A stretch of 64,000 nucleotides of DNA from Clostridium niameyense (GTDB lineage: Bacteria > Bacillota > Clostridia > Clostridiales > Clostridiaceae). The stretch is from contig NZ_LN849007.1 in NCBI RefSeq assembly GCF_001243045.1, positions 1,206,989-1,270,988 of the forward strand. The letters run 5' to 3'. The notes beneath the pieces are model-generated. The model was not told where the DNA came from and ran no database searches. It worked only from the letters and a program-made list of their open reading frames with translations. Of this stretch, positions 1 through 64,000 are shown in pieces (position 1 is the stretch's first letter; each line of letters opens with the position of its first letter). The position numbers were made by a program, and so were the translations under genes.

Positions 1-1353
1 AATATTGAAGCTACTAAAAAATATTTTTGTTCTGAATATGCTTTAAAGCTAATTGCAAATCTTACAGGAATGAAATATGACAAACTTATATGTGGAGATT
101 ATAAAATACTGTTAGAGCCTATAGCCTATATGACATTTAGAGGTTCTTATATGGCAATAACTTCCCATGAAGCAGCTTTATATGACGAAAAATTGGGAGG
201 GGGACTTAGAGCAAAAATGGTAAGTTTATCTCATAAAAATTTGCCACTTGCCTTGTTTTTGCAAACTTCTGACTTAGGGTTTGCTTCTTGGTCAGGAGCT
301 AAAAATCAAAAGGTATCAAATGCACAGATAAAAGCATATTTAGGTCTTGGTATTGTTAGATTTGGTGCAGCAGATAAGGGAGTGAATATTGATACTAAAT
401 CTTATGAATATAGATGTGATACAGATGTCATTACTTCAATAACTGTAAACACAGATAGAAGAAGAACACCTGACAATTCTGTAACTGTAACCTTTAGAGT
501 AAATGGACAAAACTATAATGTAAGTAATATTTATATTCCAGAAGGAGAATCTCAAAAGGTATGGTTTAAATGGCATACTCCTAAAACGCCACAAACATTA
601 AATATTGATGTAAGTGTAAGTGGAGCATCAGCAGGGAAAGCCTATATTACAGCAAAAATTATAGAACTTAAAGAAAATACTCCACCGAATCCAACGGCTA
701 ATGATAAAAATAAAGGTTTTAAAGCTTCAAGTATTCCAAGTAAAGCTCAAAAAACTTATGCTAATTGGGGAAAATGGGAATGTTATTGGGAACCAAAATG
801 GGAATGGGAAGCAAATTGGAACTGGGTTAGCACTGGTGAAAATACAGGTCATTGGGTGGATAATGGTAAATGGGTTGATAGAGGTGATTGGAAATACAGG
901 TGGTTAAGTTATTATGCAAATTTTTCAGCTAATATAAATGTGAAGCCTGATAGTAAAGTACCAACGGCTTATTCAAAAACTATGAGATCAGGATATGGAA
1001 TAAACTTAAATGTAACTGGTAATTTAAGTTCAAATGCACCAATGTCATCTATAACAGGAGCACAAAATGTTATATCATATTATCCAGAATTTAATTATAA
1101 AACTTATAATAGGGTATTAGATTTAATAAGGGGAGGATATTCCTCAAGTTTTCAGCTTAGAAAAAATAAATATTCTACCTATAATCAAAGGGTTCATTTT
1201 ACCCCTATATGGTATCCAGATGGGATTTATACAGTTTATGCTGAGGTTATAGATGTATGGACACCAGATGGAATGCTTTCTGTTAATTTAAATGATTATG
1301 TAAATATAAAAGGTAGCTTATATGATGATTGGCATATAGGGCCACAGTTTTAA
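1..1353 (+). CDS. Large Trp-rich transfer-module protein, 5' partial
   Basis: The reading frame is open from base 1, so the gene starts outside the window; the first in-frame ATG (base 70) has no convincing ribosome binding site and is probably internal. The visible 450 residues contain a beta-rich section (roughly residues 140-225) and then a striking Trp-rich section (about residues 275-330) with W spaced every two to five residues, followed by a Tyr/Asn-rich C-terminus. No enzyme motif is seen. Similar large, beta-rich, surface-like proteins sit upstream of virB4 in clostridial ICEs, so a cell-envelope role in conjugation is plausible but inferred from position. It ends 10 bp before the methyltransferase gene, suggesting one operon. 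Confidence 0.6.
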   Translation, partial: NIEATKKYFCSEYALKLIANLTGMKYDKLICGDYKILLEPIAYMTFRGSYMAITSHEAALYDEKLGGGLRAKMVSLSHKNLPLALFLQTSDLGFASWSGAKNQKVSNAQIKAYLGLGIVRFGAADKGVNIDTKSYEYRCDTDVITSITVNTDRRRTPDNSVTVTFRVNGQNYNVSNIYIPEGESQKVWFKWHTPKTPQTLNIDVSVSGASAGKAYITAKIIELKENTPPNPTANDKNKGFKASSIPSKAQKTYANWGKWECYWEPKWEWEANWNWVSTGENTGHWVDNGKWVDRGDWKYRWLSYYANFSANINVKPDSKVPTAYSKTMRSGYGINLNVTGNLSSNAPMSSITGAQNVISYYPEFNYKTYNRVLDLIRGGYSSSFQLRKNKYSTYNQRVHFTPIWYPDGIYTVYAEVIDVWTPDGMLSVNLNDYVNIKGSLYDDWHIGPQF

Positions 1354-1363
1354 GGAGAATAAT

Positions 1364-1930
1364 ATGAAGTTTAATATAATTTATGCAGATCCACCATGGA
1401 GTTACAAAGTTTATTCTAAAAAAGGCGAAGGTAGATCAGCAGAAAATCATTATACTACTATGAAGCATGAAGATATATACAATCTTGATGTATCCAGTTT
1501 AGCTATGGAAGATTGTATTTTATTTTTATGGGTTACGTTTCCTAACTTATTAGTAGGATTTGAAACTATAAAGAGATGGGGATTTACTTATAAAACATTA
1601 GGTTTTTGCTGGGTAAAAAGAAATAAGAAAAGCCCTAGTTGGTTTTGGGGACTAGGTTTTTGGACAAGATCAAATCCAGAGATATGTCTTATAGGCACTA
1701 AAGGTCATCCGAAAAGAGTATCAAAAGCAGTTCATTCAATTATTGATTCACCTATTGAAAAGCATAGTAAAAAACCTGATGAAGTAAGAAAAAGAATAAT
1801 TGAACTTTGTGGAGATTTACCTAAAGTTGAACTATTTGCAAGAGAAACTTGTGAGGGGTGGGTTTGCCTTGGAAATGAAATTGATGGATTAGATATTAGA
1901 GAAAGCATTAAAAAAGTAAAGGAGATGTAA
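1364..1930 (+). CDS. MT-A70 family adenine methyltransferase
   Basis: A 188-residue protein with the catalytic DPPW tetrapeptide at residues 9-12 (YADPPW), the hallmark of MT-A70 N6-adenine methyltransferases, followed by the Trp/Phe-rich central section usual for the family. The family transfers a methyl group from S-adenosylmethionine to adenine N6; bacterial members on mobile elements are thought to act on DNA. It has a ribosome binding site (AAGGAG) just before its ATG, and follows the previous gene by 10 bp. No restriction partner is adjacent, so it may protect the element during transfer or modify expression; this is inference. Confidence 0.85.
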   Translation: MKFNIIYADPPWSYKVYSKKGEGRSAENHYTTMKHEDIYNLDVSSLAMEDCILFLWVTFPNLLVGFETIKRWGFTYKTLGFCWVKRNKKSPSWFWGLGFWTRSNPEICLIGTKGHPKRVSKAVHSIIDSPIEKHSKKPDEVRKRIIELCGDLPKVELFARETCEGWVCLGNEIDGLDIRESIKKVKEM

Positions 1931-1936
1931 AAAATT

Positions 1937-2314
1937 ATGAGAGTATTAATAGTGCAACCACAAGCAAGACCTTATATTGCAGAAATAGAAAAAGGATTAG
2001 AGCCTATGCAAGAGATAGTTGGCGGTTCAATTGAAATGGTAGATTTAGATGATAATACAAGTCTTGTTTGCAATGAAGAAGGGAAAGTAAAAGGGCTTGA
2101 AGGAAATAGACGTATCGGCAGAGATATAGTTGCTGGTACGTTTTTTCTTTGTGGATTTAATGAGGATGGAGAATCTATTTCCCTAACAGATGAACAGATT
2201 TCAAAATACTATGAAAGATTTAGAGAACCAGAGTATTATTCACAGGAAGAAGTAGAAGACTCAGCCTTTATGGATATATATGTATCAGATTATGAAGATG
2301 ATATGGAACTATAG
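1937..2314 (+). CDS. DUF3846-like protein
   Basis: A 125-residue acidic protein. Its opening (residues 1-45: VLIVQP, then a Glu/Leu stretch leading to IVGGSIEMV) matches the pattern of DUF3846 proteins that are common on Firmicute conjugative elements and phages. The function of the family is unknown. It starts 6 bp after the methyltransferase stop codon, and the next gene's ribosome binding site overlaps its end, so it is part of the transfer operon. Confidence 0.65.
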   Translation: MRVLIVQPQARPYIAEIEKGLEPMQEIVGGSIEMVDLDDNTSLVCNEEGKVKGLEGNRRIGRDIVAGTFFLCGFNEDGESISLTDEQISKYYERFREPEYYSQEEVEDSAFMDIYVSDYEDDMEL

Positions 2315-2324
2315 GAGGTGCAGT

Positions 2325-2996
2325 ATGAAGCAGATTATACCTATTATTATGTTATTACTTAGTTTAGTTGGAGGAGGAGTAATATTTTTTATAAAGAAAA
2401 GTAATAACAAAAATAAAGCTACAGAAAGTAAGGAACGAATAAATGCTAATGATTTTGTAAATGTAAAAGATATTAAAGACCGTTACCTTTATACAAGGGA
2501 TGGTTATATTATTATGTATATAAAAATCAATCCTATAAGTATTGATTTATTATCTGAAAGAGAAAAAAAGCTTTTATGTAAAACCCTTACAGCAGAGCTT
2601 TCCAGTGAACAAAAGCCTTATAAATTTTTAGCAGTATCAAGACCAGTAGATATATCTCCACTGATAAATGAGTATACAGGAATTATTGCAAACAGTTCTG
2701 ACCAAAAGCAAAAGGACTTACTCAGAAATGAAATGCTTGTAATGAGTAACTACGCTTTATCTGGAGAAGTTGTTGAAAGACAGTTTTATATAATGATTTG
2801 GGATAAACATGAAGAAGATATTGAAAGAGAAATTTCTAAAAGATGTTATGAGTTTAAATCAAAAATTGAAAGTGGAAATATTCATTGTGAAATATTAAAA
2901 CAACAGGACATAGTAAGGCTTTGCAATCTTATTAATAACCCTTCGTATACAAATATTGAAGATAGTGAGGTTGAAGCTACTATACCTATTTTTTAG
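2325..2996 (+). CDS. Membrane-anchored VirB4 N-terminal-like transfer protein
   Basis: The start is ATG 2325, with AGGAGG at 2313-2318; a longer open frame from 2280 overlaps the previous gene and is not used. The 223-residue product has one N-terminal membrane segment (about residues 3-22) and then a soluble domain resembling the N-terminal (non-ATPase) domain found in VirB4/TraC proteins. Placed 51 bp before virB4, it looks like a separately encoded VirB4 N-terminal module that tethers the ATPase to the membrane channel. The assignment rests on position and general resemblance, so the exact family is uncertain. Confidence 0.6.
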   Translation: MKQIIPIIMLLLSLVGGGVIFFIKKSNNKNKATESKERINANDFVNVKDIKDRYLYTRDGYIIMYIKINPISIDLLSEREKKLLCKTLTAELSSEQKPYKFLAVSRPVDISPLINEYTGIIANSSDQKQKDLLRNEMLVMSNYALSGEVVERQFYIMIWDKHEEDIEREISKRCYEFKSKIESGNIHCEILKQQDIVRLCNLINNPSYTNIEDSEVEATIPIF

Positions 2997-3047
2997 GAAA
3001 ACTAAGATTATCATATATAAAATAAAAATTATTAGGGAGATGGCATA

Positions 3048-4886
3048 ATGATTAAAAATAAAAAGAATATTGGAACAGAAATAACACTAAATAATGCTCT
3101 TTTAAATATAATTACTCCTATGGGACTTGAAATTAAAAGAAATAGTCTTGTTATAGGAGAAAATACAGGAAGAATTTATGGAATAGTGAAATACCCCCAA
3201 AAAGTAGATTATGGATGGCTTTCTAAAATTACAAATATACCAAGCACCATTGTCAGTGTAGCTTTTACACCTATTGATAATGGTGCTTTTATTGAGAGTC
3301 TTTCAAGAAATGTAATTCAAAGTCGAGGAGCTGCTGAAAGTGCCAAAGACCCATTATCACAAAAGAGAGCAGAACGTTCAGCTCAAGATGGAGAAAAGAT
3401 AATGGTTCAAATAGACCAAAATGGAGAAACAGTAGGACTTATGGGAATTACAATTATGCCCATATCAAGAGAAGATGAATCATTTAATAAAGTTTGTAGA
3501 AAGACTGAAAGTACTTGTGCCATGAGTAAATGCAAGCCAAGAAACCTTGCAAATTTGCAGGAGCAGGCTTTTAAAAATATATCTCCTTTTTATACTTCTG
3601 ATGAAAATATAGAGCAAATAGTAAGTAGAATAGTTCCACTATCCACCTTTGTAGGTGGATTTCCTTTTTCATCAAGTGGATATAATGATGGGACGGGCTA
3701 TTATTTTGGAAGAGATTCAAGTGGAGGGCTTATCATACTTGATACATGGAAAAGAGGAAATGATAGAACCAATACGAATATGGTTATAATGGGTGTAGCA
3801 GGAGTTGGAAAGTCTACTGCAGTAAAACATATAGCATTATCAGAGTATATGAAAGGAACTAAAATAATATTTATAGACCCAGAGTGCGAGTATAAAGAGT
3901 TATGTGAAGCTTTAAATGGAGATTGGATTAATGCAGGCGGTGGAAGCAATGGAAGAATAAATCCACTTCAAATAAGACCTACTCCAGTAGACGATAATGA
4001 TGAGATTTATAAAGATGAAGGACAAGGCATGGGAGATATGGCTCTTTATATTAAAAACTTAGAAATATTCTTTAGTCTTTATATTCCTTCCTTAACAGAT
4101 AGAGAAAGAGCTATACTTAAGGATTCTATAATAGAACTTTACAATAACTTCAACATTACTTGGGATACGGATATAAATACTTTAAGTAATGAAGAATTTC
4201 CAATATTCATAGACCTTTATAATTTGGTAGAAAAAAAAGCAAAGAAAAAAGAAAAAACACGTAAAGAAAGTGAAATAAATATATATGCAGATCTTGCTTT
4301 ACTTTTAAAAGATATAGCTATGGGAAGTGATTCTTTTCTATGGAATGGGTACAGTTCTATAAAAACCAACACAAGATGTATATGTCTTGATACCCATGAC
4401 CTTCAAAATACTAATGATAATATTAAGAGAACTCAATATTTCAATATACTTACATGGTGCTGGCAGGAGATGAGCAAAGATAGAAATGAAAAAGTGTTAT
4501 TAATCTGTGATGAAGCCTATCTTATGATTGATACCAATGTGCCTCAAAGCCTTGTGTTTCTAAGAAATGTAGAAAAGAGAGCAAGAAAATATGAGGCGGG
4601 AGTAGCTATAATAAGTCATTCAGTAGTAGATTTTCTTGATCCTCAAATAAAAATGTATGGACAAGCATTGCTTGATATACCTTGCTTTAAAGTTATAATG
4701 GGTACAGATGGCAGAAATCTACAAGAAACAAAAGAACTTTATAATTTAACAGATGCAGAAGAAGAACTTCTTGCAAGTAAAAAGAGAGGAAATGCTCTAT
4801 TAATGATAGGTTCAAAGAGGCTTCATGTAGTATTTGAGATACCGGAATACAAATTTGATTATATGGGGAAGGCTGGGGGAAGATAA
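3048..4886 (+). CDS. virB4: VirB4-type conjugal transfer ATPase
   Basis: A 612-residue type IV secretion ATPase that powers assembly of the mating channel. Walker A is GVAGVGKST at residues 249-257 and Walker B is the hydrophobic strand ending CDEA with Asp488-Glu489. The stretch IDPECEY shortly after Walker A and the C-terminal RNVEKRARK section are typical of VirB4. The N-terminal domain is short, consistent with the preceding gene supplying part of it. The layout resembles the VirB4 subgroup seen in clostridial Tn1549/CTn-like elements. It is intact and is the strongest evidence that the region is a conjugative element. Ribosome binding site AGGGAG precedes ATG 3048. Confidence 0.93.
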   Translation: MIKNKKNIGTEITLNNALLNIITPMGLEIKRNSLVIGENTGRIYGIVKYPQKVDYGWLSKITNIPSTIVSVAFTPIDNGAFIESLSRNVIQSRGAAESAKDPLSQKRAERSAQDGEKIMVQIDQNGETVGLMGITIMPISREDESFNKVCRKTESTCAMSKCKPRNLANLQEQAFKNISPFYTSDENIEQIVSRIVPLSTFVGGFPFSSSGYNDGTGYYFGRDSSGGLIILDTWKRGNDRTNTNMVIMGVAGVGKSTAVKHIALSEYMKGTKIIFIDPECEYKELCEALNGDWINAGGGSNGRINPLQIRPTPVDDNDEIYKDEGQGMGDMALYIKNLEIFFSLYIPSLTDRERAILKDSIIELYNNFNITWDTDINTLSNEEFPIFIDLYNLVEKKAKKKEKTRKESEINIYADLALLLKDIAMGSDSFLWNGYSSIKTNTRCICLDTHDLQNTNDNIKRTQYFNILTWCWQEMSKDRNEKVLLICDEAYLMIDTNVPQSLVFLRNVEKRARKYEAGVAIISHSVVDFLDPQIKMYGQALLDIPCFKVIMGTDGRNLQETKELYNLTDAEEELLASKKRGNALLMIGSKRLHVVFEIPEYKFDYMGKAGGR

Positions 4887-5099
4887 GAAAGGCGGTTTAT
4901 GAACTGTTATGTGTTTAATGTTTATAGGGGTTGTGGAGAGATATATTAAGATTTCCTTGTAATAAGCATAATTTTTTAAAATTGATATATTTTTATTTGA
5001 GAATCTTTCATCAATTTATTTAAGATTTTTTATAATTATGACAATATATATTAATAAAACCTAAAAGATAATTCATATATTTTCTTTTATTGATATTTA

Positions 5100-5133
5100 A
5101 AGTATAATATAAATGTAACATTATATTATACTT
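5100..5133. promoter_or_regulatory. 13-bp inverted repeat before the Septu-like operon
   Basis: AAGTATAATATAA at 5100-5112 and its perfect complement at 5121-5133 are separated by 8 bp. A TATAAT hexamer (5103-5108) lies inside the left arm, so this could be an operator over the promoter of the ATPase/HNH pair, or a hairpin. The rest of the 301-bp gap (4887-5187) is AT-rich; just after virB4 there is a 16-codon open frame from ATG 4901 with a ribosome binding site, possibly the stump of the transfer gene that used to follow virB4. Confidence 0.5.
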
Positions 5134-5187
5134 ACAAAGTAAAAAACATAAAATATATTATGATTATTTATGTATTGAGGGATAAAG

Positions 5188-6846
5188 ATGAAATTTAGGC
5201 GGATAGAATATTATTATGAGGCAAATGAAATAGGGATTGTTTATCTTATTTATAATCATTGGGATGATTATTCATATTGCACTACATTTACTGCTTATTA
5301 TAAATGTGATAAGTTAAAAGATGCAGTGGAACTTGGAACAGTAAAAATAGGATGTATTTCGTTAGAGAGTAGAGTTGAATCAGCTAAGTCAATTAATGGT
5401 TATTCATCTTATTCAATTAAGAAACTAATTCCTAATGAAGTATTTGATAAACTGCCAGATGATTTTTTTTCTTTAGGTCAAGATATTGGATATTATAAAA
5501 AAGTAAATAGTTTCTTTGAGGATGAAAATACAGAATATTATGATTCAATGCAAGACTTGGCTTATAACTACAATAGATTTCAAAATTTATACGATGAAGC
5601 AGAATCATGTTTAAGAAATTCATTAATGAGAAATCTGTATGTTTCAAATGTAGAACAATTTAATAGGATTACCAAAGGACAAGCAGAGTTAACGGAATAT
5701 TCTTTTGATTTTAGATATAATGAGGAACGAATAGATATTAATGTTATCCCTAATTCATTGCCTCCAAGTAATATTCATATATTAATTGGTAGGAATGGCG
5801 TAGGTAAGACATGGCTTTTGCATAATATTGCTTGTAAATTGCTTGAAAATAGTGGTGTAAGTACTACTGAATTAGAAAAGTCAAAAAAATATTCAATAAG
5901 TGATAAATTTTTTATTGATTGTCCACAAAATAGTTTTGCTGGCATTATTGGATTATCATTTAGCGTTTTTGATGATGCACTATCAATTGATATTTTAAAT
6001 CCTAAGGATAAAGAACAAATATTAATTGATGAATTCAGAAAAAAATATAAATATATTGGTTCAATCAGTAAAAGTCAAAAAGATGGTAAAACAAAAATTA
6101 AATCTGTTGAGGATTTGGCAAATGAATTTCTTGAAGCTTTAAGTAAAATAAGTAAGAGTAAAAATAAGGTTGAAACATATTTGGATACTTGTAGAAATTT
6201 AAATACTGATCCCATGTTCTATGACAATGGTTTCATTACAATTTTAGAATCCTATTTTGGAAACAAAAAGAAAGATATAACTAATGCATTAGGTGTAGAT
6301 GAAAAAGGGATAAATGTAAAAAAAGTTGATGAACAGGTTGGAAAATATTTTAAAAGACTAAGTTCTGGACATATGATAATAATTCTTTCTTTGACATTAT
6401 TAGCAGAGTCAATTCATGAAAAAACAATTGTATTAATTGATGAACCAGAAACACATTTACATCCACCCTTACTTTCTACGTATATAAGGACATTATCATT
6501 TTTATTATTAAAGAAAAATGCAGTAGCAATTATTGCAACACATTCTCCTATTGTTTTACAAGAAGTACCTAAAGATTGTGTTAATAGAATTGTACGAACT
6601 GGTGAAAACATGGAATTTGACAGAATATCACTAGAGTCGTTTGCAACAAATACAGATTCATTAACTAGAGAAGTGTTTGGATTTGAATTGGTAAAAACAG
6701 GTTTTTATCGATTGATAGAAAAAGAACTTGATAATACCTTTGATGAAAGCATAAAAAAATTTGATGGGAAAGTTGGATTTTTGGGACAAATATTAATGCA
6801 AAGCTTACTTAATAAAAAGAGGGAGACTTATGAGAAAAATAAATAA
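5188..6846 (+). CDS. PtuA-like AAA/ABC-type ATPase of a Septu-like defence pair
   Basis: A 552-residue ATPase. Walker A is GRNGVGKT at residues 201-208, the ABC-type signature LSSGH is at 391-395, and Walker B with the DEPETHLHP extension is at 418-426, followed by the switch histidine region (ATHSP). This is the overlong-coil AAA layout of PtuA and OLD-like ATPases; no TOPRIM domain is evident. The N-terminal 190 residues have no recognised domain. It overlaps an HNH nuclease gene by 17 bp, which is the gene order of the Septu (PtuA-PtuB) anti-phage system. The Septu assignment is inferred from architecture; it could also be a related ATPase-HNH system. Start chosen at ATG 5188 after GAGGGATAAAG. 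Confidence 0.75.
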   Translation: MKFRRIEYYYEANEIGIVYLIYNHWDDYSYCTTFTAYYKCDKLKDAVELGTVKIGCISLESRVESAKSINGYSSYSIKKLIPNEVFDKLPDDFFSLGQDIGYYKKVNSFFEDENTEYYDSMQDLAYNYNRFQNLYDEAESCLRNSLMRNLYVSNVEQFNRITKGQAELTEYSFDFRYNEERIDINVIPNSLPPSNIHILIGRNGVGKTWLLHNIACKLLENSGVSTTELEKSKKYSISDKFFIDCPQNSFAGIIGLSFSVFDDALSIDILNPKDKEQILIDEFRKKYKYIGSISKSQKDGKTKIKSVEDLANEFLEALSKISKSKNKVETYLDTCRNLNTDPMFYDNGFITILESYFGNKKKDITNALGVDEKGINVKKVDEQVGKYFKRLSSGHMIIILSLTLLAESIHEKTIVLIDEPETHLHPPLLSTYIRTLSFLLLKKNAVAIIATHSPIVLQEVPKDCVNRIVRTGENMEFDRISLESFATNTDSLTREVFGFELVKTGFYRLIEKELDNTFDESIKKFDGKVGFLGQILMQSLLNKKRETYEKNK

Positions 6847-7663
6847 ACCTAATATTTCTCAAGAAGATGTATGTAATTCTTTTAAAAAATTAGAATATAG
6901 AGATAGAGTATTGGAAAAATCTGAAAAATATGATGAAATCCTTTTGGATGTAGATAAGTTTTATAAAGAGGAAAAGAAATTTATACAAAACAACGAAAAT
7001 TATACAGATTATATGAAAAAAATGTATAGTAGTAGATTCTCAAATAGCCAGTATACTAGTTTATATGAATTCTATAAGCAAATTAGAACGGCAGAAAGAT
7101 ACTGTCCATATTGTAATTTTTATACTAGGCAAGTAAGACAATTAGATCACTATCTCCCCAAATCTGTATTTCCATCTTTATCAATTTCAGTGAATAATTT
7201 GGTGCCGATATGTAAGGAATGTAATGAAATAAAAGATAATTATTATTCTATTAACAAATCAGAACAACTTATTCATCCGTACTATGATGTTCAGATTAAC
7301 GATATTTTTGAGTTTTTACAATGCAGTATAATTGAGGATATGAATATAGGTTTTAGTTTTTATATAAAAAAATTAAGTAATTGGGATGATGTTTTCTATG
7401 ATAAACTAACATTTCATTTTCGAAAATTAAAAATTGATGATCTATATCTTTCAGATTTTGAGGTGGAATTTGATGTAGTGTTTGAAGAACTAAAAATGCT
7501 ATATCAAGAGATACAAGATGAGAAAGTAATTCGTGAAAACCTGCAAAGAAAGGTCGATGTATATTTTAATAAAAAAAAGATGCCTTGGAGATATGCAGGT
7601 TTTAAAAGTTTATTGAACTGTAAATGGTTTTTTGAAACTTATTTTCCTATAAAATGTAATTAG
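6830..7663 (+). CDS. PtuB-like HNH endonuclease of a Septu-like defence pair
   Basis: A 277-residue protein with a zinc-finger HNH core: Cys92-x2-Cys95, then the LDHYLPKS segment with His107, Asn123, and Cys128-x2-Cys131. The H...N...(H/K) arrangement between two CxxC pairs is typical of PtuB-like HNH nucleases, which cut nucleic acid when released or triggered by the partner ATPase. The gene starts inside the end of the ATPase gene (17-bp overlap), indicating translational coupling. The N-terminal 80 residues are charged and probably helical; the C-terminal 140 residues have no recognised domain. It ends before a decayed region. Confidence 0.78.
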   Translation: MRKINKPNISQEDVCNSFKKLEYRDRVLEKSEKYDEILLDVDKFYKEEKKFIQNNENYTDYMKKMYSSRFSNSQYTSLYEFYKQIRTAERYCPYCNFYTRQVRQLDHYLPKSVFPSLSISVNNLVPICKECNEIKDNYYSINKSEQLIHPYYDVQINDIFEFLQCSIIEDMNIGFSFYIKKLSNWDDVFYDKLTFHFRKLKIDDLYLSDFEVEFDVVFEELKMLYQEIQDEKVIRENLQRKVDVYFNKKKMPWRYAGFKSLLNCKWFFETYFPIKCN

Positions 7664-7929
7664 TTATATTTTATATTTTGATTAATTGTGGGTATTATTC
7701 AAAATATTTCAATATACTATAATGTATTATACTTGTTTTGATAATCAATATGTAGAAAACATAGATGTGAAAATATTTGTATGATTTTATTTAAGCTATA
7801 TTATGAAAATATAAAAAATAAATATAAAGGCAATGGTCATGTTGCAAATAATTTATTTTTTCACAAAATTAAACTATAACCTATTAATTATTTGTAGTAC
7901 CTATATTTTTAATAGGTGTTATTTTTTAC

Positions 7930-8160
7930 CCAATGATACCATGGTATTTAATTTAAAAATAGCAGCAATCATTGTTAAAATAATAATTCAAACTGCAAAA
8001 GATGATAAAATTAGAAACAAAATAATATTTACATAATTGGCACCGATTATTTCGGTGCTTATAATTTTGGCTTTTGTTGTTTATGTGTTTATAAATCATA
8101 TTGAGGTGTTAAGTAGTTTTTTGGTAATTAATTAAATCAAGTAAAAAATATTAGATAATT
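7930..8160 (+). pseudogene. Decayed copy of the 5' end of the C39-peptidase gene
   Basis: This stretch aligns with the first about 230 bp of the intact peptidase gene at 10599. Shared segments include GGCACCGATTATTTCGGTGC (8039-8058), the encoded run KDDKIRNKIIF (intact: KDDETRNRIIF), LAPIISVL, and AATCAAGTAAAAAA near the end. The copy has an in-frame stop after IIF and diverges after about 8160. The remaining bases of the 633-bp gap (7664-8296) hold only AT-rich sequence and the promoter of the next gene. A 67-codon open frame over this area is just part of the remnant, not a gene. The duplicate brackets the 8.3-10.5 kb cargo gene and marks how it was acquired. Confidence 0.85.
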
Positions 8161-8182
8161 TGCAAATTCTACATTTTATATG

Positions 8183-8209
8183 TTGAACCATGGTAAATAG
8201 TGGTATAAT
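8183..8209 (+). promoter_or_regulatory. Putative promoter of the SMC-like ATPase gene
   Basis: TTGAAC (8183-8188) and TATAAT (8204-8209) are separated by 15 bp, slightly short of the optimum. They lie 90 bp before the ATPase start codon, and there is no other gene close upstream, so the cargo gene likely has its own transcription start. Confidence 0.45.
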
Positions 8210-8296
8210 TAATAATATATTGTTTGAATAATGGGAAGTTTATTATCTTGATTTGAAAGTATTTGATTTAATTATAAGAGGATAGAGGGTTAGTGT

Positions 8297-10510
8297 ATGG
8301 ATAAAATAAATGTAAACTTGGAATATTGCTTTGGAATTGAAAAAATGAATTATTTATTTGATTTTTCAGATGACAATGTGATAGCAATATATGCTAGAAA
8401 TGGATTAATGAAAACATCATTTTCAAAAACTTTTAAAAAAATTCAGGATGAACAAAGAGATTCAATTAGAGATGAAATATTTGGATTAGATGGCATTGTG
8501 AATGTAACAAAGGATGATATTGAAATACAGAAGGATGATATTTTTGTAATAAAATCTTTTGAGAATTCGTATGAATCAAATAGTATCACTTCATTGTTAG
8601 TTAACGATGAAATAAAAAACAAGATATCAAAAGTTCTTAGATTAAAGGAAAAATTTATTAAATCACTTGAAAAATATTCTGGATTAAAAATGGTAAAGAC
8701 ATTAGGTGGTAAAAAGGTATATGAATTAGAACCAAGTATAATAAGTGATTTTAATTTTTCAGAAAATAGTTTTTTGCTAAATATTAAGAAATTAGCGAAT
8801 AAAACTGTGGAATATGAGTGTGCAAATATTAAATATTGTAACATATTTGATGATACTGTTATTAAAAAGATAACATCACAAAAATTTCAAGATAAAATAG
8901 ATGATTTTATTTTGAAAAGCGAGGAAATTTACGCTGATTATGAGTTTTTAGAAAAAGGCAATCTTACTCTTCCAAAACTTAAAGATATTGGAAAGGCTTT
9001 AGATAAAGACAAATTTTTTGTAAAAGATAATCATATGTTTCTTGGTGGCAACTTGGAAATAAGAAATAGTCAAGATTTAAACATAAAAATCTCTGAAATA
9101 GAGGAAAAAATAAAGGCTGTACCCGTATTTAAGGATATTGAAAAAATGTTGAGCGATTCTAAGGGAATTGTTTTAAAAGATATAATAGAAAGCACACCTG
9201 ACATAGTTACGTTTTTAAAAGTAGATAAGTTAGAAGAACTAAAAAAGTGCTTGTGGTTGTCCTATATTAATGCAGAGAAGTCCAAATTTGATGAGCTAGT
9301 TACTGAGTATGAAAGTCTAGAACAAGAAATTGATACTGTGGATTTGGATGATACATCATGGAAAAGGGCATTAAATATATTTGAAGAGAGATTTACCGTT
9401 CCATATAAAATGAAAATATCAAATATGAAAGGTGCTATTATAGGGGAGAGTGTCCCAAGGGTAGAATTTGCGTTTAAACGCAATGATAAAATTGTTGAAA
9501 TGGATCGAGACCATTTGGAAAGAATAGACGTTCTTAGCCAAGGAGAAAAAAGAGCACTATATTTGCTTAATATTATTTTTGACATTGAAAGAATACGGGA
9601 GGAGGGTAAGGAAAAATTAATTATTGTAGATGATATAGCGGATTCTTTTGATTACAAAAATAAATATGCTATTGTTGAATATTTATATGATATGGCAAAA
9701 GAAGATAAATTCTATCTCATAATTTTATCTCATAATTTTGATTTTTTTAGAACTGTTTCAGGACGTTTAAACATCAAAAGAGAAAATCGATTATGCGCGG
9801 AAATAGGAAATAATGAAATAGCACTAAAACAGGAAAAATATCAAAAACAACCTTTTGAACATTGGAAAAAGCATTTAAATAAAAGGAATGTATTAGCACT
9901 CATACCGTTTGCAAGAAATATAATAGAATATAGCGAAGATAAGAATATTGGAGGAGTATCGGGTATTGACAAAGATTATCTACTTCTTACGCATTTACTT
10001 CATGAAAAAGATTTTACAAATAGAATAACTTTTGATGTTCTGAGGAAAGTTTATAAAGAATATCTAGGAGTAGATAAATTTGATGAAGCAATAGAATTAA
10101 CATCTAGTGTTTGTGATGAATTTTATATTATTGCGGATTCAATATCCAAATCTGATGTTGATTTAGAAAATAAGATTATTTTAGCTGTTGCGATCAGACA
10201 TAAGGCAGAAGTTTATATGATTCATGAGATTAAAAATTTCAGTGGAAATCTTAATTGGCGAGAAGGTAAAAGAATAAAGACAGGAACAGTTGAAGAATTT
10301 ATGTGTCATATTTCTATATCTGGAAATCAAACTAGAGAATTATTTAGTGGATTTAAACAGTTTGGCAACAATGATAAGGTTAAATTATTAGAAGAAGTAA
10401 ATATTATAACACCAGAAAATATACATCTAAATTCTTTTATGTATGAACCGATTTTAGATATGGATATACTTGAATTAATAAATTTGTATAATGAAGTTAA
10501 AACATTGTAA
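8297..10510 (+). CDS. SMC/ABC-type ATPase with degenerate Walker A, probable defence cargo
   Basis: A 737-residue protein with an ATPase head split by a helical middle section. The P-loop reads ARNGLMKTS (residues 33-41): Lys39 and Thr40 are kept but both glycines of GxxxxGK are replaced (Ala33, Met38). The ABC signature LSQGEKRAL (413-421) and Walker B IIVDDIADSFD (Asp445, Asp446) are excellent, followed by the switch region LSHNFDF. This combination resembles the ATPase part of PrrC/RloC-type and related conflict proteins, but no nuclease domain is recognised in the 240-residue C-terminal section. It is a stand-alone gene flanked by a duplication scar and a terminator, so it is mobile cargo. 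A defence role is inferred, not shown. Confidence 0.65.
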   Translation: MDKINVNLEYCFGIEKMNYLFDFSDDNVIAIYARNGLMKTSFSKTFKKIQDEQRDSIRDEIFGLDGIVNVTKDDIEIQKDDIFVIKSFENSYESNSITSLLVNDEIKNKISKVLRLKEKFIKSLEKYSGLKMVKTLGGKKVYELEPSIISDFNFSENSFLLNIKKLANKTVEYECANIKYCNIFDDTVIKKITSQKFQDKIDDFILKSEEIYADYEFLEKGNLTLPKLKDIGKALDKDKFFVKDNHMFLGGNLEIRNSQDLNIKISEIEEKIKAVPVFKDIEKMLSDSKGIVLKDIIESTPDIVTFLKVDKLEELKKCLWLSYINAEKSKFDELVTEYESLEQEIDTVDLDDTSWKRALNIFEERFTVPYKMKISNMKGAIIGESVPRVEFAFKRNDKIVEMDRDHLERIDVLSQGEKRALYLLNIIFDIERIREEGKEKLIIVDDIADSFDYKNKYAIVEYLYDMAKEDKFYLIILSHNFDFFRTVSGRLNIKRENRLCAEIGNNEIALKQEKYQKQPFEHWKKHLNKRNVLALIPFARNIIEYSEDKNIGGVSGIDKDYLLLTHLLHEKDFTNRITFDVLRKVYKEYLGVDKFDEAIELTSSVCDEFYIIADSISKSDVDLENKIILAVAIRHKAEVYMIHEIKNFSGNLNWREGKRIKTGTVEEFMCHISISGNQTRELFSGFKQFGNNDKVKLLEEVNIITPENIHLNSFMYEPILDMDILELINLYNEVKTL

Positions 10511-10541
10511 TTTAAAATTAAACATAAACAGTTTGTAAAAT

Positions 10542-10569
10542 AGCATCTAAACCAGATGCTATTTTTTTA
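10542..10569 (+). terminator. Rho-independent terminator
   Basis: AGCATCT (10542-10548) pairs with AGATGCT (10554-10560), followed by ATTTTTTTA. It ends the cargo ATPase transcript, just before the transfer operon resumes with the C39 peptidase gene. Confidence 0.85.
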
Positions 10570-10598
10570 TCCAAAATAAAATAAGGAGGCATGATACT

Positions 10599-11432
10599 AT
10601 GGCATTAGATCCAAAATCAGCAGCTACCATTGCTAAAATAGCAATCAAAGCTTCAAAAGATGATGAAACTAGAAACAGAATAATTTTTATTTCGCTGGCA
10701 CCGATTATTTCGGTGCTTTTAATTTTGGCTTTTATAGTTTATATCCTCACTAATCCTATTGAAATGTTAAGTGGCATTTTTCTTGGGAATGAGTTAAATC
10801 AAGTAAAAAACCTTAGAAGTCAATATGGATATGAACAACTGATAAATCCAAATGACAACAGTTATTTAGAAAGTAGTGGTTTGGATTTTTCAGGGATATC
10901 CTTCAAAGATAGTTCTACAGAAGTGGTTTATTATAATCAAGCTGATGCAAGATGGAAAGACAAGCCTTATGGGAAAACTGGAACTATAGGAAGAAGTGCA
11001 TGTGGGCCAACTTCACTTTCTATAGTAGTTTCAAGTTTTACAAACAAGAAAGTAGATCCAGTTCAAATGAGTAAATGGGCTTATGAAAATGGTTATTACT
11101 GCGAAGGTGTGGGATCTTATCATACTTTAATACCTTATGGAGCAAAACACTTTGGACTTAAAGTAGAAGGATGTACAGCAAATGAGCCACAAAGGATAGT
11201 TGATGCGCTTTCTAAAGGAAAACTTATAATTGCAATTATGTCAAAAGGGCATTTTACAAGGTGTGGGCATTTTATTGTACTTAGAGGGGTAACTATAGAT
11301 AAAAGAATTTTAGTAGCAGATCCTGTAAGCAGGAGAAGAAGTGAAGAGAAATGGGACTTATCAATTATCTTAAATGAAGCAAATAAAGGAGCAGATGCAG
11401 GAGGCCCATTTTGGATTATTAGTAAAACATAA
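10599..11432 (+). CDS. Membrane-anchored C39-like cysteine peptidase of the transfer module
   Basis: A 277-residue protein: a short cytoplasmic N-terminus, one membrane segment (about residues 35-55), and an extracellular peptidase C39-like domain from about residue 105. Predicted catalytic residues are Cys135 (SACGPTS), His224 (GHFIVLRG) and Asp241 (ADPVS). In conjugative elements such envelope enzymes probably help open the cell wall for the channel or process peptides. Strong ribosome binding site AAGGAGG before ATG 10599. A second C39 protein with the same motifs is encoded on the chromosome at 46699, and a decayed copy of this gene's first 230 bp lies at 7930-8160. Confidence 0.8.
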   Translation: MALDPKSAATIAKIAIKASKDDETRNRIIFISLAPIISVLLILAFIVYILTNPIEMLSGIFLGNELNQVKNLRSQYGYEQLINPNDNSYLESSGLDFSGISFKDSSTEVVYYNQADARWKDKPYGKTGTIGRSACGPTSLSIVVSSFTNKKVDPVQMSKWAYENGYYCEGVGSYHTLIPYGAKHFGLKVEGCTANEPQRIVDALSKGKLIIAIMSKGHFTRCGHFIVLRGVTIDKRILVADPVSRRRSEEKWDLSIILNEANKGADAGGPFWIISKT

Positions 11433-11453
11433 AATTATTGGAGGTAGAAGAAT

Positions 11454-11618
11454 TTGAAAAAGAAATTATTAATCGAATTATTTATATATGTAACTATTGT
11501 AATAGTAGGACTTATACTACTTTTTACTTATAAACCTAAACAAAAATCTATAGATATACCATCAGATTATAAAATTGAAAGGAGTGATAGCAGTGCTTTT
11601 GTATCTTTCAAGCAATGA
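11454..11618 (+). CDS. Small single-span membrane protein
   Basis: A 54-residue open frame beginning at TTG 11454 with GGAGG 9 bp upstream. Residues 1-5 are basic (MKKK), residues 6-25 form one hydrophobic span, and the rest is a short polar tail. It follows the peptidase gene by 21 bp and overlaps the start of the ParA-like gene by 26 bp, a packing that supports a real, translationally coupled gene. No family is recognised; a small channel-associated membrane protein is the most that can be suggested. Confidence 0.6.
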   Translation: MKKKLLIELFIYVTIVIVGLILLFTYKPKQKSIDIPSDYKIERSDSSAFVSFKQ

Positions 11619-12609
11619 AAATATAGAGATATTTGATTTTTTATCAAAAGAAAAAGGTATGGTTATAAAGAGGCTATCAGGGGAATTCTATTTAAAAAAA
11701 TTTGTAATTCATGATATGAGAAATCTCAGTCATTACTCATATTTTGCAATTGATCTAAAAGCTCTTAAGGATACTGAAAATGAAATAATTGAGGCAATAA
11801 TAGCTTTTAAAACTATGTATGATTCTAGAATTATTATTTTTGCAGAAGGAATGGATAGACAGGATGAAATTATATCAAAGCTTATAGAAGAGAAGATTTA
11901 TAACATTGTAATACCTAAAGAAATACCAGAGATTAAAAATGAAATTTTAAAATGTATAAGTAATGAGGGAATGATAGAGGATGAGTGGAGAGAGCAAAAT
12001 GACATAAATCAATATTTAAAAGAATCCTTTAAAAATCAATATGTATTTAAGCATAAAAATATAAAAATAGCAGTTGCAGGAGTATCATCAAGAGTTGGTA
12101 CAACTACAACTGCTTTTAATATAGCAAGATTTTTATTTGAGATAGGAGCTAAGGTTAGTTATACAGAAGCTAATAGCAATGAGCATTTAAAAGAAATTGC
12201 AGCATACTATGAATTTTTAAAAGTGGAGAATTATTATAAGTACAGAGGAATTGAGTATTATCCTAACAAGCAATTCCCTAATGAATATAACTTTAATGTT
12301 TTTGATTTAGGAAACTTAAATAAAGGGAGTGTAGCAATATTTAAAAGCTGTGATATTAAAGTGTTATGTAGTGGAAGTAAACCTTATGAGATTATAGATA
12401 CTTATGAGTCAATTAAATTCATTCAAGAAGGCAACTATAATATTCTTTTATCTTCAATATCTAATGAAGATAACTTAAAGATAAGAAAAAGCTTTGATAA
12501 TGTTAAAGCTAATATCTATTTTGGCACATATTCTCCAAGTTTATTTGATGGGAAAAGCAATGAAAAAATATATAGATATATAGTTAAAGATTATATTGTT
12601 GAGATATAG
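11593..12609 (+). CDS. ParA/MinD-like ATPase with variant P-loop
   Basis: Start chosen at GTG 11593, because AAAGGAGTGA lies 8 bp upstream; an in-frame TTG at 11575 would be less well placed. The 338-residue product has an N-terminal receiver-like domain of about 130 residues, then an AAA_31/CpaE-like ATPase domain. The P-loop is GVSSRVGTTT (residues 163-172): the usual GK is replaced by VG-Thr, and Arg167 stands where deviant Walker A proteins have their signature lysine. Such proteins are common in clostridial ICEs near virB4; a role in positioning or partitioning the transfer apparatus or element is inferred. It is followed directly by the HTH gene. Confidence 0.65.
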   Translation: MLLYLSSNENIEIFDFLSKEKGMVIKRLSGEFYLKKFVIHDMRNLSHYSYFAIDLKALKDTENEIIEAIIAFKTMYDSRIIIFAEGMDRQDEIISKLIEEKIYNIVIPKEIPEIKNEILKCISNEGMIEDEWREQNDINQYLKESFKNQYVFKHKNIKIAVAGVSSRVGTTTTAFNIARFLFEIGAKVSYTEANSNEHLKEIAAYYEFLKVENYYKYRGIEYYPNKQFPNEYNFNVFDLGNLNKGSVAIFKSCDIKVLCSGSKPYEIIDTYESIKFIQEGNYNILLSSISNEDNLKIRKSFDNVKANIYFGTYSPSLFDGKSNEKIYRYIVKDYIVEI

Positions 12610-12627
12610 TTGGAGGAGGAAGTTGTA

Positions 12628-13239
12628 ATGAAAAAAGGTGAGATACTTGATAAAGTATATAAATCAAACCTACCAAGCAGAGCAAAACAAGTAATGTTTT
12701 ATCTTATAAATAGAGTTAATGCAGAAGGAACTTGCTTTCCTTCTGTAAGAACTATAGCTAGTGATTGTGGTGTGTCAGAAAGGACAATACAAAGAACTAT
12801 GAAGGTTCTTATAAAAGAAGGATTCCTAATTAAAGAGGAAAGATACAGGGATAATGGTGGACAAAGTTCGAATCTTTATAAGCTGAAAATAGGTTTTGAG
12901 AATGGTAATGTTAAAACTAATGATAATAATAAGGAGTTTGAAGAGGAAAATGCGATAGAGCCGGAAGAAAATAAAACTGACCTAGAGGGTATTGAAGCAG
13001 TTGGTTTTGATTATTATAAAGAAGAAAAAAGTGATGTAGAAAATAATTTAGAGAAAGAAAACAATGGCATATTAAATATAGTAATGATTACTTGTTTAAA
13101 GACGATAAATTATATATGTAAAAATAAATGTCATCCCATGATTTTTTATAAAATAGGTAAAAAAATTAAGCATATTGGAAGAATACCAACATTAAATTTA
13201 CTATGTCATGGGGTGGGGGACAATTTGTATCCTCCATGA
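12628..13239 (+). CDS. Helix-turn-helix regulator or replication-initiator-like protein
   Basis: Start at ATG 12628 after GGAGGAGG; the longer frame from TTG 12610 is not used. The 203-residue protein has a winged helix-turn-helix at about residues 15-80 (ARTIASDCGVSERTIQ-type recognition region: CFPSVRTIASDCGVSERTI), as in HTH_36 proteins of ICEs and plasmids. A low-complexity Asn/Glu linker follows. The C-terminus has two Cys-His pairs (KCHP, LCHG) and ends in a G-rich stretch; reading one base out of phase there would extend a further 25 or so residues, so a frameshift near 13,212 is possible but unproven. Likely controls transfer genes or element replication. Confidence 0.6.
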   Translation: MKKGEILDKVYKSNLPSRAKQVMFYLINRVNAEGTCFPSVRTIASDCGVSERTIQRTMKVLIKEGFLIKEERYRDNGGQSSNLYKLKIGFENGNVKTNDNNKEFEEENAIEPEENKTDLEGIEAVGFDYYKEEKSDVENNLEKENNGILNIVMITCLKTINYICKNKCHPMIFYKIGKKIKHIGRIPTLNLLCHGVGDNLYPP

Positions 13240-13561
13240 ACTATATAATATAAGTTTTATAGGGATATTGAAAGATAAGTATAATAATATTAATAATAAT
13301 TAAAGCTATAAGTAAGATACTGTTTTAAATATATAGTTTAGTGCTGACAGACAGTACAGTAAAATCTGAAATTGTGGAATATTTTTTAAACTGTACGTGT
13401 GTCCATTTTTAATTAGATCCGGCAATGCTAAGATAAATTGTTTTGTAAATTCAAGACTAAGTATACAATTTTTTAAAGAAATCTTGAACTAAGTTTTATG
13501 ATTTAGGTTTTGGGCTGTCATTCTTACACTTTGTGAAATAAGATGAATAAGTCATGTATAT
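13240..13561. other. Intergenic region at the transfer-module/sensory-island junction
   Basis: This AT-rich gap separates the transfer operon from the convergent sensor kinase gene. No open frame with a ribosome binding site is seen. It contains short direct repeats (GACAGACAGTACAG around 13,343) and a patch of higher GC near 13,410-13,430 that looks like a remnant, but nothing is identifiable. It may mark the insertion point of the sensory island. Confidence 0.4.
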
Positions 13562-13594
13562 AAATTAAAGGAGAAAATTATCCTCCTTTAATTT
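13562..13594. terminator. Bidirectional terminator
   Basis: AAATTAAAGGAG (13562-13573) pairs with CTCCTTTAATTT (13583-13594). The stem overlaps the stop codon of the leftward sensor kinase gene and also faces the rightward transfer operon. Confidence 0.75.
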
Positions 13595-15285
13595 AGTTGT
13601 GTAGTTATGGGAAACATGATAATTGTAGTGAACTCTTTATTTAATTCATCATATTTCCAAGTCATATTTCCTGAATATTTATTAACGGCTTTTTCAATGT
13701 TTTTCATGCCATAACCATGACAAGTTATTTCTTGTTTACTAGATATTAATTTATTATTTTTTAGGATGGGATTTTTATCACAACTATTTATAAGTTTTAT
13801 TACAATAAAAGATTTATTAAAACAATGAAACTTTAATAAAATATTTTTATTATAACTTTTAATACAGCTTTCTATTGAATTATCTAATAAATTACTCATT
13901 ATAGCACACATATCCTTATTTTGTATAAAATCTAAATTAACTGATTGAACTTCATATTTAAAATTAATATTATATTTTTTCATTAAATGAATTTTATAAT
14001 TAATAATAATATCAAGTATTTTATTATTAGTTATAACAATATCTGATAATTGATTTATATCTTCGTTTATACTTTTAACATATTCCATGACCTTTTGTGA
14101 TTGCTCATCTTTGGCTAAAGCATTTATGCATATTAAATGATTTTTTATATCGTGAATAACTTCATTAGTTTTATCATATTTGCTTTCTAATATATTATAA
14201 TGTTGGGTAGTAATATCATTTTTTTGTTTTACTAAAGCTATTTCTTGTAGTTTTTTTGAGTTTAGTAATACAAAGCCAGTTATCCCGGATATAACAAAAC
14301 AAAGTATTGCTATTATTATAGTGGTATTGATTTGCAACTGCATATCTCTGTGAAAGACTTTGTTTTTTTTGCTAATTAATTCTTCTAAATCATCTAAATA
14401 TAATCCAGAAGATATAATCCAATTATATTTAGGATATAGTTTTGCATAGCTTAATTTATGACTAATATAGTTTGAATCTTTCTTTTTAAAATAATAATCA
14501 TGGAGTATCTCACCATTTTTTTTAATTCCTTGTAGTTCATTTAAATAAGGTAAATTACCTTTTACATCTTTAGTATTAGTAGATAATTTTTTACCCTCTG
14601 TTTCTAGAAGATTAGGATGGATCAATCTTATGGCATACTCATCCCCACCGTTATAATTTATTATCTGATTTATCCATATGTAACCATTATCATGTAAATT
14701 TGTATTTTTGATTTTATTTTTCACTCTATTTTTCACAGCTTCTTCAATGGTATCATTAGAAATACATAAAGCTATAATATTATTATTTTTTTCTATATAT
14801 TTATATGTATTTATTTTGTAGTTATTTACATAATTTATAAAGTGTTTTTCATTTTCAAAGTTTTTAACATTTATTTTTGGATTACTTGTATATATTAATG
14901 TATTATAGGATTTATCCCAAATTAAGATTTCTAATTTAGGGTTGGCTTTGATATATGGAGAAAAAAATTTATTTAAGGATTCCTTATTTTTAAAATCTAT
15001 ATTGTATGATTGAATAGAGTATAAATTATTAATAAAAGATTGAAGTGATTTTGAGGATTCCTCTAAAATAAATTCTCTTTCTATGTCAATTTCTTGTATT
15101 GTCCTGTCAATAATTTCCTTCAATCTATTTTCTTTTAATTCCATTATAGTATTATTTAGTTCTTTTAAATTGTTTTTATGTATTTTTTTCATATTGTATG
15201 TATAACAAAAAGAGAAAAATATTATAGATACTACACAAATCATTAATATGTATAGATATTTCTTTTCAAGTTTAATTTTCATCAT
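13588..15285 (-). CDS. Cache-domain GHKL sensor histidine kinase
   Basis: A 565-residue membrane kinase. Membrane spans are near residues 9-30 and 318-343, enclosing an extracellular Cache-type ligand domain (about 35-315; section around YIWINQ and WIISSGLYLDDLE). The phospho-acceptor is predicted as His378 in IHDIKNHL, typical of AgrC/VirS-type GHKL kinases, followed by the N-box (NLLDNSIESC) and the glycine box (GYGMKNIEKAV). It lies 41 bp downstream of the LytTR regulator in one leftward operon, forming a two-component system. Unlike AgrC it has an extracellular Cache sensor rather than six membrane spans, so it probably senses a small molecule. ATG 15285 or the adjacent ATG 15282 could be used. 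Confidence 0.85.
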   Translation of the reverse strand: MMKIKLEKKYLYILMICVVSIIFFSFCYTYNMKKIHKNNLKELNNTIMELKENRLKEIIDRTIQEIDIEREFILEESSKSLQSFINNLYSIQSYNIDFKNKESLNKFFSPYIKANPKLEILIWDKSYNTLIYTSNPKINVKNFENEKHFINYVNNYKINTYKYIEKNNNIIALCISNDTIEEAVKNRVKNKIKNTNLHDNGYIWINQIINYNGGDEYAIRLIHPNLLETEGKKLSTNTKDVKGNLPYLNELQGIKKNGEILHDYYFKKKDSNYISHKLSYAKLYPKYNWIISSGLYLDDLEELISKKNKVFHRDMQLQINTTIIIAILCFVISGITGFVLLNSKKLQEIALVKQKNDITTQHYNILESKYDKTNEVIHDIKNHLICINALAKDEQSQKVMEYVKSINEDINQLSDIVITNNKILDIIINYKIHLMKKYNINFKYEVQSVNLDFIQNKDMCAIMSNLLDNSIESCIKSYNKNILLKFHCFNKSFIVIKLINSCDKNPILKNNKLISSKQEITCHGYGMKNIEKAVNKYSGNMTWKYDELNKEFTTIIMFPITTQLN

Positions 15286-15326
15286 GTAATCCCACTTTCT
15301 TTATTATATATTAAATATCAATAATT

Positions 15327-16028
15327 TTATAATTGACCCAAAAATTCCATAAACTTTTTTTTGAAGTCTTTAAATTTTCTTTGTGAAACATATAAAGTTT
15401 CTCCATTTAGAAGAGTTATTCTATCTTTGTGAATTTCTACAACGTAATTTAAATTTACTAGAAAACTATTATGTGGATTAGCAAAACCAAAGGGTTGTAA
15501 TTTTTCATTCCAATGTTTCAACTTATATGAACTAACATAATTTCTAGAATTGTTAGTATGAATAATTACATTTCTACCCGCAATTTCTAAATGTGTTATG
15601 TCAGATATTAATATTTTTTTTAGGATTCCATTATTTTCGACAGTAATAAATATTTTATTTATTGTTGCAATTAAGTTTTTTATTTCATTATAAATAACAT
15701 CTTCATCCAAAGGTTTTAGAAAATATCTAAAAGCATTTACAGTGTATCCATCAGGCCAATATTTCTCTAAAGCAGTTATAAATACAATTTTTAAAGTTTC
15801 ATTTGATTTTCTAATTATTTTAGCTACTTCTATACCATTTAGTTGGGCCATTTGAATATCTAGAACTATAATATCATAATGATTATAATCCTGAGCTAAT
15901 AATTGCTCTCCTGTATAAAAGGTATCAATATTAAATTTAACATTTTCATTAATTGAGTACCTATTAAATAAATTACTTATTTGTTTTAATTGAATAGTAT
16001 TATCTTCACAAATGGCTATATTGTACAT
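15327..16028 (-). CDS. LytTR-family response regulator
   Basis: Start at ATG 16028, with GGAGG 8 bases upstream; the longer frame from 16088 lacks such a site. The 233-residue protein has a receiver domain with the acidic pair Glu8-Asp9, phospho-acceptor Asp57 (VLDIQM) and the switch Thr in FITA, then a LytTR DNA-binding domain (about residues 130-230). LytTR proteins such as AgrA, VirR and ComE bind two direct repeats spaced by about 21 bp. Exactly such a repeat lies about 110 bp from this start codon (16138-16168) and again upstream of the receptor at 19557, so this regulator likely controls the sensory island. First gene of the operon with the kinase. Confidence 0.9.
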   Translation of the reverse strand: MYNIAICEDNTIQLKQISNLFNRYSINENVKFNIDTFYTGEQLLAQDYNHYDIIVLDIQMAQLNGIEVAKIIRKSNETLKIVFITALEKYWPDGYTVNAFRYFLKPLDEDVIYNEIKNLIATINKIFITVENNGILKKILISDITHLEIAGRNVIIHTNNSRNYVSSYKLKHWNEKLQPFGFANPHNSFLVNLNYVVEIHKDRITLLNGETLYVSQRKFKDFKKKFMEFLGQL

Positions 16029-16137
16029 AGTCAAAACCTCCAGTTTAAATATATTATATAAATTATTTTTTGCATAATTTAATTTCAAATAAATAAGTAA
16101 CCTGTTTAAGGTAAAGATTATATATTTTTAATTATAA

Positions 16138-16206
16138 ATCGTTTTTGTAATAAAAAGCATCGTTTTTGAAAAAATATTGAAAATAATTAAATAGAAGGTG
16201 TATTTT
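16138..16206 (+). promoter_or_regulatory. Predicted LytTR-controlled promoter of the cheX remnant and receptor genes
   Basis: ATCGTTTTTG occurs at 16138-16147 and again at 16159-16168, a 21-bp period (two helical turns). Eight bp further are TTGAAA (16177-16182) and, after 18 bp, TATTTT (16201-16206), a weak promoter of the kind that needs an activator. The same arrangement is found at 19418-19486. It lies in the 333-bp divergent region between the LytTR regulator (leftward) and the cheX remnant (rightward), so it may also affect the regulator's own transcription. Confidence 0.65.
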
Positions 16207-16361
16207 TATAAAGAGAAAAATATAAAATATAAAATTTACATAATAGGTACACTTATACATATTTATGAGAAGATAAAAATGAAATAAATGAATTAATAAA
16301 ACAATTTTATAGAAGTGTGTTACATAAAAAAGAATTAAATGTTTTGAATGGAGGACATTAA

Positions 16362-16583
16362 ATGGATGTGAAACATATAAATCCATTTATAGATTCTTGT
16401 TTAAATATAATGTCTCAGCTTGGCTTTAAAGAGATTAAAAAGCAAGGTATTAGTATTAAAGAAAAGACTATAAATAGCTTAGGTGTAATGTTAACGCTAG
16501 GATTATTTGGAGATATTAAAGGCGTTGTTAGCTATTCTTTTCATGAAGAAAGTGCTAAAAATATTGCATTTGAAAATATTTAA
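16362..16583 (+). pseudogene. cheX: Truncated cheX (chemotaxis phosphatase), N-terminal half
   Basis: A 73-residue open frame with ribosome binding site GGAGG 9 bp before ATG 16362. The sequence follows the start of CheX closely (MDVKHINPF, GLFGDIKGVVSYSF, then a segment on the way to the first conserved helix) but stops at TAA 16581. CheX proteins are about 150-160 residues and carry the catalytic E-x2-N residues twice; the retained part ends at or before the first of these, so it cannot be a functional CheY-P phosphatase on its own. The 65 bases after the stop do not encode the missing part. It sits first in the operon with the receptor at 16649. Confidence 0.75.
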
Positions 16584-16648
16584 AATATAGTCATTATACA
16601 TAATAGCAGTAGGTTTTTAGATTTTAATTAGAATAAGGAGGGTAACAA

Positions 16649-18340
16649 ATGAAGTTTAAAGGTATTAATATGAAAATAAGAACAAAATTAAGATTATTAA
16701 TGATGTTTGTAGGTATAATTATGGTGGCTGCAACATTTAAATTTTTTCATACACTAAGTGAAATTGAAGGAGATTCTACTGTTATCAATTTGTCAGGGAG
16801 TGAAAGGATGAGGAGTTATAAATTGGCTTATACTGCTCATCTATACATGAATGAGAAGGATAATAATAAAAGGAATAAGATTAAAGAAACAATAAAAAAT
16901 GAAATAGGTATTTTTGATGAAATTCTTCAAGGTATAGAAAAAGGAAGCGACAAATTAGGTACAGATGGAATAAATAACAAAGAAGAAATAGAACATATTA
17001 CTTTAGTTAATAAAAAATGGAATAAAATGAAAGAGAAATATAATAATATTATAAATTCTAATGATGAAGTATTAAAGAAAGCTAGTATCCAGTATGTAAA
17101 TGAAAATGTAGATGAGGTAGTAAAAGAATTAAATGAACTAGTAAATCATTTTGATGATGAATCGGTTATAAAAATAAAAAAATCTAAAATAAATACTTAT
17201 ATTTTTTTATTTTTAATGATTATTATAATGTTATTAGCATTTAGTATTATTCACAAAGGGGTAATAAAACCAATAGATGATATAAAAAATAGAATGAAAG
17301 AAATTGCAAGTGGTGAAGGAGATTTAACAAAGAGGATAGATATAACTACAAAAGATGAAATAGGAGAACTTTCACTATGGTTTAATTTATTTATTGAAAA
17401 CATTGAGAAAATAATCAAATCAATACTAGAAACTTCTAAAATTACAAAAGAAATTTCAGCTCAAATATCCGATTCAGCTTTTGAGAATAGTGAAGCTAAT
17501 GAAAGCATAGCATTCTCAGCTCAAGAAGTTTCGCAGGGAAGTAATGAACAAAGCTACGAAGTTGAGGCTCTATTTGTAAAGGTTGAAGAAATGACTAATA
17601 AGATAAAATCTATAAATAAAATAGTAAAAAATGTTGTATATAATGCTAAAAAATCACAAGATGAATCTGAAAAAGGAAATATTAAAATAGAAGATACTAA
17701 AGAACAGTTAGATTCATTAAAAGATACAATAAATGAAATGGATGTAAAAATGACACAACTTGATACAAATTCAAAGGAAATAAGTAAAATTATAGAGTTG
17801 ATAGAGGGTATTTCAAACCAAACCAATCTTCTAGCCTTAAATGCTTCAATAGAAGCAGCAAGGGCAGGAGAAATGGGTAAAGGGTTTGCTGTAGTCGCAG
17901 AGGAGGTAAGAAAACTTTCAGATGAAACAGAAAGTGCAACTAAAAGTATAGTTCCATTTATTCAAGATGTTCAAAACAATGTGTATTCAATAAAAAATAG
18001 CATGCAAGAAGTAATAAAGGAACTGGATGAAGAGTTTAAGGTTTTAAATGATACAATAAAAACTTTAGGACTTATTTTGGAGGGAAGCAAAAATACTGTA
18101 GCAGGGGTGGACAATGCTAATGAAATATTAGGAGAAATAAATAATAGTTTTGAAATAATTAAAGGAGCATTCAAAAATATAACTGAGGTAACAAAAAATA
18201 ATTCTGATAATATGCAAAATATTGCTGCTTCGGTTCAAGAACAATCAGCATCAACAGAAGAAATTTCTACATCTATATCAAATCTTTCTTCAATGATAGT
18301 TAATTTGAATAATAATATATCTGGATTTAAAGTAGATTAA
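16649..18340 (+). CDS. Methyl-accepting chemotaxis protein with PilJ-type sensor
   Basis: A 563-residue transmembrane chemoreceptor. Membrane spans lie near residues 14-32 and 183-203, with an extracellular domain opening with the [12 protein letters not shown] motif of PilJ/NarX-type sensor domains (often nitrate-binding or four-helix). A HAMP domain follows (about 205-255) and then the signalling coiled coil with a hairpin tip resembling the canonical form ([19 protein letters not shown]). Ribosome binding site AAGGAGG precedes ATG 16649. It is 65 bp downstream of the cheX remnant and likely shares its LytTR-type promoter. It is ICE cargo, since transfer genes lie on both sides of the island. 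Confidence 0.9.
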
Positions 18341-18390
18341 AGCAGAAGCTATCTAAGATTTATAGGTTAAAATTATGACTGTATCTAACA

Positions 18391-18417
18391 TACAAGGTGT
18401 TTTTAAAACACCTTGTA
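18391..18417. terminator. Bidirectional hairpin terminator
   Basis: TACAAGGTGTTTT (18391-18403) pairs with AAAACACCTTGTA (18405-18417). It lies between the converging receptor and tyrosine recombinase genes. Confidence 0.75.
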
Positions 18418-18436
18418 TTATTACTAATATATATAC

Positions 18437-19036
18437 TTATACCATTTCACTTGTTTGTTCAAGTTTCATATACATTTTTTCTTGTTGTTTTGTGGTAAAT
18501 TGAAAATAAATTTCAGTATTAGAAACAGATTTATGCCCAAGCCACCATTGAAGTTCTTTAATATCCATTTCCGACTCAGCTAAATGAACAGCGGTTGTGT
18601 GTTTAAGGGTATGAAAATGATGTTTGCTTTTATCGCTAATATTGGCTATTTTACAATACTTTTTCATTAAATAATCAAGAGTTTGTCTAGAAATAGGATT
18701 GTTTTTCTGGCTTTTAAATAATATTTCAGAATTACAAGATATTTTATAATTACTTATATATGTATCAAGAGCTTTTTTAGTTTTAAGATCAAGTCTTATG
18801 GTATTGTTATTACTACCTTTTAATCTTCTACAGTAAAGAGCTCCATTATTTTCATTGTAATCATCTAATTTTATAAGAGAAATTTCAGATGCTCTTAAAC
18901 CACATCTATAAGCCACTCTAAATAATGCTAAGTCCCTAACGGCATGGGAGCTATCTAAAGACATAATTGCATTAAAAAATTTAGTTGCTTCTTGTTGTGT
19001 TAAATATTTCATTTTTTTGTCGGAATTTTTTTGCAT
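18437..19036 (-). CDS. Small FimB/FimE-like tyrosine recombinase (predicted invertase)
   Basis: A 199-residue protein consisting of the catalytic domain only, the size of FimB/FimE-type invertases and shorter than usual phage integrases. Predicted active-site residues are Arg48 (CGLRASE), Lys73 (LKGSNN), His142, Lys145, His168 (LGHKS) and the nucleophile Tyr177. Position 145 is normally Arg (HxLRH); here it is HTLKH, a change found in some Firmicute recombinases. Its start codon lies only 26 bp from a pair of perfect 21-bp inverted repeats (19062-19263), and a promoter inside them points at this gene. It therefore most likely flips that segment rather than integrating an element. Ribosome binding site AGGAGA. 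Confidence 0.82.
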   Translation of the reverse strand: MQKNSDKKMKYLTQQEATKFFNAIMSLDSSHAVRDLALFRVAYRCGLRASEISLIKLDDYNENNGALYCRRLKGSNNNTIRLDLKTKKALDTYISNYKISCNSEILFKSQKNNPISRQTLDYLMKKYCKIANISDKSKHHFHTLKHTTAVHLAESEMDIKELQWWLGHKSVSNTEIYFQFTTKQQEKMYMKLEQTSEMV

Positions 19037-19061
19037 AGTTGTTCTCCTTTGGATAATTGTA

Positions 19062-19263
19062 CAAAATAAATATTTTGTATAATAATTATACCAAAAGATA
19101 GAAAATAATCAAAGTTTTTATGAAAAAAATTCAACTTAATAATATATAATGGTTTATTTTTACTAATCCCAAACAATATATTGGGTAAAATGAAATAAAA
19201 TGTAATATCAGTAAATTTAGATAATGCTGAATTGAATAAATTTTATACAAAATATTTATTTTG
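19062..19263. repeat. Predicted invertible segment with perfect 21-bp inverted repeats
   Basis: CAAAATAAATATTTTGTATA plus one A (19062-19082) recurs in perfect inverted orientation at 19243-19263, enclosing 160 bp. Each repeat also contains a dyad (CAAAATA / TATTTTG around a two-base centre, AA on the left and TT on the right), the usual form of a core site for a tyrosine recombinase. A well-formed promoter lies inside and currently points left to the recombinase gene. Inversion would turn it towards the chemoreceptor genes at 19557 and 21348. No other function for the repeat is apparent. The rest of the 520-bp gap (19037-19556) holds the LytTR-type promoter and otherwise plain AT-rich DNA. 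Confidence 0.72.
19085..19112 (-). promoter_or_regulatory. Promoter inside the invertible segment, now facing the recombinase gene
   Basis: On the minus strand TTGATT (complement of 19107-19112) is followed after 16 bp by a consensus TATAAT (complement of 19085-19090). The -10 box lies about 50 bp before the recombinase start codon. After inversion the same boxes would occupy about 19213-19240 on the plus strand and fire towards the receptor at 19557. Confidence 0.65.
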
Positions 19264-19417
19264 CCTAATCAATAATACAGTCTATTAATTCAAATGTAAA
19301 TATAAAGAATCAAACTATAAAGGAACTAATATCCATTACAAATTAATTTATAAAACTTAAGAATTGTATTTTATTTTTCTAAATTAAGTTATATATTGAA
19401 AAATTTTGAAAAATATT

Positions 19418-19486
19418 ATCGTTTTTGCAATAAAAAGCATCATTTTTGAAAAAATATTGAAAATGAATAAATTTAAGATGTAAAAT
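19418..19486 (+). promoter_or_regulatory. Second predicted LytTR-controlled promoter
   Basis: ATCGTTTTTG (19418-19427) and ATCATTTTTG (19439-19448) repeat the 21-bp spaced pair seen at 16138. TTGAAA (19457-19462) and, after 18 bp, TAAAAT (19481-19486) follow at identical distances. About 50 bp are nearly identical to the 16138 region while the neighbouring DNA differs, so this block is conserved as a regulatory unit. It should drive the receptor gene at 19557. Confidence 0.65.
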
Positions 19487-19556
19487 ATGCTAAGAAAAAA
19501 TTACATAAATTACATAATAAAAATATTTATGCATATTAAGAAGGAGGAGATAAATT

Positions 19557-21269
19557 ATGAATTTTTTTAAAAAACTTACAATATCCACTAGAGTAATAGC
19601 AATGATTTTTATAGCTATTATTTCAATGATGATTATTGGTGGCGTAGGAATACTTAACATGAACAAAATTAATAAGTCAGCTAAATATTTAAATAATATT
19701 ACTATACCATCACTTAATTCTATTAATAAAATAGATAAAAATCTACTAAATATTTATCAAAATGAAAAATTAATGATGTATATTAAGGATAAAAATGAAA
19801 TAAATGAATTAAGAAAACAAATCAATAATTTACAAAAAGATAACGATAAGCAAATTAAAATTTATAAATCAACTATTGATGATGAGGAAGAAAAGAAGAT
19901 ATTTAATGAGTTTGAAAAAAAACTTGCTCAATATAGGGATTATAGATATGAATATGAAAAATCAATTTCTAATGGAAACATAGGTGAGGGTACAAGTAAA
20001 TTTGTAAATATTACAAAGGCACGAAATGATATGAGAATTCAATTAGATAGATTAGTGCAATTAAACAAACAATGGGTAGAAGAAGCGGCAGATGATGATG
20101 CAAAGGTGTATAGTAGATCAATCACAATGATTACAATTTTTATTATTGCTATGAGCATATTTTTTAGTTTACTTGGATTTTTAGCATTGAAGCGTCTAAA
20201 AAAAGCATTAAATGATATAAAAGCTCTAGCTGAAAGATTATCTAATTATGACTTTTCAATTCCAGTAAAAATAGAAAGAGTTGATGAACTTGGACAAATA
20301 GGTGAAGCATTAAATAAGGCACAAGAAAATGTAGGTTCTTTAATAAAAAGTGTTATGAATAGTGCTCAAGAGATAAGCGCATCCAGTGAGGAATTGTCAG
20401 CAACTGTTGAGGAAATGACTTCAAAATTTGAAAGTATAAATGCCTCAACAAAAGAGATTAATTCTGGAGTACAAGAAACCAGTGCCACAGCAGAAGAGGT
20501 TTCAGCATCAATGCAGGAGGTAGATTCTAGTGTTTCTGTATTATCAAATAAAGCTGTGGATGGAAGTAGTAATGCCATTGAAATAAAGGATAGGGCAACT
20601 AAGGTTGAACAAGATAGTAAATCAGCAGTTAAAAACACGAGAACGATTTATATTGAAATGGAAAAAGAAGTTTTAAAGAATATTGAACAGGGAAAAGTTG
20701 TTGAAGATATTAAAGTTATGGCAGATACCATTGCAAGTATATCAGAACAAACTAATTTATTAGCACTTAATGCGGCCATAGAAGCAGCAAGGGCAGGAGA
20801 ACAGGGAAAAGGTTTTGCTGTAGTTGCAGAGGAAGTAAGGAAACTAGCAGAACAATCTTCAATTGCTGTAGAAAATGTTAAATCTACTATAGAAAAAGTA
20901 CAAGGAGCTTTTAAAGATTTATCTAAAAATAGTAGTGGATTATTAAATTTTATGAGTGATAAAGTTGTTCCTCAATTTGAAACTTTTGTACATGTAGGAG
21001 AGCAGTATGAGAATGATGGAAATTTTGTAAATGGCATGTCTGAAGAACTAGCCTCAATGACAGAAGAAATTTCAGCAACCATAAATCAAGTTAGCGAAGC
21101 AGTTCAGAATATGGCAGAAATGGCTCAAAGATCTTCAGAAAATTCCAATGGAATACAAGAAAGTATTAATGAATCTACTAAAGCTATGGAACAAGTAGCA
21201 CATACAGCTCAAAGTCAGGCAGAACTTGCACAAGAACTTAATGAAATGGTTCTAAGATTTAAAGTTTAA
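19557..21269 (+). CDS. Methyl-accepting chemotaxis protein with four-helix-bundle sensor
   Basis: A 570-residue chemoreceptor. Membrane spans near residues 11-32 and 190-210 flank a four-helix-bundle-type extracellular domain; a HAMP domain (about 212-265) and the methylation/signalling coiled coil follow. The hairpin tip is close to canonical ([20 protein letters not shown], then [18 protein letters not shown]). Ribosome binding site AAGGAGGAG precedes ATG 19557. Upstream are a predicted LytTR-type promoter and, further out, the predicted invertible promoter, so its expression may be both ligand-controlled and phase-variable. The next receptor follows after 78 bp. Confidence 0.92.
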
Positions 21270-21347
21270 AATTGAGAAGTTATTTATAGGAGTTTAAGAG
21301 AAAAGAAGCAAATTAACAGAATTAAAGAATAATAAAGGAGCAGTAAT

Positions 21348-23108
21348 ATGTTTAAAAAATCTAATGATGGAATAAAGAAAAGATTATTTAAGTCATATCT
21401 TGGAATGTTTATTTTATTTTTTATTTCAATTGTAGTAGTTACTTTTGTTTCATTTATTGGCGCGAAAAATACACTAACTAAACTAGGGGAACAAGCTTTA
21501 AAAAATAGAATTAATATGGGTATTGAAATGATGGACATGCTAGAAACTCAAGTTAAAAATTCTAAGATAACAAGAGAGGAAGCACAGGAAATATTTAGAA
21601 CCAAAATGTTAAATAAGAAAAGCAGTGATGGTAAGACTAGAGGATTAAATAAAAAATTAGAGCTTGATATTGAAGCATATATGTATGCTATAGATAGCAA
21701 TGGAAATGAAAAGATGCATCCTTTTAAGGAAGGAGAGAATATTTCAAAGGTAGTTGATAATAAAGGACAAAATGTTACTAAACTTATTATTGATGAAGGA
21801 AAAAATCCTAAAAATGACGGAATAATAACATTTTCATGGAAAAATCCTGGAGAAAAGAAAGCCAGAGATAAAGTAAATGCTGTGGCTTATTATGAGCCTT
21901 GGGATTGGTATTTAAATGTAGGATGCTATTATAAAGATTTTTATGGGAATATAATTCAAATATTTCTTAAAATATTAATAGTAACTGTAGTTGTCTTAGT
22001 ATTAAGCATATTTTTAATAAGATTTATGATAGCTAAGAAAGTTGAGCCATTAAACAAATTAATCGAATTGATGAAAAAAATAGGTGATGGAGATTTAAGC
22101 TCTAAAACAGATGTTAATTCAAAGGATGAATTAGGATATATGGCTAATATATTAAATAACACCTTAGATGAAATAAAATCTATAATAATAAGTCTTAAAA
22201 GTGTTTCAGAAAAAATAAATGAAAAGGTTAAGTATGTAAATGAAGCTAGTGAAAGCACTCTTCAAGCTTCACAACATATAACAGAAGCAATAGAAGAAAT
22301 TACTTGTGCTGCAGGGGATACTACAAGGGATATGGAAGTAAGTGCTAGTGCAGTAGCAGATTTAACTAATAATATTGGTTCTATTAAAGACACAAGTTTA
22401 CTTTTGCAAAATGAAGCTGTTAATGCAGGAAAACTGAATTCTAATGTACTAAACATATTAAAAGATTTAGAAGAAAAAAGTTCAGAAAACTTTAATTTAT
22501 CAGAAGAAACTGCCAATAATATGAATTTATTAAATGAAAAATCAAATACAATAGTTGAGATAATAAATACCATAGAAAATATATCTAGGCAGATTAATTT
22601 ATTGGCACTAAATGCATCTATTGAAGCATCAAAAGCAGGAGATGCTGGAAGAGGTTTTTCAGTAGTGGCTCAAGGAATAAAAGATTTATCATCACAAACA
22701 GAGGAAGCTACAGATCAAATAAATGAACATATAAATGAGCTTATAAAAGCAATTGAGTATTCAGGAGAAAGTGTTATAAAAACAAAACAATCTTCGGAAA
22801 TTCAAAGAAATACTATAAATGAAACACAAGGTATTCTTAAAGAAGTTATAAGATTTATAGAAGAGATTCCGAAACATATAAAAAACAATGTTGACAAAAT
22901 AGAAGAAACTTATAATAAAAAGGATATGGTAAATAATTCTATGAATTCAGTATTAAGTTTAACACAAGGTATATCAGCAGCTACAGAAGAAATAGCATCC
23001 TCAATAACAGAGGTAAATAAAAATATATCAGAAATAGATGATATGATAAAAGATTTAGATAATAATGCAAATGAGCTAAGTGAAAAATCAGATAAATTCA
23101 AACTTTAA
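21348..23108 (+). CDS. Cache-domain methyl-accepting chemotaxis protein with divergent tip
   Basis: A 586-residue chemoreceptor. Membrane spans near residues 16-38 and 203-225 enclose a single Cache-type domain (about residues 40-200, ending [15 protein letters not shown]). HAMP follows, then the signalling coil. The hairpin tip departs from consensus: [19 protein letters not shown] and [12 protein letters not shown] where most receptors have EAARAGE and [10 protein letters not shown]. The change may affect coupling to CheA/CheW, or suit a divergent partner. It is 78 bp after the preceding receptor, with ribosome binding site AAAGGAG, and probably shares its transcript. A terminator follows at 23194. 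Confidence 0.9.
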
Positions 23109-23193
23109 ATAGAGATGCAAGAAATTTCACATATGTATGGAGAAAAGGCTTTAAATAGAGAACAATAACAAATATACAATAAATAATTTAAGG

Positions 23194-23227
23194 GAGTCAC
23201 ATAGTTTTTATGTGGCTCTTCTTTTTT
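23194..23227 (+). terminator. Rho-independent terminator
   Basis: GAGTCACATA (23194-23203) pairs with TATGTGGCTC (23209-23218), followed by TTCTTTTTT. It ends the receptor operon before the first sigma-like gene. Confidence 0.85.
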
Positions 23228-23351
23228 GGGGAAAAGGTAGGCATAAGGGATGGACAATATTTCAACAAATAAAAAATAAAATAAAAAACAATAAGAATTT
23301 ATTAGAGGGGGAGCCATAGAGCTTCCTTATTTTTGTGGAAGGAGTAGAAAA

Positions 23352-23762
23352 ATGTCTGAAAAAATAAATGAAAACAATAATTATGAAAAAGTGATGGAGT
23401 TCATGAAGGAAGAAGAAAGAAAGGAAAAAAATCATAATAGGAGATATTACAGACATAACATTTCACTTGAGTATCTACAAAAACAAAATGTACCCGTAGA
23501 ATTCCAATATTTAAAAAGTGGGTTTGGCTATGAAAAGGAATTTGATGAGCCATTAGATTTTATTGACTTAATTAAAAATCCAGAGTTAGCAAAAGCCTTA
23601 AAAATTTTAAAACAATTAGATATAAGAGTTATTGAACTTAAGTATAGATTAGGATTTTCACTATACGAAATTTCTTTAAAATTAGGAATAAAATATGATG
23701 CAACTAAAAAAATACATATAAGAGCTTTAGCAAAGCTTAAAAAATTTTTAGATAAAACTTAA
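23352..23762 (+). CDS. Sigma-70 region 4-like ICE regulator, copy A
   Basis: A 136-residue protein with a basic N-terminal motif (RRYYRHNISLEYL at about residues 29-41) and a C-terminal helix-turn-helix of the sigma region 4 type (about residues 90-130: IELKYRLGFSLYEISLKLG). Such small sigma-like proteins regulate transfer genes in Tn916- and Tn1549-like elements. It is clearly paralogous to the gene at 24821, sharing both motifs. Ribosome binding site GGAAGGAG before ATG 23352. Its 3' flank contains TTTGAAAACTTAATATA, also present after copy B. Confidence 0.75.
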   Translation: MSEKINENNNYEKVMEFMKEEERKEKNHNRRYYRHNISLEYLQKQNVPVEFQYLKSGFGYEKEFDEPLDFIDLIKNPELAKALKILKQLDIRVIELKYRLGFSLYEISLKLGIKYDATKKIHIRALAKLKKFLDKT

Positions 23763-23943
23763 AAAATTTTAAAATATTTGTCCCTTTTTTTGTTCTCGCG
23801 TGGCTATATAATAAGCAGGTAATTTAGTTAGTTTTATTGTTCTTTGAAAACTTAATATAGAAAAATATTACTATGTAGCTTCAATAACCTAAAAGAAACA
23901 TTACTAGACTTATATAACATTTAAAATGTTAAAAAAATAACAT

Positions 23944-24037
23944 AAACTGTCTTAAAACATAAAGAAAACACAATATATTGATTATTATTATATTGAAAAT
24001 CAACATATTGTGTATAAAGTTCATTTTAAGACAGTTT
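23944..24037. repeat. Nested palindrome in the 23.76-24.07 kb gap
   Basis: AAACTGTCTTAAAA (23944-23957) is perfectly complementary to TTTTAAGACAGTTT (24024-24037). Inside, ACACAATATATTGATT (23968-23983) pairs with AATCAACATATTGTGT (23998-24013) with one mismatch. The double hairpin ends 32 bp before the ArpU-like gene at 24070. It could be a leader structure, a double-stranded binding site or a small inverted-repeat element. The rest of the 307-bp gap has only the TTTGAAAACTTAATATA leader near 23,850. Confidence 0.7.
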
Positions 24038-24069
24038 TTATATAAAAATAAAATGCAAGGAGGAATAAA

Positions 24070-24570
24070 ATGACTAAGAAATTAGAGGATTTAATAAAAA
24101 TACCAACAGAGATTAAGGATAATAAAAAGCACTTTTATCATAATACAAAGATTTTATTAAAAATGTATCCCAAAGTATTATGGAAGATAAATAATGAGCT
24201 TGCTGATATTTATGAAGAATGTTCAGAATGCACAACCTTATCATTAAAAGAATTTATAGATATTTTGGATGAAGATATAAATAAATCAAGGTTAGAAGAA
24301 CGCCTTAAAAATATAATTTATAGTAATTCCATTGTTAAGGTTATTGATAGAGCTATGGAAATTTTGAAGAGCTATCCATCAAATGGAGAAATTTATTATG
24401 AATTATTAAAACATTCATTTATGGTAGTAAATAAACCTGGAGAATCTAATTTATTAGAACAATTTTCTATGTCTAGGAGCACTTATTTTAGAATGAAAAG
24501 AGAAGCTATTAATTTATTAGGAATAATTTTATGGGGATATGAATTACCAAGAATTATTAATATGATTTAA
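24070..24570 (+). CDS. ArpU/RinA-like HTH regulator
   Basis: A 166-residue protein. The C-terminal helix-turn-helix (FSMSRSTYFRMKREAINLLG, about residues 135-155) followed by ILWGYELP matches the ending of ArpU/RinA-type late transcription regulators found on phages and ICEs. The N-terminal 110 residues are helical with no known domain. Strong ribosome binding site AAGGAGG before ATG 24070. It lies between the two sigma-like paralogues, directly after a large palindrome that may control it. Confidence 0.6.
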   Translation: MTKKLEDLIKIPTEIKDNKKHFYHNTKILLKMYPKVLWKINNELADIYEECSECTTLSLKEFIDILDEDINKSRLEERLKNIIYSNSIVKVIDRAMEILKSYPSNGEIYYELLKHSFMVVNKPGESNLLEQFSMSRSTYFRMKREAINLLGIILWGYELPRIINMI

Positions 24571-24677
24571 TAATATTTCAATTCTAAAATATTGAGACTA
24601 AATAGGCACTATTTTGGTACGGACACTAAAATTTAATACTGTTAACATATATACAATAGGAATATTATGGAGTCTTG

Positions 24678-24720
24678 AAAGTCCTGAAATGCTAATTAAA
24701 GCATGGAAGGGCTTTTTTTA
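24678..24720 (+). terminator. Rho-independent terminator
   Basis: AAAGTCCT (24678-24685) and AGGGCTTT (24708-24715) form the outer stem, with ATGC/GCAT inside, followed by a run of T. It follows the ArpU-like gene. Confidence 0.7.
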
Positions 24721-24760
24721 TGCCATAAATTTCTAAACTCAATATAAATAATCTCAAAAA

Positions 24761-24792
24761 GAGTCGTGCGATTTTTCGTACGGCTCTTTTTG
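24761..24792 (+). terminator. Terminator or attenuator before sigma-like copy B
   Basis: GAGTCGTGCGA (24761-24771) pairs with TCGTACGGCTC (24777-24787), allowing G-U pairs, followed by TTTTTGG. Copy A is preceded by a similar GAGTC...GGCTC hairpin at 23194, so it may be a shared attenuator rather than a simple terminator. Confidence 0.75.
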
Positions 24793-24820
24793 GCGTTTAA
24801 GAAGGAAGGAGTAGTTAATA

Positions 24821-25231
24821 GTGTTAAATGAAGAAAAAGAAGAAAAGTTTTTAGAGATTGAGATGGTTATTGAAGAAGAGTTAAAGAAAGAAAAAAACAA
24901 TGAAAGGAGGTATTACAGACATAATATTTCTCTTGAATATTTAGAAAATCTTAATGTGCCAGTAGGGATTTTTTGTGAAAAAGATAGTACAAGCTTTAAT
25001 AAAGAAATGGAAGCTTTATTTGATTTTATAGATTTAATAAGCAATGAAAAATTGTTACAGGCTTTAAAAAAACTAAATGAGTCAGATTTTAAATTATTAG
25101 AACTTAGGTACAGATATGGTTTTTCTCTAAATGAAATAGCAATAAAGCTACAAATTAAAAATACTACTGCGAGGCAAAGGCATATAAGAGTTTTAGCAAA
25201 GTTAAAATCAATGATTGAAAAAAATATATAA
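24821..25231 (+). CDS. Sigma-70 region 4-like ICE regulator, copy B
   Basis: A 136-residue paralogue of the protein at 23352. It shares RRYYRHNISLEYL (about residues 28-40) and the C-terminal sigma region 4 helix-turn-helix (LELRYRYGFSLNEIAIKLQ). It starts at GTG 24821, with AAGGAAGGAG about 10 bp upstream; no closer ATG exists. The middle section differs from copy A, so the two have diverged and may recognise different promoters. It precedes the structured RNA and the Rad3-like helicase gene. Confidence 0.73.
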   Translation: MLNEEKEEKFLEIEMVIEEELKKEKNNERRYYRHNISLEYLENLNVPVGIFCEKDSTSFNKEMEALFDFIDLISNEKLLQALKKLNESDFKLLELRYRYGFSLNEIAIKLQIKNTTARQRHIRVLAKLKSMIEKNI

Positions 25232-25317
25232 AAATTTCTTTGAAAATGTAACATTTAAGCTTATTCCAAGGCTATATAGTGAAGGCATTTTTGTAAGTGC
25301 TTCAAAAGCTCCTTGAA

Positions 25318-25617
25318 AACTTAATATACGGTATATCAGGAGAACTACCTTTGCTACTAGAAATGGTAAGCAACATAATCAGAGCGCCATGACCATTATA
25401 TATGCGAGCGATTAAAACTGGCTTTAAATAGTCTGTGGAAAGACTAATTGCGATGATAAGCAAAGGGATAAATAATGATACTTCTGCCTTGAACGCTTAT
25501 CGGCATTGGGCAGCCCACAAGGAATGATGGGATAACGCTCATTTGGCTTGAGAACTTATAGCCATGTTAGCTTATATGATGTTTTTCTAAAAACAACTTG
25601 ATATATCCCCTTAAGTT
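25318..25617 (+). ncRNA. Structured RNA of about 300 nt, unassigned
   Basis: The 540-bp gap between sigma-like copy B and the helicase gene is richer in G and C than its surroundings and folds readily. The ends pair: AACTTAA (25318-25324) with TTAAGTT (25611-25617) and GGTATATC (25330-25337) with GATATATCC (25600-25608). Inside are CCTTTGCT (25348-25355) with AGCAAAGG (25459-25466), TAGTCT (25429-25434) with AGACTA (25441-25446) and TGTTTTT/AAAAACA (25580-25595). No open reading frame of note covers it. It lacks tmRNA, RNase P, 6S or intron hallmarks that I can recognise. A long-range-closed ornate RNA, either a trans-acting RNA or a 5' leader of the helicase operon, is inferred. Confidence 0.6.
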
Positions 25618-25675
25618 GTATCAGGGAGGTTGAGAACAAATATGATACAAAAAATTACTGTTTAAGCAACTTGCT

Positions 25676-25738
25676 TGACAGCAGAAACTATGCGGTGGAG
25701 TTTGAATATTTAATATCCACCGTATTCTTGTGCTGTCA
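25676..25738 (+). promoter_or_regulatory. Leader hairpin of the helicase gene
   Basis: TGACAGCA (25676-25683) pairs with TGCTGTCA (25731-25738), and inside it CGGTGGA (25693-25699) pairs with TCCACCG (25716-25722). The hairpin ends 33 bp before ATG 25772, without a T-run, so it is a leader structure or protein site rather than a terminator. Confidence 0.6.
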
Positions 25739-25771
25739 GGTATTGTACATATAATATGAGGAGAGAAGATT

Positions 25772-28078
25772 ATGTATGATATAAAAATAGTAGATGAATT
25801 TAATTTAGAAAAGTACATTAAAAATCATAGAATTAAGGGAATATATAAATATCTTTTTACTTTTGATAAAAGCTATATTTTTATTATGAAAGAAAATAAA
25901 AGTATCAATACTTATTATGTAATTTCTAGTATAAGCAATGTTATGGTATCTATTTTAAGAAGCAAAAAGGAGTATTCAGATAATATAAGAAATAAGCTCA
26001 TAAAAAAATTTATTAATACACCTTATTATGAAATGACTCTTAAAGATGATCCACAGGACATGATTGAATTTATTTTTACAAAGCTTATGGCTGAAAATGG
26101 ATTTAAGGTTAGAAAAAATCAAATAGAACTTTCTAAAGTAATGTATAAAGGTATTAATAAGAATCATATTGAAATTTGTGAAGCAGCAGTAGGAATAGGT
26201 AAGACTTATGCTTATATAGTAGCTAGTATTGTATATGTTCTTTATGAAAGGCAAAGAAGAATTAAGTCAGGATTGTGCACATCCTTAAATAATAAAGAGA
26301 TAGCAATTCCTTGTGTTATTTCAACATCCAGTATTGAATTGCAAAAAGCTATTGTAAAAACATACGTACCTATATTATCTAATATTTTAAAGAAGAATAA
26401 GATTATAAAGAACAATTTAAGCGCAGTTTTAAGAAAGGGGAAAGAGCACTATCTTTGTGTTAATAGATACAATAGATTAATAAATTATCTAAGAAATAGT
26501 GAAAAAGCTGTGGACAAAGAGTTATTGATAAAGTTAAATGAACTTGGAATTCTACATAATGGAATTGACTTAGATAAATATAAGGGGTTGAAGAATCATG
26601 TTATTCAAAAGATTAATGTTCCTAAAGGTTGTGGCAGTTCTTGCCCACACTTTAATGAATGTAATTATATAAAGTACATGGATTATCTTAAATCCTCAAA
26701 ACATGATTTTCAAGTATGTAATCATAACTACTATTTGGCTGATTCAGTTAAACGATCATTAGGGAAAAGGACTCTTATTCCAGAACACTTTGTAGCAGTT
26801 ATTGACGAAGCTCATAAATTGCCTGAGGCAGCTATTCAAATACTTGGAGAAAGTTTTGGAAGTGAAGATATAACTGTAATGAGTAACATTTTAAATAGTA
26901 GTCTAAAAGGTAATAAGACATATTTGAAAAAAGCTAAAGAAAAATTACAAGAGTTAAGCGCTTTAAGAAATAAATTTTTTAATAGTTTAATATCTAAAAT
27001 AAATATAGATATGATAGGAGAAGAAGAGTCAAAAATAAATATAGAAATAGAAAGGTATGAAAAAAATATACTTTACAATATGTACAAAAACATTAGTGAT
27101 ATCAAAAGGCATTGTGAAGAAGATATTTCTAAAGGAAGAAGTTTAGAAATTATGATTGAAGAAATTGAGAAAAAGATTAAAGTTTTTATGAATACAAATA
27201 AAATCACTTGTTGGCTTGAAAATCCTAAAAGTAAGAAATTAATTAGTCTTTGCTGTACACCTATAGACATAGAAGAGCAGCTCAATAAAATATTATGGAA
27301 AAATGGTATTCCTAAAATATTGACTTCAGCCACATTATCTGACGACAGAGGTTTTAAATATTATAAAAGTAAAGCTGGAATAGATAATGTAAGTAAAAGT
27401 TGTTTGGGGGAAATTAGTTTACCCTCATCCTTTGATTATAGAAGTAATACCTTGTTATATATCAGTGAAAATATTCCTTTTCCCAATAAACAAAGCGAGG
27501 AATATATTAAAGTATTAGCAGACGAAATAATAAAAATAGTGGAGGTTACTTTTGGACATGCAGTAATTCTATTTACTTCATATTCTTTAATGTCTAAAGT
27601 ATATGAAGTAGCACGTCATAAAATAAATTATCCAGTTATGAAAATGGATAAAAGTGAAAAAAACATAGTAGAAAAATTTAAAAATAGCAGAAACGGAGTT
27701 TTATTTGCTACAGGTTCCTTTTGGGAAGGAGTAGATTGCCCTGGGGATATTCTTTCATCACTTATAATAGTAAATCTGCCATTTCCAACACCGACACCAA
27801 TTCTTGATTATAAGAAAAAACAATATGAAGAGCTAAGCCAATTTATTGACCAAATTATATTTCCAGAGATGCTTATTAAACTAAAGCAAGGTATGGGAAG
27901 GCTTATAAGATGTGAAACAGACACAGGGCTTATTGCTATTTTAGATTTTAGAATAAGTAAGAAAGGTAAGTATCGAAAAAGACTACTTGAAGCTCTTAAA
28001 GACTATATAGTAACAGATTCTATTCATGATGTTGGAAGGTTTTTTAGAAAAGTTAAAAAAGAAGAATATTTTTTATAG
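25772..28078 (+). CDS. Rad3/DinG-family superfamily 2 DNA helicase
   Basis: A 768-residue helicase with Walker A GIGKT (141-145), four cysteines for an iron-sulphur cluster (Cys229, Cys287, Cys291, Cys297), the DEAH box at 345-348 (VIDEAHKL), and the motif VI region QGMGRLIR near residue 710. This is the XPD/DinG layout; these enzymes unwind DNA 5' to 3'. Members of the family occur regularly on clostridial conjugative elements, probably helping to process element DNA in replication or transfer. Ribosome binding site GAGGAG precedes ATG 25772. It follows the structured RNA and leads into the DUF6870 and recombinase genes. Confidence 0.85.
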   Translation: MYDIKIVDEFNLEKYIKNHRIKGIYKYLFTFDKSYIFIMKENKSINTYYVISSISNVMVSILRSKKEYSDNIRNKLIKKFINTPYYEMTLKDDPQDMIEFIFTKLMAENGFKVRKNQIELSKVMYKGINKNHIEICEAAVGIGKTYAYIVASIVYVLYERQRRIKSGLCTSLNNKEIAIPCVISTSSIELQKAIVKTYVPILSNILKKNKIIKNNLSAVLRKGKEHYLCVNRYNRLINYLRNSEKAVDKELLIKLNELGILHNGIDLDKYKGLKNHVIQKINVPKGCGSSCPHFNECNYIKYMDYLKSSKHDFQVCNHNYYLADSVKRSLGKRTLIPEHFVAVIDEAHKLPEAAIQILGESFGSEDITVMSNILNSSLKGNKTYLKKAKEKLQELSALRNKFFNSLISKINIDMIGEEESKINIEIERYEKNILYNMYKNISDIKRHCEEDISKGRSLEIMIEEIEKKIKVFMNTNKITCWLENPKSKKLISLCCTPIDIEEQLNKILWKNGIPKILTSATLSDDRGFKYYKSKAGIDNVSKSCLGEISLPSSFDYRSNTLLYISENIPFPNKQSEEYIKVLADEIIKIVEVTFGHAVILFTSYSLMSKVYEVARHKINYPVMKMDKSEKNIVEKFKNSRNGVLFATGSFWEGVDCPGDILSSLIIVNLPFPTPTPILDYKKKQYEELSQFIDQIIFPEMLIKLKQGMGRLIRCETDTGLIAILDFRISKKGKYRKRLLEALKDYIVTDSIHDVGRFFRKVKKEEYFL

Positions 28079-28132
28079 CAGTATAAAGCAGTTACAGAGG
28101 TAGCTGCTTATTTTATTGAAAGGGATGATTAA

Positions 28133-28372
28133 ATGAGCATATATGAAATGAAAAATGTTGATATAAGAACAGTTGATCCGTCTACTTTAGTAGATATAAA
28201 AACAGTAAATGTTAATACTAATCTTCCTATAGAAGAAAGAAAAAAAGATTTCATAAAGCAAGTTAAAAATCCTTATTGTTTTAAGTGTGGAGATATAGTT
28301 GTGAAGGTAAGTTTTTCAAATACAACGGCTACGTTGGAAGAGAGATTAGAAAATTATTTAAAAAGTTTATAA
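28133..28372 (+). CDS. DUF6870-like small zinc-ribbon protein
   Basis: A 79-residue protein with the phrase VDIRTVDPSTLVDIKTV at the start and a Cys-x2-Cys pair (YCFKCGDIVVKVSF) near residue 50. This pattern is typical of DUF6870 proteins found beside serine recombinases in clostridial ICEs. Function unknown. It lies 54 bp after the helicase gene, with ribosome binding site AAAGGGATG. Confidence 0.7.
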   Translation: MSIYEMKNVDIRTVDPSTLVDIKTVNVNTNLPIEERKKDFIKQVKNPYCFKCGDIVVKVSFSNTTATLEERLENYLKSL

Positions 28373-28381
28373 AACATTTAG

Positions 28382-28488
28382 GCAAAACTTTATAAATTAG
28401 CATTTGTTATATATGGACTCATATCTGGTTTTATGTTAAAATTTTATTAGACTAAAATCAGTGAAGCCTAGTATGTTTAAAGTTTTGC
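28382..28488. repeat. 11-bp inverted repeat before the recombinase genes
   Basis: GCAAAACTTTA (28382-28392) and TAAAGTTTTGC (28478-28488) are perfect complements enclosing 85 bp, ending 29 bp before the first recombinase gene. It may be an operator or leader stem controlling the recombinases. Confidence 0.5.
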
Positions 28489-28517
28489 TAATACTTTAAA
28501 CTATAGGAGGCTTTAAA

Positions 28518-30185
28518 ATGGAATTTTCAAATGAAAACAAAATCTATAATACTGCTATCTATTTAAGACTTTCAAAAGATGATGGAGATAAAGAGGAAAG
28601 TGATAGCATTTCAAATCAAAAAGAGCTTATCAAAGAATACTTAAAGTCAAAAGCTGATATCAACATTTGTTCAATACAAGTGGATGATGGATATAGCGGT
28701 GTTGACTTTAATCGTCCTGCATTTATAGAAATGATGGAAGAAATCAAAGCCGGTAAGATTAATTGTATAGTTGTAAAAGACCTTTCCCGTTTTGGGAGAA
28801 ATTACATTGAGACAGGAAAATATATTCAAAAGATATTTCCTTTTCTTGGTGTGCGATTTATTGCTATAAATGATAATTATGACAGTGTGGAAGGTACTAA
28901 TCTTACCGATAACATTATAATACCATTTAAAAATCTTATAAATGATTCTTATTGTAGGGATTCTTCAATTAAAATTAGAAGTCAGTTAGAAGTTAAACGT
29001 AAAAAGGGAGATTTTATTGGGGCTTTTGCAGCTTATGGTTATAGGAAAAGTGAATTTTGCAAAAATAAGCTTGTAATAGATGATTTTGCGGCTAGTGTAG
29101 TTCGTGATATTTTCAAGTGGAAGATAGAGGGTATGAGCCAGCAAGGTATCGCAAATAAATTAAATGAAATTGGAATCTTATCACCAATGGAATACAAACG
29201 TTCCCTTGGTCAAAGGTATAATACTACTTTTAAGATTAAGGAGCAAGCTTTATGGTCAGCAGTAGCTGTGAGAAGAATACTAACTAATGAACTTTATTTA
29301 GGTGTGCTAGAGCAAGGGAAAAGAACAACTCCAAACTATAAAGTAAAAGCAAGAATTGAAAAACCTAAGGAAGAATGGATAAGAATTGAAAATGCTCATG
29401 AGCCGATAATTACAAAAGAAATGTTTGAAATTGTAAATAATCTTTTACTACAGGATACTCGTATTGCACCAAAGGAAGATAAGGTATATATTTTTTCAGG
29501 AATTGTAACTTGTGGAGATTGTAAAGAAAATATGATACGTAAAACTGTACCTGTGAATGGGAAAAAATATTTTTACTTTACTTGTTCAACTAATAGAAGA
29601 GACAAGCATAGCTGTACTACTCATAGCATAAGTGAAAAGGCTTTTGAAGAAGCAGTTTTAAATGCTTTAAATGCCCACATAAGTAGTATTATGAATATTG
29701 AAAACATGCTAAATTATATAGAAACATTACCTTATAGACAGAAAGCCATATTAAAGTTGGATGCTCAAATACTAAAAGCTCAAGAAGAAGTTGAAAAAAT
29801 TCAGAGGTATAAGCTTGCTTCTTATGAACACTTTGTAGATAAAATAATTACAAAAGAAGAATATAGATCACATATTAATAGATATAATGCTAAGCTTGAA
29901 AAAGCTGAAAAACTAATATTTAAAAGAAATCAGGAAATAGAAGAAATTATTAACAATAGAACAACAACAAGTCTTTGGATACAGGATTTTAAAAAATATT
30001 TAAATATAACAGAACTTAATAGACAAGTTGTTGTATCTTTAATAAAAAAGATATATGTTTATGAAAATAGAAAAATAGAAATTTTATTTAAGTATCAAGA
30101 AGAATTTGAAAATGCACTTAGCTTTATAGAAAGTGCCAGTAAATCACAATCCTTTGATTTATCTACTAAAGGGGTGGTGATTTAA
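28518..30185 (+). CDS. Large serine recombinase 1 of 3
   Basis: A 555-residue site-specific recombinase. The N-terminal resolvase domain has the nucleophile Ser19 (YLRLS) and the conserved segment IVVKDLSRFGRNYIETG. A recombinase domain follows, then a zinc ribbon (CGDCKEN...CSTNRRDKHSC) and a long coiled coil (about residues 410-475), as in TndX/TnpX-type enzymes that excise and integrate mobile elements. Its segment DSYCRDSSIKIRS differs from the other two copies (AKDIS or SKDLS). Ribosome binding site AGGAGG. Only one base separates it from the next recombinase, so all three are made together. Confidence 0.93.
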   Translation: MEFSNENKIYNTAIYLRLSKDDGDKEESDSISNQKELIKEYLKSKADINICSIQVDDGYSGVDFNRPAFIEMMEEIKAGKINCIVVKDLSRFGRNYIETGKYIQKIFPFLGVRFIAINDNYDSVEGTNLTDNIIIPFKNLINDSYCRDSSIKIRSQLEVKRKKGDFIGAFAAYGYRKSEFCKNKLVIDDFAASVVRDIFKWKIEGMSQQGIANKLNEIGILSPMEYKRSLGQRYNTTFKIKEQALWSAVAVRRILTNELYLGVLEQGKRTTPNYKVKARIEKPKEEWIRIENAHEPIITKEMFEIVNNLLLQDTRIAPKEDKVYIFSGIVTCGDCKENMIRKTVPVNGKKYFYFTCSTNRRDKHSCTTHSISEKAFEEAVLNALNAHISSIMNIENMLNYIETLPYRQKAILKLDAQILKAQEEVEKIQRYKLASYEHFVDKIITKEEYRSHINRYNAKLEKAEKLIFKRNQEIEEIINNRTTTSLWIQDFKKYLNITELNRQVVVSLIKKIYVYENRKIEILFKYQEEFENALSFIESASKSQSFDLSTKGVVI

Positions 30186-30186
30186 G

Positions 30187-31884
30187 ATGGCAAGAAAAAG
30201 CAGAAGGCAATCAGAAAGTATAAATGTTGTTGCAGAAGTAAAAGAAAAAGTATTTAAAACAGCTCTATATGTAAGGCTTTCTATAGAAGATGTACGTGAT
30301 AGAAAAGATAGTGATTCTATAGAAAATCAAACATATCTACTTAAACAATTTGTTGAGGAAAGACCTTACTTACAAGTGTATTCTATATATATAGATAACG
30401 GAGAAAAAGGCACAAATTTTGATAGACCAGAGTTTAATAGGCTTATGGATGATATAAAGGCTCAAAAGGTAAACTGTATAGTTGTAAAAGATTTATCACG
30501 TTTTGGAAGAGATTATATTGAAACAGGCAATTACCTTGAAAAGATTTTTCCTTTCCTTGGAGTAAGGTTTATATCTATTAATGATAATTATGATAGCTTT
30601 AGACCAGAATGTGATAATGAAGGTTTAATAATATCACTTAAGAATCTTCTAAATGATGTTTATGCCAAGGATATATCTAAAAAGATAATATCAAGTTTTA
30701 GAGATAGGCAGTCCAAAGGAGAATTTTTAGGAGCTCATGTACCTTATGGGTATTTAAGACCTACGGACGGGAGTTATAAGTTAATTATAGATGAAGAAGC
30801 AGCTAAAGTAATTAGGCTTATATATAGATGGAAAATTAAAGGACTTAGTGATACTAAAATTGCAAGAAACTTAAATGATTTAAGTATACCATCACCTAGT
30901 AAGTATAAATATTTAAAAGGTAAGTGGAAAAATATTCGTTATAATGATAGCATTTGGCAAAGACAAACAATAAAAACTATAACAGAAAATGAAGTGTACT
31001 TAGGACATAAAATTTATGGTAAAGTACAGGCTTCTCTTTATGAAGGTAAAAAGAAATCAAGGGTATCAAAAGATCAATGGAGAATAATTGAAAATGATCA
31101 TGAACCTATAATTGATAAGGAAACTTTTAATATTATTCATGAAGAAAGATTAAGAGTATATGATGCTTTTATTGAAAGGATTAACAAGAATAAATGTTAT
31201 GAAAATAGCCAAAATGTTTTTAAAGATATTGCAGTATGTGGGGATTGTAAAACTAATTTAGTTAGACGAAGGAGGATAAAAAATAGCAAACTAAGCTATT
31301 ATTTTTCTTGTATTACCTTTGAAACAAATAGTGGCTATAAGTGTACAAGGAAGCATATTTTAGAAAAAGATTTAATAAATGCTGTTTATTGTAGTATAAC
31401 AAAGCAAATAGAGATTTCTATAAAAATAGAGAACTTAGTTGCAAAGTTGAGAGCTAATGCCAGCTTTTTAAGCTCTAAAGAAATAAATTTAAGTAAATTA
31501 AGAAAAATTGAAACAGAAATTAAAAGAAAGCAATCTTTGTCTAACATAATTTATGATGATTATATAGAAGGAATAATTTCTCATCAAGAATATCTTTATG
31601 CTAAAACTAAATATGAAAATGATACAGTAAAATTAAAAGAGAAGAAAAGTGAGCTGCAAATTGAATGTAGAAAGTATAATGAAAATTATTTAAAAGAAAA
31701 TAAATGGATGTCTAAAATAAATCTGTTTAAGAAAGAAGAAAAGCTTACTAGAGAAATAGTTACAGCACTTATAGAGAGAATAGAAATTTATAATATTAAC
31801 AGAGTAGAGGTTATATTCAAGTTTCACGATGAATATCTAGAAATACTAAATGATTTTGGTATTGCCGAGGAAGAGGTGATATAA
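30187..31884 (+). CDS. Large serine recombinase 2 of 3
   Basis: A 565-residue paralogue of its neighbours, with nucleophile Ser32 (YVRLS), the core segment VVKDLSRFGRDYIETGN, a zinc ribbon (CGDCKTN...CITFETNSGYKC) and a C-terminal coiled coil. A basic 20-residue N-terminal extension (MARKSRRQ) is absent from the other two. It is 1 bp downstream of recombinase 1 and 1 bp upstream of recombinase 3, indicating strict co-expression. All catalytic motifs look intact. Confidence 0.93.
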   Translation: MARKSRRQSESINVVAEVKEKVFKTALYVRLSIEDVRDRKDSDSIENQTYLLKQFVEERPYLQVYSIYIDNGEKGTNFDRPEFNRLMDDIKAQKVNCIVVKDLSRFGRDYIETGNYLEKIFPFLGVRFISINDNYDSFRPECDNEGLIISLKNLLNDVYAKDISKKIISSFRDRQSKGEFLGAHVPYGYLRPTDGSYKLIIDEEAAKVIRLIYRWKIKGLSDTKIARNLNDLSIPSPSKYKYLKGKWKNIRYNDSIWQRQTIKTITENEVYLGHKIYGKVQASLYEGKKKSRVSKDQWRIIENDHEPIIDKETFNIIHEERLRVYDAFIERINKNKCYENSQNVFKDIAVCGDCKTNLVRRRRIKNSKLSYYFSCITFETNSGYKCTRKHILEKDLINAVYCSITKQIEISIKIENLVAKLRANASFLSSKEINLSKLRKIETEIKRKQSLSNIIYDDYIEGIISHQEYLYAKTKYENDTVKLKEKKSELQIECRKYNENYLKENKWMSKINLFKKEEKLTREIVTALIERIEIYNINRVEVIFKFHDEYLEILNDFGIAEEEVI

Positions 31885-31885
31885 A

Positions 31886-33472
31886 ATGTTTAGTATTAAG
31901 AATGTGGCTATGTATATAAGACTTTCTAATGAAGATAACGATATTTCTAAAAGTAATACAAAAATTGAAAGTAACAGTATAAGTAATCAAAGAGACTTAA
32001 TTACTTATTTTATAAAAAATCATGAAGAACTTAAAAATTATAATATTATTGAGTTTTGTGATGATGGATATAGTGGAACTAATTTTGAAAGACCTTCAGT
32101 AAAAAAGCTTATTACAAAGGTAAAACAGAGGGAAATAGAATGTATAGTAGTAAAGGATTTTTCAAGATTTGGTAGAAATTATTTGGAACTGGGAGATTAT
32201 TTAGAGCAAGTGTTTCCTTTTCTAGGCGTAAGGTTCATATCAATTAATGATGGATATGATAGTGCTAGGGATAGTGGTATTACAGCAGGATTAGATGTAG
32301 GACTAAAGAATCTTATTTATGATCTTTATAGCAAGGATTTATCTGAAAAAATAAAGAGTGCAAAACTTGCTAAGATGAAAAAGGGAGAATATATAGGTTC
32401 ATTCCCATCTTACGGTTATATCAAGGATAAAAATAAAAAGAATTCTCTTTTAGTTGATATGGAAGCAGCTGTTATTGTAAAGAAGATATTTAAGCTTGCT
32501 ATTGAAGGAAAAAGCACAAGTGAAATAGCTAAAATTCTTAATTCAGAAGAAATATTACCACCAGCAAAGAGATATCAACAACTTTATCAAAATAAAAAAT
32601 GGAAGAATAAAGACAATTTATATTGGTCTACAATAGCAGTGTTAAAAATACTTAGAGATGAAATATATTTAGGGAAAACTATTAACCATAAGAGACAATC
32701 TAATATTGTAGGATCTAAAAATAATGTAGCAGTTTCAAAAGATGAATGGATAACTGTATCTAATACTCATGAATCCATTATAAGTGAAAAAGATTTTAAA
32801 GAGGCTCAAAAAGTAATGAATAAGTACAAAAAAAGAAAGAAAAGACAGCCAGTAGAAGATAGGATAATATATTCTAAAATAAGATGTGGTGGATGCAAAA
32901 AATGTTTGCTACGTTCACATACAAAAGAAATCTATTATAAATGCAGAACAAATCATTATAGCGACAACAATTCTTGCTTCAAAGGTAGAATTAATGAGAG
33001 CGTAATAATGGACGTGCTTTTAGTAGCTATTAGAAATCAAGCACTTTTAGCAAATCAAGAAGAGAAACTTGCTGCAAAATCACTGAAGATATATGAAGAT
33101 GAAGTCCTTAAAGCGGCACAAAATCTAAGGAAATCTCAAGAATATCAAGAAAGATTAAATTCTATAAAAATAGAGGAATACGAAAAATATTTAGATGGCA
33201 AAATCAGCAAAGAAGAGTATCTTTCTAAAAGAGATAAAATCAGCAAGGATATTGAAAAAGTAGGGGCAGAAATAAGCAATTTACAAGTTTCTTATCAGTC
33301 CTTAATTAAAAGAAAAGACCAGAATGAGTTTGCTGAACATTTCAAAGGTAAGCATGAAATTAGCGAGCTAAATAGGGAACTGGTTGATGAATTTGTTGAG
33401 GCTATTTATATTTATGGGGAAAAAGAGATTGAGATAGTTTGGAAGTTTAGTGATAAACTGAAGGGATTCTAA
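31886..33472 (+). CDS. Large serine recombinase 3 of 3
   Basis: A 528-residue large serine recombinase with nucleophile Ser14 (YIRLS), core segment VVKDFSRFGRNYLELGD, a zinc ribbon (CGGCKKC...CRTNHYSDNNSC) and a coiled coil to the end. It is the shortest and most divergent of the three tandem enzymes. Being encoded last and closest to the element end, it may be the partner that completes the integration complex. It is followed by a palindrome at 33512 and by cargo genes. Confidence 0.93.
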   Translation: MFSIKNVAMYIRLSNEDNDISKSNTKIESNSISNQRDLITYFIKNHEELKNYNIIEFCDDGYSGTNFERPSVKKLITKVKQREIECIVVKDFSRFGRNYLELGDYLEQVFPFLGVRFISINDGYDSARDSGITAGLDVGLKNLIYDLYSKDLSEKIKSAKLAKMKKGEYIGSFPSYGYIKDKNKKNSLLVDMEAAVIVKKIFKLAIEGKSTSEIAKILNSEEILPPAKRYQQLYQNKKWKNKDNLYWSTIAVLKILRDEIYLGKTINHKRQSNIVGSKNNVAVSKDEWITVSNTHESIISEKDFKEAQKVMNKYKKRKKRQPVEDRIIYSKIRCGGCKKCLLRSHTKEIYYKCRTNHYSDNNSCFKGRINESVIMDVLLVAIRNQALLANQEEKLAAKSLKIYEDEVLKAAQNLRKSQEYQERLNSIKIEEYEKYLDGKISKEEYLSKRDKISKDIEKVGAEISNLQVSYQSLIKRKDQNEFAEHFKGKHEISELNRELVDEFVEAIYIYGEKEIEIVWKFSDKLKGF

Positions 33473-33511
33473 AGAAAATTGTAAAAATTTATAATATTTT
33501 ATTCAGAATTG

Positions 33512-33542
33512 GCCGTATATTCCGATACTTGGAGTATACGGC
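33512..33542. repeat. 8-bp inverted repeat after the recombinases
   Basis: GCCGTATA (33512-33519) pairs with TATACGGC (33535-33542) around a 15-base loop. No T-run follows, so it is not a clear terminator; it may be a weak terminator or a protein-binding site. Confidence 0.5.
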
Positions 33543-33560
33543 TAATTTGAGGTGAATTAA

Positions 33561-34523
33561 ATGAAAGCAGATTATAAAGCAAAGAAATTTGTTAGACATA
33601 TCTATGGACGAAAGTTATTTGGAAATAAGACACTTGAATTTTCTCAAAGTGAGTTAATGCATTCTGCTATAATGGTTGGAAAAGATAGCATTTTAAATTA
33701 TACAGCGTTAGGAATAACAGGAGAGCTAGAAATATGTTATAGGATTATTTTTCTATTTTCTTTACTCCAAAACAATTCTTGTGATAGGTTGACAAAAAGT
33801 GTAAATTATAAAACTACATTTGATCCAACAGAAAAGGCATTTGCATCATATTATCTTGGTAATATTTTTACCAAATTAGTTTCAACAAAACTTTTAAATA
33901 TAAATCAATTACTACATTATGATTTATATAAAAGTATGATAAATACAAAAAGTATTGGAAATAGGCGTCCAGATTTCATAGGAAAAAATAATAGGAATGA
34001 ATGGGTATTAGCAGAATCTAAAGGGAGATCTAATGCATATGATGACCAAGCAACTATTTCAGGAAAAGAACAGTTGGTAGGTATTTATAGCATAAATAAT
34101 ATAAAACCTTCTTTAAGATATGTGGTTCAAACTTATTTTGAAAGAGATGTATTAAAATTACACATTGAAGATCCAGAAGGAAATAAGGAATTTAACAGAA
34201 TTTTTATAGATGAAATATTGTTTGAAAAAACTTATTATAGTTTAGTTTTAAAAGTACTAAGTGAAAATTTATATAAATTGAAGTTGATAAATTTTAAATC
34301 AATAGATTATTATTATTACCAGATTGAAGATATAGACATTGGTATTGGGTTAAAGAAAGACATTTATGATAAATATGCTAAGATTAAAACAGAAGAGGAA
34401 ATAATGATAAAACTTGTTAGTGACAATAATGTTAACTTTTTTAAGGAAATGGACTACTTTATTGGAAATGATGGAGTATTAATTGTTTGTAAAGATAAAA
34501 GAAAAATTAATGAACTTAAATAG
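33561..34523 (+). CDS. PD-(D/E)XK-like nuclease-fold protein, unknown role
   Basis: A 320-residue protein with a candidate PD-(D/E)XK active site: Pro137-Asp138 (RRPDFIG), then Glu152-x-Lys154 (VLAESKG) on the next predicted strand. This fold is used by restriction endonucleases and related DNA-processing enzymes. No second enzyme or specificity domain is recognised. It lies between the recombinase genes and the MBL/protease pair, in the cargo zone at the element end, so it is likely an accessory defence or DNA-processing protein. Start at ATG 33561 with TTGAGGTG upstream. The call rests on one motif. Confidence 0.55.
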   Translation: MKADYKAKKFVRHIYGRKLFGNKTLEFSQSELMHSAIMVGKDSILNYTALGITGELEICYRIIFLFSLLQNNSCDRLTKSVNYKTTFDPTEKAFASYYLGNIFTKLVSTKLLNINQLLHYDLYKSMINTKSIGNRRPDFIGKNNRNEWVLAESKGRSNAYDDQATISGKEQLVGIYSINNIKPSLRYVVQTYFERDVLKLHIEDPEGNKEFNRIFIDEILFEKTYYSLVLKVLSENLYKLKLINFKSIDYYYYQIEDIDIGIGLKKDIYDKYAKIKTEEEIMIKLVSDNNVNFFKEMDYFIGNDGVLIVCKDKRKINELK

Positions 34524-34698
34524 AATTATAATTTAAGAATTATTTATAAGCATCTTTCCATCCGTCTATTGGTTAGTCTTTGATAAGGATTAATGTTGTT
34601 GTGTTATAACTTGTAGTGGTTATAGATAATTAGAGTAATTAATTGTTAGTAGAGTTCTTAAGTAGAGTTTAAAGTGTTGGGATGGAGATGATTAATAA

Positions 34699-35694
34699 AT
34701 GATAGTAAATATGCTTAAAGCAGAACATGGGGATTGTTTTATAATTTCTACTTTAAATGAAAAAAATAAAAAATTTAATATTTTAGTAGATGGAGGAACT
34801 CGGAATACCTATAGGAGATTTATGAAACCTACGCTGCAAGAAATCATTAACAATAAAGAGTGTTTAGATTTGATTATTTCAACACATATTGATGATGATC
34901 ATATTTCTGGCATTATTCAATTGTTTAATGATAAGCAATATATAAAAGAACTTAATCCCAAAAAAATATTTTATAACTTTTATGATGAAAAAACTACATA
35001 TAAGAAGGACAACTATATAAGTTATGTGCAAGGAAATGAGCTTTCTAAACTGTTAAAAGAATATAATTCAAGTCAAAAGAATGAGTTTAATAAATTGGAA
35101 ATAACCCAATGTTCAAATAGTAATAGTTATAGAATAGATGGTATAGTAATCGAAATATTATCTCCTAATATAAATAATATTAATAACTTATTTGAAAAAT
35201 GGAGGGAAAAAAATAACAATATTTCATCAAAAACAAGTGATTATTCGATTACAATAGAAGATTTTAAAGATAATGTTGAGTGTTCATATAGTTCTATAAC
35301 CAATTATTCTAGCATTGCATTTATTTTAAAGGCTGAAAATAAGAGCATATTAATGATGGGGGATGCCCATCCAAATAGTATAACAGATGTTTTGAAAGAG
35401 AAAGGTTATAGTGTTCACAATAAGCTTTGTATAGATGCTGTAAAATTATCACATCATGGAGGAGACAATAGTATTAGTGAAGAATTTTTAAATATTATTA
35501 GATGCAACAAATTTTTAATAAGTTCAAATGGAAAAATACATAATCATCCTAAAAAGAAGACCTTGGTGGATATAATTAGAAGAAATTCAAGTGCTGAATT
35601 ATATTTAAACTATAAAAGAGGAGTGTTTTCCGAAAATGAAATTAAAGACTTTGGCATATTGTATTTTGAAGATAAATGTTTAATTGAAATATAA
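34699..35694 (+). CDS. ComEC/Rec2-like metallo-beta-lactamase-fold protein
   Basis: A 331-residue MBL-fold protein. The metal motif is His63-Ile-Asp65-Asp-Asp67-His68 (STHIDDDHISG), where the middle histidine of HxHxDH is replaced by Asp; later motifs MMGDAH and LSHHGGDNS are intact, as in the ComEC/Rec2 group. Most such proteins act on nucleic acids or phosphodiesters. It ends 42 bp before a trypsin-like/GTPase-like protein, the gene order of AVAST type 1-like systems (MBL protein followed by a protease-NTPase), so it is probably part of a defence pair. Start at ATG 34699; the upstream site is GGGATGGAG. Confidence 0.75.
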   Translation: MIVNMLKAEHGDCFIISTLNEKNKKFNILVDGGTRNTYRRFMKPTLQEIINNKECLDLIISTHIDDDHISGIIQLFNDKQYIKELNPKKIFYNFYDEKTTYKKDNYISYVQGNELSKLLKEYNSSQKNEFNKLEITQCSNSNSYRIDGIVIEILSPNINNINNLFEKWREKNNNISSKTSDYSITIEDFKDNVECSYSSITNYSSIAFILKAENKSILMMGDAHPNSITDVLKEKGYSVHNKLCIDAVKLSHHGGDNSISEEFLNIIRCNKFLISSNGKIHNHPKKKTLVDIIRRNSSAELYLNYKRGVFSENEIKDFGILYFEDKCLIEI

Positions 35695-35736
35695 TGATAT
35701 GAGAAAGTAAATATAAATTAAGGTAGATTGATAGTT

Positions 35737-38724
35737 ATGAATATTAATAAAATATATCCTGTTAAAATAATAAATAGAGAAGAAAATACAAAAGTAGTTA
35801 ATAATTTTGGTTCTGGCGTGCTCGTCAAATTATTTAATGATGAAAATGATTTAATTTTAACTTGTGCTCACTGTGTTGAGAATATTGATATAAAAAATGT
35901 AGAAATTAAATTTTATGATTCTGAAAACAGTTCTGAGTGTGATTGTATTGCATTGGATTATTTTTATGATTCTAAAAGTGATATTGGTGCTATATTAATT
36001 GAAAAAATTCATACTGAGATAAATGTATATACGCAATTTGACTTTCATGATACGGAACAAAAAATATTTCTTTGTGGTTATCCAGCTATATTGAAAGGAA
36101 AAAATCCTAACTGTATGGTATTAGAAGGTACTTTAAGAACTGCAACAGAAAAAAATTGCACTTATACGATAAAATTAAATGAAAAAATAAATGATACATC
36201 TTCTACAAGTGAGAAAGATAAAATAGAAGGATTTTCAGGTTCACCAGTATATTTTAGTGTTAATGGTGAAATCAAAATCATAGGAGTAGTAAATAAAATT
36301 GTAAGCAATAATGGAGAAGATATTTTATTTAATGATATTAATATAATTAAAATAGAGTTTATACTTAGAATTTTAAGGGAAAATGGTATTATTATTTTTA
36401 ATTGTAATAATGGATTACTTGAAATAAAATGGATTAAAGGTGAAGAGTATGTGGATTATTTTAGTAAGAATATATTAGTAATAGGTGGAAGTGGTGCTGG
36501 TAAATCATCATTTATAAAGTCATTTGCTAGTCATGGAACTTTCATAGACTCCACAGGTGATGGTCAGACTACAAGATCAGATATCGAATATAAATTTTAT
36601 ATAAATACAGAAAATCCATGTATAGATGTTCAGCTTTTATCTCAAAGTGAATTTGTAAAAATAAGAACAAAGGCTATTGAACTTTTTCTTATAAAATTTT
36701 TATTTAAGTTGATTATGGAAAAAGATTATAATTTAAATTTAGAAATTGACATTGCAATAAAGTCAAATATTAGATATCTAAAAGAAAAAATAATTGAAGA
36801 ACATTTTAATGAGGATTATAAAAATAAAATTGGTAAATTTATAGAAATATGGGATATAACTAATGAAAAAAATGATGATGAAAAAAGAAATTCAATTATA
36901 GAATTAAATAAGCAACTCTTAAATTTGTTATATGAGATTAAAGGAGGTTGCAATAATCTTTTATCATTAAAGTTCAATGAGATAAATGAATTAAAGAATA
37001 ATTTACTAAATTGTAGAGGCTTTTTTTCATATAAAGAATTTGATTTTTTAAATAATAATGAAAAAATATCTGAATTGATTGAGAAACACTTTGAAGATGT
37101 TTTCAATAATATAACAATAGATAAATTATTATTTCCTCAGAATGAAGAAGATGAAAAGAAAAATATAATTCAGAATTTCTTTAAAGAGATATATAATATA
37201 TTGTTAATAGAGATTAAAAAATGCTATATTATAAAATGTCAAAAATGTTGTTTTGATATAAATAGTATATCAGAAGATGAAAAGTATAAAGCAGCAAGAA
37301 CGTTAAGAGTAATAAATGGAGAATCTATTACAAGTATGGTATCTAAAATAACTATAGTTGATAGTTTTTCAAATGAATATGCATGGATTATGGATAAGCT
37401 AATGATAAAGGAATTATGTTTCATTGACACTTGTGGATTAGACCACATAGAAACTGGTGAGACATCAAAAGATATTTTGAAAAAAGTATTTGAAAAGCAT
37501 AATGATAATATTAAAGCTATAATATATTTAAAGAAATTAGATTCTGGAAGACCTACGGAATTAGAACGAATTATTCCAACAATTTACAAAATACAATCTA
37601 ATGCGGCAGTATATTGCGTTTTAAATGGCATAGACTTATTGTATACTAATGAAATAGATTCAAATAGGATAATTAATTGGGAGAATATGAATGTATCCTT
37701 ACCTAACTCTGTAAAGTATGTTTTATCAGATGAAGGTAAAAATGATATTTTAAATGCTTTAAAGGAAAATGGAATAAGAAGAGGACGAAGCGAAATATTA
37801 TACTCGGTATTATCAAGAAATTTAATACCATATTGTTCTAATATTGATAAAGATAATAATAAGATTTTTTTATATAATAATATGTATCATATAAAGAAAT
37901 TATTTAATTCAATAATATTGGAAGAACATTTGGGATTAGAAATTATACAAAATAATATTATTGAGTTTATTGAAAATAAAGATTCTGGTTTTAATAGTAA
38001 ATTGGAAATGCTTGTAGAAGAAATGTTTGAAAAGGCTTCCATAACAGATTGGACATCATCTATTTATGGTCATGGTAATCATATGACAAAAAAAGCGAAT
38101 ATAAAAAGAATTAATAAGAATGAATTAGGTTTTGATGGAATGAAGGATGATAGATGGAATCAAAAATTTAAGAAGGCATATGAAAATATATTCTCATATG
38201 AAAATATAAATACAGATAATGTAAGGATGCTATTCTCCGATTTTAATGATTCTTTGGAACAATGTTATGATAAATTAGAAGGATTACTTATTGACTTTAA
38301 AGATGAATTATTAGGGTGTCCTAAATATGAATATTCATTATTCAAATCAACACCTTGTGAAGAGTGTAGTAGCAAATGCTTTAGAAACATACTTTTAAAA
38401 ATGTATAATGAACAAATGTATCAATGCTCAATTAATAAATATCCTTCAAATGTATCTACTGAAAAATGGCTTAATGAGATATGTGACTTTAAAAAAGGAT
38501 TTCCATTAATAAAAGAAGATATATTAAAGCTTTTTAAAGAAAAATTTTTGAGAAAGGTTAAAAATGAAAATAGCAAAAATATAAATTTAATTTTAAATAT
38601 TAATACAGATATAAAAAACAATTACAATAAGCTTATAAAAGAGATTGAGAGTAGTTTTTTAGGAATAAAACAAGAAGATAAATCAAGAATTATTAGAATG
38701 TTTTTTGAACATTTGCAAGAATAA
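35737..38724 (+). CDS. Trypsin-like protease fused to a GTPase-like domain
   Basis: Start taken as ATG 35737; an in-frame TTG at 35728 is an alternative. The 995-residue protein begins with a trypsin-like domain with an intact predicted triad: His45 (TCAHC), Asp82 (SDIGAI) and Ser167 (GFSGSP). A P-loop GGSGAGKSS lies at residues 250-258, followed much later by DTCG (564-567) and a hydrophobic strand ending NGID (630-633), resembling GTPase motifs G1, G3 and G4. A Cys-rich segment near residue 880 (CEECSSKC) may bind zinc. There is no clear STAND or repeat-type sensor region. Together with the MBL gene 42 bp upstream it forms a putative defence pair. Confidence 0.62.
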   Translation: MNINKIYPVKIINREENTKVVNNFGSGVLVKLFNDENDLILTCAHCVENIDIKNVEIKFYDSENSSECDCIALDYFYDSKSDIGAILIEKIHTEINVYTQFDFHDTEQKIFLCGYPAILKGKNPNCMVLEGTLRTATEKNCTYTIKLNEKINDTSSTSEKDKIEGFSGSPVYFSVNGEIKIIGVVNKIVSNNGEDILFNDINIIKIEFILRILRENGIIIFNCNNGLLEIKWIKGEEYVDYFSKNILVIGGSGAGKSSFIKSFASHGTFIDSTGDGQTTRSDIEYKFYINTENPCIDVQLLSQSEFVKIRTKAIELFLIKFLFKLIMEKDYNLNLEIDIAIKSNIRYLKEKIIEEHFNEDYKNKIGKFIEIWDITNEKNDDEKRNSIIELNKQLLNLLYEIKGGCNNLLSLKFNEINELKNNLLNCRGFFSYKEFDFLNNNEKISELIEKHFEDVFNNITIDKLLFPQNEEDEKKNIIQNFFKEIYNILLIEIKKCYIIKCQKCCFDINSISEDEKYKAARTLRVINGESITSMVSKITIVDSFSNEYAWIMDKLMIKELCFIDTCGLDHIETGETSKDILKKVFEKHNDNIKAIIYLKKLDSGRPTELERIIPTIYKIQSNAAVYCVLNGIDLLYTNEIDSNRIINWENMNVSLPNSVKYVLSDEGKNDILNALKENGIRRGRSEILYSVLSRNLIPYCSNIDKDNNKIFLYNNMYHIKKLFNSIILEEHLGLEIIQNNIIEFIENKDSGFNSKLEMLVEEMFEKASITDWTSSIYGHGNHMTKKANIKRINKNELGFDGMKDDRWNQKFKKAYENIFSYENINTDNVRMLFSDFNDSLEQCYDKLEGLLIDFKDELLGCPKYEYSLFKSTPCEECSSKCFRNILLKMYNEQMYQCSINKYPSNVSTEKWLNEICDFKKGFPLIKEDILKLFKEKFLRKVKNENSKNINLILNINTDIKNNYNKLIKEIESSFLGIKQEDKSRIIRMFFEHLQE

Positions 38725-38728
38725 TATT

Positions 38729-38757
38729 AGGTAGAACTTAGGTTTTACCTTTATTTT
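38729..38757 (+). terminator. Weak rho-independent terminator
   Basis: AGGTA (38729-38733) and TACCT (38746-38750) form a short stem followed by TTATTTTTTTAG. It ends the last ICE gene just inside the element boundary. Confidence 0.5.
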
Positions 38758-38764
38758 TTTAGTT

Positions 38765-38785
38765 TTATCTTGACACAAGCTGATG
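38765..38785. other. Right attachment junction (attR), approximate
   Basis: Helicase-coding sequence appears suddenly in frame here: TTGACACAAGCTGATGAAGC (38770-38789) leads straight into a DEAH motif, where the usual hydrophobic residues before DEAH (such as IIID) are replaced by TQAD. The break therefore lies within a few bases before GATGAAGCACATCAC. GA dinucleotides here fit the known crossover preference of TnpX/TndX-type serine recombinases. The exact core cannot be set without the left end. Confidence 0.6.
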
Positions 38786-40665
38786 AAGCACATCACGCTT
38801 CTAGTCCATCTTATAAAAGAGTAATGAGTTATTTTAAGCCTAAATTTTTATTAGGAATGACAGCAACACCAGAAAGATGTGATGAAGAAAGTATCTTTGA
38901 AATTTTTGAAGATAATGTAGCTTTGGAAATAAGACTTAGTGAAGCACTAGAACAAAATCTTATAGTTCCATTTCATTATTTCGGAATTACTGATATTGAA
39001 GGTATTGATTTAAGTAGTGTAGATATTAATAATGTACATGAGTTAACTAAAAGATTAAAAGTTAATGAAAGAGTAGATTTTATTATAAATAAAATGAATT
39101 TCTATGGACATGAAGGAGATAAATGCAAGTGCATAGGATTTTGTGTAAGTATAGAACATGCTAAATATATGGCACAGGAATTTAATAAAAGGGGAATAAA
39201 TAGCGTGTATTTAACTGGTGAAAATTCACCAGAGGAAAGGGAATTATATATTAAAAATTTAGAATCAGAAAACAATGAACTAGAAGTTATTTTTACTGTA
39301 GATATTTTTAATGAAGGTGTGGACATACCTTCTATTAACTTGGTTTTAATGCTAAGGCCTACCAATTCTCCAATAGTTTTTATACAACAACTAGGTAGAG
39401 GACTGAGAAAACATAATGATAAAACTTTTTTAACTGTATTAGATTTTATAGGCAATCATAATAAAGCATTCTTAATAGCATTAGCTTTAAATGGTGGAAA
39501 ATATTATGATAAGGACAGTTTAAAAGTATGTGTAGCTAAGCAATTTGAAAGTATACCGGGATGTACTAATATTCAAATGGATAGAATAGCTCAGGAAAGA
39601 ATCTTAGAGCAATTAGATAAAGAAAATTTTAATTCTATGAAGTATTTAAAAGAAGAGTATTTTCAATTTAAAAAGCTAAATGGTGGTAGAATTCCTTATT
39701 TTCTTATGGATTACATTAAATATGATGGATCACCAGAACCTTTAAGATTTTTAAATAAGGATAAAACTTACATAGGCTTTTTAGCACGTGTAGAAAAAGA
39801 TGAGGTGTTACAAAAACTATTACAAAATGAAATTTTTAATAAAATACTTAAAGAGCTATCAAATAAACTACCATTAAAAAGAGTATATGAGTTTAGTATT
39901 ATAAGATATTTAATAGATAAAGGAAACATAAGTTTAAACCAGGCTAAAAATGAAATATTAAAATATATTAAAAATGTGGATGACACTAGTGTTATACATG
40001 CTTTAAAGGTTTTAAATCAAAATTATGATGATTCAGGACAAATAAAAAATAACATAAGATGTTTTAATTTAGATAAGGAAGTTTTAAGTATAACGAAAGA
40101 TTTTAAAAATATTATAGATGATGAAAAATACAGAGTTTATATAGAAGATGTTATAAATTATGGACTTATAAGATATGAAAAAGAATTTGGAGAAGATTAT
40201 TATGGAATACCATTCTTAAAATTATATGAGCAGTATCAAATGGTAGACATTGCATTACTTTCTAATTATGAAAAAACTCATAGCTCCTTTAGGGGAAGTG
40301 GACTTTTAGCTAATGGACGAGAGTATTTCTTATTTATAGATCTTCATAAAGGGGAGAATATAAAAGAAAGTATAAATTATAAGGATAAATTTATAGATAG
40401 AAGAAATTTTCAGTGGCAAAGTCCCAATAGTACTTCTCAAAGTTCAGAAAGAGGTAAAAATATCATTTTTAATAAAGAAAGAGAAGTAAACCTACACCTT
40501 TTTATAAGAAAATATAAAACTATTGATAATGTAGTTCAACCTTATATTTATATAGGAAAAGGAAATGTTGAAAGTTACTATGGAGAAAAACCTATAACTA
40601 CAATATTGAAATTAGAAAATCATGTGCCACAAGCATTATATACGGAGTTTATAGAAAAAGTATAG
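38770..40665 (+). pseudogene. 3' part of a DEAD/DEAH helicase gene (DUF3427) split by the ICE
   Basis: The 631-codon frame begins at the Walker B motif (ADEAHHASSPSYKR) and contains motif III (GMTATPER), the second RecA domain with motif VI (QQLGRGLRKH, about residues 215-224) and a C-terminal section typical of DUF3427. Intact relatives are near 950-1000 residues, with the PLD-like nuclease domain and Walker A in the N-terminal part, all missing here. There is no ribosome binding site before the frame. The N-terminal half should lie at the left end of the ICE, outside the window. Excision of the element would be expected to restore the gene. Confidence 0.85.
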
Positions 40666-40673
40666 CAAAACAG

Positions 40674-41072
40674 CTATACTTTTTCTTTAGTTAATTGTTC
40701 CATAGCAGGAATATCTGCAGGAGCCCATTCTAATGAAGGTAAGTTTTCTCTATGCAACCATATTAGTTTAGAATGTTCATGGGCTATTGGAGCATTCTTT
40801 ATTAATTTACACTTAACAGTGATTAAATTTACTATAAAACTATCATATTCATGAGTGTTGTTATTAAACTCTTCTATAAATTCTACAGAACAATTTAGTT
40901 CTTCTTTAATTTCTCTTTCAATTGCATCTTTTATAGTTTCCCCTTTTTCTATTTTTCCACCAGGAAACTCCCAGTTATTTGGGATACTCATTTTAGGTGA
41001 ACGAAGAGCACATAAAATTTCTTTATTTTCATTTTCAATAATAGCTCCAACAACTTTTACAATTTTTTTCAT
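40674..41072 (-). CDS. MutT-like Nudix hydrolase
   Basis: A 132-residue protein with a complete Nudix box (GGKIEKGETIKDAIEREIKEEL at about residues 39-60), cleaving nucleoside triphosphate-like substrates, typically (deoxy)nucleotide pools including oxidised forms. Ribosome binding site AGGAGG before ATG 41072. It converges on the split helicase gene with 8 bp between them. DUF3427 helicases and such Nudix proteins are often neighbours in Firmicutes, so the pair may belong together; that link is inference. Confidence 0.85.
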   Translation of the reverse strand: MKKIVKVVGAIIENENKEILCALRSPKMSIPNNWEFPGGKIEKGETIKDAIEREIKEELNCSVEFIEEFNNNTHEYDSFIVNLITVKCKLIKNAPIAHEHSKLIWLHRENLPSLEWAPADIPAMEQLTKEKV

Positions 41073-41453
41073 TATTTCCTCCTAAATTACCTAATTTATA
41101 TCATTATTACTATAATTATAACATTAAAATATAATTTTTTTAAAGATTCATTGTTTAATATCAAAATAGGAAATGATTTTAAATAAAATAATATTATTAA
41201 GAATAAAATCAATAATACAGTATAGAAAAGTGTGAAAAATTATGATACTCTTATTATAAAATTAGGTTATATTCTAGAAGATTGTTGAGTTTGTAATGGT
41301 AGATTTTTATTATATGAATTCAACAATTTAAAATATATAATTTGGTACTAAAGAAGGTTATACTAAATTGTATATACTTTTTTAAAACAAATTCTAGAAT
41401 TAAAAGTGACATTTATAAAAAGGAGGGACTTGACTTTATAGTCAGGGAAAAAA
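41073..41453. other. 381-bp divergent intergenic region upstream of ddh
   Basis: Very AT-rich. It holds the start regions of the leftward Nudix gene and rightward ddh. There are two TTCTAGAA palindromes (near 41,272 and 41,391) and a hairpin pairing ATTGTTGAGTT with AATTCAACAAT. Just before ddh, AGGAGGG (41421-41427) serves a three-codon frame TTG-ACT-TTA-TAG (41430-41441) within a small TGACT/AGTCA hairpin, 12 bp ahead of the ddh ATG. No lysine riboswitch was recognised. Confidence 0.4.
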
Positions 41454-42431
41454 ATGAATAATAAAATTAGAATAGGTATTGTAGGATACGGAAATCTTGG
41501 AAAAGGTGTAGAATTAGCTTTAGCACAAAATCCAGATTTTCATTTAGAAGCCATTTTTACAAGGAGAAATCCTGATAAATTAAAATCCAACTCAAAAATG
41601 CTACATATTTCAGAAATTGTAAATTATAAAGGAAAAATTGATGTTATGATTCTTTGCGGTGGTTCAGCTACTGATCTACCACAACAAACACCCGAAATTG
41701 CACAGATGTTTAATACAGTAGATAGTTTTGATACTCATGCTAAGATACCAGAATACTTTAATAAATTAGATAAAGTAACAAAAAATTCTCGTACTATTGG
41801 ACTTATATCAGTTGGTTGGGATCCAGGACTATTTTCATTAAATCGTCTTTTAGGTCAGGCAGTACTTCCAAATGGAAAAGATTATACTTTCTGGGGTACA
41901 GGTGTAAGTCAAGGACATTCAGATGCTATTAGAAGGGTAGACGGTGTTAAAGATGGAGTTCAATATACAGTTCCTGTTGAAAGTGCTATTGATATGGTGC
42001 GTACAGGAAAAAATGTAGAGCTTTCAACTAAAGAAAAACATGAAAGAGTTTGCTATGTCGTACCGGAAGTTGCTGCAGATTTAGATGATATTGAAAATAA
42101 AATTAAATTTATGCCAAATTATTTTGATGAATACAATACTACAGTAAATTTCATAGCTGAGGAAGAGTTAAATGCAAATCATAAAGGTATGCCTCATGGT
42201 GGATTTGTTATTCGTACAGGAGTTACTGGAGAAGATACAAACCAAAGAATGGAATTTAGTTTAAAACTTGATAGTAATCCACAGTTTACTGCCAGTGTGC
42301 TAGTAGCTTATGCAAGAGCCGTTTATAGATTACATAAAGAGGGTCAAACAGGAGCACGTACAGTACTGGACATTCCATTTAGTTATTTATCTCCAAAATC
42401 AGGAGCAGAATTAAGAAAAGAGTTATTATAA
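41454..42431 (+). CDS. ddh: meso-Diaminopimelate dehydrogenase
   Basis: A 325-residue NADP-dependent enzyme that makes meso-diaminopimelate directly from tetrahydrodipicolinate, ammonia and NADPH, for lysine and peptidoglycan. Residues 5-18 (IRIGIVGYGNLGKG) form the nucleotide-binding loop, and VGWDPG and GTGVSQGHSDAIRRV are characteristic Ddh segments. Length is normal for the family. The direct ribosome binding site before ATG 41454 is weak (CAGGGA); the strong AGGAGGG lies 27 bp upstream across a small hairpin, so translation may be modulated. It is followed by two terminators and stands alone. Confidence 0.93.
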   Translation: MNNKIRIGIVGYGNLGKGVELALAQNPDFHLEAIFTRRNPDKLKSNSKMLHISEIVNYKGKIDVMILCGGSATDLPQQTPEIAQMFNTVDSFDTHAKIPEYFNKLDKVTKNSRTIGLISVGWDPGLFSLNRLLGQAVLPNGKDYTFWGTGVSQGHSDAIRRVDGVKDGVQYTVPVESAIDMVRTGKNVELSTKEKHERVCYVVPEVAADLDDIENKIKFMPNYFDEYNTTVNFIAEEELNANHKGMPHGGFVIRTGVTGEDTNQRMEFSLKLDSNPQFTASVLVAYARAVYRLHKEGQTGARTVLDIPFSYLSPKSGAELRKELL

Positions 42432-42451
42432 ACAGAAACTTTTATTTTTTA

Positions 42452-42490
42452 ATTGCCTAAGGTTTGTATCTACAGACTTTAGGTAGTTTT
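42452..42490 (+). terminator. Rho-independent terminator after ddh
   Basis: GCCTAAGGTTTG (42454-42465) pairs with CAGACTTTAGGT (42473-42484), followed by AGTTTTTAT. Confidence 0.8.
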
Positions 42491-42506
42491 TATATTAATT
42501 AATATT

Positions 42507-42541
42507 AAGTAGCCTAAAAAAGAAGGCTATTTAATATTTTT
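42507..42541 (+). terminator. Second hairpin terminator before the dus gene
   Basis: AAGTAGCCT (42507-42515) pairs with AGGCTATTT (42524-42532), followed by AATATTTTTATT. It isolates the dus gene from ddh. Confidence 0.7.
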
Positions 42542-42566
42542 ATTATAGTTATAAAGGAGTTATTGA

Positions 42567-43526
42567 ATGAAGTATTATTTAGCACCAATGGAAGGAATTA
42601 CAGGATACATATATAGGAACTCTTATGAAAAATTTTTTGGTAATATTGATAAATATTTTACACCTTTTATTGTAACAAATAAAAATATAAATTTTAAACC
42701 TAAAGAATTAAGAGATGTGCTACCGGAAAACAATATAGGGATGAATATAGTTCCTCAAATACTTACCAATGATTCAGAAGGTTTTATTAGCACTTCTAGG
42801 AAATTACAACAATTAGGTTATAATGAGGTTAATTTAAATTTAGGATGTCCTGCTGGGACAGTGGTTTCAAAATATAGAGGATCGGGATTTCTAGCAAAAC
42901 AAGGGGAACTTGATAGATTTTTAGATGAAATATTCAAAATAGATAATATTAAAATATCTATAAAAACTAGAATAGGAAAAGATAGAGCTGAAGAATTTTA
43001 TAAATTAATAAAAATTTATAATAAATACCCTCTACAAGAATTAATTATTCATCCAAGAACTCGAGAGGATTTTTACGGAAATAAACCTAATTTAGAAGTT
43101 TTTAAAGATGCCTTATCTTTAAGCATAAATCCAGTATGTTATAATGGGGATATTTTTAATGCTGATGATTATAAGAAGTTAACAAAAGCTTTTCCAAAAT
43201 TAAAAACAGTAATGATAGGAAGAGGAATAGTAGCTAATCCAGGTCTAGTTAATAAGATTAAAAATAATACTAATATAGATAAAAAGATATTAAAAGATTT
43301 TCATGATGAGATTTTAAATAAATATATAGAATTATTTAAAGAAGATAAAAATGCACTATTTAAAATGAAAGAGCTATGGGGCTATATGATTAACATGTTT
43401 TCAGATAATAAAAAATATGCTAAAAAAATAAAGAAGTCGCAAAAGTTAAGAGATTATAATGCAGTTGTCTTAAGTCTATTTAGGAATCAGGAAATCATAG
43501 AAAAAGCTGGATTATTCAATAATTAA
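42567..43526 (+). CDS. dus: tRNA-dihydrouridine synthase family protein
   Basis: A 319-residue FMN-dependent enzyme that reduces uridine to dihydrouridine in tRNA. Family hallmarks are the opening LAPMEGITGYIYRN, NLNLGCPAGTVVSKY (Cys94), the KTRIG loop, the RTREDFY segment (with HP before it) and the C-terminal GRGIVANP phosphate-binding motif. The substrate position cannot be told from sequence alone. Ribosome binding site AAGGAG 8 bp before ATG 42567. A single gene with terminators upstream. Confidence 0.9.
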   Translation: MKYYLAPMEGITGYIYRNSYEKFFGNIDKYFTPFIVTNKNINFKPKELRDVLPENNIGMNIVPQILTNDSEGFISTSRKLQQLGYNEVNLNLGCPAGTVVSKYRGSGFLAKQGELDRFLDEIFKIDNIKISIKTRIGKDRAEEFYKLIKIYNKYPLQELIIHPRTREDFYGNKPNLEVFKDALSLSINPVCYNGDIFNADDYKKLTKAFPKLKTVMIGRGIVANPGLVNKIKNNTNIDKKILKDFHDEILNKYIELFKEDKNALFKMKELWGYMINMFSDNKKYAKKIKKSQKLRDYNAVVLSLFRNQEIIEKAGLFNN

Positions 43527-43678
43527 TCCATGTCTAGCGAATTTATTACAGATTTCATATCATATAAAAAATTTAAAATATAAACTGGTGTTGTGTTCGT
43601 CTGATAAATTTTTATTTAACATTAAAGCAGTAAGTAATTTTGAACGAAAATAATATTATTAAGAAAGAAGGTGTTTAT

Positions 43679-44314
43679 ATGAGTATTAATAATATTACGA
43701 GAAATTATGGTGGATATTTCAATGATTTATCAATGAGAAATCCTGAAACTAAAAATATAAGTTCATCAAAAGATAGCCCTAGAAAAACTTTAGAAATTAA
43801 AGACCAAATAGATATTTCTACATCAAGAACAAATTTTTCAATGACAAATAGTGTTGGTGGAATAACTATAGATAAAGGAACTGCTGCACACACAACTTTA
43901 TATGTTGATAAAGCCTCATTTAATCAAATAGTAAACTATACTAGTAATAACCCGGAATGTCAGTGGGAAGAATTAGGCATAGATGATGAAAAAAGATGGG
44001 TTGTTGTTAATGGGCAACGTTTTGAATGTCCACTGAGCAAAGAGGAAAAGGAAGCTAGAAAAAAACTTAGAAAAACACTTATTGAAATATTAACTGAATC
44101 TGAAAAAGAAATGGAAAAACGTAAATCAAAATCAAAAAAACAAGAACCTATTAAACTAAGTATTGATGGAAACAATAACATTAACTTAAATGGTGATGAA
44201 AGTTTAAAATCAAATAATAAGGTTAAAAATCTTCAGAAAAATACTAAGGTAATGACTATGCTAAAGGATATTATGAAAATTAATGGTGGACAAGGTATTA
44301 ACTTATATCTATAA
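43679..44314 (+). CDS. Hypothetical protein, unrecognised
   Basis: Start at ATG 43679 with GAAAGAAGG upstream; the longer frame from TTG 43640 is less likely. The 211-residue product has an Asn/Ser-rich N-terminus, a central part with a short folded-looking stretch (about residues 60-115, ending WVVVNGQRFECPLS), a Lys/Glu-rich helix (115-150) and an Asn-rich tail. No signal peptide or membrane span. The family is not recognised. It precedes a soluble chemoreceptor, with a terminator between, so the two are not one operon. Confidence 0.6.
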   Translation: MSINNITRNYGGYFNDLSMRNPETKNISSSKDSPRKTLEIKDQIDISTSRTNFSMTNSVGGITIDKGTAAHTTLYVDKASFNQIVNYTSNNPECQWEELGIDDEKRWVVVNGQRFECPLSKEEKEARKKLRKTLIEILTESEKEMEKRKSKSKKQEPIKLSIDGNNNINLNGDESLKSNNKVKNLQKNTKVMTMLKDIMKINGGQGINLYL

Positions 44315-44364
44315 TATATTTACTGTAATTTTAATAATGACTAAAAATTCAATATAAATCACTA

Positions 44365-44414
44365 AAAGACTATGAAGAATTTTAAAATAATTGAAAACTT
44401 CACAGTCTTTTTCC
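44365..44414 (+). terminator. Rho-independent terminator
   Basis: AAAGACTATGAAG (44365-44377) pairs with CTTCACAGTCTTT (44398-44410) with one mismatch, followed by TTCC. The rest of the 390-bp gap up to the chemoreceptor gene is AT-rich, with no further feature I can support. Confidence 0.7.
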
Positions 44415-44704
44415 TTTAAGAAGGTATATAGTTTTTCAAATAATGTAGATATACCAAAAATATTAAGAAAAATATGTATTTTATATTTTATGTTTTTATT
44501 ATATAATCGGTGAAATATAAAGATTTTTAATTTTTAGACGAAATTTACTCAAAAGATTTATTTAGTTATATATAGAAGGATTTAATAAATTTTGATAAAA
44601 TAGAAAGCATAATAGTTTTGTATAATTTATTGAAATTATTAAAATATAAATAAATTATTTTAATTAAGTATAGAAAAACGAAGTTGAATAGGAGATTATA
44701 TAAC

Positions 44705-46168
44705 ATGTTTGGTAAAAATACAAAATGTCATGAAGTTTCATATATTATTGATTATGTACAAGCTTATCTAAGAGGAGAAAAACGAGAAAAACCAACTTTA
44801 CAAATGGATATTCATAAATATATTTTTGATTTGTTTAACAAAATTTTAGAAAATGAATCAATGAATAATGCACTCCTTTTAAAATTGGTAAATGAATTAT
44901 CACTTCTTAGTGATTTCGATATAAATATGTCTTTTATTTCTAAAGAATTAAAAAAGGCAGCTGAACAATTAGCAGAATCTAGTGAATCAAATATGGCAGT
45001 AGTTGAGCAAACTACTGCAAATGTAAGTGAAGTAAGCGAAGCTATTACTAATAATACAAATGATCTAAACAACTTAGTTGAAAGGTCTAATACTTCAATT
45101 AAAATGAATGATGATAATAAAAATCAATTAGCAGAAATTAATAAAATAAAAGAAATTGTAATTAATCATGCGGAAATAATGTCTAAAAAGATAAGTATAT
45201 TAAAAGAACTATCTTTAAAGGTTGATGAAATCGTTGAAGGTGTAAGTACTATTGCAGATCAAACGAATCTTATTGCGTTAAATGCCAATATTGAAGCAGC
45301 CCGTGCAGGAGAACATGGACGAGGTTTTTCTGTAGTTGCAGATGAAATCCGTAAATTAGCTGAAAATACAAAGCTTAAACTTAGTGATATGCAAAACTTT
45401 ACTAGCCATATTAGAAATGCAGCAAATGAAGGATTAAATAGTGTTAATAATACTATAGCATCTATGTCAGATATGAGTAAAAAAATTGAAAATGTTAATG
45501 TATTATTTGAAAAAAGTGCAGATAATCTTGAAGGTATTGTAGGTGGGGTTACCAATTTGGCTGGAAGAATGGAAGAGATAAATGCATCTTCACAAGAAAT
45601 AGCTTCAGCTATAAATGTTGTTGCAAATGAATCAGAGAAAATTAGTGAAATGACTAAAGTAGTATCAGATAGTTCAGAACAAGCTTATTACTATGCCAAT
45701 AATCTTGGTAAAATAGATAATAGACTTTCAGAAGTACAAAAAGAATTAATTGGAGTTTTAAATAATGGCACAAAGCCAGTTTCAAATGAAGAATTCTTAA
45801 ATATATTACAAGATGCTATAAATGGACATAAAGAGTGGATGAAAAAACTTCAACAAATTGTGGAAGATAATAAGGCAATACCTATTCAATATGATGGAAT
45901 GAAGTGCAAATTTGGACATTTTTATAATTCTTTAGATGTTTATAATCCAAAAATTAAAAATGAGTGGCAAGAAATTAATGAGCCACACTTACTTTTACAT
46001 AGTAAAGCTCATAATATAATAGATGCAATAGAAAAAAATAGATTTGAAGATGTTCATAGTATATTTAATGAGGCAACGGAATTGTCTAGTGAAATAATAT
46101 CTAAATTAGGCATAATCTCAGAAAAAGTAAAATCCATGGATGAGGATGTTTTTGGATTCAGACTATAA
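44705..46168 (+). CDS. Soluble chemoreceptor with C-terminal zinc-binding CZB domain
   Basis: Start at ATG 44705 with GGAG 10 bp upstream; the frame extends to a TTG at 44684. The 487-residue protein has no membrane span. A short N-terminal helical section (to about residue 85) leads into the MCP signalling coil with a hairpin tip ([20 protein letters not shown]). The C-terminus (about residues 370-460) has the CZB zinc-site pattern: a His in HKEW, Cys in MKCKFGHFY, and [12 protein letters not shown] receptors sense zinc or oxidants such as hypochlorite in the cytoplasm. It is chromosomal, unlike the three ICE receptors. Confidence 0.9.
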
Positions 46169-46267
46169 ATATTATTTTTAAATCCATTTTAAATAATAGG
46201 GTGGACAGAACCTTATAAAATATGATAAAAATAATTAATAAAGATTTTGTCTAGGAGGAATGATATT

Positions 46268-46591
46268 ATGCCAATGATAAAAGTTAGAGGAATATCAAAA
46301 GAAGAAGTTATAAAAGAAAGTAGTAAATTAATTGATTTACTAGTAGAAATAATAGAATGTCCTAGAGATTATTTCTCAATAGAATTAATAAATAATACAT
46401 TTATAATGGATGGAGAAGTTACAGATGCACCTTCTATAATTGAAGTGGAATGGTTTGATAGAGGTCAAGAAGTTCAAGATAAAGTTGCAAAGACTATAAC
46501 TGAATATTTTAAAAAGGATAGAGAATGTTTAGATGTAGTGTTTAAATCCCTAGAATGTAAAAACTACTACGAAAACGGAAAGCATTTTTAA
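46268..46591 (+). CDS. DUF1904-like tautomerase-fold protein
   Basis: Start at ATG 46268 with AGGAGG 9 bp upstream; the frame from 46247 overlaps that site. The 107-residue product begins MPMIKVRGI and has the small two-strand pattern of the tautomerase/MIF superfamily, close to DUF1904 proteins of clostridia. In tautomerases Pro1 is the catalytic base after Met removal; Pro2 here would serve this. The physiological substrate is unknown. A terminator follows directly. Confidence 0.7.
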   Translation: MPMIKVRGISKEEVIKESSKLIDLLVEIIECPRDYFSIELINNTFIMDGEVTDAPSIIEVEWFDRGQEVQDKVAKTITEYFKKDRECLDVVFKSLECKNYYENGKHF

Positions 46592-46600
46592 CATATAAAA

Positions 46601-46625
46601 AAACGTGCCTATTAGGTACGTTTTA
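46601..46625 (+). terminator. Rho-independent terminator
   Basis: AAACGTGCCT (46601-46610) pairs with AGGTACGTTT (46614-46623) with one mismatch, followed by TATTG. It ends the DUF1904-like gene. Confidence 0.75.
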
Positions 46626-46698
46626 TTGAATTTACCTTATTATTCTAGTATCATAAAAGATATGGAACATAACATAGCTTAAAGGAGATATAAAAACT

Positions 46699-47328
46699 AT
46701 GAAAAAACCTACTTCAAAAGTAATTAAAATATTTCTTATATGTTTACTAGGTCTTTCTCTTATATTTATAAAGGGACTTTATTTTAAAAAATACTCTAGG
46801 GGACATGATAAAATTCCTTACTATAGTCAAAGGGATATACGATGGTCAAAAGAATTGTATGGAAAAAAAGGTACTATAAAAAAATCTGGTTGTGGACCAA
46901 CCTCTTTAGCTATGGTTATATCAGGACTAACTGGTAGAGAGGATATAAACCCTAAAGTTATTGCAGATTGGTCCTTTAAGCACGGTTATAGGGCGGAGGG
47001 AAAAGGATCTTATTGGTCATTAATGACCAATGGTGGACAGGCTTTTGAACTAAGAGTTGAACAAGTTAGTCGAAAAGAAAAAAATAAAATATTAAAGGCT
47101 TTAAAAAATGGAAAAATAATAATTGTAAGTGTAGATAAAGGAAAAATTGCAAAAGGAGGACACTTTATAGTTCTTAGAGGTATAACTAGGGATGATAGAA
47201 TACTAATGTATGATCCTAATAGTGTTTTAAATTCTAATATAGCTTGGAATGTGGATACTATTCTTAATGAAAGCTCTAAAAATGCGGGAGAAAAAGGAAG
47301 CCCATTTTGGGTATTTAGCAAAAAATAA
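46699..47328 (+). CDS. C39-like cysteine peptidase, membrane-anchored or secreted
   Basis: A 209-residue protein with an N-terminal signal anchor (about residues 8-27) and a C39-like papain-fold domain. Predicted catalytic residues are Cys65 (SGCGPTS), His155 (GHFIVLRG) and Asp172 (YDPNS). It is clearly related to the ICE protein at 10599, sharing YYSQRDIRW/YYNQADARW, KKGTI/KTGTI and the GSPFWVFSK/GGPFWIISK end, but lacks that protein's long linker. Ribosome binding site AAAGGAG before ATG 46699. Substrate unknown; cell-wall or secreted-peptide processing is likely. Confidence 0.8.
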   Translation: MKKPTSKVIKIFLICLLGLSLIFIKGLYFKKYSRGHDKIPYYSQRDIRWSKELYGKKGTIKKSGCGPTSLAMVISGLTGREDINPKVIADWSFKHGYRAEGKGSYWSLMTNGGQAFELRVEQVSRKEKNKILKALKNGKIIIVSVDKGKIAKGGHFIVLRGITRDDRILMYDPNSVLNSNIAWNVDTILNESSKNAGEKGSPFWVFSKK

Positions 47329-47530
47329 AATAGTTTTAATTATTGCATATCCAATGATAACTGTTGAAAATGATGATAAAATTGTACTATTAGCTAACGA
47401 ATATGTATCTGATAGGGGTAAATCTAAAAAGCTTATGAAAAAGAATGAATTATATAAACATATTGTTAATATATAAACTGAAATTAGGATTGATACTTAA
47501 AGTCTATTTAAAATATGAATAATATTATGA

Positions 47531-47590
47531 AATAAATCAATACCTTTTTTCAAATTTATATTTAAATTTGAAAAAAGGTATTGATTTATT
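47531..47590. repeat. Perfect 28-bp palindrome with 4-base loop
   Basis: The arm at 47531-47558 (AATAAATCAATACC... to ...CAAATTTA) is exactly complementary to 47563-47590. No long T-run follows on either strand, though each arm has an internal run of six T or A. It lies in the 532-bp gap between the C39 gene and the riboswitch-controlled operon. It may act as a bidirectional terminator, or be a small mobile inverted repeat. The part of the gap at 47329-47530 has only a 40-codon open frame without ribosome binding site. Confidence 0.75.
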
Positions 47591-47634
47591 AAAAATAATC
47601 TTGTATAATTATAAAAAATAAAATATTGATAACA

Positions 47635-47791
47635 CTTATCAAGAGTGGTGGAGGGACTGGCCCTATGAAACCCGGCAACCTATATATTAAAAATATATTG
47701 GTGCTAATTCCTGCAACTTTAAAGTTGGAAGATAAGGGGATAAATTAGAATGCATTTACGCTAGAGTTTATTCTCTAGCGTTTTTATTTTT
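47635..47791 (+). promoter_or_regulatory. SAM-I (S-box) riboswitch with terminator
   Basis: Conserved S-box elements are present in order: P1 strand CTTATC (47635-47640), the GAGGGACTGGCCCTATGAAA core (47651-47670), CCCGGCAACC (47671-47680), GGTGCTAATTCC (47700-47711), and the closing P1 strand GATAAG (47731-47736). Downstream ACGCTAGAG (47758-47766) pairs with CTCTAGCGT (47773-47781), followed by a T-rich run: the terminator formed when SAM is bound. It controls the transporter/amidohydrolase operon at 47861, turning it off when SAM is plentiful. Confidence 0.97.
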
Positions 47792-47860
47792 ATACTAGTA
47801 TGAAACAATAATAAGTAATATTTATTCACATTAATAATTACTTTAATGGAGGAATTAATT

Positions 47861-49288
47861 ATGGAAAAAAATGATGTTATAGAAAATTCAATAAAAAAAC
47901 CTTGGTATAAATGTTTTCCTCATGCTTTATTTCTTTTATTTTTGGTTATAGTGTTTTGTGGAGCATTATCTTACATAATACCTGCAGGACAATTTGACAG
48001 AATAAAAGTAGCAGGAAAAACTATTGTAAAAGCAAATAGCTTTCATTATGTAAAAAGCAGTTATGTTAGCATTTTTGATATATTTAGAGCGATTCCAAAT
48101 GGTATGGTTAATGCTAGTAATATTATGTTTTTGATTCTTTTAGTGGGAGGTTCTATTGAAATCTTTTCAAAAACTGGAGCTATAAATGCAGGTCTTATAA
48201 CATTAATAAGAAAACTAGGAGATAAAGGAGAAATTATTGTTATAGTATCCTTTACAGTATTCTTTGCTTTACTTGGAGGATTTTTAGGATGGATAGAAGC
48301 AGCCTTTCCTTTTGTTCCATTAGCCATGGCAGTTATATGTGGTATGGGATATGATACTTTAGTGGGAGTATCTGTTTGTACTCTTGGAATGATTTTAGGT
48401 TTTACTGCAGGACCTACTAGTGTTTATTCTGTAGGAATTGCTCAATCAATTGCAGAACTTCCTTTGTTTTCAGGAATAGGATTTAGAATAGTAATATTTA
48501 TAACTTTAATAACTATTAGTGTAGTACATATTTATAAATACGCTAAAAAAATAAAGAGAAATCCTTCTCTTAGTATTATGAAAGATATAGATACTAGTGA
48601 TTTAAATTATAATTTGAATACTAATGAAGATATAGAATTTACTTTAACCCATAAATTAGTTTTACTGATTTTATGTTTAACATTCATAGTTACAATAATA
48701 GGAATGACAAAATTTAAATGGAATATGAATGATATGTCTGCAACCTTTGTAATTGGAAGCATTATAGCTGGAATAATTTCAAAAATGACACCAAATAAAA
48801 TAGCTGAAAATTTTTCAGTTGGTTTTCAAAATATTGCCTTTGGAGCATTAATTGTTGGAGTTGCAAGAGGGGTTCAATGGATTTTACTAAAGGGAAATAT
48901 AGTGGACACTATAATTTACTCAACTTCTCTACCACTATCAAAATTACCAAAATGTATTTGTGTTATAGGAATGTTTATAGTGCAGGCTTTTATAAACTTT
49001 TTTATACCTTCTGGTAGTGGGCAAGCAATAGTAACAATGCCTTTAATGGTTCCTCTTAGTGATTTACTTGGAATAACAAGACAAACTGCTATTTTAGCTT
49101 TTCAATTAGGTGATGGTTTCTCAAATATAATTTGGTTTACTTATGGAGGACTTATGTTTTTATTAGCTTCAGGAAAAATTCCTTATAATCGTTGGTTAAA
49201 ATTTATATGGCCAGTTATTTGGAAAGTATTTTTAGCGTCTAGTATATTTTTAATTATTGCAGTAAACATAAACTATGGACCATTTTAA
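47861..49288 (+). CDS. YfcC-family transporter under SAM riboswitch control
   Basis: Start at ATG 47861 with GGAGG 8 bp upstream; an in-frame ATG at 47846 lies ahead of that site and is not used. A 475-residue protein with about twelve membrane spans, an N-terminal PHALFLLF segment and the periplasmic PAGQFDR loop characteristic of the YfcC/DcuC-like family, which includes arginine/ornithine-type and other amino acid or carboxylate carriers. The upstream SAM-I riboswitch points to methionine or a derivative as the substrate. It is followed after 26 bp by an M20 amidohydrolase, suggesting uptake of an N-acyl-methionine or methionine-containing conjugate that is then cleaved; the substrate is inference. 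Confidence 0.82.
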   Translation: MEKNDVIENSIKKPWYKCFPHALFLLFLVIVFCGALSYIIPAGQFDRIKVAGKTIVKANSFHYVKSSYVSIFDIFRAIPNGMVNASNIMFLILLVGGSIEIFSKTGAINAGLITLIRKLGDKGEIIVIVSFTVFFALLGGFLGWIEAAFPFVPLAMAVICGMGYDTLVGVSVCTLGMILGFTAGPTSVYSVGIAQSIAELPLFSGIGFRIVIFITLITISVVHIYKYAKKIKRNPSLSIMKDIDTSDLNYNLNTNEDIEFTLTHKLVLLILCLTFIVTIIGMTKFKWNMNDMSATFVIGSIIAGIISKMTPNKIAENFSVGFQNIAFGALIVGVARGVQWILLKGNIVDTIIYSTSLPLSKLPKCICVIGMFIVQAFINFFIPSGSGQAIVTMPLMVPLSDLLGITRQTAILAFQLGDGFSNIIWFTYGGLMFLLASGKIPYNRWLKFIWPVIWKVFLASSIFLIIAVNINYGPF

Positions 49289-49314
49289 AGAAGAAATTAA
49301 TTGGAGGAGTACAA

Positions 49315-50475
49315 ATGGACGTAAGAGCTTTATCAAAGAAAAATAAAGATTATGTAATAAAATTAAGAAGAGAATTTCATAAATATCCCGAAATTGCCTT
49401 TAAAGAATTTAAAACATCAAAACTTATAAAAGATGAACTTTCAAAATTAAATATAGAATATAAAACTGTTATAGATACAGGAATTATAGCAAATATTAAA
49501 GGAAGAAAACCTGGAAAAACTCTTTGTTTAAGGGCAGATATTGATGGTCTTGCTATTAAAGAAGAAAGTAATTTAGATTTTAAATCTCAAAATGAGGGGT
49601 TTATGCATGCTTGTGGACACGATTGTCATATTGCAATGCTAATAGGTGCTTGTAAGATACTAAATGAAAATAGAAATAATTTTAATGGTAATATAAAAAT
49701 ATTATTTCAACCAGCAGAAGAAATAGGTGCTGGAGCAAGAAAGGTAATTAAAGAAGGAGTACTAGATAATGTAGATGGTGTATTTGGAATTCATATTTGG
49801 AGCCAGATGGAATCAGGCTCTGTATGTGTAGAAGAAGGTGCTAAATGGGCTTCTGCTGATGTATTTACTATAAATGTTACAGGAATAGGTGGACATGGTT
49901 CTGCTCCTCATGAAGGAGTAGATACAATTGTTGCAGCATCTGCTATAGTATTAAATCTTCAATCTATCTCTAGTAGAGAAATAAGTCCCTTAGAACCCGT
50001 AGTTGTAAGTATTGGTTACATACAAGGTGGTTCACAGTATAATGCCATTTCAGATAATGTTATATTAAAAGGAACTACAAGATGCTTTAATCCTGAAATT
50101 AAAGAAAGGTTTGCCTCTATCATTGAAAGGATATCAAAAGATACTGCTAAAGCCTATAGAGCTGAGGCAGAAGTTGAATATATAAAAAGTCCTCCTGTCC
50201 TTATAAATGATAAAAAGTGTTCTAAAATAGCAGAAGAATCCTGCGAAAAAATAGGACTCAAAACTATAAGTTTTCCTAAAATACTAGCAGGAGAAGATGT
50301 AGCAGAGTATATGAGAATAGTTCCTGGAGCATTTGCAACTTTAGGAGCTTTAAATAAAGAAAAAGGTTGTGTTTACCCTCATCATCATCCTAAATTTAAA
50401 ATAGATGAGGATGTCCTAGAATTAGGCGTTTCACTTCATATTCAATATGCACTGAATTTTTTAAAACAATACTAA
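49315..50475 (+). CDS. M20-family N-acyl amino acid amidohydrolase
   Basis: A 386-residue zinc peptidase of the M20D type (N-acyl-L-amino acid or hippurate-like amidohydrolases). Metal and catalytic segments visible are HACGHDCHIAML (about residues 97-108), FQPAEEIGAGA (about 136-146), GIHIW and GGHGSAPHEG for the lid/dimer domain, and the C-terminal HHHPKFKIDED. Ribosome binding site GGAGGAG precedes ATG 49315, 26 bp after the transporter. Being under the SAM riboswitch, it probably releases methionine or a related sulphur amino acid from an N-acylated form. Confidence 0.85.
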   Translation: MDVRALSKKNKDYVIKLRREFHKYPEIAFKEFKTSKLIKDELSKLNIEYKTVIDTGIIANIKGRKPGKTLCLRADIDGLAIKEESNLDFKSQNEGFMHACGHDCHIAMLIGACKILNENRNNFNGNIKILFQPAEEIGAGARKVIKEGVLDNVDGVFGIHIWSQMESGSVCVEEGAKWASADVFTINVTGIGGHGSAPHEGVDTIVAASAIVLNLQSISSREISPLEPVVVSIGYIQGGSQYNAISDNVILKGTTRCFNPEIKERFASIIERISKDTAKAYRAEAEVEYIKSPPVLINDKKCSKIAEESCEKIGLKTISFPKILAGEDVAEYMRIVPGAFATLGALNKEKGCVYPHHHPKFKIDEDVLELGVSLHIQYALNFLKQY

Positions 50476-50538
50476 TTTTATAAGTTTTTTAATTTTACAA
50501 TATAGATTTTTTAATGAAATAATATTAAAAAACGTTAT

Positions 50539-50580
50539 ACAAAATAAAATCCTCAATTAAATATTTAGGATTTTATTTGT
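50539..50580 (+). terminator. Rho-independent terminator
   Basis: ACAAAATAAAATCCT (50539-50553) pairs with AGGATTTTATTTGT (50567-50580). It ends the transporter/amidohydrolase operon. Confidence 0.8.
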
Positions 50581-50650
50581 ATAAATTTAATATAATTACT
50601 ATAATATGAGTGACTGTATTAATTATAATTTTAATAAAGGAGAGCATATT

Positions 50651-51520
50651 ATGAGATATGAAGGAATGATATATAGACCTCCTAGCGAAGCAAATAGTTT
50701 AATTTTACAAGTTACTATAGGATGTTATCACAATAAATGCACTTTTTGCTCTATGTACAAAAACGAAAAATTTAGAATAAGAGACTTAAAGGAAATATTT
50801 GAAGACTTGGAGAAAAGTAAACTTTATTATGGCAAAGTTAAAAAAGTATTTTTAGCAGATGGTGACGCCCTTTGTCTACCAACAGAAACTTTAAAAAAAA
50901 TATTATTAAAGATAAAAGAGGTTCATCCTTATTGCAATAGAATAGGTATATATGCTACTGCGAAGGATGTACTAAAAAAATCAGAAGAAGAACTTAAAGA
51001 GCTTAATAGTTTAGGATTGGGTATAGTTTATATGGGACTTGAAACTGGGAGTGCTGAAATCTTAGAAGATATAAATAAAGGAGTTACTGTAGAAGAATAT
51101 ATACAATCTTCTAAAAGATTAAAACCTACAGGAATAAAATTATCTATAACTATAATATCTGGATTAGGTGGAAAAGAAAAATGGGAAAAGCACGCTATAG
51201 AAACAGGAAAAGTAGTATCTTTAATGGATCCAGCATATGTAGGTTTATTAACGCTTCTTTTAGATTCTAATAGTGAAATTACAAAGCAAGTAGAAAAAGG
51301 TGAAATTATCTTATTAAAACCCAAAGAAATCATGCAAGAGACAAAATTAATGCTAGAAAACATGAATGTAACTAATTGTGTATTTAGAAGTAATCATGCA
51401 TCTAACTACGTAGCATTAGGGGGTACACTACCTTATGACAAGGAAGATTTAATATATACCTTGGACACTATTTTGAAAGAAAGATTTCGTTATAAAAAAG
51501 ATAAATATAGGAGTTTATAA
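50651..51520 (+). CDS. Radical SAM protein with CX4CX2C cluster motif
   Basis: Start at ATG 50651 with AAAGGAG before it; the frame from 50606 is not used. The 289-residue protein binds a 4Fe-4S cluster through Cys25-x4-Cys30-x2-Cys33 (GCYHNKCTFC), one residue longer than the classic CX3CX2C and typical of one widespread radical SAM subgroup of unknown substrate. The segment MGLETGS fits the SAM-binding part of the barrel. No accessory domain is present. It is a single gene with terminators on both sides. Confidence 0.83.
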   Translation: MRYEGMIYRPPSEANSLILQVTIGCYHNKCTFCSMYKNEKFRIRDLKEIFEDLEKSKLYYGKVKKVFLADGDALCLPTETLKKILLKIKEVHPYCNRIGIYATAKDVLKKSEEELKELNSLGLGIVYMGLETGSAEILEDINKGVTVEEYIQSSKRLKPTGIKLSITIISGLGGKEKWEKHAIETGKVVSLMDPAYVGLLTLLLDSNSEITKQVEKGEIILLKPKEIMQETKLMLENMNVTNCVFRSNHASNYVALGGTLPYDKEDLIYTLDTILKERFRYKKDKYRSL

Positions 51521-51583
51521 ATAACTATATAATGTATTGTTTTCCATTTTTTAGATGGTTATATATATTTCAATTGTTAATCT

Positions 51584-51620
51584 AATACTAGGAGAATGAA
51601 AAAACTCCTAGTATTATTTT
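51584..51620 (+). terminator. Rho-independent terminator
   Basis: AATACTAGGAG (51584-51594) is perfectly complementary to CTCCTAGTATT (51605-51615), followed by ATTTT. It follows the radical SAM gene. Confidence 0.88.
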
Positions 51621-51722
51621 ATAGTTCAAATATTGTTTGTTTTTTATAGATTAAATTTTTGTTGATTAAATGATTTTATTATGATACATTTTATTAAATA
51701 TATTTAAAAAGGAGTAAATAAA

Positions 51723-52973
51723 ATGTTAAATGAAATTATGTCTACAAATCATATAAGTTTTTTCTTAGTTTTTTTAGAAGGGATTTTATCCTTTTTTTCT
51801 CCTTGTGTTATACCTCTTTTGCCAATATATATAAGTTATTTAGCCGGTAATGCTAAAGAGAAAAGTTCTGATGGTAAGATAATTTATAAAAGAAAAAAAA
51901 TATTTTTACATACAATGTTTTTTATTTTAGGAATTTCTTTTGCTTTTTTTATTTTAGGTTTATCCTTCTCCACATTAGGAAGTTTTTTAGGTAATAATAG
52001 GGTATTATTTACTCGATTAGGTGGGGTTATTATAGTTATATTAGGATTAGTTCAACTTGGAGTTTTAAAGTTTAATTTTTTAAGTGGAGAACATAAGCTA
52101 CGTCTAAACTTTGACTATGATAATATGAATCCAATTATGGCCTTTATTATGGGATTTACTTTTAGTTTTGCATGGACACCTTGTGTAGGACCTGCATTGT
52201 CCTCTGTACTTATTTTAGCTTCTAGTGCTAAAAGTGCTTTAATAGGTAATTTATTAGTTATAGTTTATGCAATTGGATTTTTAATACCATTTTTGTTGTT
52301 AGGATTATTTACTTCTCAGGTCTTAAACTTTTTAAAAACTAAACGTAATTTTCTTAAATATACTATTAAAGCTGGGGGAATAATTCTTATAATTATTGGA
52401 GTAATGACATTCACAGGTTTAGGTAATAATATTACTGGATATTTAAATTCAGATAATAATAAAAATGCTAAGAGCTCTGAAATCAATAATGAAAAAGAAA
52501 CTCCAAATAAAGAAGATAAAAATAGCGACGTAATGCCTGTCGAAGATTTTAAACTTAAAGATCAATATGGTAAGGAACATAAGTTATCGGATTATAAAGG
52601 AAAAATAGTATTTTTAAACTTTTGGGCCACTTGGTGCCCTCCATGTCGCTCTGAAATGCCTCATATACAAGAATTATACAAAGAATATAATGAAAATAAA
52701 GGAAATGTTATTATTTTAGGCATTGCAAATCCAGGAGGACAAGAAAAAGATATAGCTGGAATAAAAGAATTTTTAAATAAGAATAAGTACTCTTTTCCAG
52801 TAGTTTTCGATGAATCAGGAGAGGTTTTTGGTGAATATGGAATTAGTTCATTTCCAACTACTTATATGATTGATAAAGAGGGAAATGTATTTGGATATGT
52901 AACTGGAGCGTTAACTAAAGATATGATGAAAAATATTATAAATCAAACTTTAGAAGGAAAAAGAAAAAATTAA
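51723..52973 (+). CDS. CcdA-thioredoxin fusion protein
   Basis: A 416-residue membrane protein fusing a CcdA/DsbD-type membrane domain (six spans in about residues 10-240, with the paired cysteines in FSPCVIPLLP and TPCVGPALSS) to an extracellular TlpA/ResA-like thioredoxin domain (about 275-412) with active site Cys305-Pro-Pro-Cys308. It moves reducing electrons from cytoplasmic thioredoxin across the membrane to its own thioredoxin domain, keeping extracytoplasmic thiols reduced. In many bacteria the two parts are separate proteins; the fusion makes it self-contained. Ribosome binding site AAAGGAG. The RNase Z-like gene follows after 21 bp. Confidence 0.9.
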   Translation: MLNEIMSTNHISFFLVFLEGILSFFSPCVIPLLPIYISYLAGNAKEKSSDGKIIYKRKKIFLHTMFFILGISFAFFILGLSFSTLGSFLGNNRVLFTRLGGVIIVILGLVQLGVLKFNFLSGEHKLRLNFDYDNMNPIMAFIMGFTFSFAWTPCVGPALSSVLILASSAKSALIGNLLVIVYAIGFLIPFLLLGLFTSQVLNFLKTKRNFLKYTIKAGGIILIIIGVMTFTGLGNNITGYLNSDNNKNAKSSEINNEKETPNKEDKNSDVMPVEDFKLKDQYGKEHKLSDYKGKIVFLNFWATWCPPCRSEMPHIQELYKEYNENKGNVIILGIANPGGQEKDIAGIKEFLNKNKYSFPVVFDESGEVFGEYGISSFPTTYMIDKEGNVFGYVTGALTKDMMKNIINQTLEGKRKN

Positions 52974-52994
52974 TTAAAAAGAGGGTAATGAAAT

Positions 52995-53957
52995 ATGGTA
53001 GATGTTTGTTTTTTAGGCACAGGTGGTTCTTTGCCTATGCCTAATAGATTTTTATCATCATCACTATTAAGTTTTTTGGGAAGAAAGATATTAATAGATG
53101 TAGGTGAAGGAACACAAGTTGCTATAAGGAGTGTAAAATCTGGATTTAAATCTATAGATATTATTTGTATTACTCATTGCCATGGAGATCATGTTATAGG
53201 TTTATCTGGATTACTGTCTACTATAGGTAATAGTGATAGAACAGAGCCCTTAACCATAATAGGACCTAAAGGGATTAAAGATGTAGTTTCGGGACTGAAT
53301 ATTATAAATCCATATTTGCCTTATAAATTAAACATTATAGAAAACCCTGAAAAAGTATTTTTGAAAATTACTAAAGATAATTCTGTTGTAGTTCACAATG
53401 AGAATATCTCTAATATAGTCATTTCTACAATTGAATTAGAACATTCCACAAGTTGTATAGGATATAGTTTTTATTATAAAAGACTTCCTAAATTTGATGT
53501 TAAAAAAGCCTTAGAAAATAACGTTCCTAAAATTTTGTGGAATAAACTTCAAAGGGGAGAAGTTGTAGAATTTGAAGGAAACCCTTATGCACCTTATATG
53601 GTTTTGGGAGAAGAAAGAGAAGGTATAAAGATATCTTATATAACAGATACGAGACCTATTGAAAGCATAAAATCTTTTATAAAACATAGCAGTTTATTTA
53701 TTTGTGAAGGAACTTATGGAAGCTATGAATATATGGAAAAAGCTTTAAAAAATAAACATATGACCTTTGAAGAAGCAGCAAATCTTGCAAAAGAATCTAA
53801 TGTAGATAAATTGATATTAACTCATTTTAGCCCATCAATGGTAGAGCCTAAAGATTTTGTAAAAAATGCTACGGATATTTTTGAAAATTCTTATATAGCT
53901 CATGATGGTATGAACACAACCTTAAATTATATTTTAGAATTTAATAATCATGAGTAA
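52995..53957 (+). CDS. rnz: RNase Z-like metallo-beta-lactamase protein
   Basis: A 320-residue MBL-fold hydrolase with the tRNase Z motif His61-x-His63-x-Asp65-His66 (THCHGDH), preceded by FLGTGGSLPMPNR and DVGEGTQ, and later LEHSTSCIGY, YITDTRP and LTHFSPSM segments typical of ribonuclease Z, which trims the 3' end of tRNA precursors. The exosite arm is not obvious, so a related RNase Z-like role is possible. Cotranscribed with the CcdA-thioredoxin gene; a bidirectional terminator follows. Confidence 0.85.
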   Translation: MVDVCFLGTGGSLPMPNRFLSSSLLSFLGRKILIDVGEGTQVAIRSVKSGFKSIDIICITHCHGDHVIGLSGLLSTIGNSDRTEPLTIIGPKGIKDVVSGLNIINPYLPYKLNIIENPEKVFLKITKDNSVVVHNENISNIVISTIELEHSTSCIGYSFYYKRLPKFDVKKALENNVPKILWNKLQRGEVVEFEGNPYAPYMVLGEEREGIKISYITDTRPIESIKSFIKHSSLFICEGTYGSYEYMEKALKNKHMTFEEAANLAKESNVDKLILTHFSPSMVEPKDFVKNATDIFENSYIAHDGMNTTLNYILEFNNHE

Positions 53958-54029
53958 AAATTAATTACAGTTTAAAATATACTAATTATTTATAACATAA
54001 TAAAATATAAAAAATTTATACTCTAAAAT

Positions 54030-54071
54030 AAAACACCTGCTCTATTTTTATAAAGATAGAGCAGGTGTTTT
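54030..54071. terminator. Bidirectional terminator
   Basis: AAAACACCTGCTCTAT (54030-54045) is perfectly complementary to ATAGAGCAGGTGTTTT (54056-54071). It ends both the rightward rnz operon and the leftward YhgE operon. Confidence 0.92.
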
Positions 54072-54076
54072 ACTAA

Positions 54077-56245
54077 TTAAAGTCCTGATTCCTTAAATTC
54101 ATGTTCCATAAATTCATTTAGTTTATGAAGAGGTTTCTTTAATAAACCTAATAATAAAAATACAATACAAAATGTAAGTAGGGCATAAACGTTTTTCATA
54201 ACATCACCCCAAATAGGTCCTGCTATAGCTTCTCTAAATCCATTAATGGCATATGTAAATGGCCATAGGGGATGTAGAAGTCCAAAAATCTTAGGATTGG
54301 TTTGTATTGGATAAATACCTGCGGAGCCAGCTATCTGAAATACCATAATTACAACTGCAATAGCCTTACCTACATTGCCAATTAATGAAACCAAAGTAAA
54401 TATCATAATAGTAAAAGTAAGTGATGTTAATAGGGAGATTCCTATTAACAGTGGCATATTCTCAGGATTAACACCTAATATTACTTTATCACCTATAGTT
54501 ACTATTAATGTTTGAATACAAGATAAAAATAAAAATAATAACATTTTTCCAAAGTGTCTTTGAATAAAGTTTAATTTTTCTCCATCTACATATTCTTCAG
54601 ATTCTACTGATAGTAAAGCACAGGCTAGAAGTACTCCAACCCATATACCTAATACTGAGTAAAAAGGTGTTAAGGCAACTCCAAATATATTTGTAGCGTA
54701 TATTTCTTCCTCTTTAACTTCTATAGGTGAAGAAATAAAATTAGATACCATATTAGGATTTTTCTTTAATATATTTATTATATTATCTAAATTTTTACCA
54801 TTTAGGTTTTTTGTTTTCTCTCTAAGTTTGTCTAATTGCTTTTGAAATTCATCTAATTTAGTTGATAATTTTTTAGTTTCTCCAGAAGTTAAATTAGCAT
54901 TTGTTGATACATAAGTATTAAGTGCTGAAAGTTCTGGTACTATAACTTTACTAGATTCTAATATAGAATTAGTTACTTGTATACTTTCATTTAAATTATT
55001 AGAAATATTATTTATTATTGGAAGTAGGGTAGAATATAAATTTCCATATGCATTATTTATTTTATTAGATGTATCACTATTTGTATTTGAAATTTCATCT
55101 ATAAGTTTATTTATATTTTCCTTATTATCTTTTGAATTCCCATTATTTATTAAAGTATTCATCCTATTTATTTCAGATTTTTCTTTAATTAATAGAGTTT
55201 GTAGTCCTTTAGCTAATTGTATAGCTTTGTTTATAGCTTCATTAGGTTTTTCTTTGTTTAATAAAGCTAAATCCTTTATATAAATATCAATTTTATTATT
55301 TAATAAATCTATATTTGTATTCACTTCATTTAAAACTTTAGTCTTATCTATTGAGGACATATAATTGTTATTTAGGTTTTTTACATTTGTCATTAATAAA
55401 TTAATTTGATTATTAATATTTTTTATATCATTTATGTCATTTTTCAGGTTATTACCTAAATTATTTATGCTATCTTTTGTAGCTAAAATTAAAGTTTTAT
55501 TATTGCTAATGTTAGCTTGTAAATTATTTATTTCATTGGTTATTTTAGGTAGATTATTTGTACTATCGTTTAAAAATGTTGATAAACTTTTAGAAGTTGA
55601 ATTTGCATTATTAATATGAGCTTTTATTTTATCTAAATTGTTATTAGACGCATCTAAGGAATCCTTTAATTGAACTATTTCTGGTTTATTTATTTGCAAT
55701 TTAACACCTAATTGATTTAAAAAATTAAAGGACTCTTTATTAACTGTAGCAATAAAATTAGTTTTAATTTCTTTTGTTATCTTATCTTTTGCAACATTAG
55801 TTATTTTGGTAGCAATAGCATTTAATTTTTCGTTAGCTTTATAAACTATATTGGGTTTAACAGGAGTTGTTGTTGTTAAACTTACAAGTTTATTAGAAAA
55901 ATTATGGGGAATTTCTATTAGGGCATAATACTTTCCTTCATTTAATCCATAGTTACCTTGCCAACTATCTACAAATTGCCACTTAATAGACTTATTCTTT
56001 TTTAGTCCGTTTACAATGTTTTCTCCAACATTAATTTCTTTTCCTTTAAAATTTGTTCCTTCATCGTTATTTATAACCGCTACAGGTAGATTTCCCGTAT
56101 TAGCATAAGGATCCCAACATGCTTTTATGTTAACCCAAGCATAAAGGGAAGGAAGCACACATAATCCTAAAAAGATTATAATTGCTGCCCAATTTTTAAA
56201 TATATTTTTTAAATCTTTTATAAAAACTTCAAAAACTTTTTTCAT
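54077..56245 (-). CDS. YhgE/Pip-family membrane protein, copy 1
   Basis: A 722-residue protein with one N-terminal membrane span (about 19-39, ending LCVLPSLYAWVNI, the YhgE/Pip signature), a very long extracellular section rich in Asn/Ile/Lys heptads (about 150-500), and a C-terminal ABC-2-like membrane domain with five spans. The family includes phage infection protein (receptor for phage c2-like adsorption) and EsaA-like type VII secretion components. It follows its paralogue at 56288 by 42 bp in one leftward operon. Actual role unknown. Confidence 0.88.
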   Translation of the reverse strand: MKKVFEVFIKDLKNIFKNWAAIIIFLGLCVLPSLYAWVNIKACWDPYANTGNLPVAVINNDEGTNFKGKEINVGENIVNGLKKNKSIKWQFVDSWQGNYGLNEGKYYALIEIPHNFSNKLVSLTTTTPVKPNIVYKANEKLNAIATKITNVAKDKITKEIKTNFIATVNKESFNFLNQLGVKLQINKPEIVQLKDSLDASNNNLDKIKAHINNANSTSKSLSTFLNDSTNNLPKITNEINNLQANISNNKTLILATKDSINNLGNNLKNDINDIKNINNQINLLMTNVKNLNNNYMSSIDKTKVLNEVNTNIDLLNNKIDIYIKDLALLNKEKPNEAINKAIQLAKGLQTLLIKEKSEINRMNTLINNGNSKDNKENINKLIDEISNTNSDTSNKINNAYGNLYSTLLPIINNISNNLNESIQVTNSILESSKVIVPELSALNTYVSTNANLTSGETKKLSTKLDEFQKQLDKLREKTKNLNGKNLDNIINILKKNPNMVSNFISSPIEVKEEEIYATNIFGVALTPFYSVLGIWVGVLLACALLSVESEEYVDGEKLNFIQRHFGKMLLFLFLSCIQTLIVTIGDKVILGVNPENMPLLIGISLLTSLTFTIMIFTLVSLIGNVGKAIAVVIMVFQIAGSAGIYPIQTNPKIFGLLHPLWPFTYAINGFREAIAGPIWGDVMKNVYALLTFCIVFLLLGLLKKPLHKLNEFMEHEFKESGL

Positions 56246-56287
56246 AATTGCACCTTTCCTATAATAATTGTCACATAATCTTTAAAT

Positions 56288-58438
56288 TTATTCTCCTATA
56301 CCAGACTCTTCAAATTTTTCTTCAAATTTGTCTACTAATGGATTCAATGGAGTTTTTAATAAATATCCTATTAAAACAGTAACTAAAGCAAAGGTTATTA
56401 ATGCTACTAAATCTACTAACACTTTACTAACCAATGGTCCTGCAATAGCTTCTCTAAATCCATTTACTGAATAAGTAAATGGGAAAAATGGTTGTAATAT
56501 TCTAAAAAACACTGGATCTACTTGTATAGGATAACTTCCACCACAACCAGCTATTTGAATAACTAATAATATAATAGACAAAGCTTTACCTACATTTCGT
56601 AATATAGATACTAATGTATATACTATAATTGAAAAGGTTAAAGAAGAAATTATTGCAAATAAGAGTAATAATAATAAATTTGAAGTTTGTACGCCTAATA
56701 AAAACTTATCTCCTAAAGCAACTATTAATCCCTGAATTACTGCTATGGTTATAAAAAACAACATTTTACCTAAATACTCTTCCTTTAAAGTTATATTTTC
56801 ACTATCTTCAAATTTAGATAAGGTGGTTTTAAATATAGAAGTTAAAATAAGAGCACCTACCCATAGTGAAAGGGTTGTATAAATTGGAGCCATACCTGAA
56901 CCATAATTTTCCACCTTATATATAGATTCCTCTTTTAAATTAAAAGGGTTGGCTACAAAATTTCCCATTAATTCAGGATTTGTTTGAAATATAGTTATAA
57001 TTTTATTTAAATCATTATTATCTACTTTTTTTAATTCATTACTTAAGTTACCAATAAGCCCCTTAAATTCTTCTAGTTTTAAAGATAAATTTTTAGATGT
57101 ATCTACAGCTAATTTGCTTCCCTCTGAAGAATAATTTAATAAATTATCTATTTGATTAAACATTCCTTGAGAGGAATCTAAAATAGAAGATGCATTTTCT
57201 GTAGATGCAATTAAATTATTTGCTATATTATTTAAACTAGGTCTTACAGCATTTGAATATGTAGTTAATGAATTAGAAACTTGATTCTCAATATTATTTG
57301 TTTTATCATTTAATGAATTAAAAATTTCTTCACTTAAGTTACTAGTATCATTTATATTATTTTGTAGTTTATTTAATTGTTCTTTTTCTGCGTTTAAATC
57401 TTCTTTAAGTTTATTTAAAGATGATATTATATTAGGTATGTTTTTATTTTCTTTATAGACTTTACTTATATTTTCTAAATAACTTATAAGTGAATTAACA
57501 TTATTATTTATATGATCGATTGTAGTTATTGCATTATAAATAATATTTTTTTTATCCTTATTTTCAGTTTTTAAAGTATAGATCAAAGATTTTAATTTAT
57601 TACTTTCACCTTGGATTTCATTTAAAATCAATTGAGTATTGCTAAAAGAAACATCCAAATCCTTTTTTACATTAGAGATTAAGTTTTGTGTATTAACTGT
57701 ACCTTTCTTTACACTATTTAATCCATTGTTTATAGAGGGCATGGTCTTTTTTAGATTTGTAGAAAATTCACTTAGCGTAGTACCATGAGAGGATACAGTA
57801 TCTAGAGCACTTTTTATAGAATCTAAATTGCTATTTAATTCAATGACACCTTTTTTTAATTTTAAAATATTATCTTTATTATCCTCAGCTTTTTTACCCG
57901 CTTGATTTAAATAATAAAATACAGTTTTGTTGACTGTATTTACAAAGTTAGAATTTATATTATTTACTATTTCAGATTTAGCAACACCTGTTATTTTACC
58001 TGCTACAGGATTGGATTTTGTATTAACCTTATAAATTATAGTAGGTTTTTTAGGTTTATCGCTATGTAATATACTAGTTAGATTTTTAGAGAAATCCTCT
58101 GGTATTTCTATCATTGCATAATAATTTCCACTAACTACACCTAAGTTAGCATCCTTGGAATTAACAAACTTCCAATTTAAAGCTGTATTTTTTTTAAGTT
58201 CTTTAATAACCTCATTTCCTACATTTATTTTTTTGCCATTTTCTAATACGTTTTTATCCTTATTTACTACAGCTATAGGCACAGTACTAGTGTTTTCATA
58301 AGGATTCCAACAGGCAGCGATGTTTACCCATGCATATAAAGAGGGTAAAAAACAAATTCCTAAAACTATTAAAATAGTTATAGGATTTTTTACTGTACTT
58401 TTAATATCTCTTTTGTAGATTTTAAAAATGTTTTTCAT
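56288..58438 (-). CDS. YhgE/Pip-family membrane protein, copy 2
   Basis: A 716-residue paralogue of the preceding protein with the same layout: N-terminal span ending FLPSLYAWVNI, long extracellular coiled section, five C-terminal spans with the FPFTYSVNGFREAIAGP motif also found in copy 1 (WPFTYAINGFREAIAGP). First gene of the operon, with ribosome binding site AGGTGA before ATG 58438. The pair may form a heteromeric transporter or envelope channel; tandem YhgE pairs are common in clostridia. Confidence 0.88.
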   Translation of the reverse strand: MKNIFKIYKRDIKSTVKNPITILIVLGICFLPSLYAWVNIAACWNPYENTSTVPIAVVNKDKNVLENGKKINVGNEVIKELKKNTALNWKFVNSKDANLGVVSGNYYAMIEIPEDFSKNLTSILHSDKPKKPTIIYKVNTKSNPVAGKITGVAKSEIVNNINSNFVNTVNKTVFYYLNQAGKKAEDNKDNILKLKKGVIELNSNLDSIKSALDTVSSHGTTLSEFSTNLKKTMPSINNGLNSVKKGTVNTQNLISNVKKDLDVSFSNTQLILNEIQGESNKLKSLIYTLKTENKDKKNIIYNAITTIDHINNNVNSLISYLENISKVYKENKNIPNIISSLNKLKEDLNAEKEQLNKLQNNINDTSNLSEEIFNSLNDKTNNIENQVSNSLTTYSNAVRPSLNNIANNLIASTENASSILDSSQGMFNQIDNLLNYSSEGSKLAVDTSKNLSLKLEEFKGLIGNLSNELKKVDNNDLNKIITIFQTNPELMGNFVANPFNLKEESIYKVENYGSGMAPIYTTLSLWVGALILTSIFKTTLSKFEDSENITLKEEYLGKMLFFITIAVIQGLIVALGDKFLLGVQTSNLLLLLLFAIISSLTFSIIVYTLVSILRNVGKALSIILLVIQIAGCGGSYPIQVDPVFFRILQPFFPFTYSVNGFREAIAGPLVSKVLVDLVALITFALVTVLIGYLLKTPLNPLVDKFEEKFEESGIGE

Positions 58439-58743
58439 ATGTTCACCTCAGACAAGTAAATTTAAAGTATAAAATATAGTTTATCAAATAAAATGTCGAA
58501 GATAAATAGCAAAAAATGGATATTGTTATATTTTTTAATAAATTATTGCTGTTTTTTCTGTTAATATATAATTTAATAAAATATGTTAATAGAAAATTAA
58601 TATATCAACTAGTGTGAAAATAAAATTTAGTTAAATTTTACAACATTAACTCAACTAAAGAAAGTAAATAAGTTTCTACTAATTTGAAAAAGATGGGGAT
58701 GTATAATATAATGAAAAAAAATATATTCATAAGGAGAAATTAT

Positions 58744-59547
58744 ATGGAAGATACAAACGTACTATCAAATAGCGAAATAAAATCTAAAGCTAAGAAAGCA
58801 TTAAACGGTAACTGGATTGTAGCTGTAATTACATTTATTATTTATAATATAATAACTAACTCTATTTCCATAGGATATAATGTATATAAATTTAAAAATT
58901 TTTCAGCTGTTAATGAAAATACTGATTTAGGTATTACTATTACAATTTGTATAGCAGCTTTAATTTTAAAAGGTCCAATGACCTATGGTTTAAGAAGATT
59001 TTTTATTAATTTAGTTAGAAATGAAAATTATAAAATAGAAAACATATTTGAAGGCTTTAAATATTTTGGAGGAACATTTATTATAAATATTGTTTTATTT
59101 ATATATGGATTTTTGATAAGCCTAGCAATTTTTATACCTTTTATAATAATTATTGTAGCTACATCAATAACTTCTTTTAGTTTACATGGCTTAGCAACTA
59201 ATAATATGTTTTTAACAGCTTTTGTTATTATTTTAGTTATATCTATGTATCTAATTATAACTATTATTTTACTTAGATATTCTATGACTTACTATATCTA
59301 TATAGATAACCCAGAAATAGGGGCTATGAAAGCCATAAAAGAAAGTGTTTTAATGATGGATGGTAATAAAACAAAACTTCTTTTATTATATTTAAGTTTT
59401 ATTTTATGGTATATATTGGGTATTTTTACTTTAGGGATAGGATTTTTATGGATATTCCCTTATATAAATACATCTATAGCTGTTTTCTATGATGAAATAA
59501 AAAATAGTAAATTAAATGATGATAGTAAAGAGATAGAAATCATATAG
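58744..59547 (+). CDS. DUF975 family membrane protein
   Basis: Start at ATG 58744 with AAGGAG 8 bp upstream; the frame extends further to 58684 without a good site. The 267-residue protein has about five to six membrane spans and the conserved DUF975 opening (SNSEIKSKAKKALNGNW) plus GPMTYGLRRFFINLVR. Function unknown; some members are linked to stress or cell-envelope balance. Stand-alone gene with its own terminator. Confidence 0.85.
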   Translation: MEDTNVLSNSEIKSKAKKALNGNWIVAVITFIIYNIITNSISIGYNVYKFKNFSAVNENTDLGITITICIAALILKGPMTYGLRRFFINLVRNENYKIENIFEGFKYFGGTFIINIVLFIYGFLISLAIFIPFIIIIVATSITSFSLHGLATNNMFLTAFVIILVISMYLIITIILLRYSMTYYIYIDNPEIGAMKAIKESVLMMDGNKTKLLLLYLSFILWYILGIFTLGIGFLWIFPYINTSIAVFYDEIKNSKLNDDSKEIEII

Positions 59548-59573
59548 TTTATATTGTATTTACAAATATATAT

Positions 59574-59619
59574 AAAAGACTAAATTGCAATTAAAGATTA
59601 GTTGTAATTTAGTCTTTTT
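59574..59619. terminator. Bidirectional terminator
   Basis: AAAAGACTAAATTGCAA (59574-59590) pairs with TTGTAATTTAGTCTTTT (59602-59618), followed by T. It separates the DUF975 gene from the converging SDR gene. Confidence 0.88.
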
Positions 59620-59630
59620 ACTTATAGAAT

Positions 59631-60512
59631 TTAAGAATTTATAATTTCTCCACCATTTACATGAATAACTTCACCAGATATATAAGAGGAGTCACTAGAA
59701 GCTAAGAATACATAAGCACTAGCTAGTTCAACTGGCTGACCAGGTCTTTTAACAGGAGTTTTTGCACCAAATTTTTCAACTTCATTAGGTGTAAAAGAAG
59801 ATGGAATAAGAGGAGTCCATATAGGCCCAGGAGCTACAGCATTAACTCTTATCTCTTTTTGTGCTAAAGAAAGTGCTAAAGAACGAGTAAATGTTACAAC
59901 AGCACCTTTACTAGATGAATAGTCGATTAAGCGCTCATGACCTTTATAAGCTACTACTGAAGCAGTATTTATGATTGATGAACCCTTAGGTAAGTGTGGT
60001 AAACTAGCTTTAACAAAATAGAACATACTAAATATATTAGTTTTAAAAGTTTTTTCTAATTGATCTGTAGGAATATCTTCTATACTATTTTGAGGATATT
60101 GAACACCAGCATTGTTCACTAATATATCTAACTTATTAAAATTTTTCAAGGTCTCATCTACAGCTTCTTTGCAAAAATTATCATAGGTTATATCACCTGC
60201 AATTAATAAACATTTTCTTCCTAGATCTTCTATTAATTTTCTAGTTTCTTTCGCATCATCATGTTCATTAAAATATACAATAGATATATCTGCTCCCTCT
60301 TTGGCAAAAGCAATAGCTACAGCTCTTCCAATTCCACTATCACCTCCAGTTATTAGGGCTACTTTATTATTAAGTTTTCCTGAGGATTTATAATTTGGAT
60401 TATCAAAAATAGGTCTTGGATTCATAATTTGTTCTATTCCTGGTTGTGTTGATTGCTCTTGAGGAGGTAAAGACTTAGGAAAACTATTTATAAAATCTAA
60501 TTCCTTGTTCAT
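59631..60512 (-). CDS. Short-chain dehydrogenase/reductase, YhxC/YdaD-like
   Basis: Start taken at ATG 60512, with AAAGGATG about 9 bp before; an ATG three codons upstream (60521) is the alternative. The 293-residue oxidoreductase has the Rossmann motif TGGDSGIGR (about residues 55-63), NNAG, and the catalytic Ser...Tyr-x3-Lys (YSSSKGA). The N-terminal 45 residues ahead of the Rossmann fold, with PPQEQ and PIFDNPNYK, are typical of the general-stress SDR group (YhxC, YdaD). Substrate unknown. Confidence 0.88.
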   Translation of the reverse strand: MNKELDFINSFPKSLPPQEQSTQPGIEQIMNPRPIFDNPNYKSSGKLNNKVALITGGDSGIGRAVAIAFAKEGADISIVYFNEHDDAKETRKLIEDLGRKCLLIAGDITYDNFCKEAVDETLKNFNKLDILVNNAGVQYPQNSIEDIPTDQLEKTFKTNIFSMFYFVKASLPHLPKGSSIINTASVVAYKGHERLIDYSSSKGAVVTFTRSLALSLAQKEIRVNAVAPGPIWTPLIPSSFTPNEVEKFGAKTPVKRPGQPVELASAYVFLASSDSSYISGEVIHVNGGEIINS

Positions 60513-60682
60513 ATTAATCATCCTTTCCAGTAATGTACTCTTAATTTATTATGGTTAATTAACTCTGATTTTATAGATTTTATTTTCAAAATAACTCTTA
60601 TTAAAGTGAGTTATTTTTAGCTTCCTTATTTTGTGATATAATGTATAAAACTAATGAAATATTCAAAGGGGAGCTTTAATTT

Positions 60683-61273
60683 ATGAAAAAGATATTTATA
60701 GATACAGAAACTACAGCATTAGAGCCAGGAGAAATTATACAGCTTACTTATTGTATTTGTGATTTAAATGAAAAAGATGAGGAGAAGGTATTTTTAGCAA
60801 AAAATTTTTTCTTCGATGTAAATTATATAGAGCCTTCTGCTGAGGCAATACATGGATTTAGTATAGAAAAATTAAAACTCTTATCAAATGGACAAACCTT
60901 TAAGGATATAGCCCCAGAGGTAAGTAATGATCTAAAAAATGGAATGTTTATAGCTCATAATGTTAATTTTGATAAAAAATTTGTAACAGCAGAATTTGAT
61001 AGATTAGATTATATAGATTGGATTCCAAAGGAATTTTTTTGTACTATGGAATACTTTAAACCTATAGTACAGGCAAAGAATAGAAATGGTAGATTAAAAA
61101 AACCTAGATTGGAAGAAACCATGGATTTTCTTAATATAGATAAAAAAGTAGTTCTTCAAGGAGCTAAAAGGTTATTTGATTGTAGTAATGTAGATTTTCA
61201 TGATGCTAGATATGATGTAGCAGCATTGGTATCTTGTTATTATAAGGCTAAAAAGCTTGGATATAATCTATAG
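60683..61273 (+). CDS. DEDD-type 3'-5' exonuclease
   Basis: A 196-residue exonuclease of the DnaQ/RNase T fold: Exo I with Asp7 and Glu9 (FIDTET), Exo II AHNVNFD (Asp near residue 98), and Exo III DFHDARYDV with the histidine and final aspartate of the DEDDh group. No polymerase or other domain is attached, so it is a stand-alone repair or RNA/DNA trimming nuclease. Ribosome binding site GGGGAG before ATG 60683. Confidence 0.85.
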   Translation: MKKIFIDTETTALEPGEIIQLTYCICDLNEKDEEKVFLAKNFFFDVNYIEPSAEAIHGFSIEKLKLLSNGQTFKDIAPEVSNDLKNGMFIAHNVNFDKKFVTAEFDRLDYIDWIPKEFFCTMEYFKPIVQAKNRNGRLKKPRLEETMDFLNIDKKVVLQGAKRLFDCSNVDFHDARYDVAALVSCYYKAKKLGYNL

Positions 61274-61382
61274 TTTTACAATTAATATTAGAATTTCTTA
61301 TTATATAAATAATTTTATATAATAAATATAAAAAACGTAACTAAAGTTAAAAGTAATAATAATTAAGGTGTTTGGATTACAA

Positions 61383-62972
61383 ATGAAAAAGAAATATTAT
61401 GATGAAATATCAAGAATAAGAAATTTATACATTTTTTCTATGCTATTTTGTTTTTTAGGATATTACCTGTGTAAATTTGTTTTTAGTAATAGACCTTACA
61501 TAAGAAATGTTTCAGGAAGAATATTAGGATTAATAGCGTTAATATTTACAGAAATAGCTTTTATATACGCGGTAGATAGAACTAAACATAATAATAGGGC
61601 TTTATGGAAGTTTGCTATAATGTGTGGTTCTTTCTACATAACTGCTGAATGTTTTTGGATATACTATATAATAACAGGAATATATAATAGGATTTTTCCA
61701 TTTAATTTAGGTGGTACAGAAGTTATTTACATGTTTTCTAGTTTAATTACTATGATATCCCTAGTTTACTTTATATTTAAGCATAAAAGAGATATTTTAA
61801 ATTTAAGATTTATAATTGATTTTGTTACAATAATTATTGTTTTAGCTAGTATAATGTGGGATTATATTTTAAGTAATTTAAGTTATACTTTAAATATGGA
61901 AACTTATGCTTCCGGAATTTTTGGATTATATCTTCTGTGCAATATTCCGCTATTTATTGCAGCGTTAAATTTTTTAATAGATTTTAAATATTTTAATAAT
62001 AAAGCAGTATATAGCTTATTAGTAGGTTCTACTTTATTAATATTTTTAAACTTGTATTCAATTTTAATAAATTCTTTTGAAATTTATAGTGTTAATTCTT
62101 TTGTAGATCCTATTTGGGTATTAGCTTTTCAATTTATTGGACTTTCTTCGTTGTATGATATTGATAATAAATATGAAAATATAAATATGAATTCTAAGAT
62201 ATTTTATATACTAAAAAATCTTAGTTCTATACTACCTTATGGATGTATTGTATTGTTACTAATAGTAAAACTACTAAGAACAAATAAAATAGACTTTTTA
62301 ACAATTGGGTTTATGATGACTGTAGTTATAGTTATAATACGACAAATAATAACTATTATGGAAAATAAACGACTATTACAACTTTTATATAAATCTTATG
62401 AAGAGCTTGAAAACAAACAAAAAGTTTTAGAAAAAAAACAAGAAAGTTTAGAAAAATTAAATTTAGAAAATGAAAAACAAGCTAATACTGACTATTTAAC
62501 AGGACTTCCTAATAGGCGTTTTTTAACACAGAAGGGTATAAAGATATTACAAACATGTAAAAAAGAAAACAAAAATTTTAGCATATTTATATTAGATATA
62601 GATGACTTTAAAGTTGTGAATGATACTTATGGCCATGACTTTGGTGATAAAGCCTTAAAACTTACTGCAAAAATTGCAAAAGAAGTTTTAAAAGATCAAT
62701 TAATTGGACGTATAGGTGGAGAAGAGTTTGCTGGATTTATTGTAGCAGATAAAGATAAAGCAATGGAAGTTTTAGAAAATTTAAGAGAAGAAATATCAAA
62801 AAATGAAATTAAATATAATAAAAATATTAATATAAAAATTACAGTAAGTATAGGATTTTCTATGAATGTATTCAATAAAGATAAAAGTATAAATACTATT
62901 ATATTAAGAGCGGATGAGGCTTTATATAAATGTAAAAAGCAGGGGAAGAATTGCGTGGCATTTAAAAAATAA
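61383..62972 (+). CDS. Membrane diguanylate cyclase (GGDEF)
   Basis: Start taken at ATG 61383; a GTG at 61368 in frame is possible, and the ribosome binding site (AAGGTG) is weak for either. The 529-residue product has about eight to nine membrane spans (to about residue 325), a coiled-coil linker (EELENKQKVLEKKQESLEKL) and a GGDEF domain with signature GGEEF (near residue 450) and DFKVVNDTYGH. It makes cyclic di-GMP, which in clostridia sets the balance of motility and attachment. No RxxD inhibition site is seen before GGEEF. The membrane sensor type is unrecognised. Confidence 0.88.
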   Translation: MKKKYYDEISRIRNLYIFSMLFCFLGYYLCKFVFSNRPYIRNVSGRILGLIALIFTEIAFIYAVDRTKHNNRALWKFAIMCGSFYITAECFWIYYIITGIYNRIFPFNLGGTEVIYMFSSLITMISLVYFIFKHKRDILNLRFIIDFVTIIIVLASIMWDYILSNLSYTLNMETYASGIFGLYLLCNIPLFIAALNFLIDFKYFNNKAVYSLLVGSTLLIFLNLYSILINSFEIYSVNSFVDPIWVLAFQFIGLSSLYDIDNKYENINMNSKIFYILKNLSSILPYGCIVLLLIVKLLRTNKIDFLTIGFMMTVVIVIIRQIITIMENKRLLQLLYKSYEELENKQKVLEKKQESLEKLNLENEKQANTDYLTGLPNRRFLTQKGIKILQTCKKENKNFSIFILDIDDFKVVNDTYGHDFGDKALKLTAKIAKEVLKDQLIGRIGGEEFAGFIVADKDKAMEVLENLREEISKNEIKYNKNINIKITVSIGFSMNVFNKDKSINTIILRADEALYKCKKQGKNCVAFKK

Positions 62973-62977
62973 ACATG

Positions 62978-63006
62978 TTGCTTTTACTTTAGGTTTTTAA
63001 TATAAT
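62978..63006 (+). promoter_or_regulatory. Promoter of the purine permease gene
   Basis: TTGCTT (62978-62983) and TATAAT (63001-63006) are separated by 17 bp, a near-consensus promoter starting right after the GGDEF stop codon. No purine riboswitch is visible in the 60-base leader. Confidence 0.65.
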
Positions 63007-63069
63007 ATACAATGTGTCAATATTATGGCATGGGAGGGTGAGGGATAAAGAGAAAAGGATGAAGGAGAG

Positions 63070-64000
63070 TTGAATACAAAGTTTAACAAATTATTTAATC
63101 TTAATGACCATAATGCTACATTTAAAGGAGAAATGCTAGCAGGATTAACCTCATTTTTTGCAATTGTTTATATAATTGCTGTAAACTCATCAATACTATC
63201 TGATGCAGGTCTACCATTAGAAGGGGCAATAATTGCCACAGTTCTATCATCTTTTGTGGGATGTCTATTAGTTGGATTTACTAGTAATGCACCACTTATT
63301 TTAGTTCCGGGAATGGGAGTAAACGCACTTTTTTCCTATACTATTGTAGGTGCTATGGGACTTTCATGGAAACAAGCTCTAGCTGCGGTTTTTGTATCAG
63401 GTATCATGTTTTCCGTAGTAGCTTTTACAAAGCTTTCAAAGATTCTTACTGAATCCATTCCAACTTCATTAAAAGAAGCTATAACTGTAGGAATAGGTAT
63501 ATTAATTACTTTTATAGGGTTACAGAAAAGTGGAATTGTAGTAGGAAGCAACTCAACTTTTGTAGCATTGGGACAATTTAATAATCCATTAGTGTATGTA
63601 ACATTTATTAATTTAATTATTACTGTAGTGTTATTTATACGAAATGTACCAGGTAATTTTTTAATAAGTATGATAACAGGAACATTTATATCTTATTTTT
63701 TTGGGCTTGTAGATGTTTCAAAGCTAAGTTTTTCAAATTTTTCATTAGCTGGTTATGGTGAGGTTTTCTTAAAAATGGATTTTAGTGCTATTACCTCTAT
63801 TGTTTTTTGGGTAGCAGTGTTTTCACTGACTTTAGTTTTAGTATTTGAAAACTTAGGTTTACTTCATGGACATATAAATGTTATGTTAAAAGAGCCTAAA
63901 AAATTTAAAACTTCCTTTAGAGGGTGTTCAATATCAGCAATTACTTGTGGATTATTTGGAACAAGTCCAACAGTAGCTACTATTGAAACAGCAGCAGGTA
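63070..64000 (+). CDS. AzgA-type adenine/guanine permease, 3' partial
   Basis: The frame starts at TTG 63070 with AAGGAGAG just before it and runs open to the window end (310 codons visible). It opens with FNLNDHNATFKGEMLAGLTS and contains GMGVNALFSYT and SLKEAITVGIGILITF, all typical of the NCS2 AzgA/PbuG permeases that import adenine, guanine or hypoxanthine by proton symport. About eight spans are in the visible part. The initiator is TTG, so automated ATG-based calls may miss or shorten it. Confidence 0.9.
   Translation, partial: MNTKFNKLFNLNDHNATFKGEMLAGLTSFFAIVYIIAVNSSILSDAGLPLEGAIIATVLSSFVGCLLVGFTSNAPLILVPGMGVNALFSYTIVGAMGLSWKQALAAVFVSGIMFSVVAFTKLSKILTESIPTSLKEAITVGIGILITFIGLQKSGIVVGSNSTFVALGQFNNPLVYVTFINLIITVVLFIRNVPGNFLISMITGTFISYFFGLVDVSKLSFSNFSLAGYGEVFLKMDFSAITSIVFWVAVFSLTLVLVFENLGLLHGHINVMLKEPKKFKTSFRGCSISAITCGLFGTSPTVATIETAAG

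Follow-up and report, generated by a model that had tools for sequence, protein, structure and literature searches.

Does the short DNA segment that lies between two perfect inverted repeats upstream of chemoreceptor genes in Clostridium niameyense act as a switch for these genes? The repeats are found in a stretch of 64,000 nucleotides (hereafter the window, meaning this whole stretch), for which the initial annotation had proposed an invertible promoter, a neighbouring recombinase and chemoreceptors as targets. The comparison with relatives described below supports this arrangement, and we consider it very probable that the locus is a phase-variation cassette in which the recombinase inverts a 160-bp promoter segment, switching between itself and the chemoreceptors. 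It belongs to a clostridial family of cassettes that target chemoreceptors, GGDEF/EAL proteins or both, and the copy in the window appears to be carried on a conjugative element. In the proposed mechanism, the recombinase would act on two near-palindromic sites and invert the segment between them. As the segment is now oriented, its promoter would drive the recombinase, and the chemoreceptor genes from 19557 onwards would be left without it (OFF). After inversion, the promoter would drive the 4HB and Cache chemoreceptor genes, while the recombinase would lack the promoter of the segment (ON). As an outcome, cells would differ in the stimuli that they follow. In relatives we observed a common site, a better promoter end, both orientations, exact deletion and a strict site pair only together with the recombinase. 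From these we infer that the segment inverts in the strain of the window as well, with the recombinase as the agent and with effects on transcription and behaviour.

The two repeats (19062-19082 and 19243-19263) are reverse complements at 21 of 21 positions and can be extended to 28 nucleotides at a 93% match (19062-19089 and 19236-19263). They enclose a spacer of 160 bp, and are the sole pair of perfect 21-nucleotide inverted repeats with a spacer of 30-400 nucleotides in the window; 100 dinucleotide shuffles of the window yielded no such pair. Each arm also has a dyad of its own, forming a near-palindromic site with the core ACAAAATAAATATTTTGT or its complement. The left core (ACAAAATAAATATTTTGT, 19061-19078) has no mismatch to the core of the family and the right core (19247-19264) has one, and the 18-bp core is identical to its own reverse complement except for the two bases at its centre. 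Paired inverted recombination sites around a short segment, as in switches of this type, are thus present in the window, and both the repeats and their individual dyads were correctly described in the initial annotation. The promoter that it had reported was also located, as a promoter-like TTGATT-16-TATAAT running on the minus strand from 19112 to 19085 towards the recombinase gene. Since 11 promoter-like sites were found between 18300 and 19700 against 14.0 ± 4.4 in shuffles, the consensus match alone was discarded as promoter evidence, being at chance level; the weight of this site comes from its conserved position in relatives. The recombinase has the 199 residues first given for it, and the gap between the left repeat and its start codon measures 25 nucleotides rather than 26 bp. 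A riboswitch in the leader was considered and rejected, as positions 16000-24000 of the window gave no credible Rfam match; among 14 of the 59 fetched loci of relatives, Rfam pointed to one T-box and one lysine riboswitch, neither of them at the switch. The coordinates of the features are given in the table.

Features of the switch locus and of the element that carries it (positions within the window)
Feature	Position	Strand	Basis or remark
VirB4-like conjugation ATPase	3048..4886	+	NCBIfam NF045975, E 6.1e-114, 381.6 bits, under the 590-bit cut-off
PilJ-type chemoreceptor	16649..18340	+	Pfam; behind the recombinase and convergent with it
Tyrosine recombinase, 199 aa, catalytic domain only, presumed invertase	18437..19036	-	Pfam Phage_integrase, 6.7e-35
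Left recombination site (dyad)	19057..19082	+	Core 19061-19078, inverted repeat arm 19062-19082
Putative invertible segment, 160 bp	19083..19242	.	Between the arms; equivalents inverted or deleted in relatives
Promoter-like TTGATT-16-TATAAT, TG before -10, facing the recombinase	19085..19112	-	Sequence; -10 ends 6 nt from the core
Right recombination site (dyad)	19243..19268	-	Core 19247-19264, inverted repeat arm 19243-19263
Leader from right arm to first chemoreceptor, 293 nt	19264..19556	+	No credible Rfam match
4HB-type chemoreceptor, 570 aa, first presumed target	19557..21269	+	Pfam 4HB_MCP_1, HAMP, MCPsignal
sCache_2 chemoreceptor, 586 aa, second presumed target	21348..23108	+	Same direction; Pfam sCache_2, HAMP, MCPsignal
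Three consecutive large serine recombinases	28518..33472	+	Context, carrying element

The recombinase had been described as FimB-like, which is apt for its size and type but not for its affinity. It missed the cut-offs of the FimB-type models (NF007370, 74.5 bits versus 221; NF007371, 62.4 versus 222) as well as those of the Xer models (NF040815, 114.8 bits versus 220; TIGR02225, 108.4 versus 329.6; TIGR02224, 103.1 versus 335.15), and its scores with XerA/XerD models were above those with FimB-type models; matches to the XerA, XerC and XerD models cover only their C-terminal part. The recombinase belongs to a clade of its own. Residues R48, K73, H142, K145, H168 and Y177, which we take to be the catalytic R-K-H-R-H-Y positions of tyrosine recombinases, were unchanged in all 16 aligned sequences (the window recombinase and 15 homologues picked from the 59 described below). 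The position of the second catalytic arginine is therefore a lysine (Lys 145) throughout, while the other five of the six catalytic positions are kept; in 4a8e, an XerC-like recombinase and the best solved structure by sequence, it is an arginine. Because of this lysine, recombinase activity is not to be assumed.

A scan of genome contigs, in which the window protein aligned with its Ilyobacter homologue served as the query, returned 33 loci, 24 of them at 67-80% identity and mostly titled Clostridium, with C. ljungdahlii among the species named. For counting, this set was later replaced by a family-wide one, consisting of 206 genomes from the family of C. tetanomorphum (G001), among which 59 homologue places (E <= 1e-40; four of them partial) were detected in 51 genomes. 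For positions 47800-50500 of the window, the highest DNA identity reached in these 206 genomes was 76%, with two candidates scored per genome. A sample of 391 genomes from the class contained eight with a match at E <= 1e-35: three at 55-61% identity, the other five being already in the family set. In a tree that left out the four partial homologues (L122-L125), the window recombinase and 52 site-bearing or cut homologues were placed on one side of a branch with a support of 99/95, and three intact homologues without upstream sites were placed with the outgroups on the other. Two distant homologues from outside the site-bearing group (L121 and L161, 59-61%), which lack the 18-bp site, lie beside type I restriction specificity genes, the HsdS call resting on Pfam for L121 and on similar ORFs for L161. 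Among viral contigs, six stretches matched a pattern and none encoded a relative of the recombinase, and the 161 phage records retrieved were all below 60% identity to it. Plasmids gave no DNA match to positions 12000-31000 of the window; their best protein match (44%) was from Ilyobacter, and the 20 annotated features surrounding it include no chemoreceptor.

Two sites were identified directly upstream of the recombinase at 33 of the 59 places: at 31, both cores have at most four mismatches and the segment is readable, at one an N-run lies between the sites, and at one the sites are variant. The segment measures 144-181 bp across the 31 readable loci and the window. At four more places (G001, G106, G011 and G041), the two sites are located at a distance of about 1.7-3.9 kb. 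A single site is present at eight, with no second copy at up to three mismatches in the 7.6-9.6 kb fetched, and the contig ends at the site region at seven, six of which have one site visible. The remaining seven places have no site directly upstream; four of these are partial genes, and another (L120) is preceded by a match with four mismatches and, about 3 kb upstream, by one copy with a single mismatch. Since the loci share descent, these counts do not represent independent events. Of the 206 genomes, 15 show a strict two-site pattern, all of them among the 51 with the recombinase and none among the 155 without it; a reversed-pattern control gave no match. This distribution bears on the identity of the agent, as the inversion could be real but carried out in trans by another recombinase, with the neighbouring gene as a passenger or a target. 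Other tyrosine recombinases, at about 25-35% identity, were present in all 17 genomes checked, and the lysine at the second catalytic arginine position also fits this explanation, as does the case of C. difficile, where RecV alone serves several remote switches according to the part of PMC5903667 available. However, it is difficult to reconcile with the restriction of strict site pairs to recombinase-bearing genomes, with the placement of the sites directly upstream of the gene (or within 4 kb in four more cases), and with the tree, in which the three intact homologues that lack upstream sites fall outside the clade of site-bearing ones. We regard action in trans as highly unlikely, and the neighbouring recombinase as the probable agent.

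Four orphan switches without an adjacent family recombinase were also detected, all of them beside chemoreceptors, and three of the four are the same locus in related acetogens (L136, L137 and L138). These three were considered as a case of orientation difference and rejected, the promoter end facing away from the MCP gene in all of them. One orphan switch upstream of a chemoreceptor has two sites in G107 and one in its close relative G106 (L143 4557 versus L128 5664-5858). At another locus of G106 (L142, 4205-5640), two ORFs separate the recombinase from the two-site switch, the first being transposase-like by eye, and in G047 (L144, 3429) a lone site lies just upstream of an MCP gene, away from the recombinase.

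Next we consider the orientation of the promoter, scored in 32 loci (31 relatives and the window; L085 was left out for its Ns and L090 for a second site more than four bases off). The better outward promoter end was on the recombinase side in 29 of the 32, including the window, and on the target side in three (L077, L089 and L111), with its -10 six to eight bases from the core. This end scored at least 11 in 26 of the 32 loci versus 6 of 1600 single shuffled ends, a control that kept base composition but not dinucleotides and in which one end was scored against the better of two in real loci. By score, an outward promoter is thus predicted near one end of the segment in all 32 loci, the margin between the ends being small in five of them (one point in L082 and L110, two points in L083, L091 and L105). 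The uniform direction in 29 loci, together with the near-palindromic and operator-like nature of each arm, might suggest that nothing inverts and that the repeats serve as operators for a regulator, or as a structural element, on either side of a fixed promoter. Against this stand the three loci with the opposite direction, one of which, L111, has a segment that matches those of its close relatives L093, L106, L114 and L118 at 72-75% when reversed versus 60-64% unreversed.

Also strongly against a fixed promoter, both junctions occur in a single assembly (G021), where the promoter end and its site, identical at 37 of 37 bases, are joined both to the recombinase flank (C1:1-122) and to a flank with GGDEF-EAL and 4HB chemoreceptor genes (C1:14490). 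The two ends of the segment can be distinguished, since they are only 87% alike over 38 bases in G020, a relative. Among the 40 of 217 candidates scored in the G021 assembly, none contained the remaining half of the segment. A double junction of this kind is the pattern of a mixed population, and is strong evidence but not proof, as G021 is the sole single assembly with both junctions, and these extend over 37 bp next to a gap in the scaffold.

In seven assemblies besides G021, the sequence stops or is interrupted by an N-run at the switch. At 7 of the 59 places, the distance from the recombinase to a contig end on the switch side is 23-136 bp; on the other side no contig end falls within 250 bp, and 0.4 would be expected within 250 bp. 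Both flanking contigs start at the site or one base before it in G152 and G107, and the partner contig ends at most 42 bp from a site in G018, G110 and G138. By Pfam, the partner contigs carry GGDEF-EAL genes in G152, G110 and G018 and MCP genes in G107 and G138. A search for a partner contig in G133 found none, and in G008 the N-run lies between the two sites. G110 and G138 were rejected as instances of both orientations, the former because its two flanks have only six inner bases in common and the latter because it looks like one orientation. Contig breaks and differences between species are indirect evidence of inversion. Exact site-to-site deletions were found in two comparisons (G137 versus G005 and G115 versus G116), in which the segment and one site are gone and one site is left. 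As the core is symmetric except at its centre, the sites might occasionally align in the wrong sense, which presumably leads to deletion. The breaks at the site, the exact deletions and the confinement of strict site pairs to recombinase-bearing genomes all speak against operators around a fixed promoter, which we consider very improbable. Relatives therefore show both orientations, the outcome of the search for the reverse orientation in related genomes that the initial annotation had suggested (3 of 32 loci opposite, L111 reversed and both junctions in G021), and an invertible segment remains the preferred explanation.

The genes on the target side were read away from the switch in 34 two-site loci (the 33 above, including L085 and L090, and the window). 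They were called by BLAST to 13 reference proteins, of which the ten from outside the window were checked with Pfam. A chemoreceptor or c-di-GMP gene was among the first two genes in 32 of the 34 loci, with a chemoreceptor only in 10, both in 13, and a c-di-GMP protein only in 9. The two misses were L110, with a histidine kinase before an MCP gene, and L112, with an MpsC-domain gene. Signalling genes were found on the other flank in 7 of the 34 loci, at 4 of the 8 single-site loci, and at none of the 7 site-less places, four of which are partial. As for the loci with far sites, the neighbours are GGDEF-EAL and 4HB MCP genes in G001, a 4HB MCP gene in G011, a GGDEF-EAL gene facing a GGDEF-HD gene in G041, and an MCP gene, recognized by motif only, in G106. 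The switch of G041 (L140, 5634-5839) lies between PAS-GGDEF-EAL and GGDEF-HD genes on opposite strands, as if choosing between c-di-GMP enzymes. In G001 (L139, 5189-9277) it is upstream of an operon of GGDEF-EAL and chemoreceptor genes, and the recombinase is convergent at the far end with a single site beside it. In G018:C55 (L129), inserted ORFs interrupt the 4HB chemoreceptor gene that follows the GGDEF-EAL target.

On the one hand, the aim of the promoter at the recombinase in 29 of the 32 loci could mean that the segment inverts mainly for self-regulation of the recombinase, with the chemoreceptors mainly on promoters of their own. The 293-nucleotide leader and a consensus-like site in front of the first chemoreceptor gene of the window are consistent with this, and this gene may have its own promoter at 19457-19486 (TTGAAA-18-TAAAAT, a chance-level match). 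On the other hand, a chemoreceptor or c-di-GMP gene would not be expected on the target side of 32 of 34 loci if the recombinase were the main beneficiary, and self-regulation makes no sense at the four orphan switches, which have no family recombinase next to them. We consider this explanation unlikely, and favour control of the target genes. The PilJ-type chemoreceptor of the window is outside the aim of either orientation. Were the recombinase produced in the OFF state alone, cells would be expected to gather in ON, and yet 29 of the 32 sequenced loci are OFF. This bias could reflect low levels of the recombinase, a second promoter outside the segment, or an ON state that is disfavoured or selected against in culture.

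That the locus belongs to an ICE, as claimed at the outset, is supported by the VirB4-like ATPase and the three large serine recombinases of the window, and by a relative in which the same backbone carries the recombinase; the relaxase and the ends of the element were not located, the left end being beyond the window. This relative (G016:C187) has a 73% homologue of the switch recombinase and the same backbone order as the window, with VirB4 at 94%, a YoaA-type helicase at 62%, a sigma-like gene, and a serine recombinase at only 25-26%. The recombinase and the conjugation genes of G009 are on different contigs and may belong to separate elements, and over the 19 kb inspected in G115 the backbone has no recombinase of this kind. 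In relatives, the switch is mostly found away from the ICE backbone of the window, and its targets include c-di-GMP enzymes. Because the first 12.6 kb of the window were matched in 16 of the 206 genomes (E <= 1e-20) versus 51 for the recombinase, the ICE has probably acquired a switch that occurs mainly in other settings, a direction of transfer that we infer. Other cargo includes a Cache-domain GHKL sensor kinase and a LytTR response regulator (13588-16088) which adjoin the three chemoreceptors, pointing to a sensory gene cluster on the element. Positions 5188-10510 are defence-like, with proteins of 552 aa and 277 aa matching PADLOC PDC-M01A/PtuA and PDC-M01B and one of 737 aa matching PDC-S46; the backbone of G009 is without the 552-aa and 277-aa genes. 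Between 34699 and 40665 there are a metallo-beta-lactamase-fold protein (LmuA model), a 998-aa trypsin/dynamin-like protein, and a DUF3427 helicase which, as its match to type IV restriction enzymes starts only at model position 342, is missing the N-terminal part.

The E. coli fim switch consists of a small tyrosine recombinase with a catalytic domain only (FimB or FimE) beside an invertible promoter segment, and its targets are fimbriae. The clostridial cassette is similar in having a small, catalytic-domain-only recombinase next to such a segment, but differs in its higher Xer than FimB-type scores, in the lysine that replaces the second arginine, and in a promoter that faces the recombinase gene when the target is off. 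It also resembles the RecV switches of C. difficile in the use of a tyrosine recombinase and short regulatory segments, some of them linked to motility or signalling (available parts of PMC5903667, PMC6837544 and PMC7446863). The RecV switches are scattered, and the accessible text of PMC5903667 describes only Cdi7, which is RecV-independent, as having an adjoining recombinase. In Clostridioides difficile, the pdcB switch is an invertible promoter of 174 bp with imperfect 19-bp repeats which is located 840 bp upstream and drives a PAS-GGDEF-EAL protein; its recombinase is stated as not identified in the available sections (PMC9286219), and excerpts of PMC5903667 report a partial effect of RecV on the pdcB site. 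Several members of our family resemble pdcB in their PAS-GGDEF-EAL targets and segments of 144-181 bp. Here, by contrast with pdcB, the recombinase adjoins the switch and a chemoreceptor is often next in the operon; the word chemotaxis is absent from the text of this paper on pdcB and pdcC (PMC9286219).

Phase-variable chemoreceptors on a conjugative element had been thought to be new. Phase-variable chemoreceptors as such are not, as signatures of inversion close to chemotaxis genes of Clostridia were published from sequencing reads in 2018 (Sekulovic et al., PMC5903667, cited here from its available portions). The general principle therefore predates the cassette described here. In those portions, short invertible sites are reported near methyl-accepting or other chemotaxis genes of Anaerotignum propionicum and C. 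thermocellum, and signalling and chemotaxis are named as the commonest functions in the vicinity of clostridial invertible sites. Unlike for the present cassette, no recombinase, site sequence, promoter or mobile element is described there for these chemotaxis-linked loci. Under the terms used, no description of the recombinase and site family, of the recurrent behavioural targets or of an ICE-borne switch was found in open-licence papers.

Tentatively, and with rather more doubt than confidence, these loci can be envisaged as a portable behaviour switch of clostridia, in which one recombinase lineage with lysine in place of arginine and its near-palindromic site have been repeatedly coupled to chemoreceptors and c-di-GMP enzymes. 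Such a switch would operate remote copies in trans, be spread by conjugative elements, silence its own recombinase on turning the receptors ON, and, its site being symmetric apart from the two central bases, lock a locus permanently by excision of the promoter segment. The cassette family might explain the signatures of inversion that were reported close to chemotaxis genes in 2018. By means of the recombinase and its 18-bp site, such switches could be located, locked and examined throughout Clostridium, even in species for which there are no reads. Chemotaxis is usually viewed as graded sensing with a fixed set of receptors. Here, a genetic coin toss appears to decide on the receptors that a cell makes, and in relatives also on its c-di-GMP enzymes, and a conjugative element seems to carry it.
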